Assembly: GCF_016916835.1 (NCBI RefSeq) | Contig: NZ_JAFFIX010000011.1 | Coordinates: forward strand, 62,001-126,000 | From: Actinacidiphila bryophytorum | GTDB lineage: Bacteria > Actinomycetota > Actinomycetes > Streptomycetales > Streptomycetaceae | Direction: 5' to 3' | Length of the DNA: 64,000 nucleotides | Part shown: positions 1-64,000 of the stretch, piece after piece | Numbering within the stretch: position 1 is the stretch's first letter | Layout of the letters: every line of letters starts with the position of its first letter | Made by a program: the position numbers and the translations under genes | Notes under the pieces: generated by a model | What the model saw: only the letters and a program-made list of their open reading frames with translations | Database searches by the model: none | Told to the model about the DNA's origin: nothing

Positions 1-3000
1 GTGGGCTGGTCGGCGATCGGCGACCAGCTGTCGGCTGCCGGGTCGTAGACGTAGCCGTGCGTGAGGGTGCCGGCGTCGATGGTGCCGCCGGCACAGTAGA
101 GCTTGCCGCTGATGGCGCCGCAGGACTCCCAGGCGACGTCCTCGGGGTAGGAGGCTGCGGTGGACCAGGTGTTGGTGGCCGGGTCGTACGCCGTGACGTC
201 GGTGGTGCCGCAGGCGTCGGCGGTGCAGCCGCCGACGGAGTAGAGCTTGCCGCCGAGCACCGCGGTGCCCGCGCCGGCGTAGGGCTTGGGTGAACTGGCC
301 CCGCTGCTCCAGGTGTCGGTGGCGATGTCGTAGATCTCCAGCTTGGCGTCGGGGTTGCCGTTGGCGCCCCAGCCGCCGGATGCGTAGAACTTGCCGTTGA
401 TGATGCCGTGGGCGGGTGCCTCGCGGGTGTCGGCGGCGGAGGCGAGCTTGGTCCAGGTGCCGCTGTCGGCGCTGTAGGCGTACATGTCGCTGGTGTCGTC
501 GAGCCCGGTGTAGCCGAACGCCGAGTAGACGGTGCCCTGGTAGCCGGCGACGGCGTTGTCGCCGACGGTGACCGGCAGGTCGGGCACCGGCTGCCAGGCG
601 TCGCCCGCGGCGGTGCCGGCGGCGGCGGTGGCGGCCTTGGCGCCCGCGGTGGCACCGGACTTGGCGCTGTGCGCGGCGAGCGAGAGCGGCGAGTAGTCGC
701 CCTTGACGAGGTTGAGCGGGGCGCCGGCCTTGGCGACGACGACTCCGCCCGGGTTCTCGCCCAGGGTCAGGGTGGCCGGTGCGGTGCCGGTGTTCTTGAC
801 CGTGACGTTCTGGGTGGTGCTCCTGCCCCAGGCGACGGTCTTGTCGATCGCGGCCGGGGTGACCTTCAGCCGCCCCGCCTTGAGGGTGAGGTTGCGCCGG
901 ACGGTGCCGTCGGGCGGGATGTTGGCGGTGGCGGAGGCGGTGGTGTAGTGCGAGGCCGCCGCGCTGACCGGGTGCTTGCCCGTGAGGTGCGAGAAGGTCC
1001 AGTAGAAGCCGTCGGGCTCGTTGGGGTCGGCGGGCGTGGCGGTGCTGGTGGTGTGGTCGGCGGGCTGGTCGGTGCTGGTGACGGTCGCACCGTTGACGCC
1101 GGCCTTGGTGTTGGCGTCGGTCACGGTGCCGACGACGAGGCCGCCGGGCACCGGGTCGTAGCTGCGCTTGCCGACGAAGACGTTGTCCAGCTGCCACCAG
1201 TACGCCCAGGTGCCGGTGTAGTGGAAGCGCAGCCGTACGTCGCTCTTGCCCGCGTAGTCGGTCAGCGGGATCTCGACGTGCGCGGGTCCGGCCACCGAGG
1301 TGGTGGTCTTCTCCCACACCGTGGACCAGGTCGTGCCGCCGTCGGCGGAGACGTCCACGTCCGCGGTGGAGTTGGAGAACTCCTTGTAGTCGGTGTCGAA
1401 GCCGAGGATCGGCGCGCTCTGGCCGGTCAGGTCGTAGGACGGGGACAGCAGCGAGGTGTCCTGGTCCAGGCCCTGGCCGATGTCGTCGCTGTCGATGACG
1501 GCGAAGCCGCCGCTGCCGCCGGTGCGGTTGCCGCGCTTGCCCGGGTCGTCGAAGGTCCAGCCGCCGCTGGTGCCCTCGGCGTTGGCGACGCTCCAGCCGG
1601 CGGGGGCCGCGGTGGTGGCGGTGAACGGCTCGGTGGTGCCGTCCAGATGCACCGCGTAGCCGGGCGCCTCGGTGGACGAACCGTCCACGGGCACGGCCAC
1701 GTTGAGCGTCCGGTCGGCGGCGGCGAGCTGCACCGTCTTGCTGACGGCCTGGTAGCCGGGGTAGTTGGCGGTGACGTGCAGCGTGTAGCTCGCGTTCTGC
1801 GGCAGCGTCAGGGTGTACGCGCCGGTCGCCGGGTCGGTGAAGACCGGGCCGCCGGGGACGCCGTCGGCGGTGATCGAGGCGTACAGCGGCCAGCCGTGCC
1901 CCGAGCCGTCGGCGACCTTGCCCGACACCGTCCTGGTCGGGACCGCGTCGAGGGCGAAGGACTCGGTGACGGTGGCGCCGTCGGCGAGGTCGACGGCGGT
2001 GGCGCTGCCGCTGCTGTAGCCGTACGCGGCGGCCGTCAGGTCGTAGCTGCCGGGCGGCACGTCGAGCTTGTAGGTGCCGTCGGCGCCGGTGGTGGCGGTG
2101 TGGTCACCTGCCTTGACGGTGGCGCCGGCGATCGGTGCGCCGGTGGCGTGGTCGGTGACGGTGCCGGTGAAGACGCCGTGCGGGCCGCTGGTGAAGGCGG
2201 CGAGCCCGTTGGGGGTGCCGAGTCCTGTGGGGCCGTCCCAGCCGGGGCCCGCGGTGCACAGGGCGGCGGGGCTGCAGGAGCCGTTGTCGCCCTCGGTGAC
2301 GTCGTTGAGTGAGCCGGGCTTGGCGTACGGGTAGGCGTTGGGGTACGTGCCGTCGCCGGGGGTGCCGGCCGACGCGTAGACGCCGGCGATCAGCGGGGAC
2401 GACGCACTGGTGCCGCCGTAGACCGCCCAGCCGTCGTTGCCGTAGGTCTGGTAGACCGCGACGCCGGTTGCCGGGTCGGCGACCGCCGCGACGTCGGCCT
2501 CTCCCCGCATGTCGCACACGGTGTCGGTCTGGAAGGCGGGCTTGGGCTCGTAGAGCGAGCAGCCGGAGCCGGGGCCGCCGTAGGCGTTGTTCCACACCGA
2601 CTCGCTCCAGCCGCGGGCGGTGCCGGAGTCCCGGGTCAGCGCGGTGCCGCCGACCGCCGTGACGTACGGCGAGACGGCCGGGTAGCTGACGCCGTAGCCG
2701 TCGTCACCGGACGAGGCGACGACCGCGACGCCCGGGTGGTTGTAGTACGGGTCCATGCTGGTGGCTTCCGACGGGTCCTCACCGCTGCCGGGAGTGCTGT
2801 CGTAGCCCGTTCCGTAGGAGTTGGAGACGTACTTCGCGCCGAGCGCGACCGCCTGGTCCACCGAGGCGCCCAGGTCGTCGAAGAACGCCGAGTCCGCCTC
2901 GACCAGCAGGATGTGCGCGTTGGGCGCGGCCGCGGAGACCATGTCGAGGTCGAGGGAGATCTCGCCGGCCCAGTCCGGGTCGGGGTCGGGCAGGTCGCCG

Positions 3001-3443
3001 CCGCCGCGCTGGCTGACCTTGCTGAAGCAGCCGTTGGCGGTGGTGCACTCCGGCAGCCCGTACTGCTGGCGGTAGACCGCCAGGTCCGCCTCCGCGGTCG
3101 GGTCGTCGTAGGCGTCCACGATGGCCACGGTCTGGCCTGCGCCGCCGTCGGGCGGCAGTGCGTACGCGCTCTGCAGATCGGTGGCGCCGAAGCCGTCGGG
3201 GGTGGCGGCGTGCGGCTGCACCCCGGCCCTGGCCGGTACGTCGGTCCTGCGCAGCGCGAAGCAGGAGAACTCCCCCGGCTTGGCGTCCGCGCACTGGCGT
3301 ACGACGTCGGGCCGGTTCGACGGTGCCGCTGACGCCGGTGCGGCGGTGGGCAGTTGGAGGCCCACGACGGCGAGGGCGGCCGACGCGAGAAAGGCCACCA
3401 CACCGGCGGTGCGGCGGCTGCGTCTGGGAACGGGTATGCGCAA
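1..3443 (-). CDS. secreted S53 (sedolisin-like) peptidase with Kelch repeats, C-terminus cut by window edge
   Basis: Predicted exported serine-carboxyl protease. The TTG start at 3443 follows AGGGAG and opens an Arg-rich, hydrophobic signal peptide ending near residue 40. The S53 catalytic domain spans roughly residues 80-400. It shows the paired acids in GEISLDLDM, the Ser motif GGTSASSPL and a late Ca-binding stretch (LNDVTEGDNG then GPGWDGPTGLGTP). Only about 40 residues lie between the signal peptide and the catalytic domain, so the usual Pro-kumamolisin propeptide domain is absent. Carboxypeptidase-regulatory-like beta domains, a jelly-roll-like stretch with DVDVSADGGTTW and then Kelch repeats follow. 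The reading frame is still open at position 1. The architecture suggests extracellular proteolysis with C-terminal binding modules; the substrate is unknown. Confidence 0.85.
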   Translation of the reverse strand, partial: MRIPVPRRSRRTAGVVAFLASAALAVVGLQLPTAAPASAAPSNRPDVVRQCADAKPGEFSCFALRRTDVPARAGVQPHAATPDGFGATDLQSAYALPPDGGAGQTVAIVDAYDDPTAEADLAVYRQQYGLPECTTANGCFSKVSQRGGGDLPDPDPDWAGEISLDLDMVSAAAPNAHILLVEADSAFFDDLGASVDQAVALGAKYVSNSYGTGYDSTPGSGEDPSEATSMDPYYNHPGVAVVASSGDDGYGVSYPAVSPYVTAVGGTALTRDSGTARGWSESVWNNAYGGPGSGCSLYEPKPAFQTDTVCDMRGEADVAAVADPATGVAVYQTYGNDGWAVYGGTSASSPLIAGVYASAGTPGDGTYPNAYPYAKPGSLNDVTEGDNGSCSPAALCTAGPGWDGPTGLGTPNGLAAFTSGPHGVFTGTVTDHATGAPIAGATVKAGDHTATTGADGTYKLDVPPGSYDLTAAAYGYSSGSATAVDLADGATVTESFALDAVPTRTVSGKVADGSGHGWPLYASITADGVPGGPVFTDPATGAYTLTLPQNASYTLHVTANYPGYQAVSKTVQLAAADRTLNVAVPVDGSSTEAPGYAVHLDGTTEPFTATTAAPAGWSVANAEGTSGGWTFDDPGKRGNRTGGSGGFAVIDSDDIGQGLDQDTSLLSPSYDLTGQSAPILGFDTDYKEFSNSTADVDVSADGGTTWSTVWEKTTTSVAGPAHVEIPLTDYAGKSDVRLRFHYTGTWAYWWQLDNVFVGKRSYDPVPGGLVVGTVTDANTKAGVNGATVTSTDQPADHTTSTATPADPNEPDGFYWTFSHLTGKHPVSAAASHYTTASATANIPPDGTVRRNLTLKAGRLKVTPAAIDKTVAWGRSTTQNVTVKNTGTAPATLTLGENPGGVVVAKAGAPLNLVKGDYSPLSLAAHSAKSGATAGAKAATAAAGTAAGDAWQPVPDLPVTVGDNAVAGYQGTVYSAFGYTGLDDTSDMYAYSADSGTWTKLASAADTREAPAHGIINGKFYASGGWGANGNPDAKLEIYDIATDTWSSGASSPKPYAGAGTAVLGGKLYSVGGCTADACGTTDVTAYDPATNTWSTAASYPEDVAWESCGAISGKLYCAGGTIDAGTLTHGYVYDPAADSWSPIADQP

Positions 3444-3611
3444 GGGGATCTCCCTGGGGGCAGTGGGACCGCAGCGCGGCGGTGCCCGCCGCGAGGGTCG
3501 CGGTCGATCAGACCGCTGGCGTATACCTGTGCCACACAAGCACCAAGGATTCGTCAAACCCTTGTCGAATACCTGACATCGGGGGTCCCGCTGGGCGGAG
3601 TCGCCTTCCCG

Positions 3612-4616
3612 TCATCCGGACGGGCGGCGCGCACTTCCGCCGTCCTGGCCGCCGGGCAGGCCGGGTAACTCGCCCTGCACATCGTCCAGCCAGCCGTGCC
3701 GGGCGGCGTGCCACACCAGCTGGATACGGTTGTCGACCCCCGCCTCGCGCTGCATCGCCGCCACGTGGCGCTGCACGGTGCGCACCGCCACACCGAGCGA
3801 GCGGGCCATCGCCGCGTCCGTGCTGCCGCTCACCAGCATCGCCAGGATCCGCGAGCGCAGGGCGCTGCGCGGCTGCCGGTCGTCGGGGCGGCGCACCAGC
3901 GGCACACCGCCCGCCCACACCGCGTCGAACAGCGCGGTGAGCGTGTCCAGCAGGGGACTTGGCAGCACCACCAGCATCACCGGGTCGGCGTCCTGGTCCG
4001 CGGCCGGCGGCAGCAGGGCGACCTCGCGGTCGGCGATCCCCAGCCGGGCCGGCAGCCGGCCGACCACCCGGGCGGCGATCTGCGGGTCCCCCGGCGGCCC
4101 GAACGCCCCGGCCGCCTCGAGTCCCGCCCGCTCGAACACCACCCGCCGCCGTACGCCGCCGGGCAGCGGTTCGCGCGGGGCGACCGCGGGTCCCGGCACG
4201 AAGGAGGCGATCTCGCGGCGGGCCGAGCCGCGGAAGTCCTCCACCCGGCGGCGGATCGCCGCCGCACCCGCCACCACCTGCACGGCCTCCTCGGCCCTGT
4301 GGCCCTGGTGGACGCGCTGGTACTCCACGTCGAGGCGGTCGAGTAACTCCGCGCCGAGCCGCAGCTGCTCCTGTGCGCGCGACAGCAGCGGCCGGAAGCC
4401 GGCATGCGGCGGGACGGGATACCAGTTCCCGTCCCGCCCGCGCCGGGCCAGGCCGCGCGCCGCCAGCTCGCCGCACGCGGCCTGCCCCCGGTCCGCCGCC
4501 ACGCCCATCTGGCGGGCCAGTTCCGCGGGCGCCACGCCCCGGTTCGACACCAGGAGCGAATACGCCTGGTCGGCGTCCGGACTCAACCCCAGCGCCTCAA
4601 ACGGACGTTCGGTCAT
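3612..4616 (-). CDS. TrmB/LuxR-type helix-turn-helix transcriptional regulator
   Basis: A 334-residue regulator. The C-terminus carries a LuxR-like HTH (SRILAMLVSGSTDAAMARSL followed by GVAVRTVQRHVAAM). The N-terminus (about residues 8-70) resembles a TrmB-type winged helix (SLLVSNRGVAPAELARQMGV). The middle is an uncharacterised sensor-like region. The ATG at 4616 is chosen because conserved-looking sequence (TERPFEALGLSPD) starts there; the frame is open to 4844 but that part is low-complexity intergenic repeat, and no strong ribosome binding site is visible. It lies 168 bp upstream of the S53 peptidase on the same strand, so control of that protease is possible but not shown. Confidence 0.75.
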   Translation of the reverse strand: MTERPFEALGLSPDADQAYSLLVSNRGVAPAELARQMGVAADRGQAACGELAARGLARRGRDGNWYPVPPHAGFRPLLSRAQEQLRLGAELLDRLDVEYQRVHQGHRAEEAVQVVAGAAAIRRRVEDFRGSARREIASFVPGPAVAPREPLPGGVRRRVVFERAGLEAAGAFGPPGDPQIAARVVGRLPARLGIADREVALLPPAADQDADPVMLVVLPSPLLDTLTALFDAVWAGGVPLVRRPDDRQPRSALRSRILAMLVSGSTDAAMARSLGVAVRTVQRHVAAMQREAGVDNRIQLVWHAARHGWLDDVQGELPGLPGGQDGGSARRPSG

Positions 4617-5015
4617 GTCAGCGGACTCTAGCGTCCGGCGCCCCGCCGGACGCCCCGTTTCCCCGGACGACGCCCCCTCCGCGCCGGACGGCGCCCCCGG
4701 GAGGCGCTGGGGGTACCCCAGGCGAAGCTCTGGGGACGGACCTGCGCGCCCGCCCCCACGGGCCGTCGCGGGGCGACGGACCGCAACCACCCCAGGGGCG
4801 CGGGGAACTGCGCGACCAGCCCCCACCGGCCGGTGGTCCGGCACGGACCGGACAGCCCCCTTCGGTCGGTGACGACCCGCGCCCCGGTGGGGGCTCGGCG
4901 CGCAGTTCCCCGCGCCCCTGAGGGTTGCCCCCTTGCGCAGGGGGAGCCGCCCGAGCCGCCGGGGCCGGCGGACGCTCGCCCTCTGCGGAAGAGGGGCCGC
5001 CCTCCGCGCAGGAGG
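4617..5015. repeat. intergenic region with two inverted copies of a dispersed repeat and several hairpins
   Basis: No gene is supported in these 399 bp between two minus-strand genes. The region holds a forward copy (4794-4824) and an inverted copy (4889-4919) of the GCGGGGAACTGCGCG repeat found elsewhere in the window. It also holds a hairpin CCCCAG (4716-4721) with CTGGGG (4730-4735), and a hairpin CCCCCT (4928-4933) with AGGGGG (4939-4944). The last two could terminate the MFS gene that ends at 5016. The overlapping open frames here are products of the GC-rich repeats. Confidence 0.7.
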
Positions 5016-6710
5016 TCAGGTCAGGGAGGCCAGCTCCCGGTCGACGGCGGCCTGGTGGAGGGCGGCGTCCTCACGGGCTTTGCGGGGGCTCCAGCGCCCG
5101 GCCATCAGGAAGACGAAGGGCAGGAAGAGGACCTGGCCGCCGACGCAGATCCACCACCAGGTGCGCCACTGTGAGGGGCCGTCGTGCGCGGCCTTCTGGA
5201 CCTTCGTCCCGTACTTCTGCAGCACCGCCAGCTGCGGCCCGGCCTTCTGGACGGTCGCGAGGTCGGCCGGGCCGACCTCCTGGACGGCGCGGGCGGTGAC
5301 GTCGGCGGGCGCCTTGCCCGCCGGGTACTTGCCCAGCTCCGCGAAGATGTCCTGGTGGGCGCCGACGATCGCCAGCGCGGGCCCCGCCTGCGCCTGCGCC
5401 GCCGTGACCTGCGGCCCGTGGTCGACGAGCGGGGTCACCGAGGTGACGAGCACCGGGATGAAGGCCGCGGAGACCGCGACCACGATCCGTATCGTCCAGC
5501 CCCACACCGCCAGGCCCGTCGCCGTGGCGGCCGGGTTGTGCTTCTCGACCGTCTCGGTGAAGCCCGCCATCCACGGGCCGTAGGCCACCCCGCTGAAGAC
5601 GCCGATGCCGACGAAGAGCCAGGCGAAGGTGTAGTAGTCGGTGGTCGGGTGGGTCGCCCTGGTGGCGAAGACCGCCGTCATCACGATGGAGCCGACCGCC
5701 CCGACGACCATGAAGGGCTTGCGCACCTTGAGCCGGTCGGACAGCAGGCCGACCACGACCAGCGCGATGGCGTTGGCGGCCCAGTACCAGTTGGCGACCG
5801 CGTTGGCGCGCTGCTCGCTGTAGCCGTAGGTGGTGGCGAAGTAGACGACGAAGTTGCCGACGGCGGCGAAGTACAGCAGCAGGAAGAGGGCGATGGCCAG
5901 GCCGGAGCCCGCGATGTCCAGCCGCAGCATCTGCCGCCATTCGGCACGCCGGCCGGCCTGCGGGTCGATGCCCTTGGCTCGGGCCTCGACCAGGGCGCGG
6001 TCCCGCAGGGTGACCATGATCTGGTCGCGGAGCCGCGGGGACAGCTCGCGCAGGGCGACGATCGCCACGACGAAGACCACCAGGCCCGACAGGGCGGAGT
6101 AGCGCAGTTCGTCCTGCCAGCTGGAGGTGTCCAGGGTCTGGCTGGTGACGGTGGTGACGACCAGGCTGCCGACCACCGGCCCCATCGTCCAGGCGCCCAT
6201 CGCCGTGGCCCGGCCGAGCTGCGGTGAGAAGTCCCTGATCAGTGCGGGCGTGGCGACCAGCACGATGCCCTCGACGATGCTGACCAGTGCGAAGAGCACC
6301 AGGTAGACGGCCTTGCTGCCGGCGTTCGGCAGTCCGAAGTAGACCAGCAGCGAGGCGATCAGCAGGCCGTAGACCACCATGTTGGCCCGGCCCCATCGGT
6401 CGGCGAGCCCGGCGACGAGCGAGGCGAAGGCGCCGACGGCGTTGCCGATCACCGAGACCCACACGAAGTAGCGGTAGGTCATGTCGAAGTGGGTGATGAT
6501 CGACGTGGCGACCGCGTACTGGATGTAGAGCATGTAGTAGAGCACGACCGTGGTGACCACCACGATGGCCAGATACGCCATCCGCGGGCCGGTGGCCGGG
6601 TAGGCGGCCAGATCGCGGCGGTAGAGCCGCTGCAGCAGTGTGGGGGCGTCGCCACCCGCGGCCTGTGGTCCCGGTCTGTTGGCGTCGAACGACGTCGGTG
6701 TGGCGGACAT
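5016..6710 (-). CDS. MFS transporter, sugar-acid/metabolite type
   Basis: A 564-residue integral membrane protein with about 12 hydrophobic segments and a typical MFS loop after helices 2-3 (GLADRWGRAN). A second such loop after helix 8 reads LLSDRLKVRKP. A soluble insert of about 90 residues sits between the last helices (HGPQVTAAQAQAGPALAI onward), which is longer than usual. The ATG at 6710 follows CCAGGAGGAGCC, a strong ribosome binding site. A perfect 16-bp palindrome lies 62 bp upstream. Substrate is unknown; nothing next to it is a clear metabolic partner. Confidence 0.85.
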   Translation of the reverse strand: MSATPTSFDANRPGPQAAGGDAPTLLQRLYRRDLAAYPATGPRMAYLAIVVVTTVVLYYMLYIQYAVATSIITHFDMTYRYFVWVSVIGNAVGAFASLVAGLADRWGRANMVVYGLLIASLLVYFGLPNAGSKAVYLVLFALVSIVEGIVLVATPALIRDFSPQLGRATAMGAWTMGPVVGSLVVTTVTSQTLDTSSWQDELRYSALSGLVVFVVAIVALRELSPRLRDQIMVTLRDRALVEARAKGIDPQAGRRAEWRQMLRLDIAGSGLAIALFLLLYFAAVGNFVVYFATTYGYSEQRANAVANWYWAANAIALVVVGLLSDRLKVRKPFMVVGAVGSIVMTAVFATRATHPTTDYYTFAWLFVGIGVFSGVAYGPWMAGFTETVEKHNPAATATGLAVWGWTIRIVVAVSAAFIPVLVTSVTPLVDHGPQVTAAQAQAGPALAIVGAHQDIFAELGKYPAGKAPADVTARAVQEVGPADLATVQKAGPQLAVLQKYGTKVQKAAHDGPSQWRTWWWICVGGQVLFLPFVFLMAGRWSPRKAREDAALHQAAVDRELASLT

Positions 6711-6771
6711 GCGGCTCCTCCTGGAGGTACGGGAAAACCGGGTGGAGTGACGGAGTGTGGCCAGAGGCTAG

Positions 6772-6787
6772 TACCGACCGGTCGGTA
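6772..6787. promoter_or_regulatory. candidate TetR-type operator upstream of the MFS transporter
   Basis: Perfect 16-bp palindrome TACCGACCGGTCGGTA, with flanking CTAG on the left and CCTAG on the right. It lies 61 bp before the MFS start, where a repressor could block transcription. Size and symmetry suit a TetR-family dimer. No TetR gene is adjacent, so the regulator would be encoded elsewhere. Confidence 0.5.
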
Positions 6788-6821
6788 TGCCTAGGGGTCT
6801 GCACGATGTCCTTCACACGGC

Positions 6822-6856
6822 CGCCGGCGGACCCCCTGGAAGGGAGCCCGCCGGCG
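6822..6856 (-). terminator. hairpin downstream of the cellulase gene
   Basis: Inverted repeat CGCCGGCGG (6822-6830) and CCGCCGGCG (6848-6856) begins 29 bp after the GH5 stop codon, in transcription direction. No U-tract follows, as is common for Streptomyces terminators. Confidence 0.45.
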
Positions 6857-6884
6857 TCGTACCGCGGTGGAGATGGAGCAGCTG

Positions 6885-8651
<1,767 letters not shown>

Positions 8652-8663
8652 TCAGGAAGCCTG

Positions 8664-8677
8664 TGGGAGCGCTCCCA
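8664..8677. promoter_or_regulatory. CebR operator upstream of the cellulase gene
   Basis: TGGGAGCGCTCCCA is an exact match to the established 14-bp palindromic CebR box of streptomycetes. CebR is a LacI-family repressor released by cellobiose/cellotriose. The site is 70 bp upstream of the cellulase GTG start, in the divergent region shared with the siderophore-interacting protein gene. No cebR gene is in the window. Confidence 0.88.
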
Positions 8678-8772
8678 TCCGCAACTGTATGGAAGCGACG
8701 ACACCCGAGGGCCGTCAAGGGGTCGCGCAGCCTTCAAGTTGTGAAGCGGGGAAATCGGGTGGCGCCGGGACC

Positions 8773-8791
8773 ACGAGTGAGGCTTACCTAA
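8773..8791. promoter_or_regulatory. candidate DmdR/IdeR iron box
   Basis: The 19-mer ACGAGTGAGGCTTACCTAA matches the actinobacterial iron-box consensus at about 13 of 19 positions, including AGGCT and ACCTAA. A further partial half-site (GGTTACCTA) begins near 8801. It lies 59 bp upstream of the siderophore-interacting protein gene, which fits iron-repressed expression. Confidence 0.6.
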
Positions 8792-8849
8792 GTACGATCA
8801 GGGTTACCTACGCGGCAAGAGATACGCGGCAAGAGAGCGGGGCTCATTC

Positions 8850-9716
8850 ATGGCGGACTCGGCGGACAGGGCGCAGCGGCCCGCACGCAGGACTCCCACG
8901 CCGCGGCACGCCACCGTGGTGCACACCGAGCGGCTGACGCCGCACATGATCCGGGTCGTGCTGGTGGTCGACCCGGCCGACCGGCCCGACATCGGCGCCT
9001 ACACCGACGCCTACGTCAAACTCGTCTTCGCGCCGCCCGGCGTGGCCTATCCCGAGCCGCTGGACCTCGAAGCGGTGCGCCGCGACCTGCCGCGCGAGCA
9101 GTGGCCGCGCACCCGTACGTACACGGTGCGGGCCTGGGACGCGGCGACCGGCACGCTCACCGTGGACTTCGTCCACCACGGCGACGAGGGCCTGGCAGGC
9201 CCGTGGGCGGCGGCGGCCCGGCCGGGCGACGGCATCTCCTTCCTCGGCCCCGGCGGCGGCTACGCCCCCGACCCGGCCGCCGACTGGCACCTGCTCGCGG
9301 GTGACGAGAGCGCACTGCCCGCCATCGCGGCGGCCGTGGAGCAGCTGCCGCCCGGCGCGGTGGCGAAGGTCTTCGTGGAGGTCGCGGGACCGGCGGAGGA
9401 GCAGAAGCTGCTGGTGCGCGGCGACGTGGAGGTGCGCTGGCTGCACCGGGGCAGGCGGCCGGTCGGCGAGGCGCTGGTGGCGGCGGTCACCGCACTGGAC
9501 TTCCCGCCGGGGGACGTGCAGGTCTTCATCCACGGCGAGGCGGGCGCCGTCAAGGAGCTGCGGCGCTTCGTGCGGCTGGTGCGCGGCATCGCCCGCGAGC
9601 GCCTGTCGGTGTCGGGCTACTGGCGGCGCGGCGCCGACGAGGACGGCTGGCAGTCCTCCAAGCGGGAGTGGAATGCGGAGGTGGAGCGCGAGCACGAGGG
9701 CGGCGGGCGGCCCTAG
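8850..9716 (+). CDS. siderophore-interacting FAD-dependent ferric-siderophore reductase
   Basis: A 288-residue SIP-family flavoprotein (ViuB/YqjH type). It shows the FAD-binding signature RTYTVRAWD near residues 88-96 and the VDFVHHG strand. A C-terminal NAD(P)H-domain has LLAGDESALPAIAA and ends with SVSGYWRRGADEDGW, the typical family tail. It reduces Fe(III) in imported siderophores in the cytoplasm to release Fe(II). The gene is monocistronic and divergent from the cellulase, and the upstream iron box supports repression when iron is sufficient. No siderophore biosynthesis or uptake genes lie nearby. Confidence 0.92.
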   Translation: MADSADRAQRPARRTPTPRHATVVHTERLTPHMIRVVLVVDPADRPDIGAYTDAYVKLVFAPPGVAYPEPLDLEAVRRDLPREQWPRTRTYTVRAWDAATGTLTVDFVHHGDEGLAGPWAAAARPGDGISFLGPGGGYAPDPAADWHLLAGDESALPAIAAAVEQLPPGAVAKVFVEVAGPAEEQKLLVRGDVEVRWLHRGRRPVGEALVAAVTALDFPPGDVQVFIHGEAGAVKELRRFVRLVRGIARERLSVSGYWRRGADEDGWQSSKREWNAEVEREHEGGGRP

Positions 9717-9868
9717 CGGCGCTCCGGTGGCGTCCCGGTGGCAGTGCAGGGCTGAACTTGGCGTTGTACGCCGGGCGTTGTCCGCGGGCGCCGATGGGCG
9801 GCGGGGGCTCGGTGATGATGGGGAACGGTCCGAGATGTCGTACGTCCCCTCGCAGAAGGAGCCGTGCC

Positions 9869-10780
9869 ATGCCCCTGCGCGAAAACGTCCGCTTCGACAG
9901 CGGCGGCGTCCAGCTCGCCGGTCACCTCTTCCTGCCCGACCCGCCGTCGGGCTCCGCGGGCGGCGGTGCGGCCGGTCCGCTCGCGGGAGTCGTGGTCGCC
10001 GGGACGTGGACCAGCGTCAAGGAGCAGATGGCCGACCGGTACGCCGAGGAGCTGGCCCGGCGCGGCCATGCGGCGCTGGCCTTCGACTTCACCGGGTACG
10101 GGGAGTCCGCCGGTGAGCCGCGCGACTGCGAGTCGCCGCGGCTGAAGGTCCGCGACCTGCGGGCGGCGGCCGGCTTCCTGACCGCGCGCCCTGAGGTGGC
10201 GGACGGCCGGCTCGGGGTGCTGGGGGTGTGCGCGGGGGCGATGTACGCCAGTGCCTTCGCCGCCGAGGACGCACGCGTGCGCTCGGTGGCCCTGGTGGCG
10301 CCGTGGCTGCACGACCGCCGCATCTGCGAGGAGAACTACGGCGGCCCCGAGGGGATCGCGGCGAAGCAGGCCGCGGCGGCCGAGGCCCGCCGCCGGTACG
10401 AGGAGACCGGGGAGGTCCGCTACGTGCCGGTGGTCAGCGGCAGCGACCCGGATGCGGCGATGCCGTTCGACATCGACTTCTACCTCGACCCGGCGCGCGG
10501 CGGGATTCCCGAGTGGTCCAACCGCTATGCCGTCATGGCCTGGTCGGAGTGGCTGGACTTCGACGCCGTCGCGATCGCCCCGCGGGTGACCGCGCCCGTG
10601 CTGCTCGTGCACAGCGAGGACGCCGCCATCCCGGACGGTGCCCGGCGCTTCCACGAGGGCCTGGCCGGGGAGCGGACGTTCGTCTGGACCGACGGCATCC
10701 AGTTCGACTTCTACGACCAGGCGCCGCAGGTCGGCCGTGCGGCCGACGAGGCGGCGGCGCACTTCGCCCGCACCCTGTGA
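9869..10780 (+). CDS. alpha/beta hydrolase, dienelactone-hydrolase-like
   Basis: A 303-residue cytosolic alpha/beta hydrolase. The ATG at 9869 follows AGAAGGAG; the open frame extends further upstream, but without a comparable start. The nucleophile elbow reads GVCAGAM, with Cys at the nucleophile position as in dienelactone hydrolases. The oxyanion region is GTWTSVKEQ and a candidate acid lies in LVHSEDAAIPDG. Near the C-terminus the motif is GIQFDFYDQ, with Gln where a catalytic His might be expected (GxHFDFYD); I cannot align it to be sure. Substrate unknown. A perfect bidirectional terminator follows. Confidence 0.8.
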   Translation: MPLRENVRFDSGGVQLAGHLFLPDPPSGSAGGGAAGPLAGVVVAGTWTSVKEQMADRYAEELARRGHAALAFDFTGYGESAGEPRDCESPRLKVRDLRAAAGFLTARPEVADGRLGVLGVCAGAMYASAFAAEDARVRSVALVAPWLHDRRICEENYGGPEGIAAKQAAAAEARRRYEETGEVRYVPVVSGSDPDAAMPFDIDFYLDPARGGIPEWSNRYAVMAWSEWLDFDAVAIAPRVTAPVLLVHSEDAAIPDGARRFHEGLAGERTFVWTDGIQFDFYDQAPQVGRAADEAAAHFARTL

Positions 10781-10814
10781 GCCGGCCCGCCCGCCGGGAG
10801 GCGGGCGGGCCGGC
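10781..10814. terminator. bidirectional terminator between hydrolase and ABC permease genes
   Basis: Perfect 15-bp stem GCCGGCCCGCCCGCC (10781-10795) with loop GGGA and its complement at 10800-10814. It starts right after the hydrolase stop and sits between convergent genes. Confidence 0.85.
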
Positions 10815-10823
10815 ACGAGGGGG

Positions 10824-11603
10824 TCAGACGGACTGCTGGTAGGAGCGGAAGGTGCGGGTGGACAGCCACACCGCGACCACCGCAAGGGCCAGCAGGGCGC
10901 CGCCGCGGGTGAGCACGTCGCCCCAGTCCGGGTCCGCGGACATCGCCGAACGCCCGGCGACCAGCGCCCAGTTGACCGGGTTGCCGTCGGCGACGTGCCG
11001 CATCCACGAGGGCATCAGCCCGGGTGCCATGAAGGCCGAGGACAGGAAGGTCAGCGGCAGCAGCAGGAAGGTGTTGATGCCGATGATGCTCTCCCGCTGC
11101 CTGACCAGCATGCCCACCGCGTTGGAGCCGGCTCCGAAGACCGTGCCCAGCAGCACGGACGCGACCAGCAGGACGAGCAGCCCGCCGACGCCGCCGGGGT
11201 AGTCGGCGCCGCCGAGCTTGCCGAGCAGCACGATCAGCACCGACTGGGCTGCGGTGCTGACGCCCTGCTGCACCACGTTGGCGTTCATCAGCGCGGCCCG
11301 GCTGACCGGAGTGGTCAGGAAGCGGTTGAGGGTGCCGCGCTCGATCTCCTCCAACGTGCCCATGCCGGCCCACATGTTGGAGGACACCGCGCTCATCACG
11401 ACCACGCCGGGCACCAGGTAGTCCAGGTACGACCCGGCGCCGAAGCCGGGGAGTTCGACCACCTTGCGGAAGAGCGAGCCGAACAGGAAGAGCCAGATGA
11501 CCGGTTGGACCAGGGTGACGACCAGGAAGATCGGCTGACGCAGGATCGCGGTGAGCTGGCGCTGCGTCATATACCAGGTCTGGTACAGGGTTTCGGTGCT
11601 CAT
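10824..11603 (-). CDS. ABC-2 type multidrug exporter permease, DrrB-like
   Basis: A 259-residue membrane protein with about six hydrophobic segments. The family signature is at residues 60-110 (YLVPGVVVMSAVSSNMW, then EEIERGTLNRFLTTPVSR). It forms the channel for the ATPase encoded immediately upstream. The ATG (11603) overlaps the ATPase stop codon as ATGA, so translation is probably coupled. Likely efflux of a drug-like or lipid substrate; the substrate cannot be read from sequence. Confidence 0.88.
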   Translation of the reverse strand: MSTETLYQTWYMTQRQLTAILRQPIFLVVTLVQPVIWLFLFGSLFRKVVELPGFGAGSYLDYLVPGVVVMSAVSSNMWAGMGTLEEIERGTLNRFLTTPVSRAALMNANVVQQGVSTAAQSVLIVLLGKLGGADYPGGVGGLLVLLVASVLLGTVFGAGSNAVGMLVRQRESIIGINTFLLLPLTFLSSAFMAPGLMPSWMRHVADGNPVNWALVAGRSAMSADPDWGDVLTRGGALLALAVVAVWLSTRTFRSYQQSV

Positions 11604-12667
11604 CGGGCGCCCGCCCTTCCGGCCGCGGGGGCCGCGGGCTCGACGTCCGTACCGCCAGGACCGCCCGTACCGCCGCCGGTGCTCGCCCCCGTACCGCTGT
11701 CGGCGTCGGCGAACCGCCGCCCGGCGTACCGCAGGTAGACGTCGTCCAGCGACGGCCTGGCCACGGTCACCGACGCCACCGCGGCGCCCTGCTGTTCGAG
11801 TACGGCCAGCACGTGTGGTACGGCGGCGGGTCCGTCGTCGGCGCGGGCGCTGAGCCGCCGGCCGTCGACGGCCACCTCGCGCACCGCGGCGAACTCGCCC
11901 AGTGCGGTGGCCAGCAGCCGGGCGTCGACCTCGTCGGGGGTGTCGCCCAGCTCCACGTGGACGGCGTCGCCGTGCAGTTCGCCCTTCAGCTCGTCGGGGG
12001 TGCCCTCGGCGACCACCCGGCCGCGGTCGACGATCGCGATCCGCTCGGCGAGCCGGTCGGCCTCCTCCAGGTAGTGCGTGGTGAGCACGATGGTCAGGCC
12101 CTCCTCGCCCGCCAGCCGGGCGATCTCCTCCCACATCGCGGTGCGCGCCTCGGGGTCGAGGCCGGTCGTCGGCTCGTCCAGGAAGAGGACCTGCGGGCGG
12201 TGCATCAGGCCCAGCGCCACGTCCAGCCGGCGCTGCATGCCGCCGGAGTACGTACGCACCAGGCGGCGGCCGGCGTCGGCCAGGTCGAAGCGTTCGAGCA
12301 ACTCATCGGCTCGGCGCCCGACCTCCGGGCCGCGCCGGCCGTACAGCCGCCCCTGGAGCAGCAGGTTCTCCCGCCCGGTGGCGACCGGGTCGGCCCCGGA
12401 CTTCTGCGCCACGACGCCGATCGCCCGGCGCACCCGGTCGGGGTGGCGCAGCGCGTCGTGCCCCGCGACCAGGGCGGTGCCGCTGTCGGGGCGGGCCAGG
12501 GTGGTGAGGATCTTGACCGTGGTGGACTTGCCCGCGCCGTTGGGGCCGAGCAGTCCGAAGACGGTGCCCGCGGCGACGGTGACGCCCATGCCGTCCAGGG
12601 CTCTCACCCCGCCGGGGTAGGTCTTGGTCAGCCCGGCCGCCTCGACGGCGGGCGCTGCGGTGGTCAT
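11600..12667 (-). CDS. ABC exporter ATP-binding protein, DrrA-like
   Basis: A 355-residue ATPase. Walker A is GPNGAGKST, the signature is YSGGMQRRLD, and Walker B is VLFLDEPTTGLD followed by an H-loop His in TTHYLEE. The C-terminal extension of about 110 residues is typical of DrrA proteins. The ATG at 12667 is chosen because GGAGGAG precedes it by seven bases; the frame is open to 12796. It forms an operon with the DrrB-like permease. A PadR-family regulator is encoded 235 bp upstream on the same strand; this pairing is common for drug exporters and suggests ligand-induced expression. Confidence 0.92.
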   Translation of the reverse strand: MTTAAPAVEAAGLTKTYPGGVRALDGMGVTVAAGTVFGLLGPNGAGKSTTVKILTTLARPDSGTALVAGHDALRHPDRVRRAIGVVAQKSGADPVATGRENLLLQGRLYGRRGPEVGRRADELLERFDLADAGRRLVRTYSGGMQRRLDVALGLMHRPQVLFLDEPTTGLDPEARTAMWEEIARLAGEEGLTIVLTTHYLEEADRLAERIAIVDRGRVVAEGTPDELKGELHGDAVHVELGDTPDEVDARLLATALGEFAAVREVAVDGRRLSARADDGPAAVPHVLAVLEQQGAAVASVTVARPSLDDVYLRYAGRRFADADSGTGASTGGGTGGPGGTDVEPAAPAAGRAGAR

Positions 12668-12902
12668 GGTGGTGCTCCTCCGGGTCTGGGCGTGCGGTGG
12701 GCCGGCCGGCGGGCCGGCGGCTGGGCCGGCCCGTGGGCGGGCCGGGTCACCGGAGCGCCTGCGGGGAGGAGCCGGGCTATCGTGGGTGTGCCGCACCTCG
12801 ATCGTCCGACGTCCGCTGCCGCGGGTGTCCGGTCGGTGGTTCGCGTTCCGGCGTCCGCTGTTGCAGCAGCGGGCGCCGGGGTCATGTCAGGCCGGTGCCT
12901 GG

Positions 12903-13547
12903 TCAGGTGGTGTCGAGAAGCTGCTCCTCCAACTGCGACCAGCCCTCCGGGATGTCGCCGGTCTCGTGCCAGCTGCGCCACTCGTCGAAGCCGGCCAGGT
13001 CACCCGCGGCGATCTCGGCGAGCAGGTCGCGGATCCAGCCGGCCTGCGCCTCGATCATGCGGGCCTTGTGGTCGGTCTCCAGCAGGAAGAGCCGGGGCAG
13101 CTCGTCGCCGAGTTTGGCCAGCACCCCGCGCAGGCCGGCGGCCTGGACTTCGAGAGCCGCGGCCCGCTCGGTGAGCAGCTCCACCGCCTCGTCCGGGTGC
13201 AGTGCCCCGATCAGCGACAGGCCGGCCTCGAAGGCCGGGTACTCCTGCGCCGGTACGGCGACCACGTCGGCGAGCCAGTCGTGCATCTCGACCCGGCCCT
13301 CGTCGGTGAGCCCGTACAGGGTGCGCTCGGGGCGGTTGCCCTGCCGCTGGACGTCGGCGACGGTCACGAAGCCGTGCTTCTCCAGGTTCTGGACCACGGT
13401 GTAGAGCGAGCCGTAGTTGATCTTGATGCTGTGTTCCTTGCCGCGCTGCCGCAGCACCCGGGCGATCTCGTAGGGGTGCATCGGGCGTTCGCTGAGCAGC
13501 ACCATGACCGCGAGGGCCAGCGGGTTGGACAGTTTGCGGCGCTTCAT
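12903..13547 (-). CDS. PadR-family transcriptional regulator
   Basis: A 214-residue regulator with the N-terminal PadR winged helix (LALAVMVLLSERPMHPYEIA, then SLYTVVQNLEKHGFV) and a C-terminal Vir_act_alpha_C-like helical dimerisation region. The ATG at 13547 follows GAGGGAG. It precedes the DrrAB-type exporter genes and probably represses them. Its upstream region contains three TATCGCG repeats that could be its operator; it faces the divergent APC permease. Confidence 0.88.
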   Translation of the reverse strand: MKRRKLSNPLALAVMVLLSERPMHPYEIARVLRQRGKEHSIKINYGSLYTVVQNLEKHGFVTVADVQRQGNRPERTLYGLTDEGRVEMHDWLADVVAVPAQEYPAFEAGLSLIGALHPDEAVELLTERAAALEVQAAGLRGVLAKLGDELPRLFLLETDHKARMIEAQAGWIRDLLAEIAAGDLAGFDEWRSWHETGDIPEGWSQLEEQLLDTT

Positions 13548-13627
13548 CGCACTCCCTCGCCTCCGTCGCCCCTCGTCCGCAACCGCTCTCCGGTGCGGCA
13601 TCCGCTGCCGTATATCCGTGGCCGAAC

Positions 13628-13694
13628 ATATCGCGTCTGGACCGGTCCGGCAACCACGATGTATCGCGAATTTCGATCGCCGGGATATATCGCG
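13628..13694. promoter_or_regulatory. candidate PadR operator region: three TATCGCG repeats
   Basis: ATATCGCG occurs at 13628-13635 and 13687-13694 and TATCGCG at 13662-13668, all on the plus strand. This A/T-rich patch is the least GC-rich part of the divergent region between the PadR gene (start 13547) and the permease (start 13816). Placement suits PadR autoregulation; binding is inferred only. Confidence 0.4.
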
Positions 13695-13771
13695 AGCCGG
13701 AACGCGCCCCGTGAGCACTTCGGCCCGCGCCCGACATGGCCGCGTCATGCCGGCGAAACAACGGCTCCCTA

Positions 13772-13793
13772 ATTTCTGTCGATCGACAGGAAT
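13772..13793. promoter_or_regulatory. operator palindrome upstream of the APC permease, paired with the one at 17595
   Basis: A 22-bp near-palindrome with arms ATTTCTGTCG and CGACAGGAAT around AT. Nine of ten arm positions pair, and the inner 14 bp are perfectly symmetric. The same sequence, including the preceding CCTA, recurs upstream of the DUF1989/carboxylase operon at 17595-17616. It lies 22 bp before the permease ATG. Most likely bound by the TetR-family protein encoded at 16870-17484. Confidence 0.75.
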
Positions 13794-13815
13794 ACCTGAC
13801 CCAGGGGGCCGGACC

Positions 13816-15318
13816 ATGACCGCCACCGCACCATCGGACGCCCGTTCACAACCGCCCGACCAGCACGGCCCCGAGGACACCGCGGGGCTCGCCGGCTTCG
13901 GCTACCGCCAGGAACTGCACCGCAGCCTCGGCCGCTACGCCTCCTTCGCGGCCGGCTTCTCCTTCATCTCGGTACTGACCACCGTCTTCCAGTTCTTCGC
14001 CTTCGGCTACTCCTTCGGCGGGCCGCGCTTCTTCTGGACCTGGCCCGCCGTCCTGCTCGGCCAGCTCCTCGTGGCCGCCTGCTTCGCCGAACTCGCCGCC
14101 CGCTACCCGATATCCGGCGCCATCTACCAGTGGTCCAGCCGGCTCAGCAACGCCGTCTTCGGCTGGTACGCCGGCTGGATCATGGTGCTCGGGCAGATCG
14201 TGGTCGTCGCGGCGGCGGCGCTCGCGCTGCAGGTCGTGCTGCCCGCCGTCTGGTCCGGCTTCCAGTTCGTCGGCACCGACACCTCGCCGGTGTCCTCCGA
14301 CGGCGCCGCCAACGCGGCCGTCCTCGGCATCGTGCTGCTCGTGCTCACCACCGCGGTGAACCTGCTCGACAACAAGGTCATGTCCCTGGTCAACCGGATC
14401 GGGGTGACCGCGGAGATCGCCGGCGCCGTCCTGATCGTCGTCCTGCTGCTCACCCACGCCGACCGCTCCCCCGCGGTCACCGTGCACACCGGGGGCGGCG
14501 GATCCGCCCTGCTGGTCGGCTCCTTCGCCGCCGCCTACGTCATGATCGGCTTCGACAGCGCGGGCGAGATGAGCGAGGAGACCCGGCATCCGCGGCGGGT
14601 CGCGCCGCGCACGATCCTCACCGCGCTCACCGCGGCCGGCGTCCTGGCCTCGCTGCTCGTGCTGGCCGCGCTGCTCGCCGCCCCCAGCCTCACCGACGGC
14701 CGGCTCGGCACCGACGGGCTCTCCTACGTCCTCACCAGCCGGCTCGGCAGCGGGCTCGGCCGCGCCCTGCTGTGCGACGTGGCCCTCGCGGTGGCGGTCG
14801 CCACGCTGGCCATCCAGACGTCGGCGACCCGGATGCTCTTCTCGATGGCCCGCGACCGCGCCCTGCCGTTGTCCCCCGCGCTCTCCCGCGTCTCCCCCCG
14901 CACCGGGCAGCCCGCGGTGCCCGCACTCGTCGTCGGCGTGCTCTCCGCCGCCCTGCTGCTCATCGCGTTCGCCTCACCCGAGGCGTGGCTCGCCATCGGC
15001 ACGACGTGCATCGTGATGCTCTACCTGGCCTACTCGATGGTGACCGGCCCCCTGCTGTGGCGCCGCCTGCGCTCCCCGCTGCCGCCCGCCCTCGACGAGT
15101 CCGGCGCACCCGTCTTCTCCCTGGGCCGCTGGGGCGTCCCGGTCAACGCCGCGGCCCTCCTCTACGGCCTCGCGATGACCGTCAACCTCGCCTGGCCGCG
15201 CTCCGCGGTCTACGACCCCTCGGGCACGCACTGGTACTTCCAGTGGTTCACCCTGCTCTTCCTGGCCGCCGCACTGGCCCTCGGCGCCGCCTGGCGTGCC
15301 GTCCGCCGCACCCGCTGA
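13816..15318 (+). CDS. APC-superfamily permease, likely the nitrogen-compound importer of the urea/guanidine carboxylase regulon
   Basis: A 500-residue membrane protein with about 12 hydrophobic helices. APC features include SFAAAYVMIGFDSAGEMSEE, the conserved helix 6/loop of amino acid permeases, and ARYPISGAIYQW in helix 2. The ATG at 13816 is preceded by CAGGGGG. Such permeases are repeatedly found with urea-carboxylase clusters (SEED name: urea carboxylase-related amino acid permease). Here it is 2.3 kb from the catabolic operon but carries almost the same 22-bp operator, so it is probably co-regulated and imports guanidine, urea or a related compound. Confidence 0.87.
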   Translation: MTATAPSDARSQPPDQHGPEDTAGLAGFGYRQELHRSLGRYASFAAGFSFISVLTTVFQFFAFGYSFGGPRFFWTWPAVLLGQLLVAACFAELAARYPISGAIYQWSSRLSNAVFGWYAGWIMVLGQIVVVAAAALALQVVLPAVWSGFQFVGTDTSPVSSDGAANAAVLGIVLLVLTTAVNLLDNKVMSLVNRIGVTAEIAGAVLIVVLLLTHADRSPAVTVHTGGGGSALLVGSFAAAYVMIGFDSAGEMSEETRHPRRVAPRTILTALTAAGVLASLLVLAALLAAPSLTDGRLGTDGLSYVLTSRLGSGLGRALLCDVALAVAVATLAIQTSATRMLFSMARDRALPLSPALSRVSPRTGQPAVPALVVGVLSAALLLIAFASPEAWLAIGTTCIVMLYLAYSMVTGPLLWRRLRSPLPPALDESGAPVFSLGRWGVPVNAAALLYGLAMTVNLAWPRSAVYDPSGTHWYFQWFTLLFLAAALALGAAWRAVRRTR

Positions 15319-15345
15319 CCCGCAGCGGGCGTGCCCCCGGCACCC

Positions 15346-15852
15346 TCACACGAGGTGGAGGGCGTGGAGGAGGCCGGGAGCCGACGCGACCAGGGTGAAC
15401 CTGATCGTGCGGCCGGTGAGGCAGGTGGCGCTGAAGACGGCCGCACTCATCGGCGTACGGGCTGCGTACGCGCTGGTGAGGAGCAATGGGGGCAGGCCGG
15501 TGACCGCGCTGGTGAAGAGGACGGCGGCGGCCTGCCGCGGGCGGTCGAGGCGGGCGGTCGCCGCGGTGGTCCAGCGTCTGAACCTGCCGGGCGGCGCCGG
15601 GGTCGCCGACCGCGACGCGCCTTCGGCCCGGGTGAGGCGTCCCCTGATCCATACCGAGCGCAAAGTGCCGCGCACGGCAAGGAAGACGATCAGTTCGCCC
15701 GCGGTCTGGCCGGCCCCGGCAACGGTGCCCACCAGCCAGGCGGCGTCACCTGTGGTGGTGACGACGGCGATCACGTAGGGCTCGACCGGCGTCACGGGGA
15801 GGACGGCCGAGAGCGCGCCGACCAGCAGCGTGGTGGCGTATCCGGCGATCAC
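15346..15852 (-). CDS. VTT/DedA-like small membrane protein
   Basis: A 168-residue protein with hydrophobic segments at both ends and a basic middle. The C-terminal segment reads CLTGRTIRFTLVASAPGL, resembling the GR-x-x-RF motif of the VTT (SNARE-associated/DedA) family. It is short for DedA proteins. The GTG start overlaps the stop of the upstream CDP-alcohol phosphatidyltransferase remnant (GTGA), which indicates a coupled operon. Function unknown; a lipid or membrane role is inferred from the family and neighbour. Confidence 0.65.
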   Translation of the reverse strand: MIAGYATTLLVGALSAVLPVTPVEPYVIAVVTTTGDAAWLVGTVAGAGQTAGELIVFLAVRGTLRSVWIRGRLTRAEGASRSATPAPPGRFRRWTTAATARLDRPRQAAAVLFTSAVTGLPPLLLTSAYAARTPMSAAVFSATCLTGRTIRFTLVASAPGLLHALHLV

Positions 15853-16213
15853 GGTGCGGCCGGGGCGGGCGGGTCGGGCAGGCGCAGCAGCGCCACGAGG
15901 GAGGCCAGCTTGACCGCGGTCACGGCGGCGGCCAGCAGGGTCGGGGCCAGCGGCGCCGTGCTCACCGTGATGAGCACGACCCGCCCACCCGGGTCTCCTG
16001 ACCGAGCCTCCGGGCCAGGAGCCCGTCGGGTATGTCCCCGGCCCAGTAGGTCAGGTAGGCCGCGACGAGCAGGGCGGTGCTCCTGGTGGTGATCGCGGTC
16101 GTGGCCAGGGAGACGGCGGCGGCGGTGCGTACCAGGGTGACGGCGTTGGGCACGTTGGCGACGGTGATCCCGCCGGTGCCGACGGGCGGGCGCGCGAGGC
16201 CGGCGGTGGTCAT
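15849..16213 (-). pseudogene. CDP-alcohol phosphatidyltransferase remnant with internal deletion and frameshift
   Basis: The N-terminal part (start ATG 16213, overlapping the upstream stop as ATGA) reads to a stop at 15962. It contains a CDP-alcohol phosphotransferase motif start (DIPDGLLARRLGQETRVG). The second half of the motif (two further Asp) is missing. In another frame the sequence continues from about 15990 as VVLITVSTAPLAPTLLAAAV and ends at a TGA (15849) that overlaps the next gene's GTG. The whole locus has room for about 121 residues, against roughly 180-200 for the family. I infer a deletion of about 70-80 codons that also changed frame, so the enzyme is probably dead. Confidence 0.65.
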
Positions 16214-16401
16214 TCCGCGTCCTGGAGGATGCGTTGGACCTGCGTGAGCCGCTGGTTCATGTCGGCCAGCTGCGCCTGGACGTCGCTGAGCTTCTGGTTC
16301 GTCTCCTCCTGCGCGTCGGTGCCGCGCGCGGCGACCTCGCGGTTGCGGACGTCGTCGGCGGAACGCAGCCGGGTCGCCACGAACCAGATCACTGCGATCA
16401 C
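16210..16401 (-). CDS. small membrane-anchored coiled-coil protein, start uncertain
   Basis: At least 63 residues: an N-terminal hydrophobic segment (IAVIWFVATRL) and a heptad-rich helix (NQKLSDVQAQLADMNQRLTQ). The only standard start in frame is GTG at 16401, which cuts the membrane segment short. The in-frame sequence upstream (DIAATAALVTAGAIV) continues the helix but has no ATG, GTG or TTG before the ArsR gene stop. Either a non-standard start is used or the start was lost. It ends in an ATGA overlap with the next gene. Confidence 0.55.
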   Translation of the reverse strand: MIAVIWFVATRLRSADDVRNREVAARGTDAQEETNQKLSDVQAQLADMNQRLTQVQRILQDAE

Positions 16402-16445
16402 GATGGCCCCGGCCGTGACGAGGGCGGCGGTTGCTGCGATGTCCG

Positions 16446-16796
16446 TTACTCGGATCCTTTCGGTGCGGCGCCGTGGTCGGCCGCGGGGTCGGTCAGGGTC
16501 GCCGCTGCGGTGGCGATCGATCCCGGGGTGAGGTGGAGCACGAAGGGTGCCGCCTCGTAGAACTTCAAGGCCTTGCCCTCGTCGGACAGTTCGAGCTGCG
16601 CGGTGACGAGCCCGGCCTTCTCCAGCTTGCGGAGGTGCACCTGGAGCAGTGCGCGGCTGATGCCGAGGTGCCGGGCCAGCTGCGATACGTACGCGCGTCC
16701 CTCGACGAGGGCGGCGAGCACCCGCATCCGGTGCGGGCTGGCGAGCGTGGACAGCACCTGAAGCAGCTCGTCTCCGGTCAGATCCGAGGTCTCCAT
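16446..16796 (-). CDS. ArsR-family winged-helix regulator
   Basis: A 116-residue regulator with an ArsR-type HTH (LASPHRMRVLAALVEGRAYV, then LGISRALLQVHLRKLEKAGL). It lacks obvious paired Cys for metal sensing. ATG 16796 follows AGGGGGA closely; an upstream ATG at 16811 lies inside an inverted repeat and lacks a ribosome binding site. It heads the small operon of coiled-coil protein, CDP-alcohol phosphatidyltransferase remnant and VTT protein, and probably autoregulates through the repeat at 16809-16834. Confidence 0.82.
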   Translation of the reverse strand: METSDLTGDELLQVLSTLASPHRMRVLAALVEGRAYVSQLARHLGISRALLQVHLRKLEKAGLVTAQLELSDEGKALKFYEAAPFVLHLTPGSIATAAATLTDPAADHGAAPKGSE

Positions 16797-16808
16797 ATTC
16801 CCCCTATG

Positions 16809-16834
16809 CACATGCTAAGAAATGTTGGCATGTG
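16809..16834. promoter_or_regulatory. inverted repeat upstream of the ArsR gene
   Basis: Perfect 7-bp arms CACATGC (16809-16815) and GCATGTG (16828-16834) with a 12-bp A/T-rich spacer lie 13 bp before the ArsR ATG. Size and position suit an autoregulatory ArsR operator. Confidence 0.55.
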
Positions 16835-16869
16835 TAGCGCGAGTCTCAAAGGTGCCGGTCATGCGGGGT

Positions 16870-17484
16870 TCAGCGGGCGCCGGTGATACGGAGGGCAGCG
16901 TCGGCCGTGGCCGTGGGGAGGGACGCGGCGGTGGGGCGGGGGATGAGGATGACGGCCTCGATCAGCGCGAAGACCAGGTCCGTGCGGACGGCCAGCTCGT
17001 CGGGAGGCAGGCCGGCGGCGGCGTCGGTTGCGGCCAGCAGGGCGGCGTAGGCGGACTTCAAACCGGCCCTCGCGTCGCGGAAGGACGTGAAGCGGTCGGA
17101 CCGCACCTCGGGCAGGAGGTAGAGGACGCCGAGGTTGTGCGGCTCGGAGCACAGCAGCGCGACGTCGGCCCTGCACAGCTCCCACAACCGCCGCTCGGCG
17201 GGCCTGCCGGTGTCGGCGAGGAGCTTCCCGGCGAGCGCGAGGGACGGCGTGACCGTGCTCTCCAGCAGTTCGGCGAGCAGGTCCTCCTTGCCGCCGACGT
17301 AGTGGTACATCGAGGCCTGCCGCATGCCGGCGCGTTCCGCGACCGCCCGGGTCGTGGTCGCGGTGTAGCCGCGGGTGGTGAAGAGCTCCGCGGCGGCGGC
17401 CAGGAGTTCCTGACGCGGGCTCATCCCGGTGTCGGGCCGCTGCTGCGCCCTGGGCCGCCCGACGCGCCGTCCGCTCGTACTCAT
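16870..17484 (-). CDS. TetR-family repressor of the urea/guanidine carboxylase regulon
   Basis: A 204-residue TetR protein. The N-terminal HTH is at about residues 25-70 (AAELFTTRGYTATTTRAVAE, then RAGMRQASMYHYVGGKEDLL). The C-terminal ligand-binding domain is helical (WELCRADVALLCSEPHNLGV). ATG 17484 is the first start that gives the usual basic leader (GRRVGRPRAQQRP). It is divergent from the DUF1989/carboxylase operon, and the perfect 22-bp palindrome at 17595-17616 lies between them. A matching site precedes the APC permease. The ligand is probably a pathway substrate or intermediate. Confidence 0.87.
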   Translation of the reverse strand: MSTSGRRVGRPRAQQRPDTGMSPRQELLAAAAELFTTRGYTATTTRAVAERAGMRQASMYHYVGGKEDLLAELLESTVTPSLALAGKLLADTGRPAERRLWELCRADVALLCSEPHNLGVLYLLPEVRSDRFTSFRDARAGLKSAYAALLAATDAAAGLPPDELAVRTDLVFALIEAVILIPRPTAASLPTATADAALRITGAR

Positions 17485-17594
17485 CCGGCGATCGTCGCAC
17501 AGCGCGGGACCGCGCCCACGCGGGGCGGCGCCGGTGAGCGGCCGGTAACCGGCGCGCAACACCCGGGCAACCGCCTGGAATCGGCCGCCGCCTA

Positions 17595-17616
17595 ATTTCT
17601 GTCGCACGACAGAAAT
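17595..17616. promoter_or_regulatory. operator palindrome of the urea/guanidine carboxylase operon
   Basis: Perfect 22-bp palindrome: arms ATTTCTGTCG and CGACAGAAAT around CA. It ends immediately before the GGGAGG ribosome binding site of the first gene and lies 110 bp from the divergent TetR gene start. With only about 140 bp between the genes, it probably blocks initiation in one or both directions. There is no room between it and the start codon for a guanidine riboswitch. Confidence 0.85.
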
Positions 17617-17628
17617 GGGAGGTGCACG

Positions 17629-18426
17629 GTGGCGACAGGGACGACGTACGGCGCCCGGGACCATGCCAGGGCGCAGGACGGCAGGCGCGCGGCCGCGATG
17701 CCGCTGGTGCCCGCACCGGACGGGCTGGTGTGGGCCGAGACGGTCGCGGGCGGCGGCTACACCCACAAGGTGCTGGCCCGCGGCACGGAACTGCGGCTCG
17801 CCGACCCCACCGGCACCGCGTGCGCGCACCTGCTGCTGTTCGCCGAGGGCCGCCCGTGGGAGCGGCTGAACGTCGCGGACACGGTGAAGGTGCAGTGGAA
17901 CGCCTACCTGGGCGCGGGACGGCTGCTGCTGTCGGACCAGGGCAGGGTGCTCGCCTCGCTGGTCGCGGACACCAGCGGCCGGCACGACACGCTGTGCGGT
18001 ACGTCGTCGGCGGCGCGCAACACCACGCGCTACGGGGACGGTTCCGCGCACGGCGGCTCCCCCGCGGGGCGCGAGCTGTTCCTGCTGGCCGCGGCCAAGC
18101 AGGGGCTGGGGCCGCGCGACCTGCCGCCGTCGCTGTCCTTCTTCCAGGGCGTGCGCGTCGAGCCGGACGGCGCCCTGGAGTTCATCGGCTCCGCAGGCCC
18201 CGGCACCGCGGTGACGCTGCGGGCCGAGCAGCCGCTGACCGTACTGCTGGCGAACGTGCCGCACCCGCTGGACCCGCGGCCCGCCTATGTGTGCGGGCCG
18301 CTGGAGGTACGCGCCAAGGCCGGTGCGCCGACCGGGCCGCAGGACCCCCTGTGGGACGCCACACCCGAAGGCCGCAGGGCGTTCCTGAACACCGCGGAGC
18401 ACCTGGCCGCCAGGGGGCTGCGATGA
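17629..18426 (+). CDS. DUF1989 urea carboxylase-associated protein 2; putative carboxyguanidine deiminase subunit
   Basis: A 265-residue DUF1989 protein. The core has GGYTHKVLARGTELRLADPT, the SGRHDTLCGTSS motif near residue 120, and RNTTRYGDGS. These His/Cys/Asp residues match the predicted metal-binding region of the family. GTG 17629 follows GGGAGG. Work on guanidine utilisation assigns the paired DUF1989 proteins to carboxyguanidine deiminase (CgdAB), which releases ammonia and gives allophanate; older annotation calls them urea carboxylase-associated. First gene of the operon; its stop overlaps the next start (ATGA). Confidence 0.83.
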   Translation: MATGTTYGARDHARAQDGRRAAAMPLVPAPDGLVWAETVAGGGYTHKVLARGTELRLADPTGTACAHLLLFAEGRPWERLNVADTVKVQWNAYLGAGRLLLSDQGRVLASLVADTSGRHDTLCGTSSAARNTTRYGDGSAHGGSPAGRELFLLAAAKQGLGPRDLPPSLSFFQGVRVEPDGALEFIGSAGPGTAVTLRAEQPLTVLLANVPHPLDPRPAYVCGPLEVRAKAGAPTGPQDPLWDATPEGRRAFLNTAEHLAARGLR

Positions 18427-19067
18427 CCGCCGTGACCGTACCCGCCCGCGCGCCCTGGTCGGCGGTGATACCGGCGGGCGGCCTGCTCACCGTCACCGAC
18501 CTGCACGGCAACCAGGCCGTCGACTTCCTGGCCTACGACGCCCACGACACCGCCGTCCGCTACAGCGCGCCCGACACGATCCAGGCGCAGGGCAACATCT
18601 TCCTCACCACCGGCAGCGTGCTGCTGTCCACCGAGCACACCCCGCTGATGACGGTCGTCGCGGACGGCTGCGGCGGGCACGACACGATCGCCGGCGCGTG
18701 CTCGAAGGAGTCCAACACCCTGCGCTACGGCCACCACACGTGGTCGCAGCACGCCTGCGTGGAGAACTTCCTCGCCGAGGGCGCCCGTTGGGGGCTCGGC
18801 AAGCGCGACCTGGTCAGCAACGTCAACTGGTACATGAACGTGCCCGTCGAGGACGACGGCACCCTCGGCATCGTGGACGGCAGGTCGGCACCCGGCCTCG
18901 AAGTGGTGCTGCGCGCCGAGACCGACGTGCTGGTGCTGGTCTCCAACTGCCCGCAGATCAACAACCCCTGCAACGGCTTCGACCCGACTCCCGTCCGCAT
19001 GACGGTCACCGGCCCTCAGCCGCCGGAAGCACCCGGAGGCACCGCGGCGGCGGAGGTCCGCGGATGA
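18423..19067 (+). CDS. DUF1989 urea carboxylase-associated protein 1; putative carboxyguanidine deiminase subunit
   Basis: A 214-residue DUF1989 protein, paralogous to its upstream neighbour. It shows DLHGNQAVDFLAYD, GGHDTIAGACSKESNTLRYG (residues about 79-98), and VSNCPQINNPCNGFDPTPV near the C-terminus, which are family-typical. It starts at ATG 18423 overlapping the previous stop and ends in an ATGA overlap with the carboxylase. The pair presumably forms a hetero-oligomeric deiminase acting on the carboxylated product. Cytoplasmic; no signal peptide. Confidence 0.85.
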   Translation: MTAVTVPARAPWSAVIPAGGLLTVTDLHGNQAVDFLAYDAHDTAVRYSAPDTIQAQGNIFLTTGSVLLSTEHTPLMTVVADGCGGHDTIAGACSKESNTLRYGHHTWSQHACVENFLAEGARWGLGKRDLVSNVNWYMNVPVEDDGTLGIVDGRSAPGLEVVLRAETDVLVLVSNCPQINNPCNGFDPTPVRMTVTGPQPPEAPGGTAAAEVRG

Positions 19068-22000
19068 CCTTCGACACGCTGCTGGTCGCCAACCGGGGCG
19101 AGATCGCCGCCCGGATCATCCGCACCGCCCGCCGCATGGGCCTGCGCACCGTCGCGGTCTTCTCCGACCCCGACCGCGGCGCCCCGCACGTCCACCTCGC
19201 CGACACCGCCGTCCGGTTGGGACCCGCGCCGGCCGCGTCCAGCTACCTGGACGTCGGCGCGGTCCTCGCCGCCGCCGCCACGACCGGTGCGGGCGCGGTC
19301 CACCCGGGCTACGGATTCCTCTCGGAGGACGCGGACTTCGCCCGCCGGTGCGAGGCCGCGGGCCTGGCCTTCGTCGGCCCGCAGCCGCAGCACCTGGACG
19401 TCTTCGGCGCCAAGCACACCGCACGGGCCGCCGCCGAGGCGGCCGGTGTGCCGCTGCTGCCCGGCACCGGACTGCTGCCCGACCTGGACGCGGCACTGGC
19501 CGCCGCGGACCGGCTCGGCTATCCGGTGATGCTCAAGGCCACCGGCGGCGGTGGCGGCATCGGCATGCGCGCCTGCCACTCGGCGGGTGAACTGACCGCC
19601 GCCTGGGAGCCGGTACAGCGCGCGGCAGCCGCCGGCTTCTCCTCCGCCGGGGTCTTCCTCGAACGCCTCGTGGAGCGTGCCCGGCATGTCGAGGTGCAGG
19701 TCTTCGGCGACGGCCGCGGCAAGGTCGCCGTGCTCGGCGACCGCGACTGCTCGCTCCAGCGCCGCCACCAGAAGGTGCTCGAAGAGGCCCCCGCCCCCGG
19801 CCTGCCCGCCGCCGTACGCCGCCGGCTGCACGACAGCGCACGGCAGTTGTGCTCCTCGGTCGGCTACCGCTCGGCGGGCACCGTGGAGTTCGTCTACGAC
19901 GCCGAGCGCGCCGAGGCCTACTTCCTGGAGGTCAACACCCGGCTGCAGGTCGAACACCCGGTCACCGAGGAGACCTACGGCGTCGACCTGGTCGAGTGGA
20001 TGCTGCGGCTCGCCCAGGACGGCACCGTCCCCGACGAGCCGCCCCCGCCCTCCGGGCACGCCGTCGAGGCGCGGATCTACGCCGAGGACCCGGCGCGCGG
20101 GCACCGGCCGAGCGCCGGGGTGCTCACCCGGGTCGCCTTTCCCCCCGGCGTGCGCGTCGACACCTGGGTCGAGACCGGCACCGAGGTCACCACCTCCTAC
20201 GACCCGATGCTCGCCAAGGTCGTCGCACACGGCGCCGACCGCGACACGGCGCTCGCCGCACTCGCCGACGCACTGGCCGCCACCCGCATCGACGGCATCG
20301 AGACCAACCTCGGGCTGCTGCGGGCCGCCCTCGGCAACCCCGACCTGCGGGCCGCCACCCACAGCACCGCGACCCTCGACGGCGTCACGGACGGCTCCCG
20401 GCGGATCGACGTGGTGCGCGCCGGCACGATGACCACCGTCCAGGACTGGCCCGGCCGCACCGGCCTGTGGCACGTCGGGGTGCCGCCCTGCGGGCCGATG
20501 GACGACCTGTCCTTCCGGCTCGGCAACGAGGCGCTGGGCAACGGCGAAGGCGCCGCCGGGCTCGAATGCACCTTGCAGGGACCGGCGTTGCGCTTCAGCC
20601 ACGCCACCACGGTCTGCGTCACCGGCGCCCCCGCACCGGTCACCGTCGACGGGCTGCCGGTGCCGCAGTGGGAGCCGGTGACCGTGCCGGCCGGCGCGGT
20701 CCTCGACGTCGGGGCGCCGCAGGAGGCCGGCTTGCGCACGTACGTCCTGCTGGCCGGCGGCCTCGACCTGCCCCGATTCCTCGGCAGCGCCGCCACCTTC
20801 ACCCTCGGCAGGTTCGGCGGGCACGGCGGGCGGGCGCTGCGCGCGACCGACGTCCTGCACGGCGGCGGCACCGCCGACGGGCGGCCCGTACCGCCCGCGC
20901 GGCGCCCCGCGATCGGCACGCAGTGGGCGATCGGCGCGGTCGAAGGGCCGCACGCGGCACCGGAGTTCTTCACCGAGGACGACATCAGGGACTTCTACGC
21001 GGCCTCCTGGAGCGTCCACTTCAACTCGGCCCGCACCGGGGTACGCCTCGTCGGCCCCAAACCGCGCTGGGCGCGCGGCGACGGCGGCGAAGCCGGCCTG
21101 CACCCCTCCAACATCCACGACACGCCCTACTCCGTCGGCGCCGTCGACTTCACCGGCGACATGCCGGTGCTGCTCGGCCCCGACGGCCCGTCCCTCGGCG
21201 GCTTCGTCTGCCCGGCCACCGTCGTCACAGGGCAGCGCTGGAAACTGGGCCAGCTGCGGCCCGGCGACACCGTGCGCTTCGTACCCGTCACCGAGGACGC
21301 GGCCGCCGCGCTGCGCACCTCCCCCGCCACCACCCCCGTGCCCTCCCGGCCCGTGCTCGGCGACGGCGGGGTCCTCGACCGCGCCGCCGCCACCCCCGCG
21401 CGCCCCGCCGTGACCTACCGCCGCAGCGGCGACGACAACCTGCTCGTCGAGTACGGGCCGATGCAGCTCGACCTCGCCCTGCGGATGCGGGTCCACGCAC
21501 TCGCCGAACACCTCGCCGCCCGGCGACTGCCCGGGGTCGTCGACCTCACGCCCGGCATCCGCTCGCTGCAGATCCACGTCGACCCGGCGCAGATGCCGAC
21601 CGCCAAACTCCTCGACCTGGTCCGCGAGGCCGAGGACGCGCTGCCGCCCACCGACCAGCTCGTCGTGCCCAGCCGCACCGTCCACCTCCCGCTGTCCTGG
21701 GACGACCCGGCCACCCGGGAGGCCATCTCCCGCTACATGGCCGGCGTCCGCGACGACGCGCCTTGGTGCCCGTGGAACATCGAGTTCATCCGCCGCATCA
21801 ACGGGCTCGACGCCGTCGAGGACGTCCACCGCACCGTCTTCGACGCGGAATACCTCGTCCTCGGCCTCGGCGACGTCTACCTCGGCGCGCCCGTCGCCAC
21901 CCCGCTCGACCCGCGGCACCGGCTCGTCACCACCAAGTACAACCCGGCCCGCACCTGGACCGCGGAGAACTCCGTCGGCATCGGCGGGGCCTACCTGTGC

Positions 22001-22609
22001 GTCTACGGCATGGAGGGGCCGGGCGGCTACCAGTTCGTGGGCCGCACCGTCCAGGTCTGGAACGCCAGGACCGACCCACGGCAGCCGTGGCTGCTGCGCT
22101 TCTTCGACCGGATCAGGTGGTACCCGGTCGGCGCGGAGGAACTCCTCGACCTGCGGGCCGACATGGCCGCGGGGCGGCTCGCGCTGCGGGTGGAGGACGG
22201 GGAGTTCGCGCTCGCCGCGCACCAGCGCTTCCTCGCGGAGAACGCGGGGCCGATCGCGGAATTTCGAACGCGGCAGGCTGCCGCGTTCGCCGCGGAGCGG
22301 CGGGCGTGGGAGGAGGCCGGCGAATTCGCCCGGGCCGAGGCGGTGGCCGCGCCTTCCGCGGCGCCCACGGCGGTGCCCGTGCCCGACGGGGGGTGCGCCG
22401 TGGAGGCGGAGTTCGCCGCCGGGGTCTGGCGGGTCGCCGTCAGGCCGGGCGACCAGGTCGTCGAGGGCCAGCCGCTGCTCGTCCTGGAGGCCATGAAGAT
22501 GGAGTCCCCGGTCCTGGCCCCCATGACAGGCCGCGTCACGTCCCTCCACGTCACCCCCGGCGACCAGGTCACCCCCGGCTCGCCCCTGCTGACCCTGGCC
22601 CCGGTGTGA
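19064..22609 (+). CDS. biotin-dependent urea/guanidine carboxylase
   Basis: A 1181-residue multidomain carboxylase. The biotin carboxylase part (about 1-450) has ANRGEIAARI, ATGGGGGIGM and EVNTRLQVEHPVTE. Carboxyltransferase halves follow (KipA/AHS2-like about 455-770, KipI/AHS1-like about 780-990), then a C-terminal biotinyl domain with Lys1145 in EAMKMES. It carboxylates the substrate with ATP and bicarbonate. The substrate-loop motif VEYGPMQLDLAL has Asp803. As I recall, urea carboxylases have Asn at the substrate-contacting position and guanidine carboxylases Asp, but the exact alignment is uncertain. With two DUF1989 partners, guanidine is the more likely substrate. ATG 19064 follows GGAGG. 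Confidence 0.9.
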   Translation: MTFDTLLVANRGEIAARIIRTARRMGLRTVAVFSDPDRGAPHVHLADTAVRLGPAPAASSYLDVGAVLAAAATTGAGAVHPGYGFLSEDADFARRCEAAGLAFVGPQPQHLDVFGAKHTARAAAEAAGVPLLPGTGLLPDLDAALAAADRLGYPVMLKATGGGGGIGMRACHSAGELTAAWEPVQRAAAAGFSSAGVFLERLVERARHVEVQVFGDGRGKVAVLGDRDCSLQRRHQKVLEEAPAPGLPAAVRRRLHDSARQLCSSVGYRSAGTVEFVYDAERAEAYFLEVNTRLQVEHPVTEETYGVDLVEWMLRLAQDGTVPDEPPPPSGHAVEARIYAEDPARGHRPSAGVLTRVAFPPGVRVDTWVETGTEVTTSYDPMLAKVVAHGADRDTALAALADALAATRIDGIETNLGLLRAALGNPDLRAATHSTATLDGVTDGSRRIDVVRAGTMTTVQDWPGRTGLWHVGVPPCGPMDDLSFRLGNEALGNGEGAAGLECTLQGPALRFSHATTVCVTGAPAPVTVDGLPVPQWEPVTVPAGAVLDVGAPQEAGLRTYVLLAGGLDLPRFLGSAATFTLGRFGGHGGRALRATDVLHGGGTADGRPVPPARRPAIGTQWAIGAVEGPHAAPEFFTEDDIRDFYAASWSVHFNSARTGVRLVGPKPRWARGDGGEAGLHPSNIHDTPYSVGAVDFTGDMPVLLGPDGPSLGGFVCPATVVTGQRWKLGQLRPGDTVRFVPVTEDAAAALRTSPATTPVPSRPVLGDGGVLDRAAATPARPAVTYRRSGDDNLLVEYGPMQLDLALRMRVHALAEHLAARRLPGVVDLTPGIRSLQIHVDPAQMPTAKLLDLVREAEDALPPTDQLVVPSRTVHLPLSWDDPATREAISRYMAGVRDDAPWCPWNIEFIRRINGLDAVEDVHRTVFDAEYLVLGLGDVYLGAPVATPLDPRHRLVTTKYNPARTWTAENSVGIGGAYLCVYGMEGPGGYQFVGRTVQVWNARTDPRQPWLLRFFDRIRWYPVGAEELLDLRADMAAGRLALRVEDGEFALAAHQRFLAENAGPIAEFRTRQAAAFAAERRAWEEAGEFARAEAVAAPSAAPTAVPVPDGGCAVEAEFAAGVWRVAVRPGDQVVEGQPLLVLEAMKMESPVLAPMTGRVTSLHVTPGDQVTPGSPLLTLAPV

Positions 22610-22990
22610 CGGCCCCTTGCGGTGGGCTTTCGCCTTTCCCTCGGCGGGAGGGTGCGCAGGTGATTGCCACTTGCGGTGGGCTCGCACCTTTCGGTGCGTG
22701 GGAGCTTGTCGCGCAGTTCCCCGCGCCCCTGAAAAGCGCTCACCCTCCTGCGCAGAGGGCGCCGCCTGAAAGCGCCGGCTCTGCGCACAGAGGGCACCAC
22801 CCAGGGGCGCGGGGAACTGCGCGACAAGCCCCCACCGGCCGGAAGGCGAAAGCCCACCGCAAGGGGCAGGACCTGAAGGGGCGCGGGGAACTGCGCGCCC
22901 AGCCCGCACGGGCGGAAAGAAGGCAACGCACCGCAAGGGGCAGGGCCTGGGTCACGCCCACCGGGCGGAAAGAAGGCAACGCCACAGCAT
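22610..22990. repeat. dense intergenic repeat array between carboxylase and allophanate hydrolase genes
   Basis: No gene is supported. The GCGGGGAACTGCGCG element occurs inverted at 22701-22730 and forward at 22803-22833 and 22877-22905. A perfect 23-bp inverted repeat pairs 22614-22636 with 22843-22865. A 20-bp direct repeat GGGCGGAAAGAAGGCAACGC occurs at 22910-22929 and 22963-22982, and ACCGCAAGGGGCAGG at 22856-22870 and 22930-22944. The structure can fold extensively and may attenuate read-through into the allophanate hydrolase gene. Confidence 0.8.
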
Positions 22991-23020
22991 GTGGCGACAA
23001 GCGGCGAGGAGGGCCAGGCA

Positions 23021-24655
23021 GTGGGGCAGGCGGGGCGCAGGGTGGGCGGGGCGTACGCGGAGATCGCCCGGGCCGGGAGGCCGGACGTGTGGATCGGGTT
23101 GCGCCCGCAAGAGGAGGTCGCCGCCGAGGCGGCTGAGGTCGATGCAAGGCTCGCCGCAGGCGAACCGCTCCCGTTGGCGGGAAGCCTCCTCGCCGTGAAG
23201 GGCAACATCGACGTCCACGGCCTGCCGACGACGGCCGGCTGCCCGTCGTACGCGTACGAACCGCAGGCGGACGCCCCCGCGGTGGCGGCACTGCGCGCCG
23301 CGGGCGCGATCGTGCTGGGGACGACGAACATGGACCAGTTCGCGACCGGCCTGGTCGGCACCAGGAGCCCTTACGGCGCGGTGCGCAGCGCCCTGGCCGC
23401 GGACCGCGTGGCCGGCGGCTCCAGTTCGGGTTCCGCTGTCGCCGTGGCGCTGGGCTTCGTGGACATCGCGCTGGGCACGGACACCGCGGGCTCGGGCCGC
23501 GTCCCCGCGGCCTTCAACGGCATCGTGGGGCTCAAGCCGACCCGCGGCCTGGTCTCGACGCGGGGTGTGGTTCCGGCGTGCGCGAGCCTGGACTGCGTGA
23601 GCGTCTTCGCCCGTACCCTCGAAGCGGCCCGCAGGGCACTGGCGCTGCTGAGAGCAGCGCGCCCGGTGCCGCCGCGCCGCCCGGGGCCGTGGCGGGTGGC
23701 GGTGCCGGCGACGGCGCAGCTCGGCGAGCTGGACGACGGCTGGGCGGCGGCGTTCGAGCGGGCGAAGGGGCGCCTGGCCGGCGCGGGCGCGCAGCTGCGG
23801 ACCATCGACCTGGCGCCCTTCACGCAGGCGGCGTCGCTGCTCTACGACGGCGCCTTCGTCGCGGAGCGCTACACCGCGGTGGGCGCCTTCGTCGAGCGCG
23901 GCACTGCGGATCTCGACCCGACGGTCGCGGGGATCATCCGTGCGGCCCGGAACCTGCCGGCGCACCGGCTGTTCGCGGACCGCGAGCGGCTGGCGGCGCT
24001 GCGGGAGCGTGCGGCGGCGGAGCTGGCGGACGCGGACGCGCTGCTGCTGCCGACGACACCCGGGCATCCGACGCTCGCGGAGGTGGCGGCCGACCCCGTC
24101 GGCGCGAACACCCGGCTGGGCCGTTTCACGAACTCGGCGAACCTGCTGGACCTGTGCGCGGTCGCGGTGCCGGCGGGCGAGGTGGACGGGCGGCCCTTCG
24201 GGGTGATGCTGCTGGGGGCGGCGGGCAGCGACGAGCACGTCGCGGAGGTGGCCGCGCTGCTGGAGCCGCCGCTGCGGCTCGCGGTGGTGGGGGCGCACCT
24301 GTCGGGGCAGCCGCTCAACCCGCAACTGCTGGCGCTGGGCGCGCGGCTGGCCGCGGAGACCACGACCGCGCCGGACTACCGGCTGTACGCGCTGGACACG
24401 GTGCCGCCCAAGCCGGGCCTGGTGCGGGTGCCGGCCGGGGGCGCCGCGGTGGAGGCGGAGGTGTGGGAGCTGGCGCCGGCGGCGCTGGGCGCCCTGCTGG
24501 CGGCGCTGCCCCGGCCGATGGCCCTGGGCCGGGTGGCGCTGCGGGACGGCGAGGAGGTGACGGGCTTCCTGTGCGAGCCGGCGGCGGTGGCCGGTGCGCG
24601 GGACATCACGGAGTTCGGCGGCTGGCGCGGCTACCTGGGCAGGAGCGGCACCTGA
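23021..24655 (+). CDS. atzF: allophanate hydrolase (AtzF type)
   Basis: A 544-residue amidase-signature enzyme that converts allophanate to ammonia and CO2, the last step of the pathway. The catalytic triad is visible: Lys60 in AVKGNID, the cis-Ser in GGSSSGS, and the nucleophile Ser158 in DTAGSGRVPA. The C-terminal allophanate hydrolase domain follows (about 430-544, ending EFGGWRGYLG). GTG 23021 is chosen because GAGGAGG lies eight bases upstream; an in-frame GTG at 22991 adds ten residues but has no clear ribosome binding site. It is 411 bp from the carboxylase gene, a larger gap than the overlapping junctions upstream. Confidence 0.92.
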   Translation: MGQAGRRVGGAYAEIARAGRPDVWIGLRPQEEVAAEAAEVDARLAAGEPLPLAGSLLAVKGNIDVHGLPTTAGCPSYAYEPQADAPAVAALRAAGAIVLGTTNMDQFATGLVGTRSPYGAVRSALAADRVAGGSSSGSAVAVALGFVDIALGTDTAGSGRVPAAFNGIVGLKPTRGLVSTRGVVPACASLDCVSVFARTLEAARRALALLRAARPVPPRRPGPWRVAVPATAQLGELDDGWAAAFERAKGRLAGAGAQLRTIDLAPFTQAASLLYDGAFVAERYTAVGAFVERGTADLDPTVAGIIRAARNLPAHRLFADRERLAALRERAAAELADADALLLPTTPGHPTLAEVAADPVGANTRLGRFTNSANLLDLCAVAVPAGEVDGRPFGVMLLGAAGSDEHVAEVAALLEPPLRLAVVGAHLSGQPLNPQLLALGARLAAETTTAPDYRLYALDTVPPKPGLVRVPAGGAAVEAEVWELAPAALGALLAALPRPMALGRVALRDGEEVTGFLCEPAAVAGARDITEFGGWRGYLGRSGT

Positions 24656-24727
24656 ACCCGCGGGTTCGTACCGCGGGTACGTACACTGTCCCGCACCACA
24701 GACCCACGGGGAGAGGACACCGGCCGC

Positions 24728-25306
24728 ATGCGCCACCGCACGATACTCACCGCAGGCGCGCTCACCGCCGTCCTGGCGGCCACCGCGCTGTCCGGCTGCT
24801 CCTCGGACAGCAAGTCCGACGACGCGAAGTCCGGTACGTCGTCGCCTGCCGCCGCGGGCGGTACGGGCACGGCGGCGGACGGCGGTGCGAGCAGCGCGCC
24901 GGCGAGTACGTCAGCGGCGCCCTCGAAGGCGCCCGGCAAGGTGGAGGGCCACCTGGACTACACCGGCGACGTGTCGGGCAGCGCCGACTTCACCGGCGGG
25001 GTGAACTGCGAGATCAAGGGCGGCAAGCTGATCGGCGTGACGACGCCCGACGTGCTGGCCAAGAAGCAGATCTTCCCGTCCTTCATCGCGACGACCGCGG
25101 CCAGCCCGACGCAGGTGGCGCTGTTCAACACCCCGGACGGCAAGGCGTATTCGGGCCGGGCCTCGAAGTCCGAGGGTGTGACCGCGAGCAGGAGCGGCAG
25201 CCAGTGGACCGTCAAGGTGCAGGGCCTGCGGATCGCCCAGGACTACGGCGGCACGGGCGGTGTGATCACCCTGGCCGGGTCGCTGACCTGCACCCGTCTG
25301 ACCTGA
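24728..25306 (+). CDS. putative lipoprotein
   Basis: A 192-residue exported protein. The lipobox ALSGC (Cys at residue 23) closes a hydrophobic signal sequence and is followed by a low-complexity Ser/Ala/Gly linker. The folded part (about residues 75-192) is beta-rich and has Cys in VNCEIKG and LTCTRLT that could form a disulfide. The ATG follows GGGGAGAGG. No functional domain recognised; probably membrane-anchored outside the cell. Monocistronic, convergent with the helicase gene. Confidence 0.78.
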   Translation: MRHRTILTAGALTAVLAATALSGCSSDSKSDDAKSGTSSPAAAGGTGTAADGGASSAPASTSAAPSKAPGKVEGHLDYTGDVSGSADFTGGVNCEIKGGKLIGVTTPDVLAKKQIFPSFIATTAASPTQVALFNTPDGKAYSGRASKSEGVTASRSGSQWTVKVQGLRIAQDYGGTGGVITLAGSLTCTRLT

Positions 25307-25340
25307 TCGGCGCCCGTCTGACCTGACCTGCGCCCGGCGC

Positions 25341-25372
25341 GGTCCCGGCGGGCTCTCCTGCCCGCCGGGACC
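25341..25372. terminator. bidirectional terminator between lipoprotein and helicase genes
   Basis: Perfect 13-bp stem GGTCCCGGCGGGC (25341-25353), loop TCTCCT, complement 25360-25372, between convergent genes. Confidence 0.85.
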
Positions 25373-25382
25373 TGGCGGGGTG

Positions 25383-28217
25383 TCACCCCACGGACGAGTA
25401 GGCGACGACGCCCCGCAGCAGCCCGTCCACGGCCTTGCGGGCGTTGCGCCGGACGGGGCTGTCGTCGGGTGCGGCATTGCCGATCTGGCCGAGCACGTCG
25501 ATGAGCTGCTTGCACCAGCGCACGAAGTCACCGGCGGGCATGTCGGCGTCGGTGAGCACCGCGTCGAGGTTGTGGCCCGACGCCCACCGGTAGGCCGGCC
25601 AGGCGAAGCCCAGGTCGGGTTCGCGCTGGCCGACGCCCTCGGTCTGGTTGATCTTGTGGTCCTCCTCCAGGGCGTCGAGCCGGCCCCAGATGCGTACCAT
25701 CTCGCCGAGTGCCGCCCGTGCGTTGCCGCTGGGCAGCTTGGGGGCGGCCGCGTCGTCTGCCTGGCGGGACTCGAAGACCAGCGCCGAGGCGCACGCGGCC
25801 AGTTCCGCGGGTCCCAGGCCGTCCCACACCCCGTCGCGCAGGCACTCGCTGGCCAGCAGGTCCAGCTCGCCGTACAGCCGGGCGAGCCGGCGGCCCTCGG
25901 GGGTGACCTGGTCGCCCTTGAGGTAGTCCAGCTCGGTCAGGACGGCGCAGACCCGGTCGAAGGTCCTGGCGATGGTGTTGGTGCGGCCCTCGATGCGCCG
26001 CTCCAGCTGCTGGGTGTCGCGGCGCAGCCGGTGGTAGCGCTCGGCCCAGCGGGCGTGGTCCTCGCGCTCGTCGCAGCCGTGGCAGGGGTGGGCGCGGATG
26101 GCGCCGCGCAGCCGGGCGATCTCGGTGTCGTCGGCGGCGGGCGAGCGCTCCTTGCGGTGCCGGGAGGGCACCGCCCAGCCGGCGGTGCCGGCCTTGCTGC
26201 GCATCGCGGAGGCCAGGTCGCGGCGGGACTGCGGGCTGCGCGGGTTGAACGACTTGGGGATGCGCATGCGGTCGAGCGCCTCGACGGGCACCGGGAAGTC
26301 CAGCTGGGCCAGCCGTTTGACCTGGCGCTCGGCGGTGAGCACCAGCGGGCGCGGCCCGTCGTGGTATTCGCCGTCGCGCGGGTGGTGGCCGCCGGCGCGG
26401 CCGGCCGGCACCCCGGGTTCGAGGACCAGGGCGAGGCCGGCGTACTTGCCCGCGGGGACGTGGATGATGTCGCCGGGCTTGAGCTTCTCCAGCGCGTCGG
26501 AGGCCGCGGCCCTGCGCTGGACGGCGCCCTGCCGCGACAGGTCGGCCTCGCGGTCCTTGAGTTCCCTGCGGAGCCGCATGTACTCGTCGAAGTCGCCGAG
26601 GTGGCAGGTCATCGACTGCTGGTAGCCGTCGAGCCCCTCCTCGTTGCGCTGCACCTGCTTGGAGATGCCGACGACCGAGCGGTCGGCCTGGAACTGCGCG
26701 AAGGACGTCTCCAGCAGTTCGCGGGAGCGGTGCCTGCCGAACTGGCCGACGAGGTTGACCGCCATGTTGTACGACGGTTTGAAGGACGACCGCAGCGGAT
26801 ACGTCCGGGTGCCGGCCAGGCCCGCGACGGCGCCGGGGTCGAAACCGCGCTGCCACAGCACCACGGCGTGGCCCTCGACGTCGATGCCGCGGCGGCCGGC
26901 ACGTCCGGTGAGCTGGGTGTACTCGCCGGGGGTGATGTCGGCGTGCATCTCGCCGTTCCACTTGACGAGCTTTTCCAGCACCACAGAGCGCGCCGGCATG
27001 TTGATGCCCAGTGCCAGGGTCTCGGTCGCGAAGACCGCCTTGACCAGGCCCTTGACGAACAGCTCCTCCACGACCTCCTTGAAGGCCGGCAGCATTCCGG
27101 CGTGGTGGGCGGCGATGCCGCGCTCCAGGCCTTCCAGCCACTCGAAGTAGCCGAGGACGTGCAGGTCCTCGTCGGGGATGGCGCGGGTGCGCTCCTCGAC
27201 GATGGCGCGGACCCGCATGCGGGCCTCGTCGTTGTTCAGCCGCAGCCCGGCGAAGAGGCACTGCTGCACGGCGGCCTCGCAGCCGGCCCGGCTGAAGATG
27301 AAGGTGATCGCGGGCAGCAGGCCCTCGTTGTCCAGCCGGTCGATGACCTCGGCGCGGCTGGGCGTCCAGACCCGGCTGCGCGCCCTGCGCTCCCGCTCGC
27401 GGTCGGCTTCCTTGCCGCGCTTGGCCCGCGGGTGGTAGCTGCGCTGGTTCTCCATGCGGGCGAGGCGTTCGAGGTCGGCGTTGACCTCGCGGCGGCCGCG
27501 GGTGGCGCTCGCGCCGGCCTTCTCCTCGAACAGGTCGTACATCCGGCGTCCTGCCAGGACGTGCTGCCACAGCGGGACGGGGCGGTGCTCGGAGACGATG
27601 ACCTCGGTGTCGCCGCGTACGGTGTCCAGCCAGTCGCCGAACTCCTCGGCGTTGGAGACGGTCGCGGACAGCGAGACCAGGGTGACGGACTGCGGGAGGT
27701 GGATGATCACCTCTTCCCAGACGGCGCCGCGGAAGCGGTCGGAGAGGTAGTGCACCTCGTCCATGACCACGTAGCCGAGGCCGTCGAGGGCGGCCGAGCC
27801 CGCGTAGAGCATGTTGCGCAGCACCTCGGTGGTCATGACGATCACCGGTGCGTCGCCGTTGACGCTGTTGTCACCGGTGAGCAGGCCGACCTTCTCTGCG
27901 CCGTACCGCTTGGCCAGGTCGTTGTACTTCTGGTTGGACAGGGCCTTGATCGGGGTGGTGTAGAAGCACTTGCGGCCCTCGGCGAGTGCGAGGTGGACGG
28001 CGAACTCGCCGACGATGGTCTTGCCCGATCCGGTGGGGGCGGCGACCAGGACGCCGCTGCCGGCCTCCAGCGCCTGGCAGGCCTCTATCTGGAACGGGTC
28101 GAGGCCGAACTCGTACAGCTCGCGGAACTGTGCGAGTGCGGTGGCGTTCTCTGCGGCGCGGCGACGGCTGGCGGCGTAGCGCTCGGCTGGCGACATGTCT
28201 TCTGTCATCTCGCTCAT
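25383..28217 (-). CDS. helY: Ski2-like DEAD/DEAH-box RNA helicase (HelY type)
   Basis: A 944-residue superfamily 2 helicase. Motif I is APTGSGKT, Ia TTPIKALSNQ, II DEVH (VVMDEVHYLS), III SATV, and motif VI QLTGRAGRRGID. A beta-barrel/stalk and a C-terminal DSHCT-like region (FVRWCKQLIDVLGQIGNAAP) follow, as in Mtr4/Ski2 proteins. Probable role in cytoplasmic RNA turnover. ATG 28217 is preceded by GGTAGG; an ATG at 28208 (TEDMSPAERYA) is an alternative. In actinobacteria this gene commonly sits at the end of the pafBC-tat region, as here. Confidence 0.92.
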   Translation of the reverse strand: MSEMTEDMSPAERYAASRRRAAENATALAQFRELYEFGLDPFQIEACQALEAGSGVLVAAPTGSGKTIVGEFAVHLALAEGRKCFYTTPIKALSNQKYNDLAKRYGAEKVGLLTGDNSVNGDAPVIVMTTEVLRNMLYAGSAALDGLGYVVMDEVHYLSDRFRGAVWEEVIIHLPQSVTLVSLSATVSNAEEFGDWLDTVRGDTEVIVSEHRPVPLWQHVLAGRRMYDLFEEKAGASATRGRREVNADLERLARMENQRSYHPRAKRGKEADRERERRARSRVWTPSRAEVIDRLDNEGLLPAITFIFSRAGCEAAVQQCLFAGLRLNNDEARMRVRAIVEERTRAIPDEDLHVLGYFEWLEGLERGIAAHHAGMLPAFKEVVEELFVKGLVKAVFATETLALGINMPARSVVLEKLVKWNGEMHADITPGEYTQLTGRAGRRGIDVEGHAVVLWQRGFDPGAVAGLAGTRTYPLRSSFKPSYNMAVNLVGQFGRHRSRELLETSFAQFQADRSVVGISKQVQRNEEGLDGYQQSMTCHLGDFDEYMRLRRELKDREADLSRQGAVQRRAAASDALEKLKPGDIIHVPAGKYAGLALVLEPGVPAGRAGGHHPRDGEYHDGPRPLVLTAERQVKRLAQLDFPVPVEALDRMRIPKSFNPRSPQSRRDLASAMRSKAGTAGWAVPSRHRKERSPAADDTEIARLRGAIRAHPCHGCDEREDHARWAERYHRLRRDTQQLERRIEGRTNTIARTFDRVCAVLTELDYLKGDQVTPEGRRLARLYGELDLLASECLRDGVWDGLGPAELAACASALVFESRQADDAAAPKLPSGNARAALGEMVRIWGRLDALEEDHKINQTEGVGQREPDLGFAWPAYRWASGHNLDAVLTDADMPAGDFVRWCKQLIDVLGQIGNAAPDDSPVRRNARKAVDGLLRGVVAYSSVG

Positions 28218-28304
28218 GAGCCTACCCGGCGGCACCGACACACCGCGTGATCTTTGTTTCTTCCGGAGGGCAGGGTTGCCGGCGCCCGGCGGCGGACGCG
28301 CTGC

Positions 28305-29192
28305 TCAGACCAGCAGCCGCAGCGCCCCGGGCACGGTCTCGGCCTCCAGCGGCAGCGGCCCGACCCGCTCGCCGTCGGCGTAGCCGGTGACGCCCTCCGC
28401 GTGCAGCCGGACCCGGGCGGCGCGGTGCACGGTGACCACCGGGTGGCGCGGGTGGGAGCCGCTGTAGACCAGCGGGAAGACCCGCAGCAGGGTGCGGCGG
28501 CTGCACGGACCGACCACGCAGATGTCGAAGAGCCCGTCGTCCATCTCGGCGTCGGCGCACATCCGCATGCCGCCGCCGTAGGAGGAGCCGTTGCCGACCG
28601 CGATCAAGGTGGCGTCCAGCTCCCGCTCGGGGGCGTCGTCGAACTGCACGCGGTAGTGGATGGGGCGCAGCGCCGCCAGTTCGACCAGCATCGCCGCGTC
28701 GTACCTGAAGCGGCCCCTGGGCCAGCTCATCCGGTTGCCCCGGTCGTTGACCCGGGAGTCGAAACCGGAGGCCAGGACGGTGCCGAACCAGCGCTCGCCG
28801 ATCCTGCCGAGGTCGAGCGCGCGGGTGCGCCCGGCGGCCAGCGCCTCGGCTATCGCGGTGCCGGCCGCGGCGGGCTTGCGCACCGGCAGGCCGCTGACCC
28901 GGGCGAAGTCGTTGCCGGTGCCGGCCGCGACGATGCCCAGCGGGGTGTCGGTGCCGGCCACCGCCTGCAGGGCGAGCGAGACCATGCCGTCGCCGCCGAC
29001 CGCCACGAGGGCTCCGGTGCCGCCGTCCACGGCCTTGTGCGCCCGCTCCAGGGCGTCGGCGGCGTCGGTGCCGACGACGGTGCCTACGGTCAGGCCGGCC
29101 GCGCGCAGGGCGGCGGTGGCGGGTGCTGCGGCCAGCGCGCCGCGGCCGCGGCCGGCGGTGGGGTTGACGAGCAGGGTGATGTCGGTGGTCAC
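28305..29192 (-). CDS. diacylglycerol kinase family lipid kinase
   Basis: A 295-residue DagK/YegS-type kinase. The N-terminal nucleotide-binding domain shows LLVNPTAGRGRG, the GGDGM motif (VAVGGDGMVSLAL) and GTGNDFAR. The C-terminal beta-sandwich has VGNGSSYGGGMRMCADA and DGLFDICVVG. It phosphorylates diacylglycerol or a similar lipid at the membrane surface. GTG 29192 (VTTDITLLVNP) is chosen because the core begins there; the open frame continues further into the tatC gene. It follows tatC by 17 bp and is probably cotranscribed. Confidence 0.88.
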   Translation of the reverse strand: MTTDITLLVNPTAGRGRGALAAAPATAALRAAGLTVGTVVGTDAADALERAHKAVDGGTGALVAVGGDGMVSLALQAVAGTDTPLGIVAAGTGNDFARVSGLPVRKPAAAGTAIAEALAAGRTRALDLGRIGERWFGTVLASGFDSRVNDRGNRMSWPRGRFRYDAAMLVELAALRPIHYRVQFDDAPERELDATLIAVGNGSSYGGGMRMCADAEMDDGLFDICVVGPCSRRTLLRVFPLVYSGSHPRHPVVTVHRAARVRLHAEGVTGYADGERVGPLPLEAETVPGALRLLV

Positions 29193-29209
29193 GGGTGGGG
29201 CCGGCGGCG

Positions 29210-30136
29210 TCAGGTCGCGTCGTCGTAGTCGTCGCCGCGCCCGTCGTCCAGCGAGGAGTCGGCGTCGATCTGCTCGGGGATGTGGTCGAGGCTGGAGGCC
29301 TGGTCCGGGTCGAGCGCGAAGTCCGGGTCGGCCGCGCGGCGGCGGGCGCGCCGGGAGTCGTTGAAGAAGCAGACGCCCAGGGCCATGAAGTACAGCAGCA
29401 CGATGGGTGCGGCCAGCAGGCACATGGTGAGCGGGTCGCCGGTGGGCGTGGCGACCGCGGCGAAGACGGTGATGCCTATCACCATGCCGCGCCACCAGCC
29501 GAGCATGCGCTTGCCGGTGACCATGCCGGTGAAGTTCAGCAGCACCAGCACCAGCGGCAGTTCGAAGGCCAGGCCGAAGACGATGACCAGCCGCACCACC
29601 AGGTCGAGGAAGTCGTCAAGCGGCAGCAGGTTGGTGGTGTCGTCCGGCACGAAGCCGATCATGATCCTGGCGGTCTGCGGCAGGATCTCGTACGCCAGCA
29701 CCGCGCCGCCGAGGAAGAGCGGCACACCGGCGCCGACGAAGCCCAGCGTGTAGCGCTTCTCGTTCTTGTGCAGGCCGGGGGCGAGGAAGCCCCACAGCTG
29801 GTAGAGCCAGATCGGGGACGCGCCGACCACGCCGGCCATCAGCGAGACCTTCAGGGCGATGGAGAAGCCGCCCATCAGACCGCTGACGGTCATCTGCGCG
29901 CAGGCCTCCTGCGCGACCTTGCCCGCGGCCTCGCCCTTGGTGCGGCACTGCACGCCGTCCGGGATGCGCTGCTGCAGCAGGTGGATGATGTCCTTGTAGA
30001 AGAACGCCGCCACGACGGTGATGACGATGATCGCGAGCACCGACTTGAACAGCCGGTTGCGCAGCTCACGCAGGTGGTCCGCGAGCGGCATCCGCCCCTC
30101 GGGGTCCTTCTCCTGCTTGCGGGCAGTCTTGAGCAC
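29210..30136 (-). CDS. tatC: Sec-independent protein translocase TatC
   Basis: A 308-residue, six-helix membrane protein, the twin-arginine signal receptor. It has the conserved MPLADHLRELRNRLF N-terminus, FLAPGLHKNEKRYTLGF, and PTGDPLTMCLLAAPIVLLYF. The C-terminus has an acidic cytoplasmic tail. GTG 30136 (VLKTARKQEKD) follows GACGAGGACG; the frame is open further upstream without support. It lies 103 bp downstream of tatA. Many predicted secreted enzymes in this organism may depend on it. Confidence 0.95.
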   Translation of the reverse strand: MLKTARKQEKDPEGRMPLADHLRELRNRLFKSVLAIIVITVVAAFFYKDIIHLLQQRIPDGVQCRTKGEAAGKVAQEACAQMTVSGLMGGFSIALKVSLMAGVVGASPIWLYQLWGFLAPGLHKNEKRYTLGFVGAGVPLFLGGAVLAYEILPQTARIMIGFVPDDTTNLLPLDDFLDLVVRLVIVFGLAFELPLVLVLLNFTGMVTGKRMLGWWRGMVIGITVFAAVATPTGDPLTMCLLAAPIVLLYFMALGVCFFNDSRRARRRAADPDFALDPDQASSLDHIPEQIDADSSLDDGRGDDYDDAT

Positions 30137-30239
30137 CCACGTCCTCGTCTCGTACGGGCAGCCGTCGGCAGCGTGTCTCGGCTTGGTCGTGTCCCTGGAG
30201 CCTGCGGCCGGCCGGCGGGCGCCGGCGGCCGGTGGCCGG

Positions 30240-30521
30240 TCAGCTGGTGGTGGTGCGCTCCTGGTCGGCGACCGGGCGGGCGCTCGCGGTGTCACCGGGG
30301 GCGGCCTGGATCGTACGGGTCGGCGCCTGCTCCTGTGCGGCGGTGCCGGACTGGGCCGGGGGCGTCGGGTCGTCGTTCTTCATCGCCTTGGCCTCGCTCT
30401 TGAGGATGCGGGCCGACTTGCCGAGCGACCTGGCCATGTCGGGCAGCTTCTTGGCGCCGAAGAGCAGGATGACGACGAGAAGGATCAGGACGAGCTCAAG
30501 GGGCTTGAGATTGCCGAGCAT
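30240..30521 (-). CDS. tatA: Sec-independent protein translocase TatA
   Basis: A 93-residue protein. One N-terminal membrane helix ([20 protein letters not shown]) ends with the conserved FGxKKLP hinge, an amphipathic helix follows ([20 protein letters not shown]), and the tail is disordered. It oligomerises to form the pore with TatC. ATG 30521 follows AAGGTAG. Confidence 0.95.
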
Positions 30522-30758
30522 GATGGGTCTACCTTCTCACCGGGTTGGCGGCGTGGTCCGTGCGGTACGTCTGCGGCGGCCGGTGGTCGGACGAATTCCG
30601 GCTTCCGCATACGCAAGGATCGTAGCGTGCACCGGTGAACGCCGGAATATGCGCCGGAATCCACCGGGTTGCGGCCCTGCCGCGGTCCGTTCCACATCGT
30701 GCCGGGACCGCTCGGGTCGCCGGGTCAGCGTACCTTCACCTGCGGCTGCGCGGCAGGC

Positions 30759-30962
30759 TCAGCGGCGGGTGATCTCGCCGGCCCGCCTCGCCACCGGGGC
30801 CGCGGCCCGCTGCAGCCGGTCCCCCGCGGCGGCCAGCGCCTCACCGCTGGCGGCCACCTGGGCGGCCAGTTCGCGCACCGCGGTGAAGACCCGGGCGGCG
30901 AAGAAGGCGAGCACCGCGAGCCCCGCCGCGGCCAGGCCGACGCTGAGGAAGATCCACCACAT
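30759..30962 (-). CDS. small single-pass membrane protein
   Basis: A 67-residue protein. An N-terminal hydrophobic helix (WWIFLSVGLAAAGLAVLAFF) is followed by an amphipathic helical tail (residues 28-67). No domain is recognised. It lies 11 bp after the zinc-ribbon gene in the pafBC-tat gene string, a position where streptomycetes often encode such a protein. Confidence 0.7.
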   Translation of the reverse strand: MWWIFLSVGLAAAGLAVLAFFAARVFTAVRELAAQVAASGEALAAAGDRLQRAAAPVARRAGEITRR

Positions 30963-30973
30963 GGTCCGGCAGC

Positions 30974-31219
30974 CTACCGCTGGAGCCGCATCGTACGGAC
31001 GCCGCCGACGGTCAGCAGCTCCACGATCCGCTCCCCCGCCGGCTTGCGCACCGCCTCGCCGCACTCGGGGCAGGTGAAGGAGTAGAAGGTGGTGCGGGCG
31101 CTGCCGCCGATGGCCAGCCGCAGGTCGTCGGCGCCCAGCTCGAAGCTGGTCCTGCAGTGCGGGCAGCCGGCCCGGAAGACGACCGGTCCTGCGGCGGGCG
31201 GGGGAAGGGTCGCCGTCAT
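30974..31219 (-). CDS. zinc-ribbon protein
   Basis: An 81-residue protein with two CxxC knuckles, CPHC (residues 19-22) and CPECGE (residues 50-53), 27 residues apart, forming a likely Zn ribbon. It starts 10 bp after the pafC stop and is probably in the same operon. Function unknown; a nucleic-acid or protein interaction role is only a guess. Confidence 0.75.
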   Translation of the reverse strand: MTATLPPPAAGPVVFRAGCPHCRTSFELGADDLRLAIGGSARTTFYSFTCPECGEAVRKPAGERIVELLTVGGVRTMRLQR

Positions 31220-31229
31220 CGGGGCCGCC

Positions 31230-32186
31230 TCACTCCCCGTACCCGGCCAGGGCGAGCACCGCCGCGTCCCGCGCGTCGCCGGCCAGCGCGGCGGGCGAGA
31301 CGATCCGGCCGTCGCGGCCCAGCCGCAGCGCCAGCCGGCGCAGCGAACCGGGGTCGGGGGTGCGCAGGGTGATCCGCAGGCCGCCGTCGGGCAGCTCCTC
31401 GGCGCTGTCGTGCGGGTAGTACTCGGCGACCCAGCGCCCGCCGGGACCCACCTCCACGACGACCTCGGGGTCGTCGCCCGCGGGCTGCACCAGGCCCTGC
31501 GACAGGTCGCGCGGCTCGATGCGCGGCGGGTCGGACGGCTCGTCCAGCAGCCGGATCTCGGCGACCCGGTCCAGCCGGAAGGTCCGCCGGTCCTCCGAGA
31601 GCCGGCACCAGCCCTCGACGTAGGTGTGGCCGACGGTGAACAGCCGGATCGGGTCGACCTCCCGCTCGGTGAGCGCGTCGCGGGCCGGCGAGTAGTAGCG
31701 CATCCACAGCCGGCGCCGCTCGGTGATGGCCCGGTCGACGGTCGCGAAGACGCTGCCCTCGGCCTCGAAGGTCACCGACAGCTGGCCGCTGCCGCCCGCC
31801 GCCTCGCCCGCGGCGGCCTCCAGCTTGGTGCCGGCCCGCAGCAGCGCCTGCCGGTCGCTGTCCCGCAGGCCCGGCAGGTTCGCCACCGCACGGGCGGCGA
31901 CCAGCAGCGCGGTGGCCTCGTCCGCGGCCAGCCGCAGCGGCTGGGCGACGTCGTCGGCGGTGCCCGGGTTGTGCCACCAGATGCGCTCGCCGTCGGTGTC
32001 GATGTCGAGCAGGTCGCCGCCGCGGAAGCTGGTGCCGCACAGCGGCAGGACGTTGAGGTCGCCGATCAGCTCGGCCTCGCTGACCCCGAAGGCCCGCGCG
32101 ACCTCGCTGACCCGGGCGCCGGGCCGCTCGCGCAGATAGGTGACCAGCGACAGCATCCTGCGGGTCTGGTCGATCGCGTTGCTCAT
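31230..32186 (-). CDS. pafC: WYL-domain transcriptional regulator PafC
   Basis: A 318-residue HTH-WYL protein. The N-terminal winged helix (residues 5-60, MLSLVTYLRERPGARVSEVA) is followed by a WYL domain (RRLWMRYYSPARDALTEREV, then VEGWCRLSEDRRTFRLDRV) and a C-terminal WCX extension. With PafB it forms the activator of the LexA-independent DNA damage response in actinobacteria. ATG 32186 is 43 bp after the pafB stop, so the two are cotranscribed. Despite the name, this pair is not needed for pupylation. Confidence 0.92.
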   Translation of the reverse strand: MSNAIDQTRRMLSLVTYLRERPGARVSEVARAFGVSEAELIGDLNVLPLCGTSFRGGDLLDIDTDGERIWWHNPGTADDVAQPLRLAADEATALLVAARAVANLPGLRDSDRQALLRAGTKLEAAAGEAAGGSGQLSVTFEAEGSVFATVDRAITERRRLWMRYYSPARDALTEREVDPIRLFTVGHTYVEGWCRLSEDRRTFRLDRVAEIRLLDEPSDPPRIEPRDLSQGLVQPAGDDPEVVVEVGPGGRWVAEYYPHDSAEELPDGGLRITLRTPDPGSLRRLALRLGRDGRIVSPAALAGDARDAAVLALAGYGE

Positions 32187-32229
32187 ACGGTGTCCCGCCT
32201 GCTCGTGCCCTGCCTGCCCTGCCCCGCGC

Positions 32230-33168
32230 TCATCCCTTGGCCACCGCACGCAGCCGGTCGAGCACCTCGGTGCGCAGCTCCTGCGGCGCCATCACGACCA
32301 CGTCGGGGCCGAACTCGGCGAGCCACGCGTCCAGGCCGTGCCCGTAGGGCACCTCCAGCTCGTCCCAGTCGGCGTCGACCGGGGTGGTGGCCACCGCCCT
32401 GGCCCGCAGCGGGTAGCCGCTGTCGCGGCGCAGCCGGATCGTGGCGGTGGTGGTGGCGCCCTCGCCCGCCCAGCGCGCGACGGTCTCGCGTACGTCCACG
32501 TGCGCGGGCACCTCGGCGGTGAAGGCGCCGCGCGCCTTGACCCGGCCGCTGATCCTCGAGAGCCGGAAGACCCGCACGGCCCCGCGGTCCCGGTCGTAGC
32601 CGGCCAGGTACCAGTGGCCGCGCCAGCACTCCAGCGCCCACGGCTCGACCTGCCGCGGCTCGGGGCGCACCGCGTTGGCCTTGCGGTAGTCGAAGGCGAC
32701 GGCCCGCCGCTCCCGGGTCGCCAGCATCAGCGCCTCGAAGGCCGGCTCGGGGGTGGGGATGCGCGGTTCGAGGGCGCTGTGGGTGTCCTCGAACGGCACA
32801 CCGGCCGCGCGGAGCTTCTGCAGCGCACCGCTGGCCGCCTCGGCGAGCCTGGCCTGCTGCCAGACCTTCGCGGCCAGCGCGAGGGCGGCGGCCTCCTCGG
32901 GGTCCAGCGCGATGTCCGGCAGCCGGTTGCGGTCGCGGCGGGCGAGGTAGCCGAACTCGCCGTCGAGGTTCTCCACGGTGTCGATGACCAGGCCCAGTTC
33001 GCGCAGGTCGTCCTTGTCGCGCTCGAACATCCGGTTGAAGGAGTCGTCCGAGGTGACCTCGTGGTAGGCCTCGATGGAGGCTCGCAGCTCGCGCTTGCTG
33101 ACCGGACGCCGGGTGTTCATCAGGCACAGCGCCAGGTTCATCAGCCGCTCGGCCTTGGCAATCGCCAC
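32230..33168 (-). CDS. pafB: WYL-domain transcriptional regulator PafB
   Basis: A 312-residue HTH-WYL protein, paralogue of PafC. The HTH begins at residue 5 (KAERLMNLALCLMNTRRPVS, then FERDKDDLRELGL). The WYL domain reads AVAFDYRKANAVRPEPRQV and GHWYLAGYDRDRGAVRVFRL. GTG 33168 follows AGAAGGGG. It is the first gene of the string running to the helicase; a terminator upstream (33366-33397) separates it from the FKBP gene, so a promoter probably lies in 33169-33365. Confidence 0.93.
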   Translation of the reverse strand: MAIAKAERLMNLALCLMNTRRPVSKRELRASIEAYHEVTSDDSFNRMFERDKDDLRELGLVIDTVENLDGEFGYLARRDRNRLPDIALDPEEAAALALAAKVWQQARLAEAASGALQKLRAAGVPFEDTHSALEPRIPTPEPAFEALMLATRERRAVAFDYRKANAVRPEPRQVEPWALECWRGHWYLAGYDRDRGAVRVFRLSRISGRVKARGAFTAEVPAHVDVRETVARWAGEGATTTATIRLRRDSGYPLRARAVATTPVDADWDELEVPYGHGLDAWLAEFGPDVVVMAPQELRTEVLDRLRAVAKG

Positions 33169-33365
33169 GCCCGCACCCCTTCTCTTGTGTTCGCTCGCCT
33201 CCGGTCGCTCAGACCCGATGTCGACGGTCGATCGTGCTCGATCCGCTCGTGCCTCACGGACCTCCGCGCGTGCTCCCTTTCGACACCGGCGCGACCTTCG
33301 GCTCGCTCACCCAGGCGTACCGTCGGACCGCGTCCCCACCGGTCACACACGAACCGTATCGAAGA

Positions 33366-33397
33366 GCGGTCCCCCCGGTGGTGTCCGGGGGGACCGC
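33366..33397 (-). terminator. terminator after the cytosolic FKBP gene
   Basis: Perfect 13-bp stem GCGGTCCCCCCGG (33366-33378), loop TGGTGT, complement 33385-33397, immediately after the FKBP stop codon. It separates the FKBP genes from the pafBC operon. Confidence 0.85.
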
Positions 33398-33401
33398 CGC
33401 G

Positions 33402-33773
33402 TCAGACCGCGACCAGGTCGCAGACGAAGATCAGCGTCTCGCCCGGCTTGATGGAGCCGCCGGCGCCGCGGTCGCCGTAGGCCAGGTGGGCCGGGATGGT
33501 CAGCTGGCGGCGCCCGCCGACCTTCATGCCCTGCACGCCCTGGTCCCAGCCGGCGATGACCTGGCCGACGCCGAGCCTGAACTGCAGCGGCGCGCCGCGG
33601 TTCCAGCTGGCGTCGAACTCCTCACCGGAGGAGAAGGCCACGCCGACGTAGTGGACGGAGACGGTGTCGCCCGCCTTCGCGACCGGGCCGTCGCCCTCCC
33701 AGATGTCCTTGATCTCCAGGTCGGCCGGCGGTTCGCCGCCCGGGAAGTCGATCTCGGGCTTCTCGATGCTCAC
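33402..33773 (-). CDS. cytosolic FKBP-type peptidyl-prolyl isomerase
   Basis: A 123-residue single-domain FKBP. Typical elements are VSVHYVGVAFSSGEEFDASW, VIAGWDQGVQGMKVGGRRQL and IPAHLAYGDRGAGGSIKPGE. It catalyses cis-trans proline isomerisation. GTG 33773 follows AAGGAG with good spacing. It lies 38 bp after the secreted two-domain FKBP gene and ends in a strong hairpin. Such FKBPs are regularly found next to pafA in actinomycetes; no direct role in pupylation is known to me. Confidence 0.94.
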   Translation of the reverse strand: MSIEKPEIDFPGGEPPADLEIKDIWEGDGPVAKAGDTVSVHYVGVAFSSGEEFDASWNRGAPLQFRLGVGQVIAGWDQGVQGMKVGGRRQLTIPAHLAYGDRGAGGSIKPGETLIFVCDLVAV

Positions 33774-33811
33774 TTCGATGCTCCTTGTGGTTGCAGGCAA
33801 CCGGGACAGTC

Positions 33812-34828
33812 TTACAGAACCGCGATGATGTCCACCGAGAAGACCAGCGTCGCGTTCGCCGGCACCGGCCCGTTGGCCTGGTCCTTGTACGCCAGGGCGG
33901 GCGGCGTCACGAGCATGACCCGGCTGCCGACCTTCTTCCCGGTCAGGCCCTGGGTCCACCCCGGGATGACGCTGGACAGCGGGAACTGCGTGACCTGGTT
34001 GCGGGAGTAGCTGGAGTCGAACTCCTTGCCGGTGTCCCACAGGACGCCCTTGTACTGCACGACCAGGGTGTCGCTGGCCTTGACCGCCTTGCCGTCGCCC
34101 TCCAGCACGTAGTTGGAGACCAGCTTGGTGGGCGCCTTGGTCTTGGGCACGGTGAGCGACGGGGCCTTGCCGTCGGTGTTGGTGCCGACCTTGGGCAGGT
34201 TCGCGTCGGTCTGCGGGACGACGGTGCCCTTCGCCGAGTCCTTGCCTGTGTAGACGTTGAGCACGTCCACGACGAAGACCAGGGTGTCGGTGCCCTTGAT
34301 GCCGGCCTGGGCGTTGCCCGTCGTGCCGTAGCCGAGGGCCGGCGGGATGGCCGCGATGACCCTGCTGTTCTGCTTGGCGCCGATCACCGCCTGCTCGAAG
34401 CCCGGGATGACCGCCTGGGTGCCGGTCTGGAAGGCGTAGGGCGCCTTGCCGAAGTTGGTGTCGAACACCTTCGCGGTGCTCCACACCTGGCCCAGATAGT
34501 TCACCTGAACGATGTCACCGGAAGCGATCGCGGCACCCTTGCCGGGGATCAGCGTCTTGACGGCGAGGTCGGTGGACGGGGTGCCGGTGCCCTTGGCCAC
34601 GGTCGGCTTGGAGCCGAAGGCGGTGCCGCCGGTGACCGCGGGCACCGGGCCGCTGACGATCTTGGTGCTGGGGGTCGCACTGGGCGTGGCACTGGGCGAC
34701 GCGCTCGGCGAGTCCGAGGGCGAAGGCGAGTTGGAGGCCGCTGAATCGCTCTTCTTGGTGTCCTTGCCGCAGCCGGCGGCGGTGAGCATGAGCGCGGGCA
34801 CGGCGAGCAATGCGGAGCGTCGGCGCAC
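33812..34828 (-). CDS. lipoprotein with two FKBP-type isomerase domains
   Basis: A 338-residue exported isomerase. The lipobox is TAAGC (Cys at residue 20), then a Ser/Pro-rich linker, then FKBP domain 1 (about 100-200, VQVNYLGQVWSTAKVFDTNF, GYGTTGNAQAGIKG) and FKBP domain 2 (about 240-338, VQYKGVLWDTGKEFDSSYSR). Domain 2 reads LAYKDQANGPVPAN in place of the common AYG...GP.IP loop, so its activity may be altered. GTG 34828 follows GAGGGAA. Predicted to fold proteins outside the membrane; the neighbour encodes the cytosolic counterpart. Confidence 0.9.
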   Translation of the reverse strand: MRRRSALLAVPALMLTAAGCGKDTKKSDSAASNSPSPSDSPSASPSATPSATPSTKIVSGPVPAVTGGTAFGSKPTVAKGTGTPSTDLAVKTLIPGKGAAIASGDIVQVNYLGQVWSTAKVFDTNFGKAPYAFQTGTQAVIPGFEQAVIGAKQNSRVIAAIPPALGYGTTGNAQAGIKGTDTLVFVVDVLNVYTGKDSAKGTVVPQTDANLPKVGTNTDGKAPSLTVPKTKAPTKLVSNYVLEGDGKAVKASDTLVVQYKGVLWDTGKEFDSSYSRNQVTQFPLSSVIPGWTQGLTGKKVGSRVMLVTPPALAYKDQANGPVPANATLVFSVDIIAVL

Positions 34829-34899
34829 GGATTCCCTCGGTTCGGGTAGGTGTCGGGGTCGGAGGTTGGTGATACCGCCCCACACCCTACGGCGTGCCG

Positions 34900-34930
34900 C
34901 AGGCCCCGTACGAGTTCCGTACGGGGCCTG
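34900..34930 (-). terminator. terminator after pafA
   Basis: Perfect 13-bp stem CAGGCCCCGTACG (34900-34912), loop AGTTC, complement 34918-34930, between the pafA stop and the start of the FKBP lipoprotein gene. Confidence 0.82.
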
Positions 34931-34989
34931 TGGGTGTGCTGTGGCGGCCGGGCGTTGACGGCGGGGCCGCCGGCCGGCGCCGGGCCGGG

Positions 34990-36351
34990 TCACATCCCGG
35001 CGATCAGCTTCTCCACCCGGTCGTCCACCGACCGGAAGGGGTCCTTGCACAGCACGGTCCGCTGCGCCTGGTCGTTGAGCTTGAGGTGCACCCAGTCGAC
35101 GGTGAAGTCGCGGCGCTGCTCCTGGGCACGCCGGATGAAGTCGCCGCGCAGCCGCGCCCTGGTGGTCTGCGGGGGCACCGACTTGGCCTCGAAGATCTTG
35201 AGGTCGTTGCAGATCCTGGCCGCCTGCCCCTTGCGCTCCAGCAGGTAGTACAGGCCGCGGCGGCGGTGGATGTCGTGGTAGGCGAGGTCTATCTGCGCGA
35301 CCCTGGGGTGCGACATGGTGATGTTGTCGCGGTTCCGGTACCGCTCGATGAGCTGGTACTTCATCACCCAGTCGATCTCGGTGCCGATCCTGCCCAGGTC
35401 ACCGCTGCCGATCGACTCCAGGGTGCGGCCCCACAGCTCCAGCACCTGCTCGATGACACCGCTGCGGATGCCGCGGCGCTCGCAGAACTCCACGGCCTTG
35501 GAGTAGTACTCCTGCTGGATGTCCAGCGCGGACGCCTCGCGGCCCGAGGCCAGCCGCACCTTGCGGCGGCCGGTGATGTCGTGGCTGACCTCGCGGATGG
35601 CCCGGATCGGGTTCTCCAGGGTCAGGTCGCGCATCACCGTGCCGGCCTCGATCATCCGCAGCACCAGGTCGGTGGCGCCGACCTTGAGCAGCATCGTGGT
35701 CTCGGACATGTTGGAGTCGCCGACGATGACGTGCAGCCTGCGGTAGCGCTCGGCGTCGGCGTGCGGCTCGTCCCTGGTGTTGATGATCGGCCGGGACCTG
35801 GTGGTGGCGGAGCTGACACCCTCCCAGATGTGCTCGGCGCGCTGGCTCACGCAGAAGACGGCACCGCGCGGGGTCTGCAGCACCTTGCCCGCGCCGCACA
35901 GCAGCTGCCGCGTGACGAGGAAGGGAATGAGGATGTCCGCGAGGCGGGAGAATTCCCCGTGCCGGGCCACCAGGTAATTCTCGTGGCATCCGTAGGAGTT
36001 GCCGGCCGAGTCCGTGTTGTTCTTGAACAGGTACACGTCCCCGGCGATGCCCTCTTCGTGCAGCCGGCGTTCGGCGTCGACCAGAAGGCCTTCGAGGATG
36101 CGCTCGCCTGCCTTGTCGTGGGTGACCAGTTCGGTGACGTTGTCGCACTCGGGAGTGGCGTACTCCGGGTGCGAGCCCACGTCGAGATAGAGGCGGGCGC
36201 CATTGCGGAGGAAAACATTGCTGCTCCGGCCCCATGACACGACACGGCGGAAGAGGTACCGCGCCACCTCGTCAGGGGACAGACGCCGCTGTCCCCTGAA
36301 CGTGCATGTGACGCCGTACTCGTTCTCCAGCCCGAAAATGCGGCGGTCCAT
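34990..36351 (-). CDS. pafA: Pup-protein ligase PafA
   Basis: A 453-residue carboxylate-amine ligase, homologous to glutamine synthetase. It links the C-terminal Glu of Pup to lysines of target proteins with ATP. Key motifs are the N-terminal GLENEYG, the catalytic Asp57 in [17 protein letters not shown], and the nucleotide-site motif [13 protein letters not shown]. It lacks the Dop loop found in its paralogue. ATG 36351 begins 9 bp after the upstream MFS gene ends. That MFS gene and the LacI gene separate pafA from the prc-pup-dop-mpa genes. Confidence 0.97.
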
Positions 36352-36360
36352 GTCTGAACA

Positions 36361-37608
36361 TTACGCCTGATGCGTGGTGCTGAAACGGGGTTCGACGGCA
36401 CGGTTTGGATCTTTTTCCTGCCGGGTTTCGAGGTTTGGCGCCGTCAGGAATCGGCCGGTCGAGAGGAGTACGGCCGTGGCGACGACCGCGCCGCCGCCCG
36501 CCACGGCGAATCCGGCGGCCGCGCCGCCGTGCTGCGCGGCCACTCCCGCGGCGGCCGTGCCCAGCGCCGCGCCGACGCCGGCCGCGGTCACGACCCAGGA
36601 GAAGGCCTCGGTCACCGTGCCCGGCGGGGCGTGCCGGTCCACCACCAGGAAGCCGCAGGCCAGGGCGGGGGCCAGGAAGAGTCCGGCCAGGGCCGCGAGG
36701 AGCAGCATCCAGGGCACGCCGGGCACCAGCATCAGGGGCGGGTAGCAGGCCGCGAGCGCCACGCTCAGCACCCGCAGCCGGCGCTCCGGCTGCCCCGGCC
36801 AGCCCCTGGCACCGTACGTCAGCCCGCCGGCCAGCGCGCCCACGCCGTTGGCCGCCAGGACGTACGCGGCCACCGGGCCGCCGCCGTGCGCGTCGCCGTA
36901 GACCACCGCGGCGATCGAGATCGCGCCGAGCGCGATGCCGACGAAGAAGAAGGAGCCGAGCAGCACGGCAAGGCCCAGCGAGCGCAGGGCGCCCAGCCAG
37001 TGCGCCTCGCGGTCGGCGGCCCGCCAGCGGCGCGAGGGCGCCGAGGTGACCACCACGAGGGTGCCGGCCACGCCGAGCAGCCCCGTGGCGACCACGGCCG
37101 CCGCCTGGGAGGCGGCCGAGACGATCAGCGTGACCAGCAGCGGGCCGACCGCGAACAGCACCTCCTGGGCGGCGGCGTCCAGTGCGTACGCCCGCTGCAC
37201 GCGGTCCTCGCGCCCCAGCACGTCGGGCCACAGCGCCCGCAGCCCGCCCTCCAGCGGCGGGGTGGCGAGCCCGGCCAGCACGACCGCCGCGGTCGCCACC
37301 GGCAGCGGGCGCGGGCCCACGGCGGCGAGCAGGGCGAAGCCGGCGGCCGACAGCAGGGCCGCGCCGGCCATCACCCGCGGCTGCCCGCGCCGGTCCACCG
37401 CCCGCCCGAGCATCGGCTGCCCGACGGCGACCGAGCAGCCGTAGACGGCCGACAGTGCGCCCGCGAGCCCGTAGCCCGCGCCCTCCGAGCGCAGGAACAG
37501 CACGATGGCCAACGCGGCCATGGCGTTGGGCAGCCGCCCCAGCAGGGTGCCCCCCAGCAGCCGGGCCGCATGCGTCGTCCGCAGCAGATCCGCATACCCG
37601 CCACCCAT
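36361..37608 (-). CDS. MFS transporter
   Basis: A 415-residue transporter with about 12 hydrophobic segments. It has GRAVDRRGQPR after helix 2 and a matching loop in the second half (GGLTYGARGWPGQPERRL). ATG 37608 follows GGAAGGGGA. It is divergent from a LacI-family regulator, so regulation by that protein is likely. It precedes pafA by 9 bp on the same strand, so pafA may be partly expressed from this promoter. Substrate unknown. Confidence 0.86.
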   Translation of the reverse strand: MGGGYADLLRTTHAARLLGGTLLGRLPNAMAALAIVLFLRSEGAGYGLAGALSAVYGCSVAVGQPMLGRAVDRRGQPRVMAGAALLSAAGFALLAAVGPRPLPVATAAVVLAGLATPPLEGGLRALWPDVLGREDRVQRAYALDAAAQEVLFAVGPLLVTLIVSAASQAAAVVATGLLGVAGTLVVVTSAPSRRWRAADREAHWLGALRSLGLAVLLGSFFFVGIALGAISIAAVVYGDAHGGGPVAAYVLAANGVGALAGGLTYGARGWPGQPERRLRVLSVALAACYPPLMLVPGVPWMLLLAALAGLFLAPALACGFLVVDRHAPPGTVTEAFSWVVTAAGVGAALGTAAAGVAAQHGGAAAGFAVAGGGAVVATAVLLSTGRFLTAPNLETRQEKDPNRAVEPRFSTTHQA

Positions 37609-37807
37609 GCCGTCCCCTTCCCCCCGCCTCCGTGTTACGTATAACGTCCGCCCACATACGTACCATGACGCCATCCCCCCGGTCCACCCCCAGAAAGGCC
37701 CCCCGGTGCCCGACCCGACCCAGCCACCCCCCCGCCCCACCCCAGCCCGCGACGACGCCGACACCGCGGCGCGCGGGGCCGGTGGGACCCGGCGGGGCAC
37801 GGCCGGC

Positions 37808-38059
37808 GGCGAAGCCGCGGCCTCCACGGAAAGCCGGAACGGCATCGCCCCGCCGGCAGCCGAAGCCACACCTCCCGCAGGAAGCGCGGGCACATCCGCG
37901 GCTGCGCGCCACGACGCCGACACCGCGCGCTCGGCAGCCGGCGATGCCGCGGCCTCCACGGGAGGCCGGGACGACACCGCCCCGCCGGCAGCCGAAGCCA
38001 CACCTCCCGCAGGAAGCGCGGACACGCCCGGGGCTGCCCGCGACGACGCCGACACCGCG
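37808..38059. repeat. 132-bp-period tandem repeat upstream of, or at the N-terminus of, the LacI gene
   Basis: Two imperfect copies, about 37808-37927 and 37940-38059, are offset by exactly 132 bp (44 codons). A 41-bp block is identical (37849-37889 and 37981-38021), and GACGCCGACACCGCG recurs at 37754, 37913 and 38045. The frame of the LacI gene is open throughout and could encode an Ala/Pro/Thr-rich leader from GTG 37706. In 37609-38101 I see no other gene. Confidence 0.75.
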
Positions 38060-38101
38060 GCAGCGGGCAACGTGGCGCGGGGGGCCGGGGGGAGGGGGCG
38101 G

Positions 38102-39094
38102 GTGACGTCGCGGGATGTGGCGCGGGTGGCGGGGGTGTCGCAGGCGACGGTGTCGCTCGTGCTCGGGGACAAGTGGCGGGGGCGGGTCTCGGAGCGGACC
38201 GTGGCGGTGGTGCGGGCGGCGGCCGGTGAGCTGGACTACCGGCCGAACCTCGCCGCGCGGAGCCTGCGGCTCGGGGCGACCAGGACGGCGCTGCTGGTCG
38301 TTCCGGCGCTCACCCACGAGTACTTCGCCCGCGTCTACGCAGGTGCCGCCAAGGTCGCCGACGAGCACGGCTTCGGCGTCGTGCTCTACCCCTCGCCCGC
38401 CGGCATCGGCCCCGCCCGCGACCCCTTCGGCTCGGCCAGGACCGCGATCGACGGGGTCATCGCCTCGTCCATGGCCGCGGACGCGCTCGCCGCCTTCGGC
38501 GACGGCGGGCTCCCGCTGGTCATGCTGGACAGCGACCCGGGGGTGCCGGGCGGCCCGCCCACCGTCAACCTCGCCGTCGCCGACGGCATGCGCCAGGTCG
38601 CCCGGCATCTGCTGGGCCTCGGCCACCGCCGCATCGCACACATCGCCGCCGACGTGGACACCTGGACCTTCCGGGTCCGTACGGAGGCCGTCGCGGCCGA
38701 GCTGGCCGCGGCGGAGGTGCCGGCCGCCCCGCGGCACGCCGCGGCGCTGAACGTGGCCGCCGCCAGGGACGCGGCGGTGCGCGCCCTGAGCGCGCCGGGG
38801 CCGCGCCCGACGGCGCTGCTGTGCGACGACGACATCCTGGCGGCGGGCGCCTGCAAGGGCGCCAGGGCACTGGGGCTGCGGGTGCCGGACGACGTGTCCG
38901 TGTCCGGCTTCGACGACCTGTCGCTGGCGACGGCGCTCGATCCCGAGCTCACGACGGTCCGCCTGCCGGCGGAGTCCATCGGCGAGCACGGCATGTCGGC
39001 CTTGCTTGCCCTTCTCGCGGGCCGCCCCGCTCCCCCGGTCGAGCTGCCCCTCACCCTCCTCCCCCGCGCCTCGACGGCGCCAGCCGTCGCCTGA
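38102..39094 (+). CDS. LacI-family transcriptional regulator
   Basis: A 330-residue regulator with the DNA-binding domain at its N-terminus (TSRDVARVAGVSQATVSLVL, hinge LDYRPNLAARSLR). A periplasmic-binding-protein-like sensor domain follows (DGVIASSMAADAL, VSGFDDLSLATALDPELTTV). GTG 38102 is chosen because LacI proteins normally start here and GGAGG lies six bases away. The frame is open to GTG 37706, which would add 132 low-complexity residues containing the tandem repeat; that longer form cannot be excluded. Divergent from the MFS gene, its probable target. Confidence 0.85.
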   Translation: MTSRDVARVAGVSQATVSLVLGDKWRGRVSERTVAVVRAAAGELDYRPNLAARSLRLGATRTALLVVPALTHEYFARVYAGAAKVADEHGFGVVLYPSPAGIGPARDPFGSARTAIDGVIASSMAADALAAFGDGGLPLVMLDSDPGVPGGPPTVNLAVADGMRQVARHLLGLGHRRIAHIAADVDTWTFRVRTEAVAAELAAAEVPAAPRHAAALNVAAARDAAVRALSAPGPRPTALLCDDDILAAGACKGARALGLRVPDDVSVSGFDDLSLATALDPELTTVRLPAESIGEHGMSALLALLAGRPAPPVELPLTLLPRASTAPAVA

Positions 39095-39207
39095 GGGGGT
39101 GCCACTTGCGGTGGCGGCGCGACTTTCCCCCGGGTGGGGAGCTTGTCGCGCAGTTCCCCGCGCCCCTGAAAAACGCTCACCCTCAGGGGTGCGGGGAACC
39201 CGCGGGG
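39095..39207. repeat. dispersed repeat copy between LacI and prcA genes
   Basis: An inverted copy of the GCGGGGAACTGCGCG element occurs at 39137-39167, and a partial forward half at about 39184-39199 gives a hairpin. The flanks (CACTTGCGGTGG before, CGCTCACCCT after) match those of the copy at 22701-22730. It sits between convergent stop codons, so it may act as a bidirectional terminator. Confidence 0.7.
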
Positions 39208-39954
39208 CTACTCCTCCTCGTCGGAGGGGTCGTCCGTCGTGGTCGTGGCGGCGGACTCCGCTTCGAGGAGGCGGGTGAGCTGGCGCCCGAGGATGCGCTT
39301 GAACTTCCGCTGCTGCGGCCTCGTGCGGTCCAGGACCGCGACTTCGAGCTGCTCGGCCGTCAGCCGGCGGTCACTGCCGTTGGTGTCCCGGCCGAGTGAC
39401 TCCACCGCCAGCGCGAGCGCTTCCGCCAGCGTCATGCCGTCGCGGTGCCGCTGGTCGAGGTAGCTGCCGATCTGGTCGGAGTTGCCGCCGACGGCGACCG
39501 CCCCGTGCTCGTCGACGATGGAGCCGTCGTGCGGCAGCCGGTAGATCTGGTCGTCCTCGGGCGCGGCACCCACTTCGGCGACGATCAGCTCGACCTCGTA
39601 CGGCTTCTCGCCGACGCTGGAGAAGATCGTGCCGAGCGTCTGCGCGTAGACGTTGGCGAGCCCGCGGGCGGTCACGTCGTCCCGGTCGTAGGTGTATCCG
39701 CGCAGGTCGGCGTAGCGGACCCCGCCGATGCGCAGGTTCTCGAACTCGTTGTACTTGCCGACCGCCGCGAAGGCGATCCGGTCGTAGATCTCGCTGACCT
39801 TGTGCAGCGCGCGGGAGGGGTTCTCGGCGACGAAGACGATGCCGTCGGTGTACTGCAGCACGACGACGCTGCGGCCACGCGCGATGCCCTTGCGGGCGTA
39901 TTCGGCGCGGTCCGCCATGGCCTGCTGGGGTGAGACATAAAAGGGCGTGGACAC
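39208..39954 (-). CDS. prcA: 20S proteasome alpha subunit PrcA
   Basis: A 248-residue alpha subunit that forms the outer, gated rings of the 20S core. It has the N-terminal gate sequence ([20 protein letters not shown]), [19 protein letters not shown] and no N-terminal catalytic Thr. The acidic C-terminus (SDEEE) is typical. GTG 39954 follows the prcB stop by 65 bp. Expected to dock the C-terminus of Mpa. Confidence 0.97.
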
Positions 39955-40019
39955 CGGCTAACCGTGCCTTTCTGCAGTCGGCGCTGGGACAGTGCGGAGG
40001 GGGGTCGGCTGACCTGGGG

Positions 40020-40865
40020 TCACAGCACCTGTGCCTGCGGCCCGTCGGGACGCTCGAGACGGGCGTCGATGACCTCCCGGGCGAGCGCGGCGACCTCGGC
40101 GTCGGGCAGCCGGCGGAAGCCCTCCTCGGTCATGACGGTGATCAGCGGGAAGACCCGCCGGGCGATGTCGGGGCCGCCGGTGGCGGAGTCCTCGTCGGCC
40201 GCGTCGTAGAGCGCCTGGATCACCGCGGTGGACAGCTGGCGCTCCGTCAGGTCCTGGCGGTAGAGCTTCTTGAGGGTGCCGCGGGCGTAGACAGAGCCCG
40301 AGCCGGTGGCGGCGAAGCCGGTCTCCTCGCTGCGGCCGCCGGTGACGTCGTAGGAGAAGATCCGGCCCTTCTCCCGGTCGGTGTCCCAGCCGGCGAAGAC
40401 CGGGACGACGGCCAGGCCCTGCAGGGCCATGCTCAGGTTGCCCCTGATCATCGTGGAGAGCCGGTTGGCCTTGCCCTCCAGGGACAGGGTGGCGCCCTCG
40501 ATCTTCTCGTAGTGCTCCAGCTCCAGCTGGAAGAGCCTGACCATCTCCACGGCCAGGCCCGCGGTGCCCGCGATGCCGACGGCCGAGTACTCGTCGGCCG
40601 GGAAGACCTTTTCCATGTCGCGCTGCGCGATGACGTTGCCCATCGTGGCGCGCCGGTCGCCGGCGAGGATCACCCCGCCGTCGAAGACCGCGGCCACGAT
40701 CGTGGTGCCGTGCGGCAGCTCGACCGCCCCCTTGAGCGCCGGCAGTGTCCGGTTGCCCGGCAGCAGCTCGGGCGAGTGCGCGCCGAGGAAGTCCAGGAAA
40801 GACGACGAGCCGGGCGTCAGGAAGGCGGCCGGCAGACGCCCGGTGCTGCGAGAGTTGGCTTCCAC
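40020..40865 (-). CDS. prcB: 20S proteasome beta subunit PrcB
   Basis: A 281-residue precursor of the proteolytic subunit. The propeptide is residues 1-53, and autocleavage at HG/TTIVA exposes the catalytic Thr54. The conserved Asp (AGDRRAT) and Lys region follow, with the GSGSVYA Ser motif. GTG 40865 start. It forms inner heptameric rings with PrcA. A GC-rich hairpin in the 107-bp pup-prcB gap may lower read-through from pup. Confidence 0.97.
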
Positions 40866-40927
40866 GCGATTCCTTCCACACGATCTTGAGGTCGGTACGG
40901 ACCCTACCCGCCGGTCCGGAAATCCAT

Positions 40928-40961
40928 CCGCCCCGCGGACCGGTTACCGGCCGCGGGGCGG
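40928..40961 (-). terminator. hairpin in the pup-prcB intergenic gap
   Basis: 11-bp stem CCGCCCCGCGG (40928-40938) with CCGCGGGGCGG (40951-40961), 12-bp loop, starting 11 bp after the pup stop. It may partially terminate pup transcripts so that Pup is made in excess over the protease subunits. Confidence 0.6.
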
Positions 40962-40972
40962 GGTGAGAGCGG

Positions 40973-41191
40973 CTACTGCCCGCCCTTCTGGACGAAGGAC
41001 CGGACGAAGTCCTCGGCATTCTCCTCCAGGACGTCGTCGATCTCGTCGAGGACGGAGTCCACGTCGTCCGAGAGCTTCTCGTGGCGTTCCTTGAGGTCTT
41101 CGGCGGCCTGGGCGTCCTGCTGGACCTCCTCGGCCTCCTCCGTGGAACGCGTCGCCTTCTGCTGTCCGCCGTCGGTGTCCTTGGTTGCCAT
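40973..41191 (-). CDS. pup: prokaryotic ubiquitin-like protein Pup
   Basis: A 72-residue, highly charged, largely disordered tag. The C-terminal half forms the Mpa-binding helical region (VDSVLDEIDDVLEENAEDFV) and it ends in GGQ. The terminal Gln must be deamidated to Glu by Dop before PafA can ligate it. ATG 41191 (ATKDTDGGQQ) is chosen; a start three codons earlier is possible. Located between dop and prcB as in other streptomycetes. Confidence 0.96.
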   Translation of the reverse strand: MATKDTDGGQQKATRSTEEAEEVQQDAQAAEDLKERHEKLSDDVDSVLDEIDDVLEENAEDFVRSFVQKGGQ

Positions 41192-41313
41192 GTCCCTCAC
41201 CCCGCTCGGTTGCGTGTCCTACAAGATCAGACCCTACAAGCAGGGTCCGTCCCCGGCTCTCGAATACGTCAACGTCCGAGTGCTACCCCGTTGATTCCCG
41301 GTTCTGGCCCGTT

Positions 41314-42825
41314 TCAGCCGCCGGAGAGGATGCGAACCAGGTCCTCGGCCGTGCGGCAGCGGTCCAGCAGCTCTTTCACGTGGTTGCGGGTGCCGCGCAG
41401 CGGCTCCAGGGTGGGCACCCGTTGCAGGGAGTCACGGCCGGGCAGGTCGAAGATGACCGAGTCCCAGGAGGCGGCGGCGACGTCGTCCGCGTACTGTTCG
41501 AGGCAGCGGCCGCGGAAGTACGCCCTGGTGTCCTCAGGGGGCTTGGTGGCGGCCCTGAGGGTCTCCTGCTCGTCCAGCAGCCGCTTGATGCGGCCGCGGG
41601 CCACCAGGCGGTTGTAGAGGCCCTTGTCGGGGCGCACGTCGGCGTACTGCAGGTCCACCAGCTGCAGCCGGGCCGCGTCCCAGCCCAGGTTGTCGCGGCG
41701 CCGGTAGCCCTCCAGGACCTCCAGCTTGGCGACCCAGTCCAGTTCGCCCGACAGGCTCATGGGGTCGGTCTCCAGCCGGTTGAGCACGTCCTCCCAGCGG
41801 GCCAGTACGTCCCTGGTCTGCGGGTCGGCGTCGGATCCGTACCGCTCCTCGGTGTACTTGCGGGCCAGCTCGTAGTACTCCATCTGGAGCTGGACGGCGG
41901 TGAGGGTGCGCCCGTTACGCAGTGTGACGAGCCGTTGCAGGCCGGGGTCGTGCGAGACGTCGTGCAGGGTGCGGACCGGCTGGTCCACCGCCAGGTCCAC
42001 CTTGATGAAGCCGTCCTCGATCATCGACAGCACCAGGGCGGTGGTGCCGAGCTTGAGGTAGGTGGAGATCTCCGACAGGTTGGCGTCGCCGATGATCACA
42101 TGCAGCCTGCGGTACTTCTCGGCGTCGGAGTGCGGTTCGTCGCGGGTGTTGATGATGGGGCGCTTGAGGGTGGTCTCCAGGCCGACCTCGACCTCGAAGT
42201 AGTCCGCCCGCTGACTGAGCTGGAAGCCGTGCTCGTGGCCGTCCTGGCCGATGCCGACCCTTCCTGCGCCGGTGACCACCTGGCGGGAGACGAAGAAGGG
42301 CGTGAGGTGCCTGACGATGTCGGAGAACGGCGTCTCGCGCTTCATCAGGTAGTTCTCGTGGGTGCCGTAGGAGGCGCCCTTGTTGTCGGTGTTGTTCTTG
42401 TACAGGTGGATGGGCTGGGCGCCCGGCAGCTGGGCGGCGCGCAGTGCGGCCTCGGCCATGATGCGCTCGCCCGCCTTGTCCCACAGCACCGCGTCCCGCG
42501 GGTTGGTGATCTCGGGGGACGAGTACTCGGGGTGGGCGTGGTCCACGTAGAGCCGGGCGCCGTTGGTGAGGATGACGTTGGCCAGGCCGATGTCCTCGTC
42601 GGTGAGCTGGGTGGAGTCCGCCGCGTCCCGTGCGAGATCGAAGCCGCGGGCGTCCCGCAGCGGGTTCTCCTCCTCGAAGTCCCAGCGGGCGCGGCGCGCT
42701 CGGTGCATCGCCGCCGCGTAAGCGTTGACGATCTGGGACGAGGTGAGCATGGCATTGGCGTTCGGGTGGCCGGGGACGGAGATCCCGTACTCCGTCTCGA
42801 TGCCCATTACTCGCCGTACGGTCAT
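41314..42825 (-). CDS. dop: Pup deamidase/depupylase Dop
   Basis: A 503-residue PafA paralogue that converts the Pup C-terminal Gln to Glu and removes Pup from conjugates. Motifs are MGIETEYG, Asp95 in [16 protein letters not shown], and [13 protein letters not shown]. It carries the Dop-specific loop (residues about 42-66, [20 protein letters not shown]) absent from PafA. ATG 42825 follows AAGGAGG; the frame is open 15 codons further. It lies 93 bp downstream of mpa and 122 bp upstream of pup. Confidence 0.97.
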
Positions 42826-42871
42826 GCGGCCCTCCTTGCCCGGCTCCGGCCCGTGCGGGCCGGAAAACACA

Positions 42872-42908
42872 CCGGCTGCGGGTACCCGCTGTCGGGACCC
42901 GCAGCCGG
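42872..42908 (-). terminator. hairpin in the mpa-dop gap
   Basis: 12-bp stem CCGGCTGCGGGT (42872-42883) with ACCCGCAGCCGG (42897-42908), 13-base loop, 10 bp after the mpa stop. It may terminate or attenuate mpa transcripts. Confidence 0.6.
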
Positions 42909-42918
42909 AGGGTAGTGC

Positions 42919-44685
42919 TTACAGATACTGTCCGGTGTTCGCCACGGTGTCGATGGAGCGTCCCGTGTCGGCACCCTGCTTTCCGGTCACCAGGGTGCGG
43001 ATGAACACGATCCGCTCGCCCTTCTTGCCGGAGATCCGCGCCCAGTCGTCGGGGTTGGTGGTGTTCGGCAGGTCCTCGTTCTCCTTGAACTCGTCGACGC
43101 AGGCCGCCAGCAGGTGGGACACGCGCATCCCGCGCTGGTCGTGGTCGAGGAAGGCCTTGATGGCCATCTTCTTGGCCCGGTCCACGATGTTCTGGATCAT
43201 CGCTCCCGAGTTGAAGTCCTTGAAGTACAGGACCTCCTTGTCACCGTTGGCGTAGGTGACCTCGAGGAAGCGGTTCTCCTCGGTCTCGGAGTACATCCGC
43301 TCGACCACGGACTGGATCATGGCGTCCACGGTGGCCGCCTTCGACCCGCCGTGCTCTGCCAGGTCCTCGCCGTGCAGCGGCAGGCTGTCGACCAGGTACT
43401 TCGAGAAGATGTCCTTGGCCGCCTCGGCGTCGGGACGCTCGATCTTGATCTTCACGTCCAGCCGGCCGGGGCGCAGGATCGCCGGGTCGATCATGTCCTC
43501 GCGGTTGGAGGCGCCGATGACGATGACGTTCTCCAGGCCCTCGACACCGTCGATCTCGGCGAGCAGCTGCGGGACGATGGTGTTCTCCACGTCCGAGCTG
43601 ACGCCGCTGCCGCGGGTGCGGAACAGCGACTCCATCTCGTCGAAGAAGACGATGACCGGGGTGCCCTCGCTGGCCTTCTCCCTGGCCCGCTGGAAGACCA
43701 GGCGGATCTGCCGCTCGGTCTCGCCGACGTACTTGTTCAGCAGCTCGGGGCCCTTGATGTTCAGGAAGTAGCTCTTGCCCTGCGGCTGGCCGGTGACCTC
43801 GGCGACCTTCTTGGCCAGCGAGTTGGCGACCGCCTTGGCGATGAGCGTCTTGCCGCATCCGGGCGGGCCGTAGAGCAGGACGCCCTTGGGCGGGCGCAGT
43901 TCGTACTCCTTGAACAGGTCGGCGTGCAGGTAGGGCAGTTCCACCGCGTCGCGGATCTGCTCGATCTGGTTGCCGAGGCCGCCGATCTGGCGGTAGTCGA
44001 TGTCGGGGACCTCTTCGAGGACCAGCTCCTCGACCTCGCTCTTGGGCACGCGTTCGTAGACGTAGCCGGAGCGGGGTTCGAGCAGCAGGGCGTCGCCGGT
44101 GCGCAGGGTGCCGTCGAGCAGCGGTTCCGCGAGCCGGACCACCCGCTCCTCGTCGGTGTGCCCGATCACCAGGGCGCGCTCGCCGTCCTCCAGGATCTCC
44201 TTGAGCGTGACGATGTCGCCGACCCGCTCGAATTCCATCGCCTCGACCACGTTGAGCGCTTCGTTGAGCATCAGCTCCTGTCCGCGCCTGAGGTCGTCGA
44301 GGTCGACCGACGGGCTCACGTTCACCCGGAGCTTGCGCCCGCCGGTGAAGATGTCCGCCGTGCCGTCGTCGTTGGCCTGCAGGAAGACGCCGAAGCCCGC
44401 CGGTGGCTGCGCGAGCCGGTCGACCTCCTCCTTGAGGGCCACGATCTGGTCGCGGGCCTCGCGCAGGGTGCTCGCCAGCCGTTCGTTCTGCGCTGACACG
44501 CCGGACAGGTTGGTCTGCAGCTCGACGATCCGCTCTTCGAGAATCCTCGTGTGCCGCGGAGAGTCGGCGAGCTTGCGTCGCAGGACGGCGATCTCCTGCT
44601 CAAGAAAGGCGACCTGGCTCATGGGGTCTTCCGAACCACGAGCGGGTCGGCCGCCACGGTTGATGTCGTCGTCGTGGGCCGCCAC
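42919..44685 (-). CDS. arc: proteasome-associated AAA ATPase Mpa (Arc)
   Basis: A 588-residue unfoldase that recruits pupylated substrates and feeds them to the 20S core. Domains: N-terminal coiled coil (about 24-92), which binds Pup; double OB fold (about 97-225); and an AAA module with Walker A GPPGCGKT (273-280), Walker B VFFDE (ending at residue 350) and Arg-finger region [10 protein letters not shown]. The C-terminus is GQYL, the proteasome-docking tail. GTG 44685 is chosen because GGAGGAGGTG precedes it. Heads the mpa-dop-pup-prcBA string. Confidence 0.97.
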
Positions 44686-44926
44686 GGTCCTCACCTCCTC
44701 CAAGGGGAGCTGGACGTTTCCAGACCCTACCTGGGCCGGTGGGGGTTGAAACCCCTAGATCACAAAGACGATCGCGGTGTGTCCGATCTTCACCCTTGCG
44801 TACGTCCCTCCGCCACTGAGATACCCACCCGGCATGCCCGGAAAGCCGCCGGTTGTATCGTCGATTCGGTCAACAGCCGGACAGGGCGGTTGCTTCCCGA
44901 ACGACCAACGGCAGGGATGAGTTTCC

Positions 44927-45217
44927 GTGAGCAACGAGACGGCCGAAGCGCTTGAGGTCTGGATCGATCAGGACCTGTGCACGGGCGACGGGATCTGCGT
45001 GCAGTACGCGCCGGAGGTGTTCGAGCTGGACATCGACGGCCTCGCCTATGTGAAGGGTGAGGACGACGAGCTGCGGCAGACCCCTGGTGCCACGGTACTC
45101 GTCCCGGTGCCTTTGCTGCGGGATGTGGTGGATTCGGCCAAGGAGTGCCCGGGCGACTGCATCCATGTGCGGCGGGTCGCCGACCGCGTCGAGGTGTACG
45201 GCCCCGACGCGGAGTGA
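44927..45217 (+). CDS. ferredoxin, single iron-sulfur cluster type
   Basis: A 96-residue acidic ferredoxin. Cys residues are in DLCTGDGICVQYAPEVF (C-x5-C) and ECPGDCIHV. This spacing fits the small [3Fe-4S]/[4Fe-4S] ferredoxins that donate electrons to P450s in actinomycetes. GTG 44927 start. Divergent from mpa and convergent with the next gene; the partner enzyme is not in the window. This gene is commonly found next to mpa in streptomycetes, so the link may be positional only. Confidence 0.88.
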   Translation: MSNETAEALEVWIDQDLCTGDGICVQYAPEVFELDIDGLAYVKGEDDELRQTPGATVLVPVPLLRDVVDSAKECPGDCIHVRRVADRVEVYGPDAE

Positions 45218-45244
45218 CCGCGCCCGGCCGGCGGCCCGGCGGGG

Positions 45245-45889
45245 TCAGACGGTGTTGCCCGCCGGTCCCGGCAGGGCCACATAGCGGTCGCCGCGCCACT
45301 CCCATGAGTAGCTGCGGCTCAGGTCAGGGCAGCACTGCGGCACCTGGTCGGAGGAGAAGCCCAGCACGGTGGCCTTGAGGATGCGCCCCTCCAGCCGGAA
45401 GTTGCCGATCTGCCGGTTGTCCTCGGGTTTGACCAGTGTCACGGCGATCCGCGGCGGGCCGCCCGGGGCCTTGGGCGCGGACAGCACGTAGACGCCGCTG
45501 GGCGGGGTGCCGGTCTCGGTGTGGCAGCGCACCACGACGGCCGTCTCGGGGCGGCCGTCGCCGTCGAGGTCGCCGGAGACCTTGCTGATCACGTCGGTCG
45601 GCATGCCGTCCGCGCACTTCAGCGGGTAGCTGGCCGCGTCCGGGTCGGGGGGCGCGACGGGGGCCGCGGGGGCGCCGCCGGCCGCGGCAGAGGGACTGCC
45701 GGCGGCTGCGGGCTTGCCGGGCGAGGCGTCGGCGGGCTGGACCAGCGCCACCGCGGCGACGACGGCGCCGAGGGCCGCGGCCGTACTGATCCAGTGGACA
45801 CCGCGGGTGCGGGTGTGCGGGAGGCCCTGGCCTGCGGACTGCTGCACTCGCCTGGCTCCTGGGGTCGGTCGGCGGGGTGTGGCCAGCAT
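45245..45889 (-). CDS. exported hypothetical protein
   Basis: A 214-residue protein with an N-terminal signal/anchor (WISTAAALGAVVAAVALVQPADA) after a basic leader. A Pro/Ala-rich linker follows, then a folded domain with an acidic metal-binding-like loop (DLDGDGRPETAVVVRC), typical of FG-GAP/VCBS-like repeats. Four Cys (KCADG, VVRCH, QCCPD) suggest disulfides. ATG 45889 is preferred; GTG 45904 is possible and neither has a clear ribosome binding site. Function unknown. Confidence 0.75.
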   Translation of the reverse strand: MLATPRRPTPGARRVQQSAGQGLPHTRTRGVHWISTAAALGAVVAAVALVQPADASPGKPAAAGSPSAAAGGAPAAPVAPPDPDAASYPLKCADGMPTDVISKVSGDLDGDGRPETAVVVRCHTETGTPPSGVYVLSAPKAPGGPPRIAVTLVKPEDNRQIGNFRLEGRILKATVLGFSSDQVPQCCPDLSRSYSWEWRGDRYVALPGPAGNTV

Positions 45890-46093
45890 GGTGCCATACG
45901 TCACACCGGCCGGGAACACGGGGGGCGGATACGCGCGGCTACCGCGGCTGCCGCCCGCGGGCGGTGCGGCGGCGGGCGCGGGCCGCGACGAAGCCGCCGC
46001 CGCTTTGTCGGGAACGGACAAAACGGCGGCGGCATGGTGAAGTTGGCCGAAACCACCCGGTCGTCCGGGGGTCCGGTGCTGCGGGACGGAGGG

Positions 46094-46999
46094 CTAGGCC
46101 GTGGCACCGCCTGAGGCGCTGCCGGGCCCGGTGTAGTCCTCGCCGTAGGCGCCCTTGGCGGGCCGGCGGCGGCGCAGCGGCGGCTCGACGCCGTCGGCGA
46201 GCCGGCGGGCGGTGAGCAGGAAGCCGGTGTGGCCGATCATCCGGTGGTCGGGGCGGACGGCGAGGCCCTCGACGTGCCAGGTACGGACCATGGTCTCCCA
46301 GGCGGCCGGCTCGTTGAAGCTGCCGTGCTCCCTGATCGCCTCGACGGTACGCGCCAGCTGCGTCGTGGTGGCCACGTACGCGCACAGGATGCCGCCGGGC
46401 ACCAGAGCCTTGGCGACCGGCTCCAGGCACTCCCAGGGGGCGAGCATGTCGAGGATGACGCGGTCCACGTCGGTGTCCGACAGGTGGTCCTGGAGGTCGC
46501 CGACGGTGAGCTGCCAGGCCGGGTGGGGGCCGCCGAAGTAGCGCTCCACGTTCTGGGTGGCGATCTCGGCGAAGTCCGCGCGGCGCTCGTAGCTGTGCAG
46601 CATGCCGTGGTCGCCGATGGCCCGCAGCAGGAAGCTGCTCAGCGACCCGGAGCCGACGCCGGCCTCGACCACCCTGGCGCCGGCGAAGATGTCGGCCATC
46701 GCGAGGATCTGCCCCGCGTCCTTGGGGTAGACCACGGCGGCGCCGCGGGGCATGGACAGGACGTAGTCGGGGAGCAGCGGGCGCAGCGCGAGGTAGGCGA
46801 CGTTTCCCGTGGTACGGACCACGCTGCCCTCGGGAGCACCGATCAGCTCGTCGTGCGGGAAGGCACCCTTGTGGGTGTGGAACTGCTTCCCGGCTTCGAG
46901 CGTGAAGGTGTAGTGGCGTCCCTTGGGGTCGGTGAGCTGGACCTGGTCCCCGACTCTGAATGGCCCGCGTCGGCGGGCGGCACCGGTCGGTTCGGACAT
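46094..46999 (-). CDS. trmI: tRNA (adenine-58-N1)-methyltransferase TrmI
   Basis: A 301-residue SAM-dependent methyltransferase for m1A58 in the T-loop of tRNA. It has an N-terminal beta domain (FRVGDQVQLTDPKGRHYTF) and the SAM motif VVEAGVGSGSLSSFLLR. Other motifs are VDRVILDMLAPWECLEPVAK and HTGFLLTARR. ATG 46999 follows AAGGTGATCCC. It is 50 bp downstream of the site-2 protease gene. In actinobacteria trmI lies upstream of mpa, and that order is conserved here with two genes interposed. Confidence 0.94.
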   Translation of the reverse strand: MSEPTGAARRRGPFRVGDQVQLTDPKGRHYTFTLEAGKQFHTHKGAFPHDELIGAPEGSVVRTTGNVAYLALRPLLPDYVLSMPRGAAVVYPKDAGQILAMADIFAGARVVEAGVGSGSLSSFLLRAIGDHGMLHSYERRADFAEIATQNVERYFGGPHPAWQLTVGDLQDHLSDTDVDRVILDMLAPWECLEPVAKALVPGGILCAYVATTTQLARTVEAIREHGSFNEPAAWETMVRTWHVEGLAVRPDHRMIGHTGFLLTARRLADGVEPPLRRRRPAKGAYGEDYTGPGSASGGATA

Positions 47000-47049
47000 G
47001 GGATCACCTTATCGGGCTTTTCCCGCTGCCCGGTTCGCACCCCGGGCGC

Positions 47050-48270
47050 TCAGGACGGCCGCGACATCGCCGCCAGGAAGGCCTTCTCGACGTCGGTGGT
47101 GGACAGCACCCCGAAGATCTCCCCGGTCGGCTCGACCACCAGGTACTCGGTGGACGGGGTGGCCCGCAGGGTGTCCAGGAGGGCTTCGCCTGCGAGTTCC
47201 GCGGAGACCCGCATGCCGGGGGTGAGGTCCTGGGCCAGGCCGCTGACCGCGACCCAGGGGCGGCGGTGCTCGGGGACGGTGACGATCGCCGACTCGCGCA
47301 CCAGGGCCGTGGGGGCGCCGCGGCCGTCGACGACGACCAGCGCCCTGGCGCCGGCCTCGTGGGCGCGGCGCAGCGCCTCGGACAGGGGGGTGTCGGAGGC
47401 CACCGGCACGGCCCTGCGGGTCAAGGTGCGGGCCTGCAGGTCGGGCAGCCGCTCGCGCAGCCTGGCCATCCGCAGGCTGTTGCCCGCGCCGGTCCAGATG
47501 ATGGCGGCCAGGATCGCGGCGAGCAGCGCGTCGGTGAGCGAGTCGAAGCCGCTGCCGCCGTCGCCGCCGCTTCGGGCGTAGGAGAGCATCGGCAGTCCGA
47601 CGAGCACCGCGAGTGCGAGGCCGCGGCCGACCCAGGCCGCGGCCACCGTGCCGGTCATCGCCTTGCCGCTGATCTTCCAGACCACGGCCCGCAGCATCCG
47701 GCCGCCGTCCAGCGGCAGCCCGGGCAGGAAGTTGAAGATCGCAACGATCAGGTTGCTGATCATCAGCCCGGCGAGCAGTACCCCCGGCACCGTCCCGGAC
47801 TCCACGAGCTGCATCCCGCCGAAGAAGACCCCGGCGAGCACCAGTGACAGCAGCGGCCCGACGAAGGCCAGCACGAATTCCCTGCCCGGTGTGTCGGACT
47901 CCTTCTCGATCTCCGAGACGCCGCCGAAGAACTGCAGCTGGATGCGCCGCACGGGCAGCTTGAACCGCAGGGCCGCCACCGTGTGCGCCAGCTCGTGCAC
48001 CAGCACGGAGCCGTAGAAGGCCACCGCGAAGAACAGCGACACCAGGTAGCGGACCCCGCCCAGCTCCGGCAGGACGGTGTCGAGCTGGTCGCCGAAGACC
48101 CAGGTGATCAGGGCCGCGACCAGGAACCAGCTGGGCGCCACGTAGATGGGCACACCGAAGAAGCGGCCCATCAGGATGCCGCCGCCGGGCTCCCGCGCGG
48201 AAGTGCCGGGGTCGCCGTTCTGGCCAGGGGCGTCGCTCTTCCGGGACGGCGGCCGACCGCTCTCGCTCAC
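47050..48270 (-). CDS. site-2 metalloprotease (M50) with CBS domains
   Basis: A 406-residue intramembrane protease. The zinc motif HELAH is in a membrane helix (YGSVLVHELAHTVAALRF), and the second metal site is FLPGLPLDGGRML. About six hydrophobic segments precede a C-terminal pair of CBS domains (about 285-400, ending in LVVEPTGEIFGVLSTTDVEK). These may sense adenine nucleotides and regulate activity. Family members cleave membrane-anchored regulators such as anti-sigma factors; no candidate lies next to it. GTG 48270 follows GAGGGGAAG. Confidence 0.92.
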   Translation of the reverse strand: MSESGRPPSRKSDAPGQNGDPGTSAREPGGGILMGRFFGVPIYVAPSWFLVAALITWVFGDQLDTVLPELGGVRYLVSLFFAVAFYGSVLVHELAHTVAALRFKLPVRRIQLQFFGGVSEIEKESDTPGREFVLAFVGPLLSLVLAGVFFGGMQLVESGTVPGVLLAGLMISNLIVAIFNFLPGLPLDGGRMLRAVVWKISGKAMTGTVAAAWVGRGLALAVLVGLPMLSYARSGGDGGSGFDSLTDALLAAILAAIIWTGAGNSLRMARLRERLPDLQARTLTRRAVPVASDTPLSEALRRAHEAGARALVVVDGRGAPTALVRESAIVTVPEHRRPWVAVSGLAQDLTPGMRVSAELAGEALLDTLRATPSTEYLVVEPTGEIFGVLSTTDVEKAFLAAMSRPS

Positions 48271-48396
48271 TGCTTCCCCTCGTTCGGATACGGACCTCGC
48301 ACCGTTCGTGCGGATCGAGGCCTTGATGCCATGCTATTGCGCCGTTACGCCCGGCGGGCACCGGCTTGTCAGTGCCAGGCCGTAGGGTCGTGCCCC

Positions 48397-49269
48397 ATGG
48401 GGACCAGCATCGAGAGCATTCCGCCGCGGCCGCCGTCGTCGCTGTCGCCGTCGCGGGCCGCCGACTTCATGCGCTGCCCGCTGCTGTACCGGCTGCGGGT
48501 GATCGACCGGCTGCCGGAGAAGCCGAGCCTGGCGGCGACACGCGGCACGGTGGTCCATGCGGTGCTCGAGCGGCTCTTCGACGCGCCGGCGGCCGAGCGG
48601 ACCGCCTCGCGGGCCAGGGACCTGGTGCCGGGTGAGTGGCAGCGGCTGCTGGCCGCGCGGCCCGAGCTGTCGGTGCTCTTCGACGCGGCGGACCCGGGGG
48701 CGCTCGCGGGCTGGCTGGACAGTGCCCGCGCCCTGGTGGACCGCTGGTTCACCCTGGAGGACCCGACGCGGCTGGAGCCGGCCGAGCGCGAGCTGTACGT
48801 GGAGACGGTGCTGGAGTCCGGGCTGACGCTGCGCGGCTACGTCGACCGGCTGGACGTCGCGCCGGCGACCGGCGACCTGCGGGTGGTGGACTACAAGACC
48901 GGCAAGGCCCCGCGCCCGGAGTATGCGGACGAGCCGATGTTCCAGATGTCCTTCTACGCCCTGGTGCTGTGGCGGCTGCGCGGTGTGGTGCCGCGCAGGC
49001 TGCAACTGGTGTATCTGGGCAGCGGGGACGTGCTGACGTACGACCCGTCGGAGGCGGACCTGCTGCGCACCGAGCGCAAGCTGCTGGCGCTGTGGGAGGC
49101 GATCAGGGCGGCGACGGAGTCCGGTGACTGGCGGCCGCGCCGCACCCCGCTGTGCGGCTGGTGCGACCACCAGGCGGTCTGTCCCGAATTCGGGGGGACT
49201 CCCCCGCCGTATCCGCTGGCGGCAATAGCCGGTGGGCCGCCCCTGGTGGGCGAGAATAGCCGCGTCTAG
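48397..49269 (+). CDS. RecB-family nuclease, PD-(D/E)XK with iron-sulfur motif
   Basis: A 290-residue nuclease of the Cas4/AddB-C type. The active-site acids are in [11 protein letters not shown] and [10 protein letters not shown] (D-x-K). Four Cys could bind a [4Fe-4S] cluster: one near residue 27 (FMRCPLLYR) and three at the C-terminus ([10 protein letters not shown]). Probable role in DNA processing/repair; no helicase partner is adjacent. ATG 48397 is chosen because the core begins there; the frame is open far upstream within the divergent region. The response regulator gene follows 19 bp after the stop. Confidence 0.85.
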
Positions 49270-49288
49270 CGAAGACGGAGGAGTACCC

Positions 49289-49960
49289 GTGGCGATCCGC
49301 GTCCTGCTGGTGGACGATCAGCCCCTGCTGCGTACCGGTTTCCGGATGATCCTGGAGGCCGAGCCCGACCTGATGGTGGTCGGTGAGGCCGGGGACGGCC
49401 AGCAGGCGCTGGACCAGGTGCGGGCGCTGCAGCCCGACGTGGTGCTGATGGACATCCGGATGCCGCGGATGGACGGTGTGGAGGCCACCCGGCAGATCAC
49501 AGGACCCGACCGCTCGGGGCCGGCCAAGGTGCTGGTGCTGACCACCTTCGACCTCGACGAGTACGTGATCGAGGCGCTGCGGGCCGGTGCGAGCGGCTTC
49601 CTGCTCAAGGACGCCCCTGCGGCGGAGCTGGTGCAGGCGATCAGGGTGGTGGCGGCCGGCGAGGCGATGCTCGCGCCGAGCATCACCCGGCGGCTGCTGG
49701 ACAAGTACGCGGGCCGGCTGCCGTCGGGTGACGAGTCGGTGCCGCAGCCGCTGCACACCCTGACCGAGCGGGAGGTCGAGGTGCTGCGGCTGGTGGCCCG
49801 CGGTCTGTCGAACGCGGAGATCGCCGCCGAGCTGTTCGTCTCGGAGACCACCGTCAAGACCCATGTGGGGCACGTGCTGACCAAGCTGGGCCTGCGCGAC
49901 CGGGTGCAGGCGGCGGTGTACGCGTACGAGAGCGGCCTGGTGCGCCCCGGCGCGAGCTGA
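49289..49960 (+). CDS. NarL/FixJ-family response regulator
   Basis: A 223-residue two-component regulator. The receiver domain has acidic DDQ, phosphorylatable Asp in [12 protein letters not shown] (residue about 55), Thr in LVLTTFD and Lys in LLKDAPA. The LuxR-type HTH is C-terminal ([20 protein letters not shown], then [14 protein letters not shown]). GTG 49289 follows GGAGGAG. No histidine kinase gene is in the window, so the kinase is encoded elsewhere. A strong terminator follows. Confidence 0.93.
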
Positions 49961-49976
49961 CTCCCCCGCTGCGACA

Positions 49977-50024
49977 GCGACGCCGCTGCCCGCCGGACAC
50001 ACATCCGGCGGGCAGCGGCGTCGC
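49977..50024. terminator. bidirectional terminator after the response regulator
   Basis: Perfect 21-bp stem (49977-49997 with 50004-50024) starting GCGACGCCGCTG, 6-base loop CACACA, between convergent genes. The strongest hairpin seen in the window. Confidence 0.9.
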
Positions 50025-50039
50025 GTGGCGGCGGCGGTG

Positions 50040-51632
50040 TCAGCTCTTGCCGCGGCCCAGCTCCCAGAACTGGGTGGTGGTGGAGGAGTTCAGCGCCCAC
50101 TCCACACCGGTGATGTCACTGCGGGCGGCGATGTACTGCTTGCCCTGCCACAGCGGCAGCATCGGCACGTCCGCGGCGATCAGGTTCTGCGCCTTGGTGA
50201 AGTCCGCAGTGGTCGCACCGCGCTCGGCCTGCCGCCGGGTGGCCGGCAGCAGGGTGTTCTCGATGGTCTTGTTGTTGTAGGCCAGGTTGAGGAAGTTGTC
50301 CTTGTCGAAGAAGGGCGCGATGTAGTTGTCCGGGTCCGGGAAGTCCGGCAGCCAGCTGATGGCGAAGACGTCGTACTCGCGCTGGGAGGCCTTCTTCAGG
50401 AAGGTGTTCCACTGCTCGTCCTTGGTCGCGACGTCGAACAGCCCGCTCGCGTTGAGCTGGGCGGCGATCGCCTCGGCCTCGGCCTTGTTCATGGTGCCGC
50501 CGGTGTCGCGGCGGTAGTTGATGGTCACCGAGACCTTGTCGGTGATGCCGGCGTTGCGCAGGTCGGCCTTGGCCAGCGGGACCGAGGGGTCCTTGTAGGT
50601 GTTGTAGAAGGAGTTGGTGTGGGTGGTGATGCCCTGCGGGATCACCGAGTACAGCGGGTCCGCGGTGCGCTTGTAGACGTCGCGGGTGATCGCCTGCCGG
50701 TCGATGAGCTGGGCCATCGCCTTGCGCACGGCGACGTTCTTCAGCGAGGGCGCCTCGGTGTTCAGGAACAGGTAGCGGGCCTCGCCGCCGGGCGACTCGG
50801 TGAGCTTGACCTCGGGGTCGTTGCTGCTGAGCAGGGTGCCGATCTGGTCCGGGCTGAGGGTGCGGGCCATGACGTCGATCTGGCCGGAGCGCAGCGCGGA
50901 CTCCATCTTGTGCGAGTCGGCGAACAGCTTCAGCTCGATGGCACCGTTGTTGACCTTCAGGGTGCCGCCGTAGTTGGTGTTCTTGCTGAACTCGCCCTGC
51001 TTGGCCTGGACGAAGGAGTCCATGGTGTACGGGCCGGAGCCGATCAGGTGGAAGCCGTTGTAGGGCTTGTCCGGCGAGTAGACCTTCTTGTCCACGATCG
51101 CCGCGGCCGGGGTGGCGAGCTTGGCGGGGAAGGTCGCGTCGGGCGCCTTGAGGTGGAAGACGACGGTCTTGTCGTCGGGGGCGTCCACCGACTTCACACC
51201 GGATATCAGCGAGGCGGGACCGGTCGGCCAGTTGATCTTCTGCATCCGGTCGACCGAGAACTTCACGTCCTGCGCGGTCAGCGGGTCGCCGTTGGAGAAC
51301 TTCTGGTTCTCCCGCATCGTGCACTGGTACGTCAGCACGCTGACGTCGGTGTAGTGACAGTCCTTGGCCGCGTCCGGCGTCGGGGTGGTGCTGCCGCGCT
51401 GGTAGGTCAGCAGCATCTGGAAGGTGTTGTAGAAGATGTTCCAGGTGGCGCTGTCGTACGAGGTGGCGGGATCGAGCGGCGCCGGGTTGTCCTTGGTCAG
51501 CTCGATGCTGTCGGTGGTGCCGACGACGATGGCCTTGCCGCCACCGCTCCCCCCGCCGGAACCGCCGCACCCGGTGAGCAGAGGTGTCATCACGCCCAGC
51601 AGGGCGGGCAGCACCAGAAGCTTGCGGTTCAT
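50040..51632 (-). CDS. peptide/opine/nickel-type ABC solute-binding lipoprotein (distal copy)
   Basis: A 530-residue SBP family 5 lipoprotein. The lipobox is LLTGC, followed by a Gly/Ser linker and the family hallmark (CTMRENQKFSNGDPLTAQDV, FHLIGSGPYTMDSF). It binds an oligopeptide-like ligand outside the membrane. ATG 51632 (NRKLLVLPALL) has AGGAG upstream; ATG 51662 overlaps the previous stop (ATGA) and would add ten residues. Last gene of the six-gene operon. It is a paralogue of the SBP encoded first (56240-57820): both contain VVGTTDS and a similar WLPDFPDPDN/WFPDLPDPDN region. Confidence 0.9.
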   Translation of the reverse strand: MNRKLLVLPALLGVMTPLLTGCGGSGGGSGGGKAIVVGTTDSIELTKDNPAPLDPATSYDSATWNIFYNTFQMLLTYQRGSTTPTPDAAKDCHYTDVSVLTYQCTMRENQKFSNGDPLTAQDVKFSVDRMQKINWPTGPASLISGVKSVDAPDDKTVVFHLKAPDATFPAKLATPAAAIVDKKVYSPDKPYNGFHLIGSGPYTMDSFVQAKQGEFSKNTNYGGTLKVNNGAIELKLFADSHKMESALRSGQIDVMARTLSPDQIGTLLSSNDPEVKLTESPGGEARYLFLNTEAPSLKNVAVRKAMAQLIDRQAITRDVYKRTADPLYSVIPQGITTHTNSFYNTYKDPSVPLAKADLRNAGITDKVSVTINYRRDTGGTMNKAEAEAIAAQLNASGLFDVATKDEQWNTFLKKASQREYDVFAISWLPDFPDPDNYIAPFFDKDNFLNLAYNNKTIENTLLPATRRQAERGATTADFTKAQNLIAADVPMLPLWQGKQYIAARSDITGVEWALNSSTTTQFWELGRGKS

Positions 51633-51658
51633 CGTCGTCGTTCTCCTCTTGTTCCTGC

Positions 51659-53014
51659 TCATGTACCGGTGGTGCTCCCGACGGGCTCGCGCAGATGGCA
51701 GGCCACCTGTACGCCGGTGGCCGGGATCAGGCTCAGGCGCGGGTCCCGCGGTGGCGCGAACTCCACCACGGCCCGGCCGTTTTCGGCGTGCATCGTCACC
51801 ACGCCGTGCCAGAACGGTTCACGCGGTTCGGCCTCCGAGGCTTCCTCGCGCAGGTGCCGGAGGTATTCCAACACATCTTCGGGCGTGTGGCCTCGGCCGG
51901 GTGCGATTGCGACACTGCTCTGCCCGTCGGCTGCCAGCGACTCGACGTCCGCGAAGAGCGATTTCTCCCGGGACGCGGCTTCGGGGGCCAGTTCCAGCCA
52001 GCGGTTCTCCAGCAGGGTGCGCAGGTCGCGGGCCTCCCAGCCGCAGGCGGCGACGGCCACCGGGCAGCGCGGGTGGAAGGCGCAGCCCATCGGCGGCCGG
52101 GCCGCGTCGGGGATCTCGCCGCGCGGCAGTTCGCGGGGCAGTGCGCGCTCCGGGTCGGGCTCGGGGATCGCCGCGAGCAGCGCCTCGGTGTAGGGGTGCT
52201 GCGGGTCGGCGAACACCTGCTCGGTGGGGCCGTACTCCACGATCCGGCCCAGGTACATGATGGCGATGGTGTCGCAGAAGAACTTCGCGCTGGCCAGGTC
52301 GTGCGTGACGTAGACGTAGGTCAGGTCCAGGTCGCGCTTGAGGTCCAGCATCAGCTGCAGGATCTTGGCGCGCACGCTCATGTCCAGCATGGAGATCGGC
52401 TCGTCGGCGACCAGCAGCTCCGGCTCGGCGATGATCGCCCGGGCCAGGACGGCGCGCTGCTTCTGCCCGCCGGACAGGTCGCCGGGGAACTTGCCGAGGT
52501 AGCGCTCGGGCGGGGTCAGGCCGACCCGCTCCAGCGCGTCGACGACCCTGGCCTCGTACTCCCGGTCGTCGGCGACCAGGTTGTGGATGCGCAAGGGGTG
52601 GCCGACGGCGGTGCGGATGTCCATGGCCGGGTTGAGCGAGGCGTGCGGGTCCTGGAAGACCATCTGCAGCCGGCGCCGCAGCGGGCGCAGGCCGCGCTCG
52701 CCCAGCGCGGTGATGTCCTGGCCGCGGTAGCTGACGCTGCCCGCGGTGGCCTTGGTCAGGCCGATCAGGGTGCGGCCCAGCGTGGTCTTGCCCGAGCCGG
52801 ACTCGCCGACCAGGCCGAGGACCTCGCCCTTGCGCAGGGTCAGGTCGATGCCGTCGACGGCGCGGACCGCGCCGGCCGGGCCGCCGGAGAAGCGGCTGAA
52901 CAGGCCGCCGCGCAGCCCGAAGTGCACTTCGAGGCCGGTGGCCTCCACCAGCGGCTCGCCGACCTGGGCGGCGGCTCCCTCGCCGGAGGGTTCGATGTCA
53001 GGCTTCGTCAGCAA
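51659..53014 (-). CDS. oligopeptide-type ABC transporter ATP-binding protein (DppF/OppF-like) with long C-terminal extension
   Basis: A 451-residue ATPase. Walker A GESGSGKT, signature LSGGQKQR, Walker B LLVADEPISMLD. The oligopeptide-ABC C-terminal Cys motif (CAFHPRCPVAVAAC) is present. About 120 residues follow this motif (from roughly residue 330), longer than usual, and resemble no domain I know. TTG 53014 follows AGAGGAGA and overlaps the previous gene by 17 bp. Powers import together with the preceding ATPase. Confidence 0.92.
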   Translation of the reverse strand: MLTKPDIEPSGEGAAAQVGEPLVEATGLEVHFGLRGGLFSRFSGGPAGAVRAVDGIDLTLRKGEVLGLVGESGSGKTTLGRTLIGLTKATAGSVSYRGQDITALGERGLRPLRRRLQMVFQDPHASLNPAMDIRTAVGHPLRIHNLVADDREYEARVVDALERVGLTPPERYLGKFPGDLSGGQKQRAVLARAIIAEPELLVADEPISMLDMSVRAKILQLMLDLKRDLDLTYVYVTHDLASAKFFCDTIAIMYLGRIVEYGPTEQVFADPQHPYTEALLAAIPEPDPERALPRELPRGEIPDAARPPMGCAFHPRCPVAVAACGWEARDLRTLLENRWLELAPEAASREKSLFADVESLAADGQSSVAIAPGRGHTPEDVLEYLRHLREEASEAEPREPFWHGVVTMHAENGRAVVEFAPPRDPRLSLIPATGVQVACHLREPVGSTTGT

Positions 53015-54059
53015 CGCTGATCTCCTCTACAGCGGCGAGCGGTTCGCGCCCGCCCGGTCCCAGCTCGTCCACCAGCGAGGGCTCGGCCTCGATCGCCTGC
53101 TGCCAGCAGGCGCTGACCACCCCGGTCGGCAGGACCACCTCGGGCGGCTCCACCGTGGCGCAGCCGCGCATCGCGACCGGGCAGCGGGGGTGGAAACGGC
53201 ATCCCTGCGGGGGTTCCACCAGGTCCGGCGGGCTGCCGGGGATGTAGTGCAGCCCGGTGGTGGACAGCGAGATGGTGGAGCGCAGCAGCTCCCGGGTGTA
53301 CGGGTGCTGCGGGTTGGCGAAGACCTCGCGGGCGTCGCCCTGTTCGACGATGTGGCCGGCGTACATCACGGCGACCCGGTCGCACGCCTCGGCGACGATA
53401 CCGAGGTTGTGGGTGATGAGCACCAGTGAGGTGTCGAAGTTCTTCCGCAGGTCGGCGAGGATCTTGATGATCTGCGCCTCGACCAGTACGTCGAGTGCCG
53501 TGGTGGGCTCGTCGGCGACGATGAAGGCCGGCCGCAGCACCAGGGCGAGCGCGATCATGATGCGCTGCCGCATGCCGCCGGAGAACTCGTGCGGGTAGCT
53601 GCGGTAGCGGCTCTCGGGGATGCCCATGCCGCGCAGGGACTCCAGCGCACGGGTCCTGATCTCCTGCTTGGACAGGCCCTTCTCGTGGGAGCGCAGCGCC
53701 TCCTCGAAGTGCTGCGATATCCGCATGAGCGGGTTGAGCCGGGTCATCGGCTCCTGGAAGATCAGCCCGAGTTCCGGGCCGCGCAGCCGCTGGATCTCCT
53801 TGGCGGGCAGTCCGACGAGGTTGCGTCCCGCGCCGCCGGTGCTGCGCAGCACGACCTCTCCGTCGACGGCGGCCGCGGCCGGGGTCAGGCCGAGGACACC
53901 GCGGCCGAGGGTGGACTTGCCGCAGCCGGACTCGCCGACCAGGCCGAGGGTCTCGCCGGGCCGTACGTCGAAGGTGACGCCGTCCACGGCTCGTACCGGG
54001 CCGCGGTCGGTGCCGTACCAGACACGCAGGTCGCGGACGGACAGGACGGGTTCGGTCAC
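52998..54059 (-). CDS. oligopeptide-type ABC transporter ATP-binding protein (DppD/OppD-like)
   Basis: A 353-residue ATPase. Walker A GESGCGKST, Q-loop IFQEPM, signature FSGGMRQRIM, Walker B FIVADEPTTALD, H-loop THNLGIV. The C-terminal peptide-transporter motif has CRFHPRCPVAMRGC. GTG 54059 overlaps the permease stop (GTGA), so translation is coupled. It heterodimerises with the ATPase encoded next. Confidence 0.93.
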   Translation of the reverse strand: MTEPVLSVRDLRVWYGTDRGPVRAVDGVTFDVRPGETLGLVGESGCGKSTLGRGVLGLTPAAAAVDGEVVLRSTGGAGRNLVGLPAKEIQRLRGPELGLIFQEPMTRLNPLMRISQHFEEALRSHEKGLSKQEIRTRALESLRGMGIPESRYRSYPHEFSGGMRQRIMIALALVLRPAFIVADEPTTALDVLVEAQIIKILADLRKNFDTSLVLITHNLGIVAEACDRVAVMYAGHIVEQGDAREVFANPQHPYTRELLRSTISLSTTGLHYIPGSPPDLVEPPQGCRFHPRCPVAMRGCATVEPPEVVLPTGVVSACWQQAIEAEPSLVDELGPGGREPLAAVEEISVADEA

Positions 54060-55099
54060 TTGACGGCCTCACCTTCGGGAACGTCGGGCTGTGCGGGGGC
54101 CGTGACGGTACGGCGCGCGGTGTGGGCGGGCAGCAGCACCTTGCGGATGCGGCGGCGCCGCATGGTCGGGTTGAGCACGTCGTTGAGGCCTTCGCCGAGC
54201 AGCGTGAAGCCGAGGATGGCGATCACCATGGCCAGGCCCGGGTAGAGGCAGGTCCACCACATGCCGGCGTTGACGTCGTCGATGGCGCGGTCGAGGTCGT
54301 AGCCCCATTCGGCGGCCTCGGTGGGCTGGATGCCCAGGCCCAGGAAGCCCAGGCCGGCCAGCGTGCCGATGGCGTCGGCGGCGTTCATGGTGGTGATGAC
54401 CGGCACCGACTGGATGACGTTGCCGAACAGGTACTTGCGGATCACCACCGAGGGCTTGGCGCCCATCGCCCTGGCGGCCTCCACGAAGGTGGCCTCCCTG
54501 GCGGACAGCGCGGAGGCGCGGACGACCCGGAAGTACTGCGGGATGTAGACCACGGTGATCGACAGGGCCGCGGTGACGACGCCGCCGCCGGAGATCCCGG
54601 AGAAGACGAAACCGGCCACGATCGCGAGCAGCAGGTAGGGGAAGGCGAAGAGCGCGTCCATCACCAGCACCAGGATGCGGTCGAGCCAGCCGCCGAAGTA
54701 GCCGGCGAGCAGGCCGAGCAGCACTCCGAGGATCAGCGAGAAGATCACCGCGAGCACCATCACCTCAAGGGCGGTGCGGGCGCCGTAGATGGTGCGGGAG
54801 AGCACGTCCAGGCTCTGCACGGTGGTGCCGAACCAGTGGTCGCCGTCGGGCGATCCCTGCTTGGGGAAGTTGTGGCCGTGGGCCTTGTAGGTGTCGAAGC
54901 TGTAGGGCGCGATCAGCGGCGCGAACAGCGCGGTGATCACGAACAGTGCGGAGATGACCGCGCCGGTCCACAGCATGAACTTCGGTACGCCGTGGGCCTC
55001 GCGGATCGCCGAGACGATGCGGCGCAGGCCGCCGAAGCGGGAGGCGGAAGCCGACACGGTGGGCTCGATCGGCCCGGTGGGGAGAGTCGTCGTGGCCAT
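54056..55099 (-). CDS. oligopeptide-type ABC transporter permease (DppC-like)
   Basis: A 347-residue permease with about six helices and an N-terminal cytoplasmic leader. The EAA-type loop reads FVEAARAMGAKPSVVIRKYL (about residues 200-225). The ATG overlaps the preceding permease stop as TGATG. The extended basic C-terminus (RRRRIRKVLLPAHTARRTV) is longer than usual. Forms the channel with the DppB-like subunit. Confidence 0.92.
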   Translation of the reverse strand: MATTTLPTGPIEPTVSASASRFGGLRRIVSAIREAHGVPKFMLWTGAVISALFVITALFAPLIAPYSFDTYKAHGHNFPKQGSPDGDHWFGTTVQSLDVLSRTIYGARTALEVMVLAVIFSLILGVLLGLLAGYFGGWLDRILVLVMDALFAFPYLLLAIVAGFVFSGISGGGVVTAALSITVVYIPQYFRVVRASALSAREATFVEAARAMGAKPSVVIRKYLFGNVIQSVPVITTMNAADAIGTLAGLGFLGLGIQPTEAAEWGYDLDRAIDDVNAGMWWTCLYPGLAMVIAILGFTLLGEGLNDVLNPTMRRRRIRKVLLPAHTARRTVTAPAQPDVPEGEAVK

Positions 55100-56118
55100 C
55101 AGTAGCGCACCCTCGGGTCGATCAGCGCGTTGACGAAGTCGATCAGCAGGCTGATCACGACGACGACCAGGGCGAAGACGGTGACGATGCCCTGGACCGC
55201 GACGTAGTCGCGCTGGTTGATGTAGTCGATCAGCTGGCGGCCGATACCGGGCCAGTTGAAGATCTTCTCGGTCAGCACCGCACCGCCGAGCAGCATGGCG
55301 ACCTGCAGGCCGAGCACCGTGACGACCGGCACCAGGGCGTTGCGGAAGCCGTGCCGGGCGACGACGTGGCGCTCGCGCACCCCGCGGGCGCGGGCGGCCT
55401 CGATGTAGTCGCCCTGCAGCGACTGGATGAGGTTGATCCTGATCATCCGGATGAAGACGCCGACGATGAGCAGGCCGAGCGCGATCGACGGCAGCAGCAG
55501 GTGCTGGGCGATGTCGCCGACGGCGTCCCAGTCGCCGTCCAGTGCCGCGTCCAGGATCAGGATGTGCGTCTGGGTGGGCACGTTCAGCTGGATCAGCGGT
55601 GAGGCCTGCCCTGACGTCGAGCCGAAGGCGAGCATGAGCAGCGGTGCGGTGACGAACACCGGGGCCGCGTAGCTGACGGTGCTCGCCAGCCGGGCGACCA
55701 CGTCGACCGGGCGGTCGCGGTAGCGGCCGGCCAGCAGGCCGACGGGTATGCCGATGACCGTGGCGAAGACCAGCGCACCGGCGGTCAGCGTCAGGGTGGC
55801 GCCGCCGTTCTCGATGATGATGTCGCGCACGCTGCGGCGGTCGGAGAAGGTGGTGCCGAAGTTCAGGGTGACCACCGATTTCAGGTAGTCCCAGAACTGC
55901 TGGTACAGCGGGGCGTCGAAGCCCGCCGCCTTGCGTCTCGCGGCGAGTTCCGCCGCGTTCAGCTTGCCGCCCTGCGACGCCGAGATCGGATCTCCCGGTG
56001 CCACCCGCATCATGACGAAGACCAGGATCAGCAGGATCAGGACCATGGGCACGGCGAGCGCGATCCGGGTGAGGATGTAGCGCCGCAGCGAGCCCGACTG
56101 CTTGCTCGTGTTGCTCAT
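55099..56118 (-). CDS. oligopeptide-type ABC transporter permease (DppB-like)
   Basis: A 339-residue permease with an N-terminal helix (ILTRIALAVPMVLILLILVF), the family motif APGDP, and the EAA loop YIEAARARGVRERHVVARHG. It ends with DFVNALIDPRVRY. ATG 56118 follows GGAAAG; the frame is open to 56217, but that part is the hairpin region. It is separated from the upstream SBP gene by a 16-bp hairpin, so it is probably made at a lower level than the SBP. Confidence 0.92.
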   Translation of the reverse strand: MSNTSKQSGSLRRYILTRIALAVPMVLILLILVFVMMRVAPGDPISASQGGKLNAAELAARRKAAGFDAPLYQQFWDYLKSVVTLNFGTTFSDRRSVRDIIIENGGATLTLTAGALVFATVIGIPVGLLAGRYRDRPVDVVARLASTVSYAAPVFVTAPLLMLAFGSTSGQASPLIQLNVPTQTHILILDAALDGDWDAVGDIAQHLLLPSIALGLLIVGVFIRMIRINLIQSLQGDYIEAARARGVRERHVVARHGFRNALVPVVTVLGLQVAMLLGGAVLTEKIFNWPGIGRQLIDYINQRDYVAVQGIVTVFALVVVVISLLIDFVNALIDPRVRY

Positions 56119-56196
56119 GCGGTGACTTTCCGGTGGCAGTCCGGTCTGGCCCGGACCGAGGACGGCGGGGTGCGGGGCGGGGGGGCCGCGTGCCGG

Positions 56197-56234
56197 GGCC
56201 GGCCCGCGGGGGATCACTCCCCCGCGGGCCGGCC
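56197..56234 (-). terminator. intercistronic hairpin between first SBP gene and permease genes
   Basis: Perfect 16-bp stem GGCCGGCCCGCGGGGG (56197-56212), loop ATCACT, complement 56219-56234, 5 bp after the SBP stop. In ABC operons such structures raise SBP mRNA relative to permease mRNA by attenuation or 3'-end stabilisation. Confidence 0.8.
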
Positions 56235-56239
56235 GTCGG

Positions 56240-57820
56240 TCACTTGGTGCCGAGTTCGTAGAACCGGAACATCGTCGGGTCGAGGGCCTTGTCGGCGCCC
56301 GTGACCCCGTCGCGGACCACGACGGTCTGCTTGCCCTGCCACAGCGGGATGATCGGGACGTCCTCCGCCACGATCTTCTGGATCTCCGCGAAGGCCTGGT
56401 CGCGCACGGTCTTGTCGGTCGTGCCCTGCTCCTTGCTGAGCAGCGACAGGATCTGCGGGTTGACGTAGCCGGTGCCCAGGAAGGGCTCCTTGGTCAGGAA
56501 CGGTGCGACGTCGTTGTCGGGGTCCGGCAGGTCGGGGAACCAGCCGATCATGTACGACGCGTACGTGTCGGACTTCTCGTCCTTCTGGTACTGCTGCCAC
56601 TCGGTCGAGCTGAGCGTCACCTTGAACAGGCCGGTGGCCTCCAGCTGCCGCTTGATCGTGGTGGCCTCGTCCGCGGACTCGGCACCGTAGTGGCTGGGGG
56701 TCCAGGCGTAGGCGAGCTGCACCGGGGTGGTGATGCCGGCCGCGGTCAGCAGCGCCTTGGCCTTGGCGGTGTCCGGGGCGCCGTACTTGTCCTTGAAGGC
56801 CTCGGTGTGGCCCTCGATGCCGTTGCCGACCATCGAGTACAGCGGCGCCACGGTGTCGTCGTAGGCCTCCTTGGCGATGCCGGCCCGGTCGATGACCTGG
56901 GCGACGGCCTGCCGCACGGCCTTCTGGTCGGACGGCTTCACCTTGGCGTCGAAGACCATGTAGCGCTTCTGGGTGCCGGTGCCGTCGAGGACCTGGATGC
57001 CGGAGGTCTTCTTCAGGTCCTGGATGTCGGTGGGCGACAGGCTGCGGAAGGCGGCGGTCACCGTACCGTCCTTGACGGCCTGCTTGAGCGCGGACGGCTC
57101 GGAGAAGTACTGCAGCACGACCTGGCTGTTGTTCAGCTTGGCGGTGCCCTTGTACTTCGGGTTGGCCTTCAGCGAGGCCTGCTGCTTGGCCGTGTACTTG
57201 TCCAGCGTGTACGGGCCGGAGCCGATGATGCCCGAGCCGTCGAGCAGCTTGTCGGCCGGGAAGACCTTCTCGTCGACGATGGCGCCGGCGTCGGTGGCGA
57301 GTACCGAGGGGAAGGTCGAGTCGGGGTTCTTGATGTGGAAGACGACCGTGCCGGTGCCCGAGGTGGTGGTGTTGTCGAGGTTGGCCAGCAGGCTCGACGG
57401 GCCGTTCGGGGCGGCGATCTTGAGCATCCGGTCGAAGGTGAACTTCACCGACGCCGCGGTCAGCGGGTCGCCGTTGGAGAAGGTCAGACCGGGCTGCAGC
57501 TCGCAGGTGTAGGTCTTGGGGTCGGTGAAGGTGCAGCTCTTGGCCGCGTCCGGGGTCGGCGTGACGGCGCCGGTCTCGAAGTGCATCACCTTCTGGTAGA
57601 CGCTGTCGACGATCTCCCAGGAGCCGTAGTCGTAAGCGCCCGCGGGGTCCAGCGAGGACACCGAGTCGGTGGTCCCCACGATCACGGCGCCGCCCTTGGC
57701 CCCGCCACCGCCGTTGTCGCCACTGCCTGACGAATTATCCTTTTTGCCACCGCACGCGGAGGCGCCGATGGCCAGGAAGGCCACGGCGGCTGCGGCGACG
57801 ACACGCTTGTTTCGTGACAT
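56240..57820 (-). CDS. peptide/opine/nickel-type ABC solute-binding lipoprotein (proximal copy)
   Basis: A 526-residue SBP family 5 lipoprotein. The signal sequence VVAAAAVAFLAIGASAC ends in the lipid-modified Cys (residue 23). Family motifs are CELQPGLTFSNGDPLTAASV and GSGIIGSGPYTLDKY. ATG 57820 follows AAGGGGA. It opens the ABC operon and shares length and motifs with the last gene, so the transporter likely has two alternative receptors. Confidence 0.93.
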   Translation of the reverse strand: MSRNKRVVAAAAVAFLAIGASACGGKKDNSSGSGDNGGGGAKGGAVIVGTTDSVSSLDPAGAYDYGSWEIVDSVYQKVMHFETGAVTPTPDAAKSCTFTDPKTYTCELQPGLTFSNGDPLTAASVKFTFDRMLKIAAPNGPSSLLANLDNTTTSGTGTVVFHIKNPDSTFPSVLATDAGAIVDEKVFPADKLLDGSGIIGSGPYTLDKYTAKQQASLKANPKYKGTAKLNNSQVVLQYFSEPSALKQAVKDGTVTAAFRSLSPTDIQDLKKTSGIQVLDGTGTQKRYMVFDAKVKPSDQKAVRQAVAQVIDRAGIAKEAYDDTVAPLYSMVGNGIEGHTEAFKDKYGAPDTAKAKALLTAAGITTPVQLAYAWTPSHYGAESADEATTIKRQLEATGLFKVTLSSTEWQQYQKDEKSDTYASYMIGWFPDLPDPDNDVAPFLTKEPFLGTGYVNPQILSLLSKEQGTTDKTVRDQAFAEIQKIVAEDVPIIPLWQGKQTVVVRDGVTGADKALDPTMFRFYELGTK

Positions 57821-58135
57821 CCAGTGAATCCCCTTGCTCACATGCCGGTCGGTTGAGTCGGCATCGACCGTCGAGGACATTAGCGGGACGGCCGGGGGCC
57901 ACTGGGACACGGAGTGATTGAGGGGACATTACATACCGGTAACAGGACGTTCACCTCCGATATGCGGACGTGTGGGCTATCGACCCTCGGCACGTCAAAA
58001 CGGACACTTCGCCCGGGTAAAGATGCAGTAAGTGAAATCTCATCCAGTCGGAGCACCCGCTGTCGATGGGCCGTCGTGTGACAATCATCACACCCACCGG
58101 ATTCCACTTGGTGAGATTTTATTCAGAGATCACCC
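57821..58135. promoter_or_regulatory. regulatory region of the ABC operon with CRP-like palindrome
   Basis: No gene in these 315 bp, which are clearly less GC-rich than the surroundings. The region holds GTGTGA-N6-TCACAC (58076-58093), containing an exact TGTGA-N6-TCACA, the classical CRP consensus. It is flanked by a longer inverted repeat, TGAAATCTCA (58033-58042) and TGAGATTTTA (58112-58121), 9 of 10 matching. The ABC operon starts at 57820 and the HAD gene ends at 58136, so these sites serve the ABC operon. A Crp/Fnr-type regulator is suggested, not shown. Confidence 0.6.
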
Positions 58136-58852
58136 TCAGTGAAGATCCACGTTCACAGAGCGGCCGACCAGGGACCGGAGAAAAGGGACATTCACCTGGT
58201 CGAGAGATGTCACGACGGTACGCCCCGGCGCCGCCTCGATCGGCACCACCGACGGCACCGCGACCACCTGGCAGCCCGCCGCCTCCGCGGACGCGACCCC
58301 GGTGAGGGTGTCCTCGACCACCACACAGGCCGCCGGGTCCGCCCCGAGCCGGGCCGCGGCGGCCAGATACGGGTCCGGGTGCGGCTTGGTGCGGGCGATC
58401 TCGTCGCCCGCGAGGGTGAAGGCGAAGTTCTCCGCGCCGAGGGTGCGCAGCATCGCGTCGATCGTGCGCCGGTGCGAGGCGGAGACCAGCGCGGTGGGCA
58501 CCCCGTGCGCCGCCAGCTCGGTCAGCAGCCGCCGGGCGCCGGGCATCAGCGGGGCGCCGCGCTCGATCAGCTCCTCGAAGCGGGTGTCGATCGCCACCAT
58601 CAGCTCCGCCAGCGTCGCCGTCGTGCCGGTCACCTCCATCAGGTGCCCGACGCTGCGGGCCATCGGCCCGCCCACTACGACCGCCTTGTGCACCTCGTCC
58701 AGCACATGGCCGAGGTCGGCGAAGACCCCGGTCTCCGCCGCCCACCAGATGCCCTCGGTGTCCACCAGGGTGCCGTCCATGTCCAGCAGTACCGCGTGCA
58801 GGCCGCCGCCTGCCGCCGGACGGGTGTCGACGACGGGGATGCTGCTGGTCAT
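58136..58852 (-). CDS. HAD-superfamily phosphatase (beta-phosphoglucomutase/Gph-like)
   Basis: A 238-residue hydrolase. Motif I DMDGTLVDTE (nucleophile Asp about residue 24), motif II VSASHR, motif III Lys in ARTKPHPDPYL, motif IV VVVEDTLTGVASAEAAG. The cap domain lies between motifs I and II, subfamily I. It dephosphorylates a small phosphorylated metabolite; substrate unknown. It lies downstream of metH on the same strand behind a strong hairpin. Confidence 0.9.
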   Translation of the reverse strand: MTSSIPVVDTRPAAGGGLHAVLLDMDGTLVDTEGIWWAAETGVFADLGHVLDEVHKAVVVGGPMARSVGHLMEVTGTTATLAELMVAIDTRFEELIERGAPLMPGARRLLTELAAHGVPTALVSASHRRTIDAMLRTLGAENFAFTLAGDEIARTKPHPDPYLAAAARLGADPAACVVVEDTLTGVASAEAAGCQVVAVPSVVPIEAAPGRTVVTSLDQVNVPFLRSLVGRSVNVDLH

Positions 58853-58926
58853 AGGCTCACTCCTCGGCCGGGCTGCTGACCGGGCGCCGCAGTACTGCCG
58901 ACGTGCCCCTTTCCGGGGGACACAAA

Positions 58927-58966
58927 GGCCGGTCGCCGCTTCCCTGGTACGGGAAGGCGACCGGCC
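58927..58966 (-). terminator. terminator after metH
   Basis: Stem GGCCGGTCGCC (58927-58937) with GGCGACCGGCC (58956-58966), with further pairing TTCCC/GGGAA inside, between metH and the HAD gene. Confidence 0.82.
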
Positions 58967-59046
58967 CCTGCCGGACCGTCCAGTCTACGTCGGCCCCCTG
59001 CGGCACGCCTGACGGGCGTACGACGGCCCGGCGACGGCCCGGTGAA

Positions 59047-62000
59047 TCAGCGGGCGTTGAAGTACTTCGCCTCCGGGTGGTGGATGACGATCGCGTCGGT
59101 GGACTGCTCCGGGTGCAGCTGGAACTCCTCCGAGAGCTTCACGCCGATCCGCTCCGGCTCCAGCAGCGCCGCGATCTTGGAACGGTCCTCCAGGTCGGGG
59201 CAGGCCCCGTAGCCCAGCGAGAAGCGCGCACCGCGGTACTTCAGCGCGAACATGTCCTCGACGTCGCCCGGGTCCTCGCCCGCGAAGCCCAGCTCGGCGC
59301 GCACCCGCGCGTGCCAGTACTCGGCCAGCGCCTCGGCGAGCTGCACCGACAGGCCGTGCAGCTCCAGGTAGTCGCGGTAGGAGTCGGCGGCGAACAGCTC
59401 GGCCGCCGCGTCCGAGATGCGGCTGCCGACGGTGACCACCTGGAAGCCCACCACGTCGGTCTCGCCGGAGTCCTCGGGCCGGAAGAAGTCCGCCAGGCAC
59501 AGCCGCCGGCCCTTGCGCTGCCGGGGGAAGGTGAAGCGGGTGCGCTCGGTGCCGTCCTCGTGCAGCACGATCAGGTCGTCGCCCTTGGACACGCACGGGA
59601 AGTAGCCGTAGGTGACCGCGGCCTCCAGCAGGCTCTCGGACTGCAGCCGGGTCAGCAGCCCGCGCAGCCGCGGCCGGCCCTCGGACTCCACCAGCTCCTC
59701 GTAGCTGGGACCGCTGCTGCGGGCCTGCTTGAGCCCCCACTGCCCCTTGAACAGGGCGCCCTCGTCCAGCCAGGAGGCGTAGTCGGCGAGCTGGATGCCC
59801 TTGACGACCCGGCTGCCCCAGAACGGCGGGGCAGGCACCGGGTTGTCGGTGGCCACGTCCGACCTGATCTGGCCGAGGTTGACCTCCTCCGCCTCGGGCT
59901 CCGGCTGCGCGCGCTTGGCGACCCTGCGCTGCTTCAGCTCCGGCAGGGCGGCGCCCGCCACCCCGCGCTTGACGCCGATCAGCGCGTCCATCAGCCGCAG
60001 GCCCTCGAAGGCGTCGCGGGCGTAGCGGACCTCGCCCTCGTAGATCTCGTGCAGGTCCTGCTCGACGTAGGCGCGGGTCAGGGCGGCGCCGCCGAGGATC
60101 ACCGGGAAGTCGGCGGACAGGCCGCGCTGGTTCAGCTCCTCCAGGTTCTCCTTCATGATCACCGTGGACTTCACCAGCAGCCCCGACATGCCGATGACGT
60201 CGGCCCTGTGCTCCTGCGCGGCCTCCAGGATCGCCGACACCGGCTGCTTGATGCCGAGGTTGACCACCGTGTAGCCGTTGTTGGACAGGATGATGTCGAC
60301 CAGGTTCTTGCCGATGTCGTGGACGTCGCCGCGGACGGTGGCCAGCACGATGGTGCCCTTGCCCTCGTCGTCGGACTTCTCCATGTGCGGTTCGAGGTAG
60401 GCCACCGCGATCTTCATGACCTCGGCGGACTGCAGCACGAACGGCAGCTGCATCTGACCGGAGCCGAACAGCTCGCCGACCACCTTCATGCCGGCCAGCA
60501 GGGTGTCGTTGACGATGTCCAGGGCCGGGCGCTCGGCCAGCGCCTCGTCCAGGTCCGCCTCCAGGCCGTTCTTCTCGCCGTCGATGATCCGCCGCTGCAG
60601 CCGCTCCTCCAGCGGCAGCGCGAGCAGCTCCTCGGCGCGGCCGGCCTTCAGCGACTTGTTGTCGACGCCCTCGAACAGCTCCATCAGGCGCTGCAGCGGG
60701 TCGTAGCCCTCCGAGCGCCGGTCGTAGACCAGGTCGAGCGCGGTCTTGACCTGCTCCTCGTCCAGCCGGGCGATCGGCAGGATCTTGCTGGCGTGCACGA
60801 TCGCCGAGTCCAGGCCGGCCTTGACGCACTCGTCGAGGAAGACCGAGTTCAGGACCACGCGCGCGGCCGGGTTGAGGCCGAAGGAGATGTTGGACAGGCC
60901 CAGCGTGGTCTGCACGTCGGGGTGGCGGCGCTTGAGCTCGCGGATCGCCTCGATGGTGGCCACACCGTCGCCCCTGGACTCCTCCTGGCCGGTGCAGATG
61001 GTGAAGGTCAGGCAGTCGATGAGGATGTCCGACTCGTGGATGCCGTGGTTGCCGGTCAGGTCCTCGATCAGTCGCTCGGCGATGGCGACCTTCTTCTCGG
61101 CGGTACGGGCCTGGCCCTCCTCGTCGATGGTCAGCGCGATCAGCGCGGCGCCGTGCTCGCGGGCCAGCGCGGTGACCCGGGCGAAGCGGGACTCGGGGCC
61201 GTCGCCGTCCTCGTAGTTGACCGAGTTGAGCACCGCGCGGCCGCCGAGCTTCTCCAGCCCTGCCTGCAGGACCGGGACCTCGGTGGAGTCCAGCACGATC
61301 GGCAGCGTGGAGGCGGTCGCGAAGCGCCCGGCGATCTCGGCCATGTCGGCGACGCCGTCCCTGCCGACGTAGTCCACGCACAGGTCGAGCAGGTGCGCGC
61401 CCTCCCGGATCTGCTCGCGGGCCATCTCCACGCAGTCGTCCCAGCGGCCTTCGAGCATCGCGTCGCGGAACTTCTTCGACCCGTTGGCGTTGGTCCGCTC
61501 GCCGATCGCCAGGTAGGAGGTGTCCTGGCGGAAGGGCACGGTCTGGTAGAGCGAGGCCGCGCCCGGCTCGGGGCGTGCGGTGCGCGGGTGCAGGTCCTGG
61601 CCGCCGACCCGCTCCACGAGCTGGCGCAGGTGCTCGGGGGTGGTGCCGCAGCAGCCGCCGACCAGCGACAGGCCGTACTCGCGGGTGAACACCTCGTGGG
61701 CGTCGGCGAGTTCCGCGGGGGTCAGCGGGTAGTGGGCGCCGTCCTTGGTGAGCACCGGCAGGCCCGCGTTGGGCATGCAGGACAGCGGGATGCGCGAGTG
61801 CCGGGCGAGGTAGCGCAGGTGCTCGCTCATCTCGGACGGTCCCGTGGCGCAGTTCAGGCCGATCATGTCGATGCCGAGCGGTTCGAGCGCGGTCAGCGCG
61901 GCGCCGATCTCGGAGCCGAGCAGCATGGTGCCGGTGGTCTCCACGGTCACCGAGCAGATCAGCGGCAGGCTCACCCCGGCCGACCGCATGGCGCGGTGGG

Positions 62001-62568
62001 CGGCGATCACCGCGGCCTTGGTCTGCAGCAGGTCCTGGGTGGTCTCCACCAGCAGCGCGTCGGCGCCGCCGGCGATCAGGCCGGCCGCGTTGGCCTCGTA
62101 GCCGTCGCGCAGCACGGTGTAGGGGGCGTGGCCGAGGGTGGGCAGCTTGGTGCCGGGTCCCATCGAGCCGAGCACCCAGCGCGGGCGGCCGTCGGCCGCG
62201 TAGCCGTCGGCGACCTCGCGGGCGAGCCGGGCGCCGGCCTCGGACAGCTCCTGGATGCGCTCGGGGATGTCGTACTCGCCCAGCGCCGAGTGGTTGGCGC
62301 CGAAGGTGTTGGTCTCGACGCTGTCCACGCCGGCCTCGAAGTAGGCCTCGTGGACGGAGCGGACGATGTCCGGGCGGGTGACGTTGAGGATCTCGTTGCA
62401 GCCTTCGAGCTGCTGGAAGTCGTCGAGCGTGGGCTCCTGCGCCTGGAGCATGGTGCCCATGGCGCCGTCGGCGACGACCACCCGGGTCGCGAGTGCCTGG
62501 CGCAGGTCGGCGGCGCGCGCGTTGCTCGCGGCGGCGGATGCGGCGGACGAAGGGGACGGCGAGGCCAT
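59047..62568 (-). CDS. metH: cobalamin-dependent methionine synthase MetH
   Basis: A 1173-residue enzyme that transfers a methyl group from 5-methyltetrahydrofolate to homocysteine. Domain order: homocysteine domain (about 25-330; VADGAMGTMLQ, Zn-ligand Cys in NCATG and GGCCGTT); pterin domain (about 360-630; GERTNANGSKKF); cobalamin domain (about 650-880; DVHDIGKNLVDI, with the cobalt-ligand His near residue 750); and C-terminal activation domain (about 900-1173). ATG 62568 follows AGGGAGC. It is divergent from gylR. No cobalamin or SAM riboswitch is recognisable in the 232-bp upstream region. Confidence 0.96.
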   Translation of the reverse strand: MASPSPSSAASAAASNARAADLRQALATRVVVADGAMGTMLQAQEPTLDDFQQLEGCNEILNVTRPDIVRSVHEAYFEAGVDSVETNTFGANHSALGEYDIPERIQELSEAGARLAREVADGYAADGRPRWVLGSMGPGTKLPTLGHAPYTVLRDGYEANAAGLIAGGADALLVETTQDLLQTKAAVIAAHRAMRSAGVSLPLICSVTVETTGTMLLGSEIGAALTALEPLGIDMIGLNCATGPSEMSEHLRYLARHSRIPLSCMPNAGLPVLTKDGAHYPLTPAELADAHEVFTREYGLSLVGGCCGTTPEHLRQLVERVGGQDLHPRTARPEPGAASLYQTVPFRQDTSYLAIGERTNANGSKKFRDAMLEGRWDDCVEMAREQIREGAHLLDLCVDYVGRDGVADMAEIAGRFATASTLPIVLDSTEVPVLQAGLEKLGGRAVLNSVNYEDGDGPESRFARVTALAREHGAALIALTIDEEGQARTAEKKVAIAERLIEDLTGNHGIHESDILIDCLTFTICTGQEESRGDGVATIEAIRELKRRHPDVQTTLGLSNISFGLNPAARVVLNSVFLDECVKAGLDSAIVHASKILPIARLDEEQVKTALDLVYDRRSEGYDPLQRLMELFEGVDNKSLKAGRAEELLALPLEERLQRRIIDGEKNGLEADLDEALAERPALDIVNDTLLAGMKVVGELFGSGQMQLPFVLQSAEVMKIAVAYLEPHMEKSDDEGKGTIVLATVRGDVHDIGKNLVDIILSNNGYTVVNLGIKQPVSAILEAAQEHRADVIGMSGLLVKSTVIMKENLEELNQRGLSADFPVILGGAALTRAYVEQDLHEIYEGEVRYARDAFEGLRLMDALIGVKRGVAGAALPELKQRRVAKRAQPEPEAEEVNLGQIRSDVATDNPVPAPPFWGSRVVKGIQLADYASWLDEGALFKGQWGLKQARSSGPSYEELVESEGRPRLRGLLTRLQSESLLEAAVTYGYFPCVSKGDDLIVLHEDGTERTRFTFPRQRKGRRLCLADFFRPEDSGETDVVGFQVVTVGSRISDAAAELFAADSYRDYLELHGLSVQLAEALAEYWHARVRAELGFAGEDPGDVEDMFALKYRGARFSLGYGACPDLEDRSKIAALLEPERIGVKLSEEFQLHPEQSTDAIVIHHPEAKYFNAR

Positions 62569-62728
62569 GGAGGTGCTCCCTGGGGTGCGACGGCTGTCGG
62601 CTATGCGCTGTCCTTCCCCGGGGGACGGATGGCGCACCTGGCCAGAGTAGCCGTCCGGGGTGCCGGGCCTCGAAGGCATTCCGAAGGGCGGACGGGTGGT
62701 GCCACACTCTTCTCTGCGATGATGAAGG

Positions 62729-62741
62729 TCGACAATGCCGA
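62729..62741. promoter_or_regulatory. candidate GylR operator upstream of gylR
   Basis: TCGACAATGCCGA, an imperfect palindrome (TCGACA-A-TGCCGA), followed by CCACC. It matches the perfect site before glpF at 63633-63645 in 12 of 13 positions and lies 60 bp before the gylR start. It fits GylR autoregulation. Confidence 0.6.
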
Positions 62742-62800
62742 CCACCCCCCGTTTCCCTGATATGGGCCGATGTCCGGCCCCGGTCCCTGGAGTGCATGCG

Positions 62801-63565
62801 ATGCCCGGTTCTATCCAGTCGCTGGAGCGCGCAGCCGCGGTTCTGCGACTGCTGGCCGGGGGCGAGCGGCGGCTGGGCCTGTCGGACGTGGCCTCCTCGC
62901 TGGGACTGGCCAAGGGCACCACGCACGGCATCCTGCGCACCCTGCAGCAGGAGGGCTTCGTGGAGCAGGAGCCGGTCTCGGGCAAGTACCAGCTGGGAGC
63001 GGAGCTGCTGCGGCTCGGCAACAGCTACCTGGACGTGCACGAGCTGCGGGCGCGCGCCCTGGTGTGGACCGACGACCTGGCCAGGTCCAGCGGCGAGGCG
63101 GCGTACCTGGGGGTGCTGCATCAGCACGGGGTGCTCATCGTGCACCACGTCTTCCGGCCCGACGACGGCCGGCAGGTGCTGGAGGTCGGCGCGATGCAGC
63201 CGCTGCACAGCACGGCGCTCGGCAAGGTGCTGTCCGCCTTCGACCCGGTGGCGCACAACGAGGTCGCCGAGGGCGAACTGGCCGCGCTGACCGCCCGAAC
63301 GGTGACCGGCAGTGCCGAGTTCGAGTCGGTTCTGGAGCTGACCAGGTCCCGCGGCTGGGGCTCGGACCTGGAGGAGACCTGGGACGGCGTGGCCTCGGTG
63401 GCCGCGCCCGTCTACGACCGGCGGCGGATGCCGGTGGGCGCGGTGGGCGTGACGGGGGCCGTGGAACGGCTCTGCGACGCGGACGGCATCCGGTCCCGGC
63501 TGGTCGCGGCGGTACGCGACTGCGCCCGTGCGGTCTCCCGCGATCTGGGTGCCGGGCGTTTCTGA
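62801..63565 (+). CDS. gylR: IclR-family glycerol regulator GylR
   Basis: A 254-residue IclR protein. The N-terminal winged helix (SLERAAAVLRLLAGGERRLG, then LAKGTTHGILRTLQQEGFVE) precedes the IclR effector domain (MQPLHSTALGKVLSAFDPV, ending about residue 250). Its place right before glpF identifies it as the repressor of glycerol catabolism, responding to glycerol-3-phosphate or glycerol. ATG 62801 follows GGAGTG; the frame is open to 62735, which would overlap the putative operator. Divergent from metH. Confidence 0.93.
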   Translation: MPGSIQSLERAAAVLRLLAGGERRLGLSDVASSLGLAKGTTHGILRTLQQEGFVEQEPVSGKYQLGAELLRLGNSYLDVHELRARALVWTDDLARSSGEAAYLGVLHQHGVLIVHHVFRPDDGRQVLEVGAMQPLHSTALGKVLSAFDPVAHNEVAEGELAALTARTVTGSAEFESVLELTRSRGWGSDLEETWDGVASVAAPVYDRRRMPVGAVGVTGAVERLCDADGIRSRLVAAVRDCARAVSRDLGAGRF

Positions 63566-63632
63566 ACCGGAGTTCTGGGTCACATCCCTCTTGACCTGCG
63601 CAACCCAAGGGGAGAACACTCTCGTCCAGCGA

Positions 63633-63645
63633 TCGACAATGTCGA
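63633..63645. promoter_or_regulatory. candidate GylR operator upstream of glpF
   Basis: Perfect 13-bp palindrome TCGACA-A-TGTCGA followed by ACACC, 32 bp before the glpF start. Nearly identical to the site at 62729-62741 before gylR. Confidence 0.68.
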
Positions 63646-63676
63646 ACACCGGACGGATTGTGACAAGGGAGTCGCT

Positions 63677-64000
63677 GTGTCCAACGGCCATATCGTCATC
63701 GGCGAGATCTTCGGTACCGCCGTACTCATCCTGCTGGGCGGCGGCGTCTGCGCCGCCGTGACACTCAAACGGTCCAAGGCCAGGGACGCCGGTTGGCTGG
63801 CGATCACCTTCGGCTGGGGATTCGGCGTGCTGGGCGGCGCCTACATAGCCAACGGCTACTCCGGGGGGCACCTCAACCCGGCGGTCACCCTGGGTATCGC
63901 GATCAAGACCGGCGAGTGGTCGAAGGTGCCCTACTACCTGATCGGTCAGCTGATCGGCGCACTCATCGGCGCCTTTCTGGTCTGGGTGGCCTACCTGGGG
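63677..64000 (+). CDS. glpF: glycerol uptake facilitator GlpF, C-terminus cut by window edge
   Basis: 108 residues are visible of an aquaglyceroporin. The first helix ([20 protein letters not shown]) and the first NPA box ([11 protein letters not shown]) are present. It lets glycerol diffuse through the membrane. GTG 63677 lies behind AAGGGAG. It follows gylR by 111 bp; glycerol kinase and glycerol-3-phosphate dehydrogenase genes are expected just beyond the window. Confidence 0.95.

Follow-up and report, generated by a model that had tools for sequence, protein, structure and literature searches.

The window, a 64,000-nucleotide stretch of DNA from an Actinacidiphila-like streptomycete, contains a set of nitrogen-compound degradation genes, a permease gene set apart from it and a divergent gene for a TetR-family regulator between them. 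Its relevant features are the following:

12903-13547, divergent from the permease: PadR gene
13711..13759, + strand: putative GlnR-like array before the permease operator, corresponding to that of the operon (best half-sites GACAT 13733, GTCAT 13744, GAAAC 13755)
13770-13775, + strand: putative -10 element of the permease promoter, which overlaps the operator at its left end
13772..13793, + strand: 22-bp AmtR-type operator in front of the permease, 1 arm mismatch (position 19 is G)
13816..15318, + strand: APC permease, probable guanidine/organocation importer, TIGR03428-like but below cut-off
16870..17484, - strand: amtR, TetR-family repressor of 204 aa, divergent from the operon (profile and PDB matches)
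17534..17582, + strand: five putative GlnR-like half-sites in 11-bp steps before the operon operator (GTGAG, GTAAC, GCAAC, GCAAC, GAATC)
17593..17598, + strand: putative -10 element of the operon promoter (TAATTT), likewise overlapping the left end of its operator
17595..17616, + strand: 22-bp AmtR-type operator in front of the guanidine operon, arms perfect (0 mismatches)
17629..18426, + strand: UAAP1 (DUF1989), probable carboxyguanidine deiminase subunit (TIGR03425)
18423..19067, + strand: UAAP2 (DUF1989), second subunit (TIGR03424)
19064..22609, + strand: biotin-dependent guanidine/urea carboxylase (TIGR02712), guanidine-type by Asp695
22991..24655, + strand: allophanate hydrolase AtzF (profile match)

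The two near-identical palindromes lie where the first-pass annotation had seen them, before the permease and before the DUF1989/carboxylase operon. Searching with up to three mismatches gave two matches in the window and none in 100 shuffles. The annotation had noticed the site nowhere else and had proposed a genome scan; at the same tolerance, that scan (8,050,835 bases in 96 contigs, or 8.05 Mb) returned only these two palindromes, and its reversed-pattern control returned 0 matches. The single arm mismatch of the permease copy was also described correctly, as was the CCTA directly 5' of both, which is conserved at this place. The operon operator ends 12 bp upstream of the UAAP1 start, and the permease start lies 22 bp downstream of its own.

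The amtR ATG is 110 bp from the operon operator. The six best PDB matches of its product are AmtR chains (E 5e-39 to 7e-26), followed by the next TetR at 1e-11. The search output names 5e57, 5mqq and 6gy3 as AmtR and 5dxz, 5dy0 and 5dy1 only as TetR family, which we take to be AmtR as well; presumably, 5e57 comes from M. smegmatis and the other five from C. glutamicum. The protein is closer to characterised AmtR than to any other TetR family, has the recognition helix RQAS-x-Y and is associated with the permease/urf1/urf2/carboxylase/amidase set typical of AmtR. Its operators have the 22-bp CTGTC...GACAG layout (CTAT-N6-ATAG in Corynebacterium) and agree with the core of the published AmtR 22-bp consensus. 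Judged by these features, the divergent TetR-family protein is AmtR, which is known from soil bacteria as a nitrogen regulator. The earlier designation as a TetR repressor was thus right about family and orientation, and its closest PDB relatives and operator core replace the generic name with a specific one.

The arrangement is largely known already. AmtR has been linked to such a gene set since 2013, when it was described beside a permease/DUF1989/carboxylase/amidase set in genomes including S. avermitilis, according to the passages compared (PMC4222082). As in the window, these passages place amtR (sav6701, AmtRsav) divergently, with carboxylase sav6698, amidase sav6697 and a permease, sav6709, set apart (PMC4222082). 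The 22-bp S. avermitilis site has the same CTGTC-n4-GACAG-type core, although its outer arms in the quoted consensus are TAT/ATAT rather than the ATTT/AAAT of the window (Chen et al. 2013, quoted in PMC8864220). The S. avermitilis passages mention neither guanidine as a substrate nor a GlnR-like array. Chen et al. 2013 reportedly demonstrated direct AmtRsav control of sav_6697-6700 and sav_6709.

The closest solved relative of the window protein, 5e57, is the AmtR of M. smegmatis (msmeg_4300; genes msmeg_2184-2189). There, the stretch before the homologous permease gene msmeg_2184 is bound by AmtR as well as by GlnR. Deleting the DNA-binding part of amtR raises the transcript of that permease; nitrogen-dependent expression of the homologous permease and carboxylase genes goes up when amtR is deleted and is lost when glnR is, as the relevant passages report (PMC4222082). 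Unlike in the window, amtR lies away from these genes and the passages describe the system as one for urea metabolism; part of another source proposes an RNA antisense to amtR (PMC4617892). The C. glutamicum repressor is homologous and aligns with the same RQAS recognition helix; its box, CTAT-N6-ATAG, has the same spacing (PMC8864220, in the section compared). In contrast to the window protein, it has a global role, with at least 35 genes reported under its nitrogen control.

Conservation was assessed in 297 genomes of the family, with the operon called by UAAP1 over its cut-off, and 100 of the 101 listed regions were compared (the UAAP1 locus of G144 was left out). Of 73 operon-bearing genomes, 71 encode AmtR, and among those 71 there are 66 with two or more sites, the other five having a variant operator. 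In the 297-genome control, the reversed site pattern matched in three genomes of the table. Five genomes have amtR apart from the operon, which still keeps its sites. Outside the family, a palindrome matching the CTGTC core in at least 9 of its 10 letters lies near the UAAP1, permease or amtR start in 10 of 12 operon loci with AmtR and in 0 of 6 without it, where L251 has a weak match away from the start; at this threshold, the palindrome was not found in the class-level AmtR loci L256 and L257.

Site matches with up to two mismatches also occur in 20 of the 224 genomes without an over-cut-off UAAP1. Seventeen match only at two mismatches and G007 has one match at one mismatch; these 18 probably reflect chance or the palindrome of another regulator. 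The remaining two have perfect sites, before a decayed permease/AtzF remnant in G119 and together with a split UAAP1 in G182. Conversely, 23 of 94 AmtR-bearing genomes are without an over-cut-off UAAP1. Because 18 of these 23 are also without any site match, some AmtRs appear to have other targets or to be relics.

These comparisons bear on which protein the palindromes serve. They could instead bind a regulator such as the PadR encoded divergently from the permease, with amtR nearby by coincidence, and a PadR relative is indeed present in 20 of the 73 compared loci with UAAP1, the window included. However, it was not found in 46 of 66 loci with a UAAP1 site (some stretches may end before it), whereas AmtR is present in all 66 over-cut-off operon genomes with at least two sites, and the AmtR core given in the published passage matches the palindrome (PMC8864220), making the PadR alternative very improbable. 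Still harder to credit is a role as RNA hairpins in the leader. The arms could pair in RNA and many palindromes lie close to the start codon, but their distance to it (starts extrapolated) ranges from <10 to >200 bp, it is from the upstream DNA array, not from the gene, that they keep a constant distance, the -10-like TAATTT overlaps the palindrome, and the Rfam search of the window gave no match at the palindromes. As the first-pass annotation proposed, the remote permease and the operon are very probably tied together by a single TetR-family repressor, which is AmtR.

Two further candidate signatures were set aside. Covariation between operator and recognition helix is suggestive, but it tracks phylogeny, and single half-sites break it. 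Where both operator halves have C at position 4 (L181-L184, L261, L262, L263), the helix is RQASLYYHF, and in AmtRs without such operators H or N replaces the second Y. Against this, G at position 19, equivalent to C in the other half, occurs in 43 of 61 permease operators, mostly with YHY-type AmtRs (UAAP1 operators have A there in 66 of 66), and C. glutamicum AmtR is of the YYHF type yet recognises a CTAT core. L180 has an ATACC variant operator with one more arm mismatch, as judged by eye. The C-terminal acidic residues D107, E126 and E176 of AmtR were rejected as a ligand signature, being conserved also in operon-less AmtRs.

An array upstream of both operators, absent from the first-pass annotation, may add a second layer. 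Its half-sites were compared with the GlnR a-b boxes, gTnAc-n6-GaAAc, as given in part of PMC10704036. The in-phase half-site score is 0.82 over 66 UAAP1 promoters and 0.77 over 56 permease promoters, compared with 0.11-0.44 in the other ten phases, in a test set that includes the window, where the array was first spotted. The array is conserved and in phase at 11-bp steps, with half-sites at least one base off the consensus, and its spacing to the operator is fixed at both promoters. This suggests GlnR activation combined with AmtR repression. G009 and G013, both of which have the operon, contain two additional sites each. One of these, near an amidohydrolase/allantoicase gene (L216, L219), has no upstream array when read towards the amidohydrolase and is oriented the opposite way, so the amidohydrolase is no more than a candidate target.

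The substrate is best judged from the enzymes. Both DUF1989 genes, the carboxylase and AtzF score over their profile cut-offs, supplying the two probable subunits (CgdA and CgdB are DUF1989 proteins according to the passages of PMC11410670) and the allophanate hydrolase of the guanidine pathway. A gap of 381 bp precedes AtzF, for which a promoter of its own is possible. The permease scores 616.5 bits against TIGR03428 (permease, urea carboxylase system), below the curated cut-off of 740.45. Guanidine carboxylases are distinguished by Asp at K. lactis positions 1330 and 1584 (PMC11410670, in the part compared). The window enzyme has both, and this signature supports the first-pass view of a guanidine-type degradation set.

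The genes and their regulator might nevertheless serve urea, or urea derived from ureides. The TIGR02712 model is named urea carboxylase, the M. smegmatis passages describe the homologous genes as a urea pathway, and one relative (L158) has Asn at the carboxylase specificity position. Moreover, two relatives have a further site in front of an NCS1 permease/cytosine-deaminase-type operon; in G009 an agmatinase-family gene, a possible source of urea, comes after this operon. With both Asp residues in the window enzyme, Asp at 1330 in 68 of 71 carboxylase loci and both DUF1989 subunits over their cut-offs, the urea reading is improbable, and guanidine is the likelier substrate.

In many bacteria, such genes are switched by guanidine riboswitches. 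No guanidine-I riboswitch (RF00442) was found upstream of the operon in the window, or elsewhere in its own genome under strict filters. The two operon-bearing family genomes without AmtR have no site, a guanidine-I match (below the gathering score in G035, 58.5 bits vs 63) and a carboxylase of a different clade. Among the listed matches, a linked guanidine-I riboswitch occurs in 0 of 83 operon genomes with AmtR and in 4 of 7 without (G035, G061, G311, G377; strict filters). This looks like a strong association, but its p-value counts related genomes as independent. G009 and G013 combine AmtR with a guanidine-I riboswitch located elsewhere in the genome.

Like the window, the guanidine-I-linked actinobacterial operons contain two DUF1989 genes and a carboxylase, along with a permease in four of five (L186, L187, L248, L249) that was not found at L247. 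Unlike the window, they have the RNA instead of AmtR and no palindrome near the start. Their carboxylases are about 46-50% identical to that of the window, and all five (L249, with UAAP1 below cut-off, lies outside the 83 + 7 genomes) belong to a distinct clade with Met at 1330, as does L252, a locus lacking AmtR and riboswitch alike. The effect of the regulator thus cannot be separated from that of the enzyme clade, and an exchange of AmtR for guanidine-I at the promoter was rejected as proof that AmtR senses guanidine. The first-pass idea that a TetR repressor does the job of the riboswitch does not hold as a simple swap, the carboxylase being of another clade in the five riboswitch-linked operons examined.

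The genome of the window also has a guanidine-III riboswitch match, located before a SugE-like exporter gene. As far as literature searches reach, this element and the GlnR-like array are seemingly new.

In summary, the operators, the AmtR identity, their conservation, the guanidine-type carboxylase and the array are supported by the sequence, and an AmtR regulon for guanidine catabolism is the likely reading. AmtR would bind the palindrome overlapping the -10/start region of both promoters and repress the permease (13816) and the UAAP1-UAAP2-carboxylase(-AtzF) genes, while the 11-bp-periodic array directly upstream is the probable binding site of GlnR, through which it would activate both when nitrogen is limiting. 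The products would import guanidine and degrade it via carboxyguanidine and allophanate to ammonia.

The release of AmtR can be read in two ways. AmtR may, as in C. glutamicum, report general nitrogen status via P-II (GlnK), with no protein sensing guanidine and the operon forming part of a nitrogen-starvation response. For C. glutamicum, release by adenylylated GlnK has been proposed, and the passage concerned knows of no small-molecule effector of AmtR (PMC8864220). The genome has two P-II genes and the GlnR-like array points to nitrogen control, but AmtR has only two sites here, unlike the broad C. glutamicum regulon, and this account is possible though doubtful. A pathway compound is a likelier effector than an adenylylated P-II protein, guanidine and carboxyguanidine together having a little short of an even chance. 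Urea and amino acids had no effect on M. smegmatis AmtR in the passages of PMC4222082. By title and abstract, the papers found to pair AmtR with guanidine are insect studies. More doubtful still is the full proposal that streptomycete AmtR is a guanidine- or carboxyguanidine-responsive factor, the protein counterpart of guanidine riboswitches, so that export would be under an RNA sensor (guanidine-III) and catabolism under a GlnR-gated protein sensor.

An orphan-looking TetR and two palindromes are now placed in a published regulator family, and the AmtR "urea" regulon can be re-read as a guanidine regulon. Reported tests of AmtR effectors are limited to urea and amino acids in the passages compared, and guanidine is the obvious next candidate. 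The composite promoter of GlnR array and AmtR operator would allow nitrogen status and substrate signal to be separated. If the full proposal is true, one cell would use an RNA sensor for export and a protein sensor, nitrogen-gated at a fixed composite promoter, for catabolism.

The two near-identical 22-bp palindromes that the first-pass annotation placed before the permease gene (13772-13793) and the UAAP1 operon (17595-17616) are real and specific. With up to three mismatches allowed, the window holds two matches, against none in 100 shuffles, and the proposed genome scan for further copies, run as the same search, returned nothing beyond these two in 8.05 Mb. The gene content was borne out as well; for the permease, the score stays under its named model's cut-off. 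A possible -10 element, TAATTT, overlaps the operator. Carboxylase and AtzF are separated by 381 bp (22610-22990) containing repeated GC-rich stretches of the GGGGCGCGGGGAACTGCGCG type, seen by eye; AtzF may have its own promoter. A Streptomyces-metH RNA (RF03076, 88 bits) lies at 62566-62695 on the reverse strand.

The six best matches of the TetR-family regulator among all PDB sequences are AmtR chains (5e-39 to 7e-26); three carry that name in the search output, and the other three we take to be AmtR. The best non-AmtR TetR protein scored 1e-11, and none of the NCBIfam models listed reached its cut-off. The regulator was matched at 13 loci in named genomes; the ten with high identity belong to Actinacidiphila and Streptomyces, which marks the window as streptomycete DNA. 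The 22-bp AmtR consensus of S. avermitilis and four other actinobacteria, TAtCTGTCa-n2-cGACAGATAT (Chen et al. 2013, quoted in PMC8864220), fits the core of the window sites but not their outermost letters; the same source gives the C. glutamicum box as CTAT-N6-ATAG. For ten actinobacteria, AmtR is listed with a permease, urea carboxylase and amidase in PMC4222082, whose text adds two unknown reading frames to the gene set. Its S. avermitilis layout, with amtR divergent from the operon and the permease elsewhere, is that of the window. The earlier interpretation, a TetR repressor joining a remote permease to the operon, was right in outline, but regulator and regulon are already known, as AmtR.

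Across 297 family genomes, AmtR (E<=1e-25) was found in 94 and UAAP1 over its profile cut-off in 73, with both in 71. Of these 71, 66 carry two or more sites (TTTCTGTCRNNYGACAGAAA, allowing up to two mismatches). In the other five (G139, G191, G240, G242, G248), the permease comes first in the gene order, a distant AmtR stands at the far end, and the permease is preceded by a variant operator, ATACCTGTCRnnYGACAGGTAT, which a palindrome search found in four; the copy in locus L180 was found by eye, with one more mismatch. Both operon genomes without AmtR (G035, G061) are also without a site. In the 224 genomes where no UAAP1 passes its cut-off, a match of any kind occurs in 20, and more than one only in G182, where UAAP1 is split, and in G167, whose two matches each carry two mismatches. 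A reversed control pattern matched in three genomes in the table. In the fetched loci, a site precedes UAAP1 in 66 of 73 (absent in the five variant and two riboswitch genomes) and the permease in 61 of 71. The ten exceptions comprise four loci whose permease start falls beyond the fetched sequence and six of the variant or riboswitch type. The mismatched arm base of the window's permease copy is common: position 19 is G in 43/61 permease operators and 0/66 UAAP1 operators. Outside the family, a related palindrome lies near a start in 10 of 12 loci from operon genomes with AmtR (not found in L256 and L257) and in none of six loci without it, among which L251 shows a weak match, but not near a start.

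In five genomes (G100, G144, G152, G156, G168) the sites are kept at the operon despite amtR lying more than one megabase off on the same contig, or on another contig, which speaks for AmtR action in trans. AmtR occurs without over-cut-off UAAP1 in 23 genomes, 18 of them without any site match. Among the other five is G119, where a perfect site stands ahead of a disrupted permease that is fused to an AtzF remnant; this looks like a decayed operon. In the remaining genomes AmtR may have other targets.

Conserved columns upstream of the operator follow an 11-bp period, with half-sites at -61, -50, -39, -28 and -17 from the operator start. The half-site score is 0.82 in phase versus 0.11-0.44 in other phases for 66 UAAP1 promoters, and 0.77 versus 0.14-0.42 for 56 permease promoters, five of the 61 (L151, L152, L155, L156, L182) having been dropped for their differing upstream region. 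The array was first spotted in the window, which belongs to the scored set. In spacing and sequence it is similar to the GlnR consensus of PMC10704036, and in M. smegmatis the region upstream of the homologous permease gene is bound by both AmtR and GlnR (PMC4222082). We infer that, at operon and permease promoters, predicted GlnR activation at the array would be combined with AmtR repression at the operator.

In G009 and G013, a further AmtR-type site with an in-phase GlnR-like array (0.83) stands before the genes for an NCS1 permease and for a cytosine-deaminase-type protein whose second half is deacetylase-like; in G009 an agmatinase-family gene comes next:

L217, near 6962: AmtR-type operator with GlnR-like array, before the NCS1 permease and cytosine-deaminase/deacetylase-like fusion
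L218, near 3211: AmtR-type operator; genes 3619-5052, 5052-7316 and 7365-8384, forward strand, including the agmatinase-family gene

As C. glutamicum AmtR controls crnT and codA (creatinine), these genes may form a comparable guanidino-compound branch. Other palindromes were also seen. At two loci (L216 near 7042, L219 near 6880) an AmtR-type one, with no GlnR-like array, is flanked by genes for an XRE-cupin-like regulator and an ATZ/TRZ-type amidohydrolase, with an allantoicase adjoining. Seven g14 genomes (G098, G111, G125, G180, G188, G190, G202) carry a different, TTACTGTCAAATGACAGTAA-like palindrome, probably another regulator's operator; in G098 (L230, near 2882) it precedes an apparent membrane transporter gene, judged by eye.

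Guanidine carboxylases are defined by Asp at K. lactis positions 1584 and 1330 (PMC11410670). The window carboxylase has both, 1330 aligning with Asp695, so the assignment to a guanidine pathway gains sequence support. All 71 carboxylase loci have Asp at position 1584; at 1330, 68 have Asp, L158 has Asn, and L186 and L187 have Met. The riboswitch-linked carboxylases have Met there and form a clade of their own. Guanidine-I matches lie just upstream of the permease-first operons of G035 (58.5 bits, short of the 63-bit gathering score) and G061 (64.8 bits), and linked riboswitches occur at class level in G311, G377 and G317. None was linked among operon genomes with AmtR in the match lists, and no guanidine-I match was found in the window or, under strict filters, in its whole genome; guanidine-II and -IV searches covered the window. 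Because the enzyme clades differ too, regulator type goes with lineage here, and the pattern does not amount to a clean replacement of the riboswitch by a TetR protein. Separately, G013 and G009 have guanidine-I riboswitches over the gathering score upstream of a histidine/aromatic ammonia-lyase family gene:

L224, about 4052-4175, reverse strand: riboswitch; 2191-3684, reverse strand: lyase-family gene, below the HutH cut-off
L225, about 4103-4217, forward strand: riboswitch; 4587-6080, forward strand: lyase-family gene

According to PMC8864220, AmtR has no identified small-molecule effector, and derepression by adenylylated GlnK is proposed in C. glutamicum. Urea and amino acids had no effect on M. 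smegmatis AmtR (PMC4222082), and a literature search for AmtR with guanidine returned only two papers, which their titles and abstracts show to be insect studies. AmtR could conceivably respond to guanidine. A guanidine-III match directly precedes an exporter-like gene in the window's own genome:

L246 1501-1564 (G000:C77:300434-300497), reverse strand: guanidine-III riboswitch match, 41 bits (gathering score 36)
L246 1147-1464, reverse strand: SugE/Gdx-like SMR exporter gene, SugE model 117.7 bits (cut-off 126)

The bacterium therefore probably meets guanidine and senses it, by RNA for export. As far as our searches reach, the guanidine reading of the AmtR regulon, the composite promoter of putative GlnR array and AmtR operator, and the coexistence of this regulon with a guanidine-III riboswitch for export are new.
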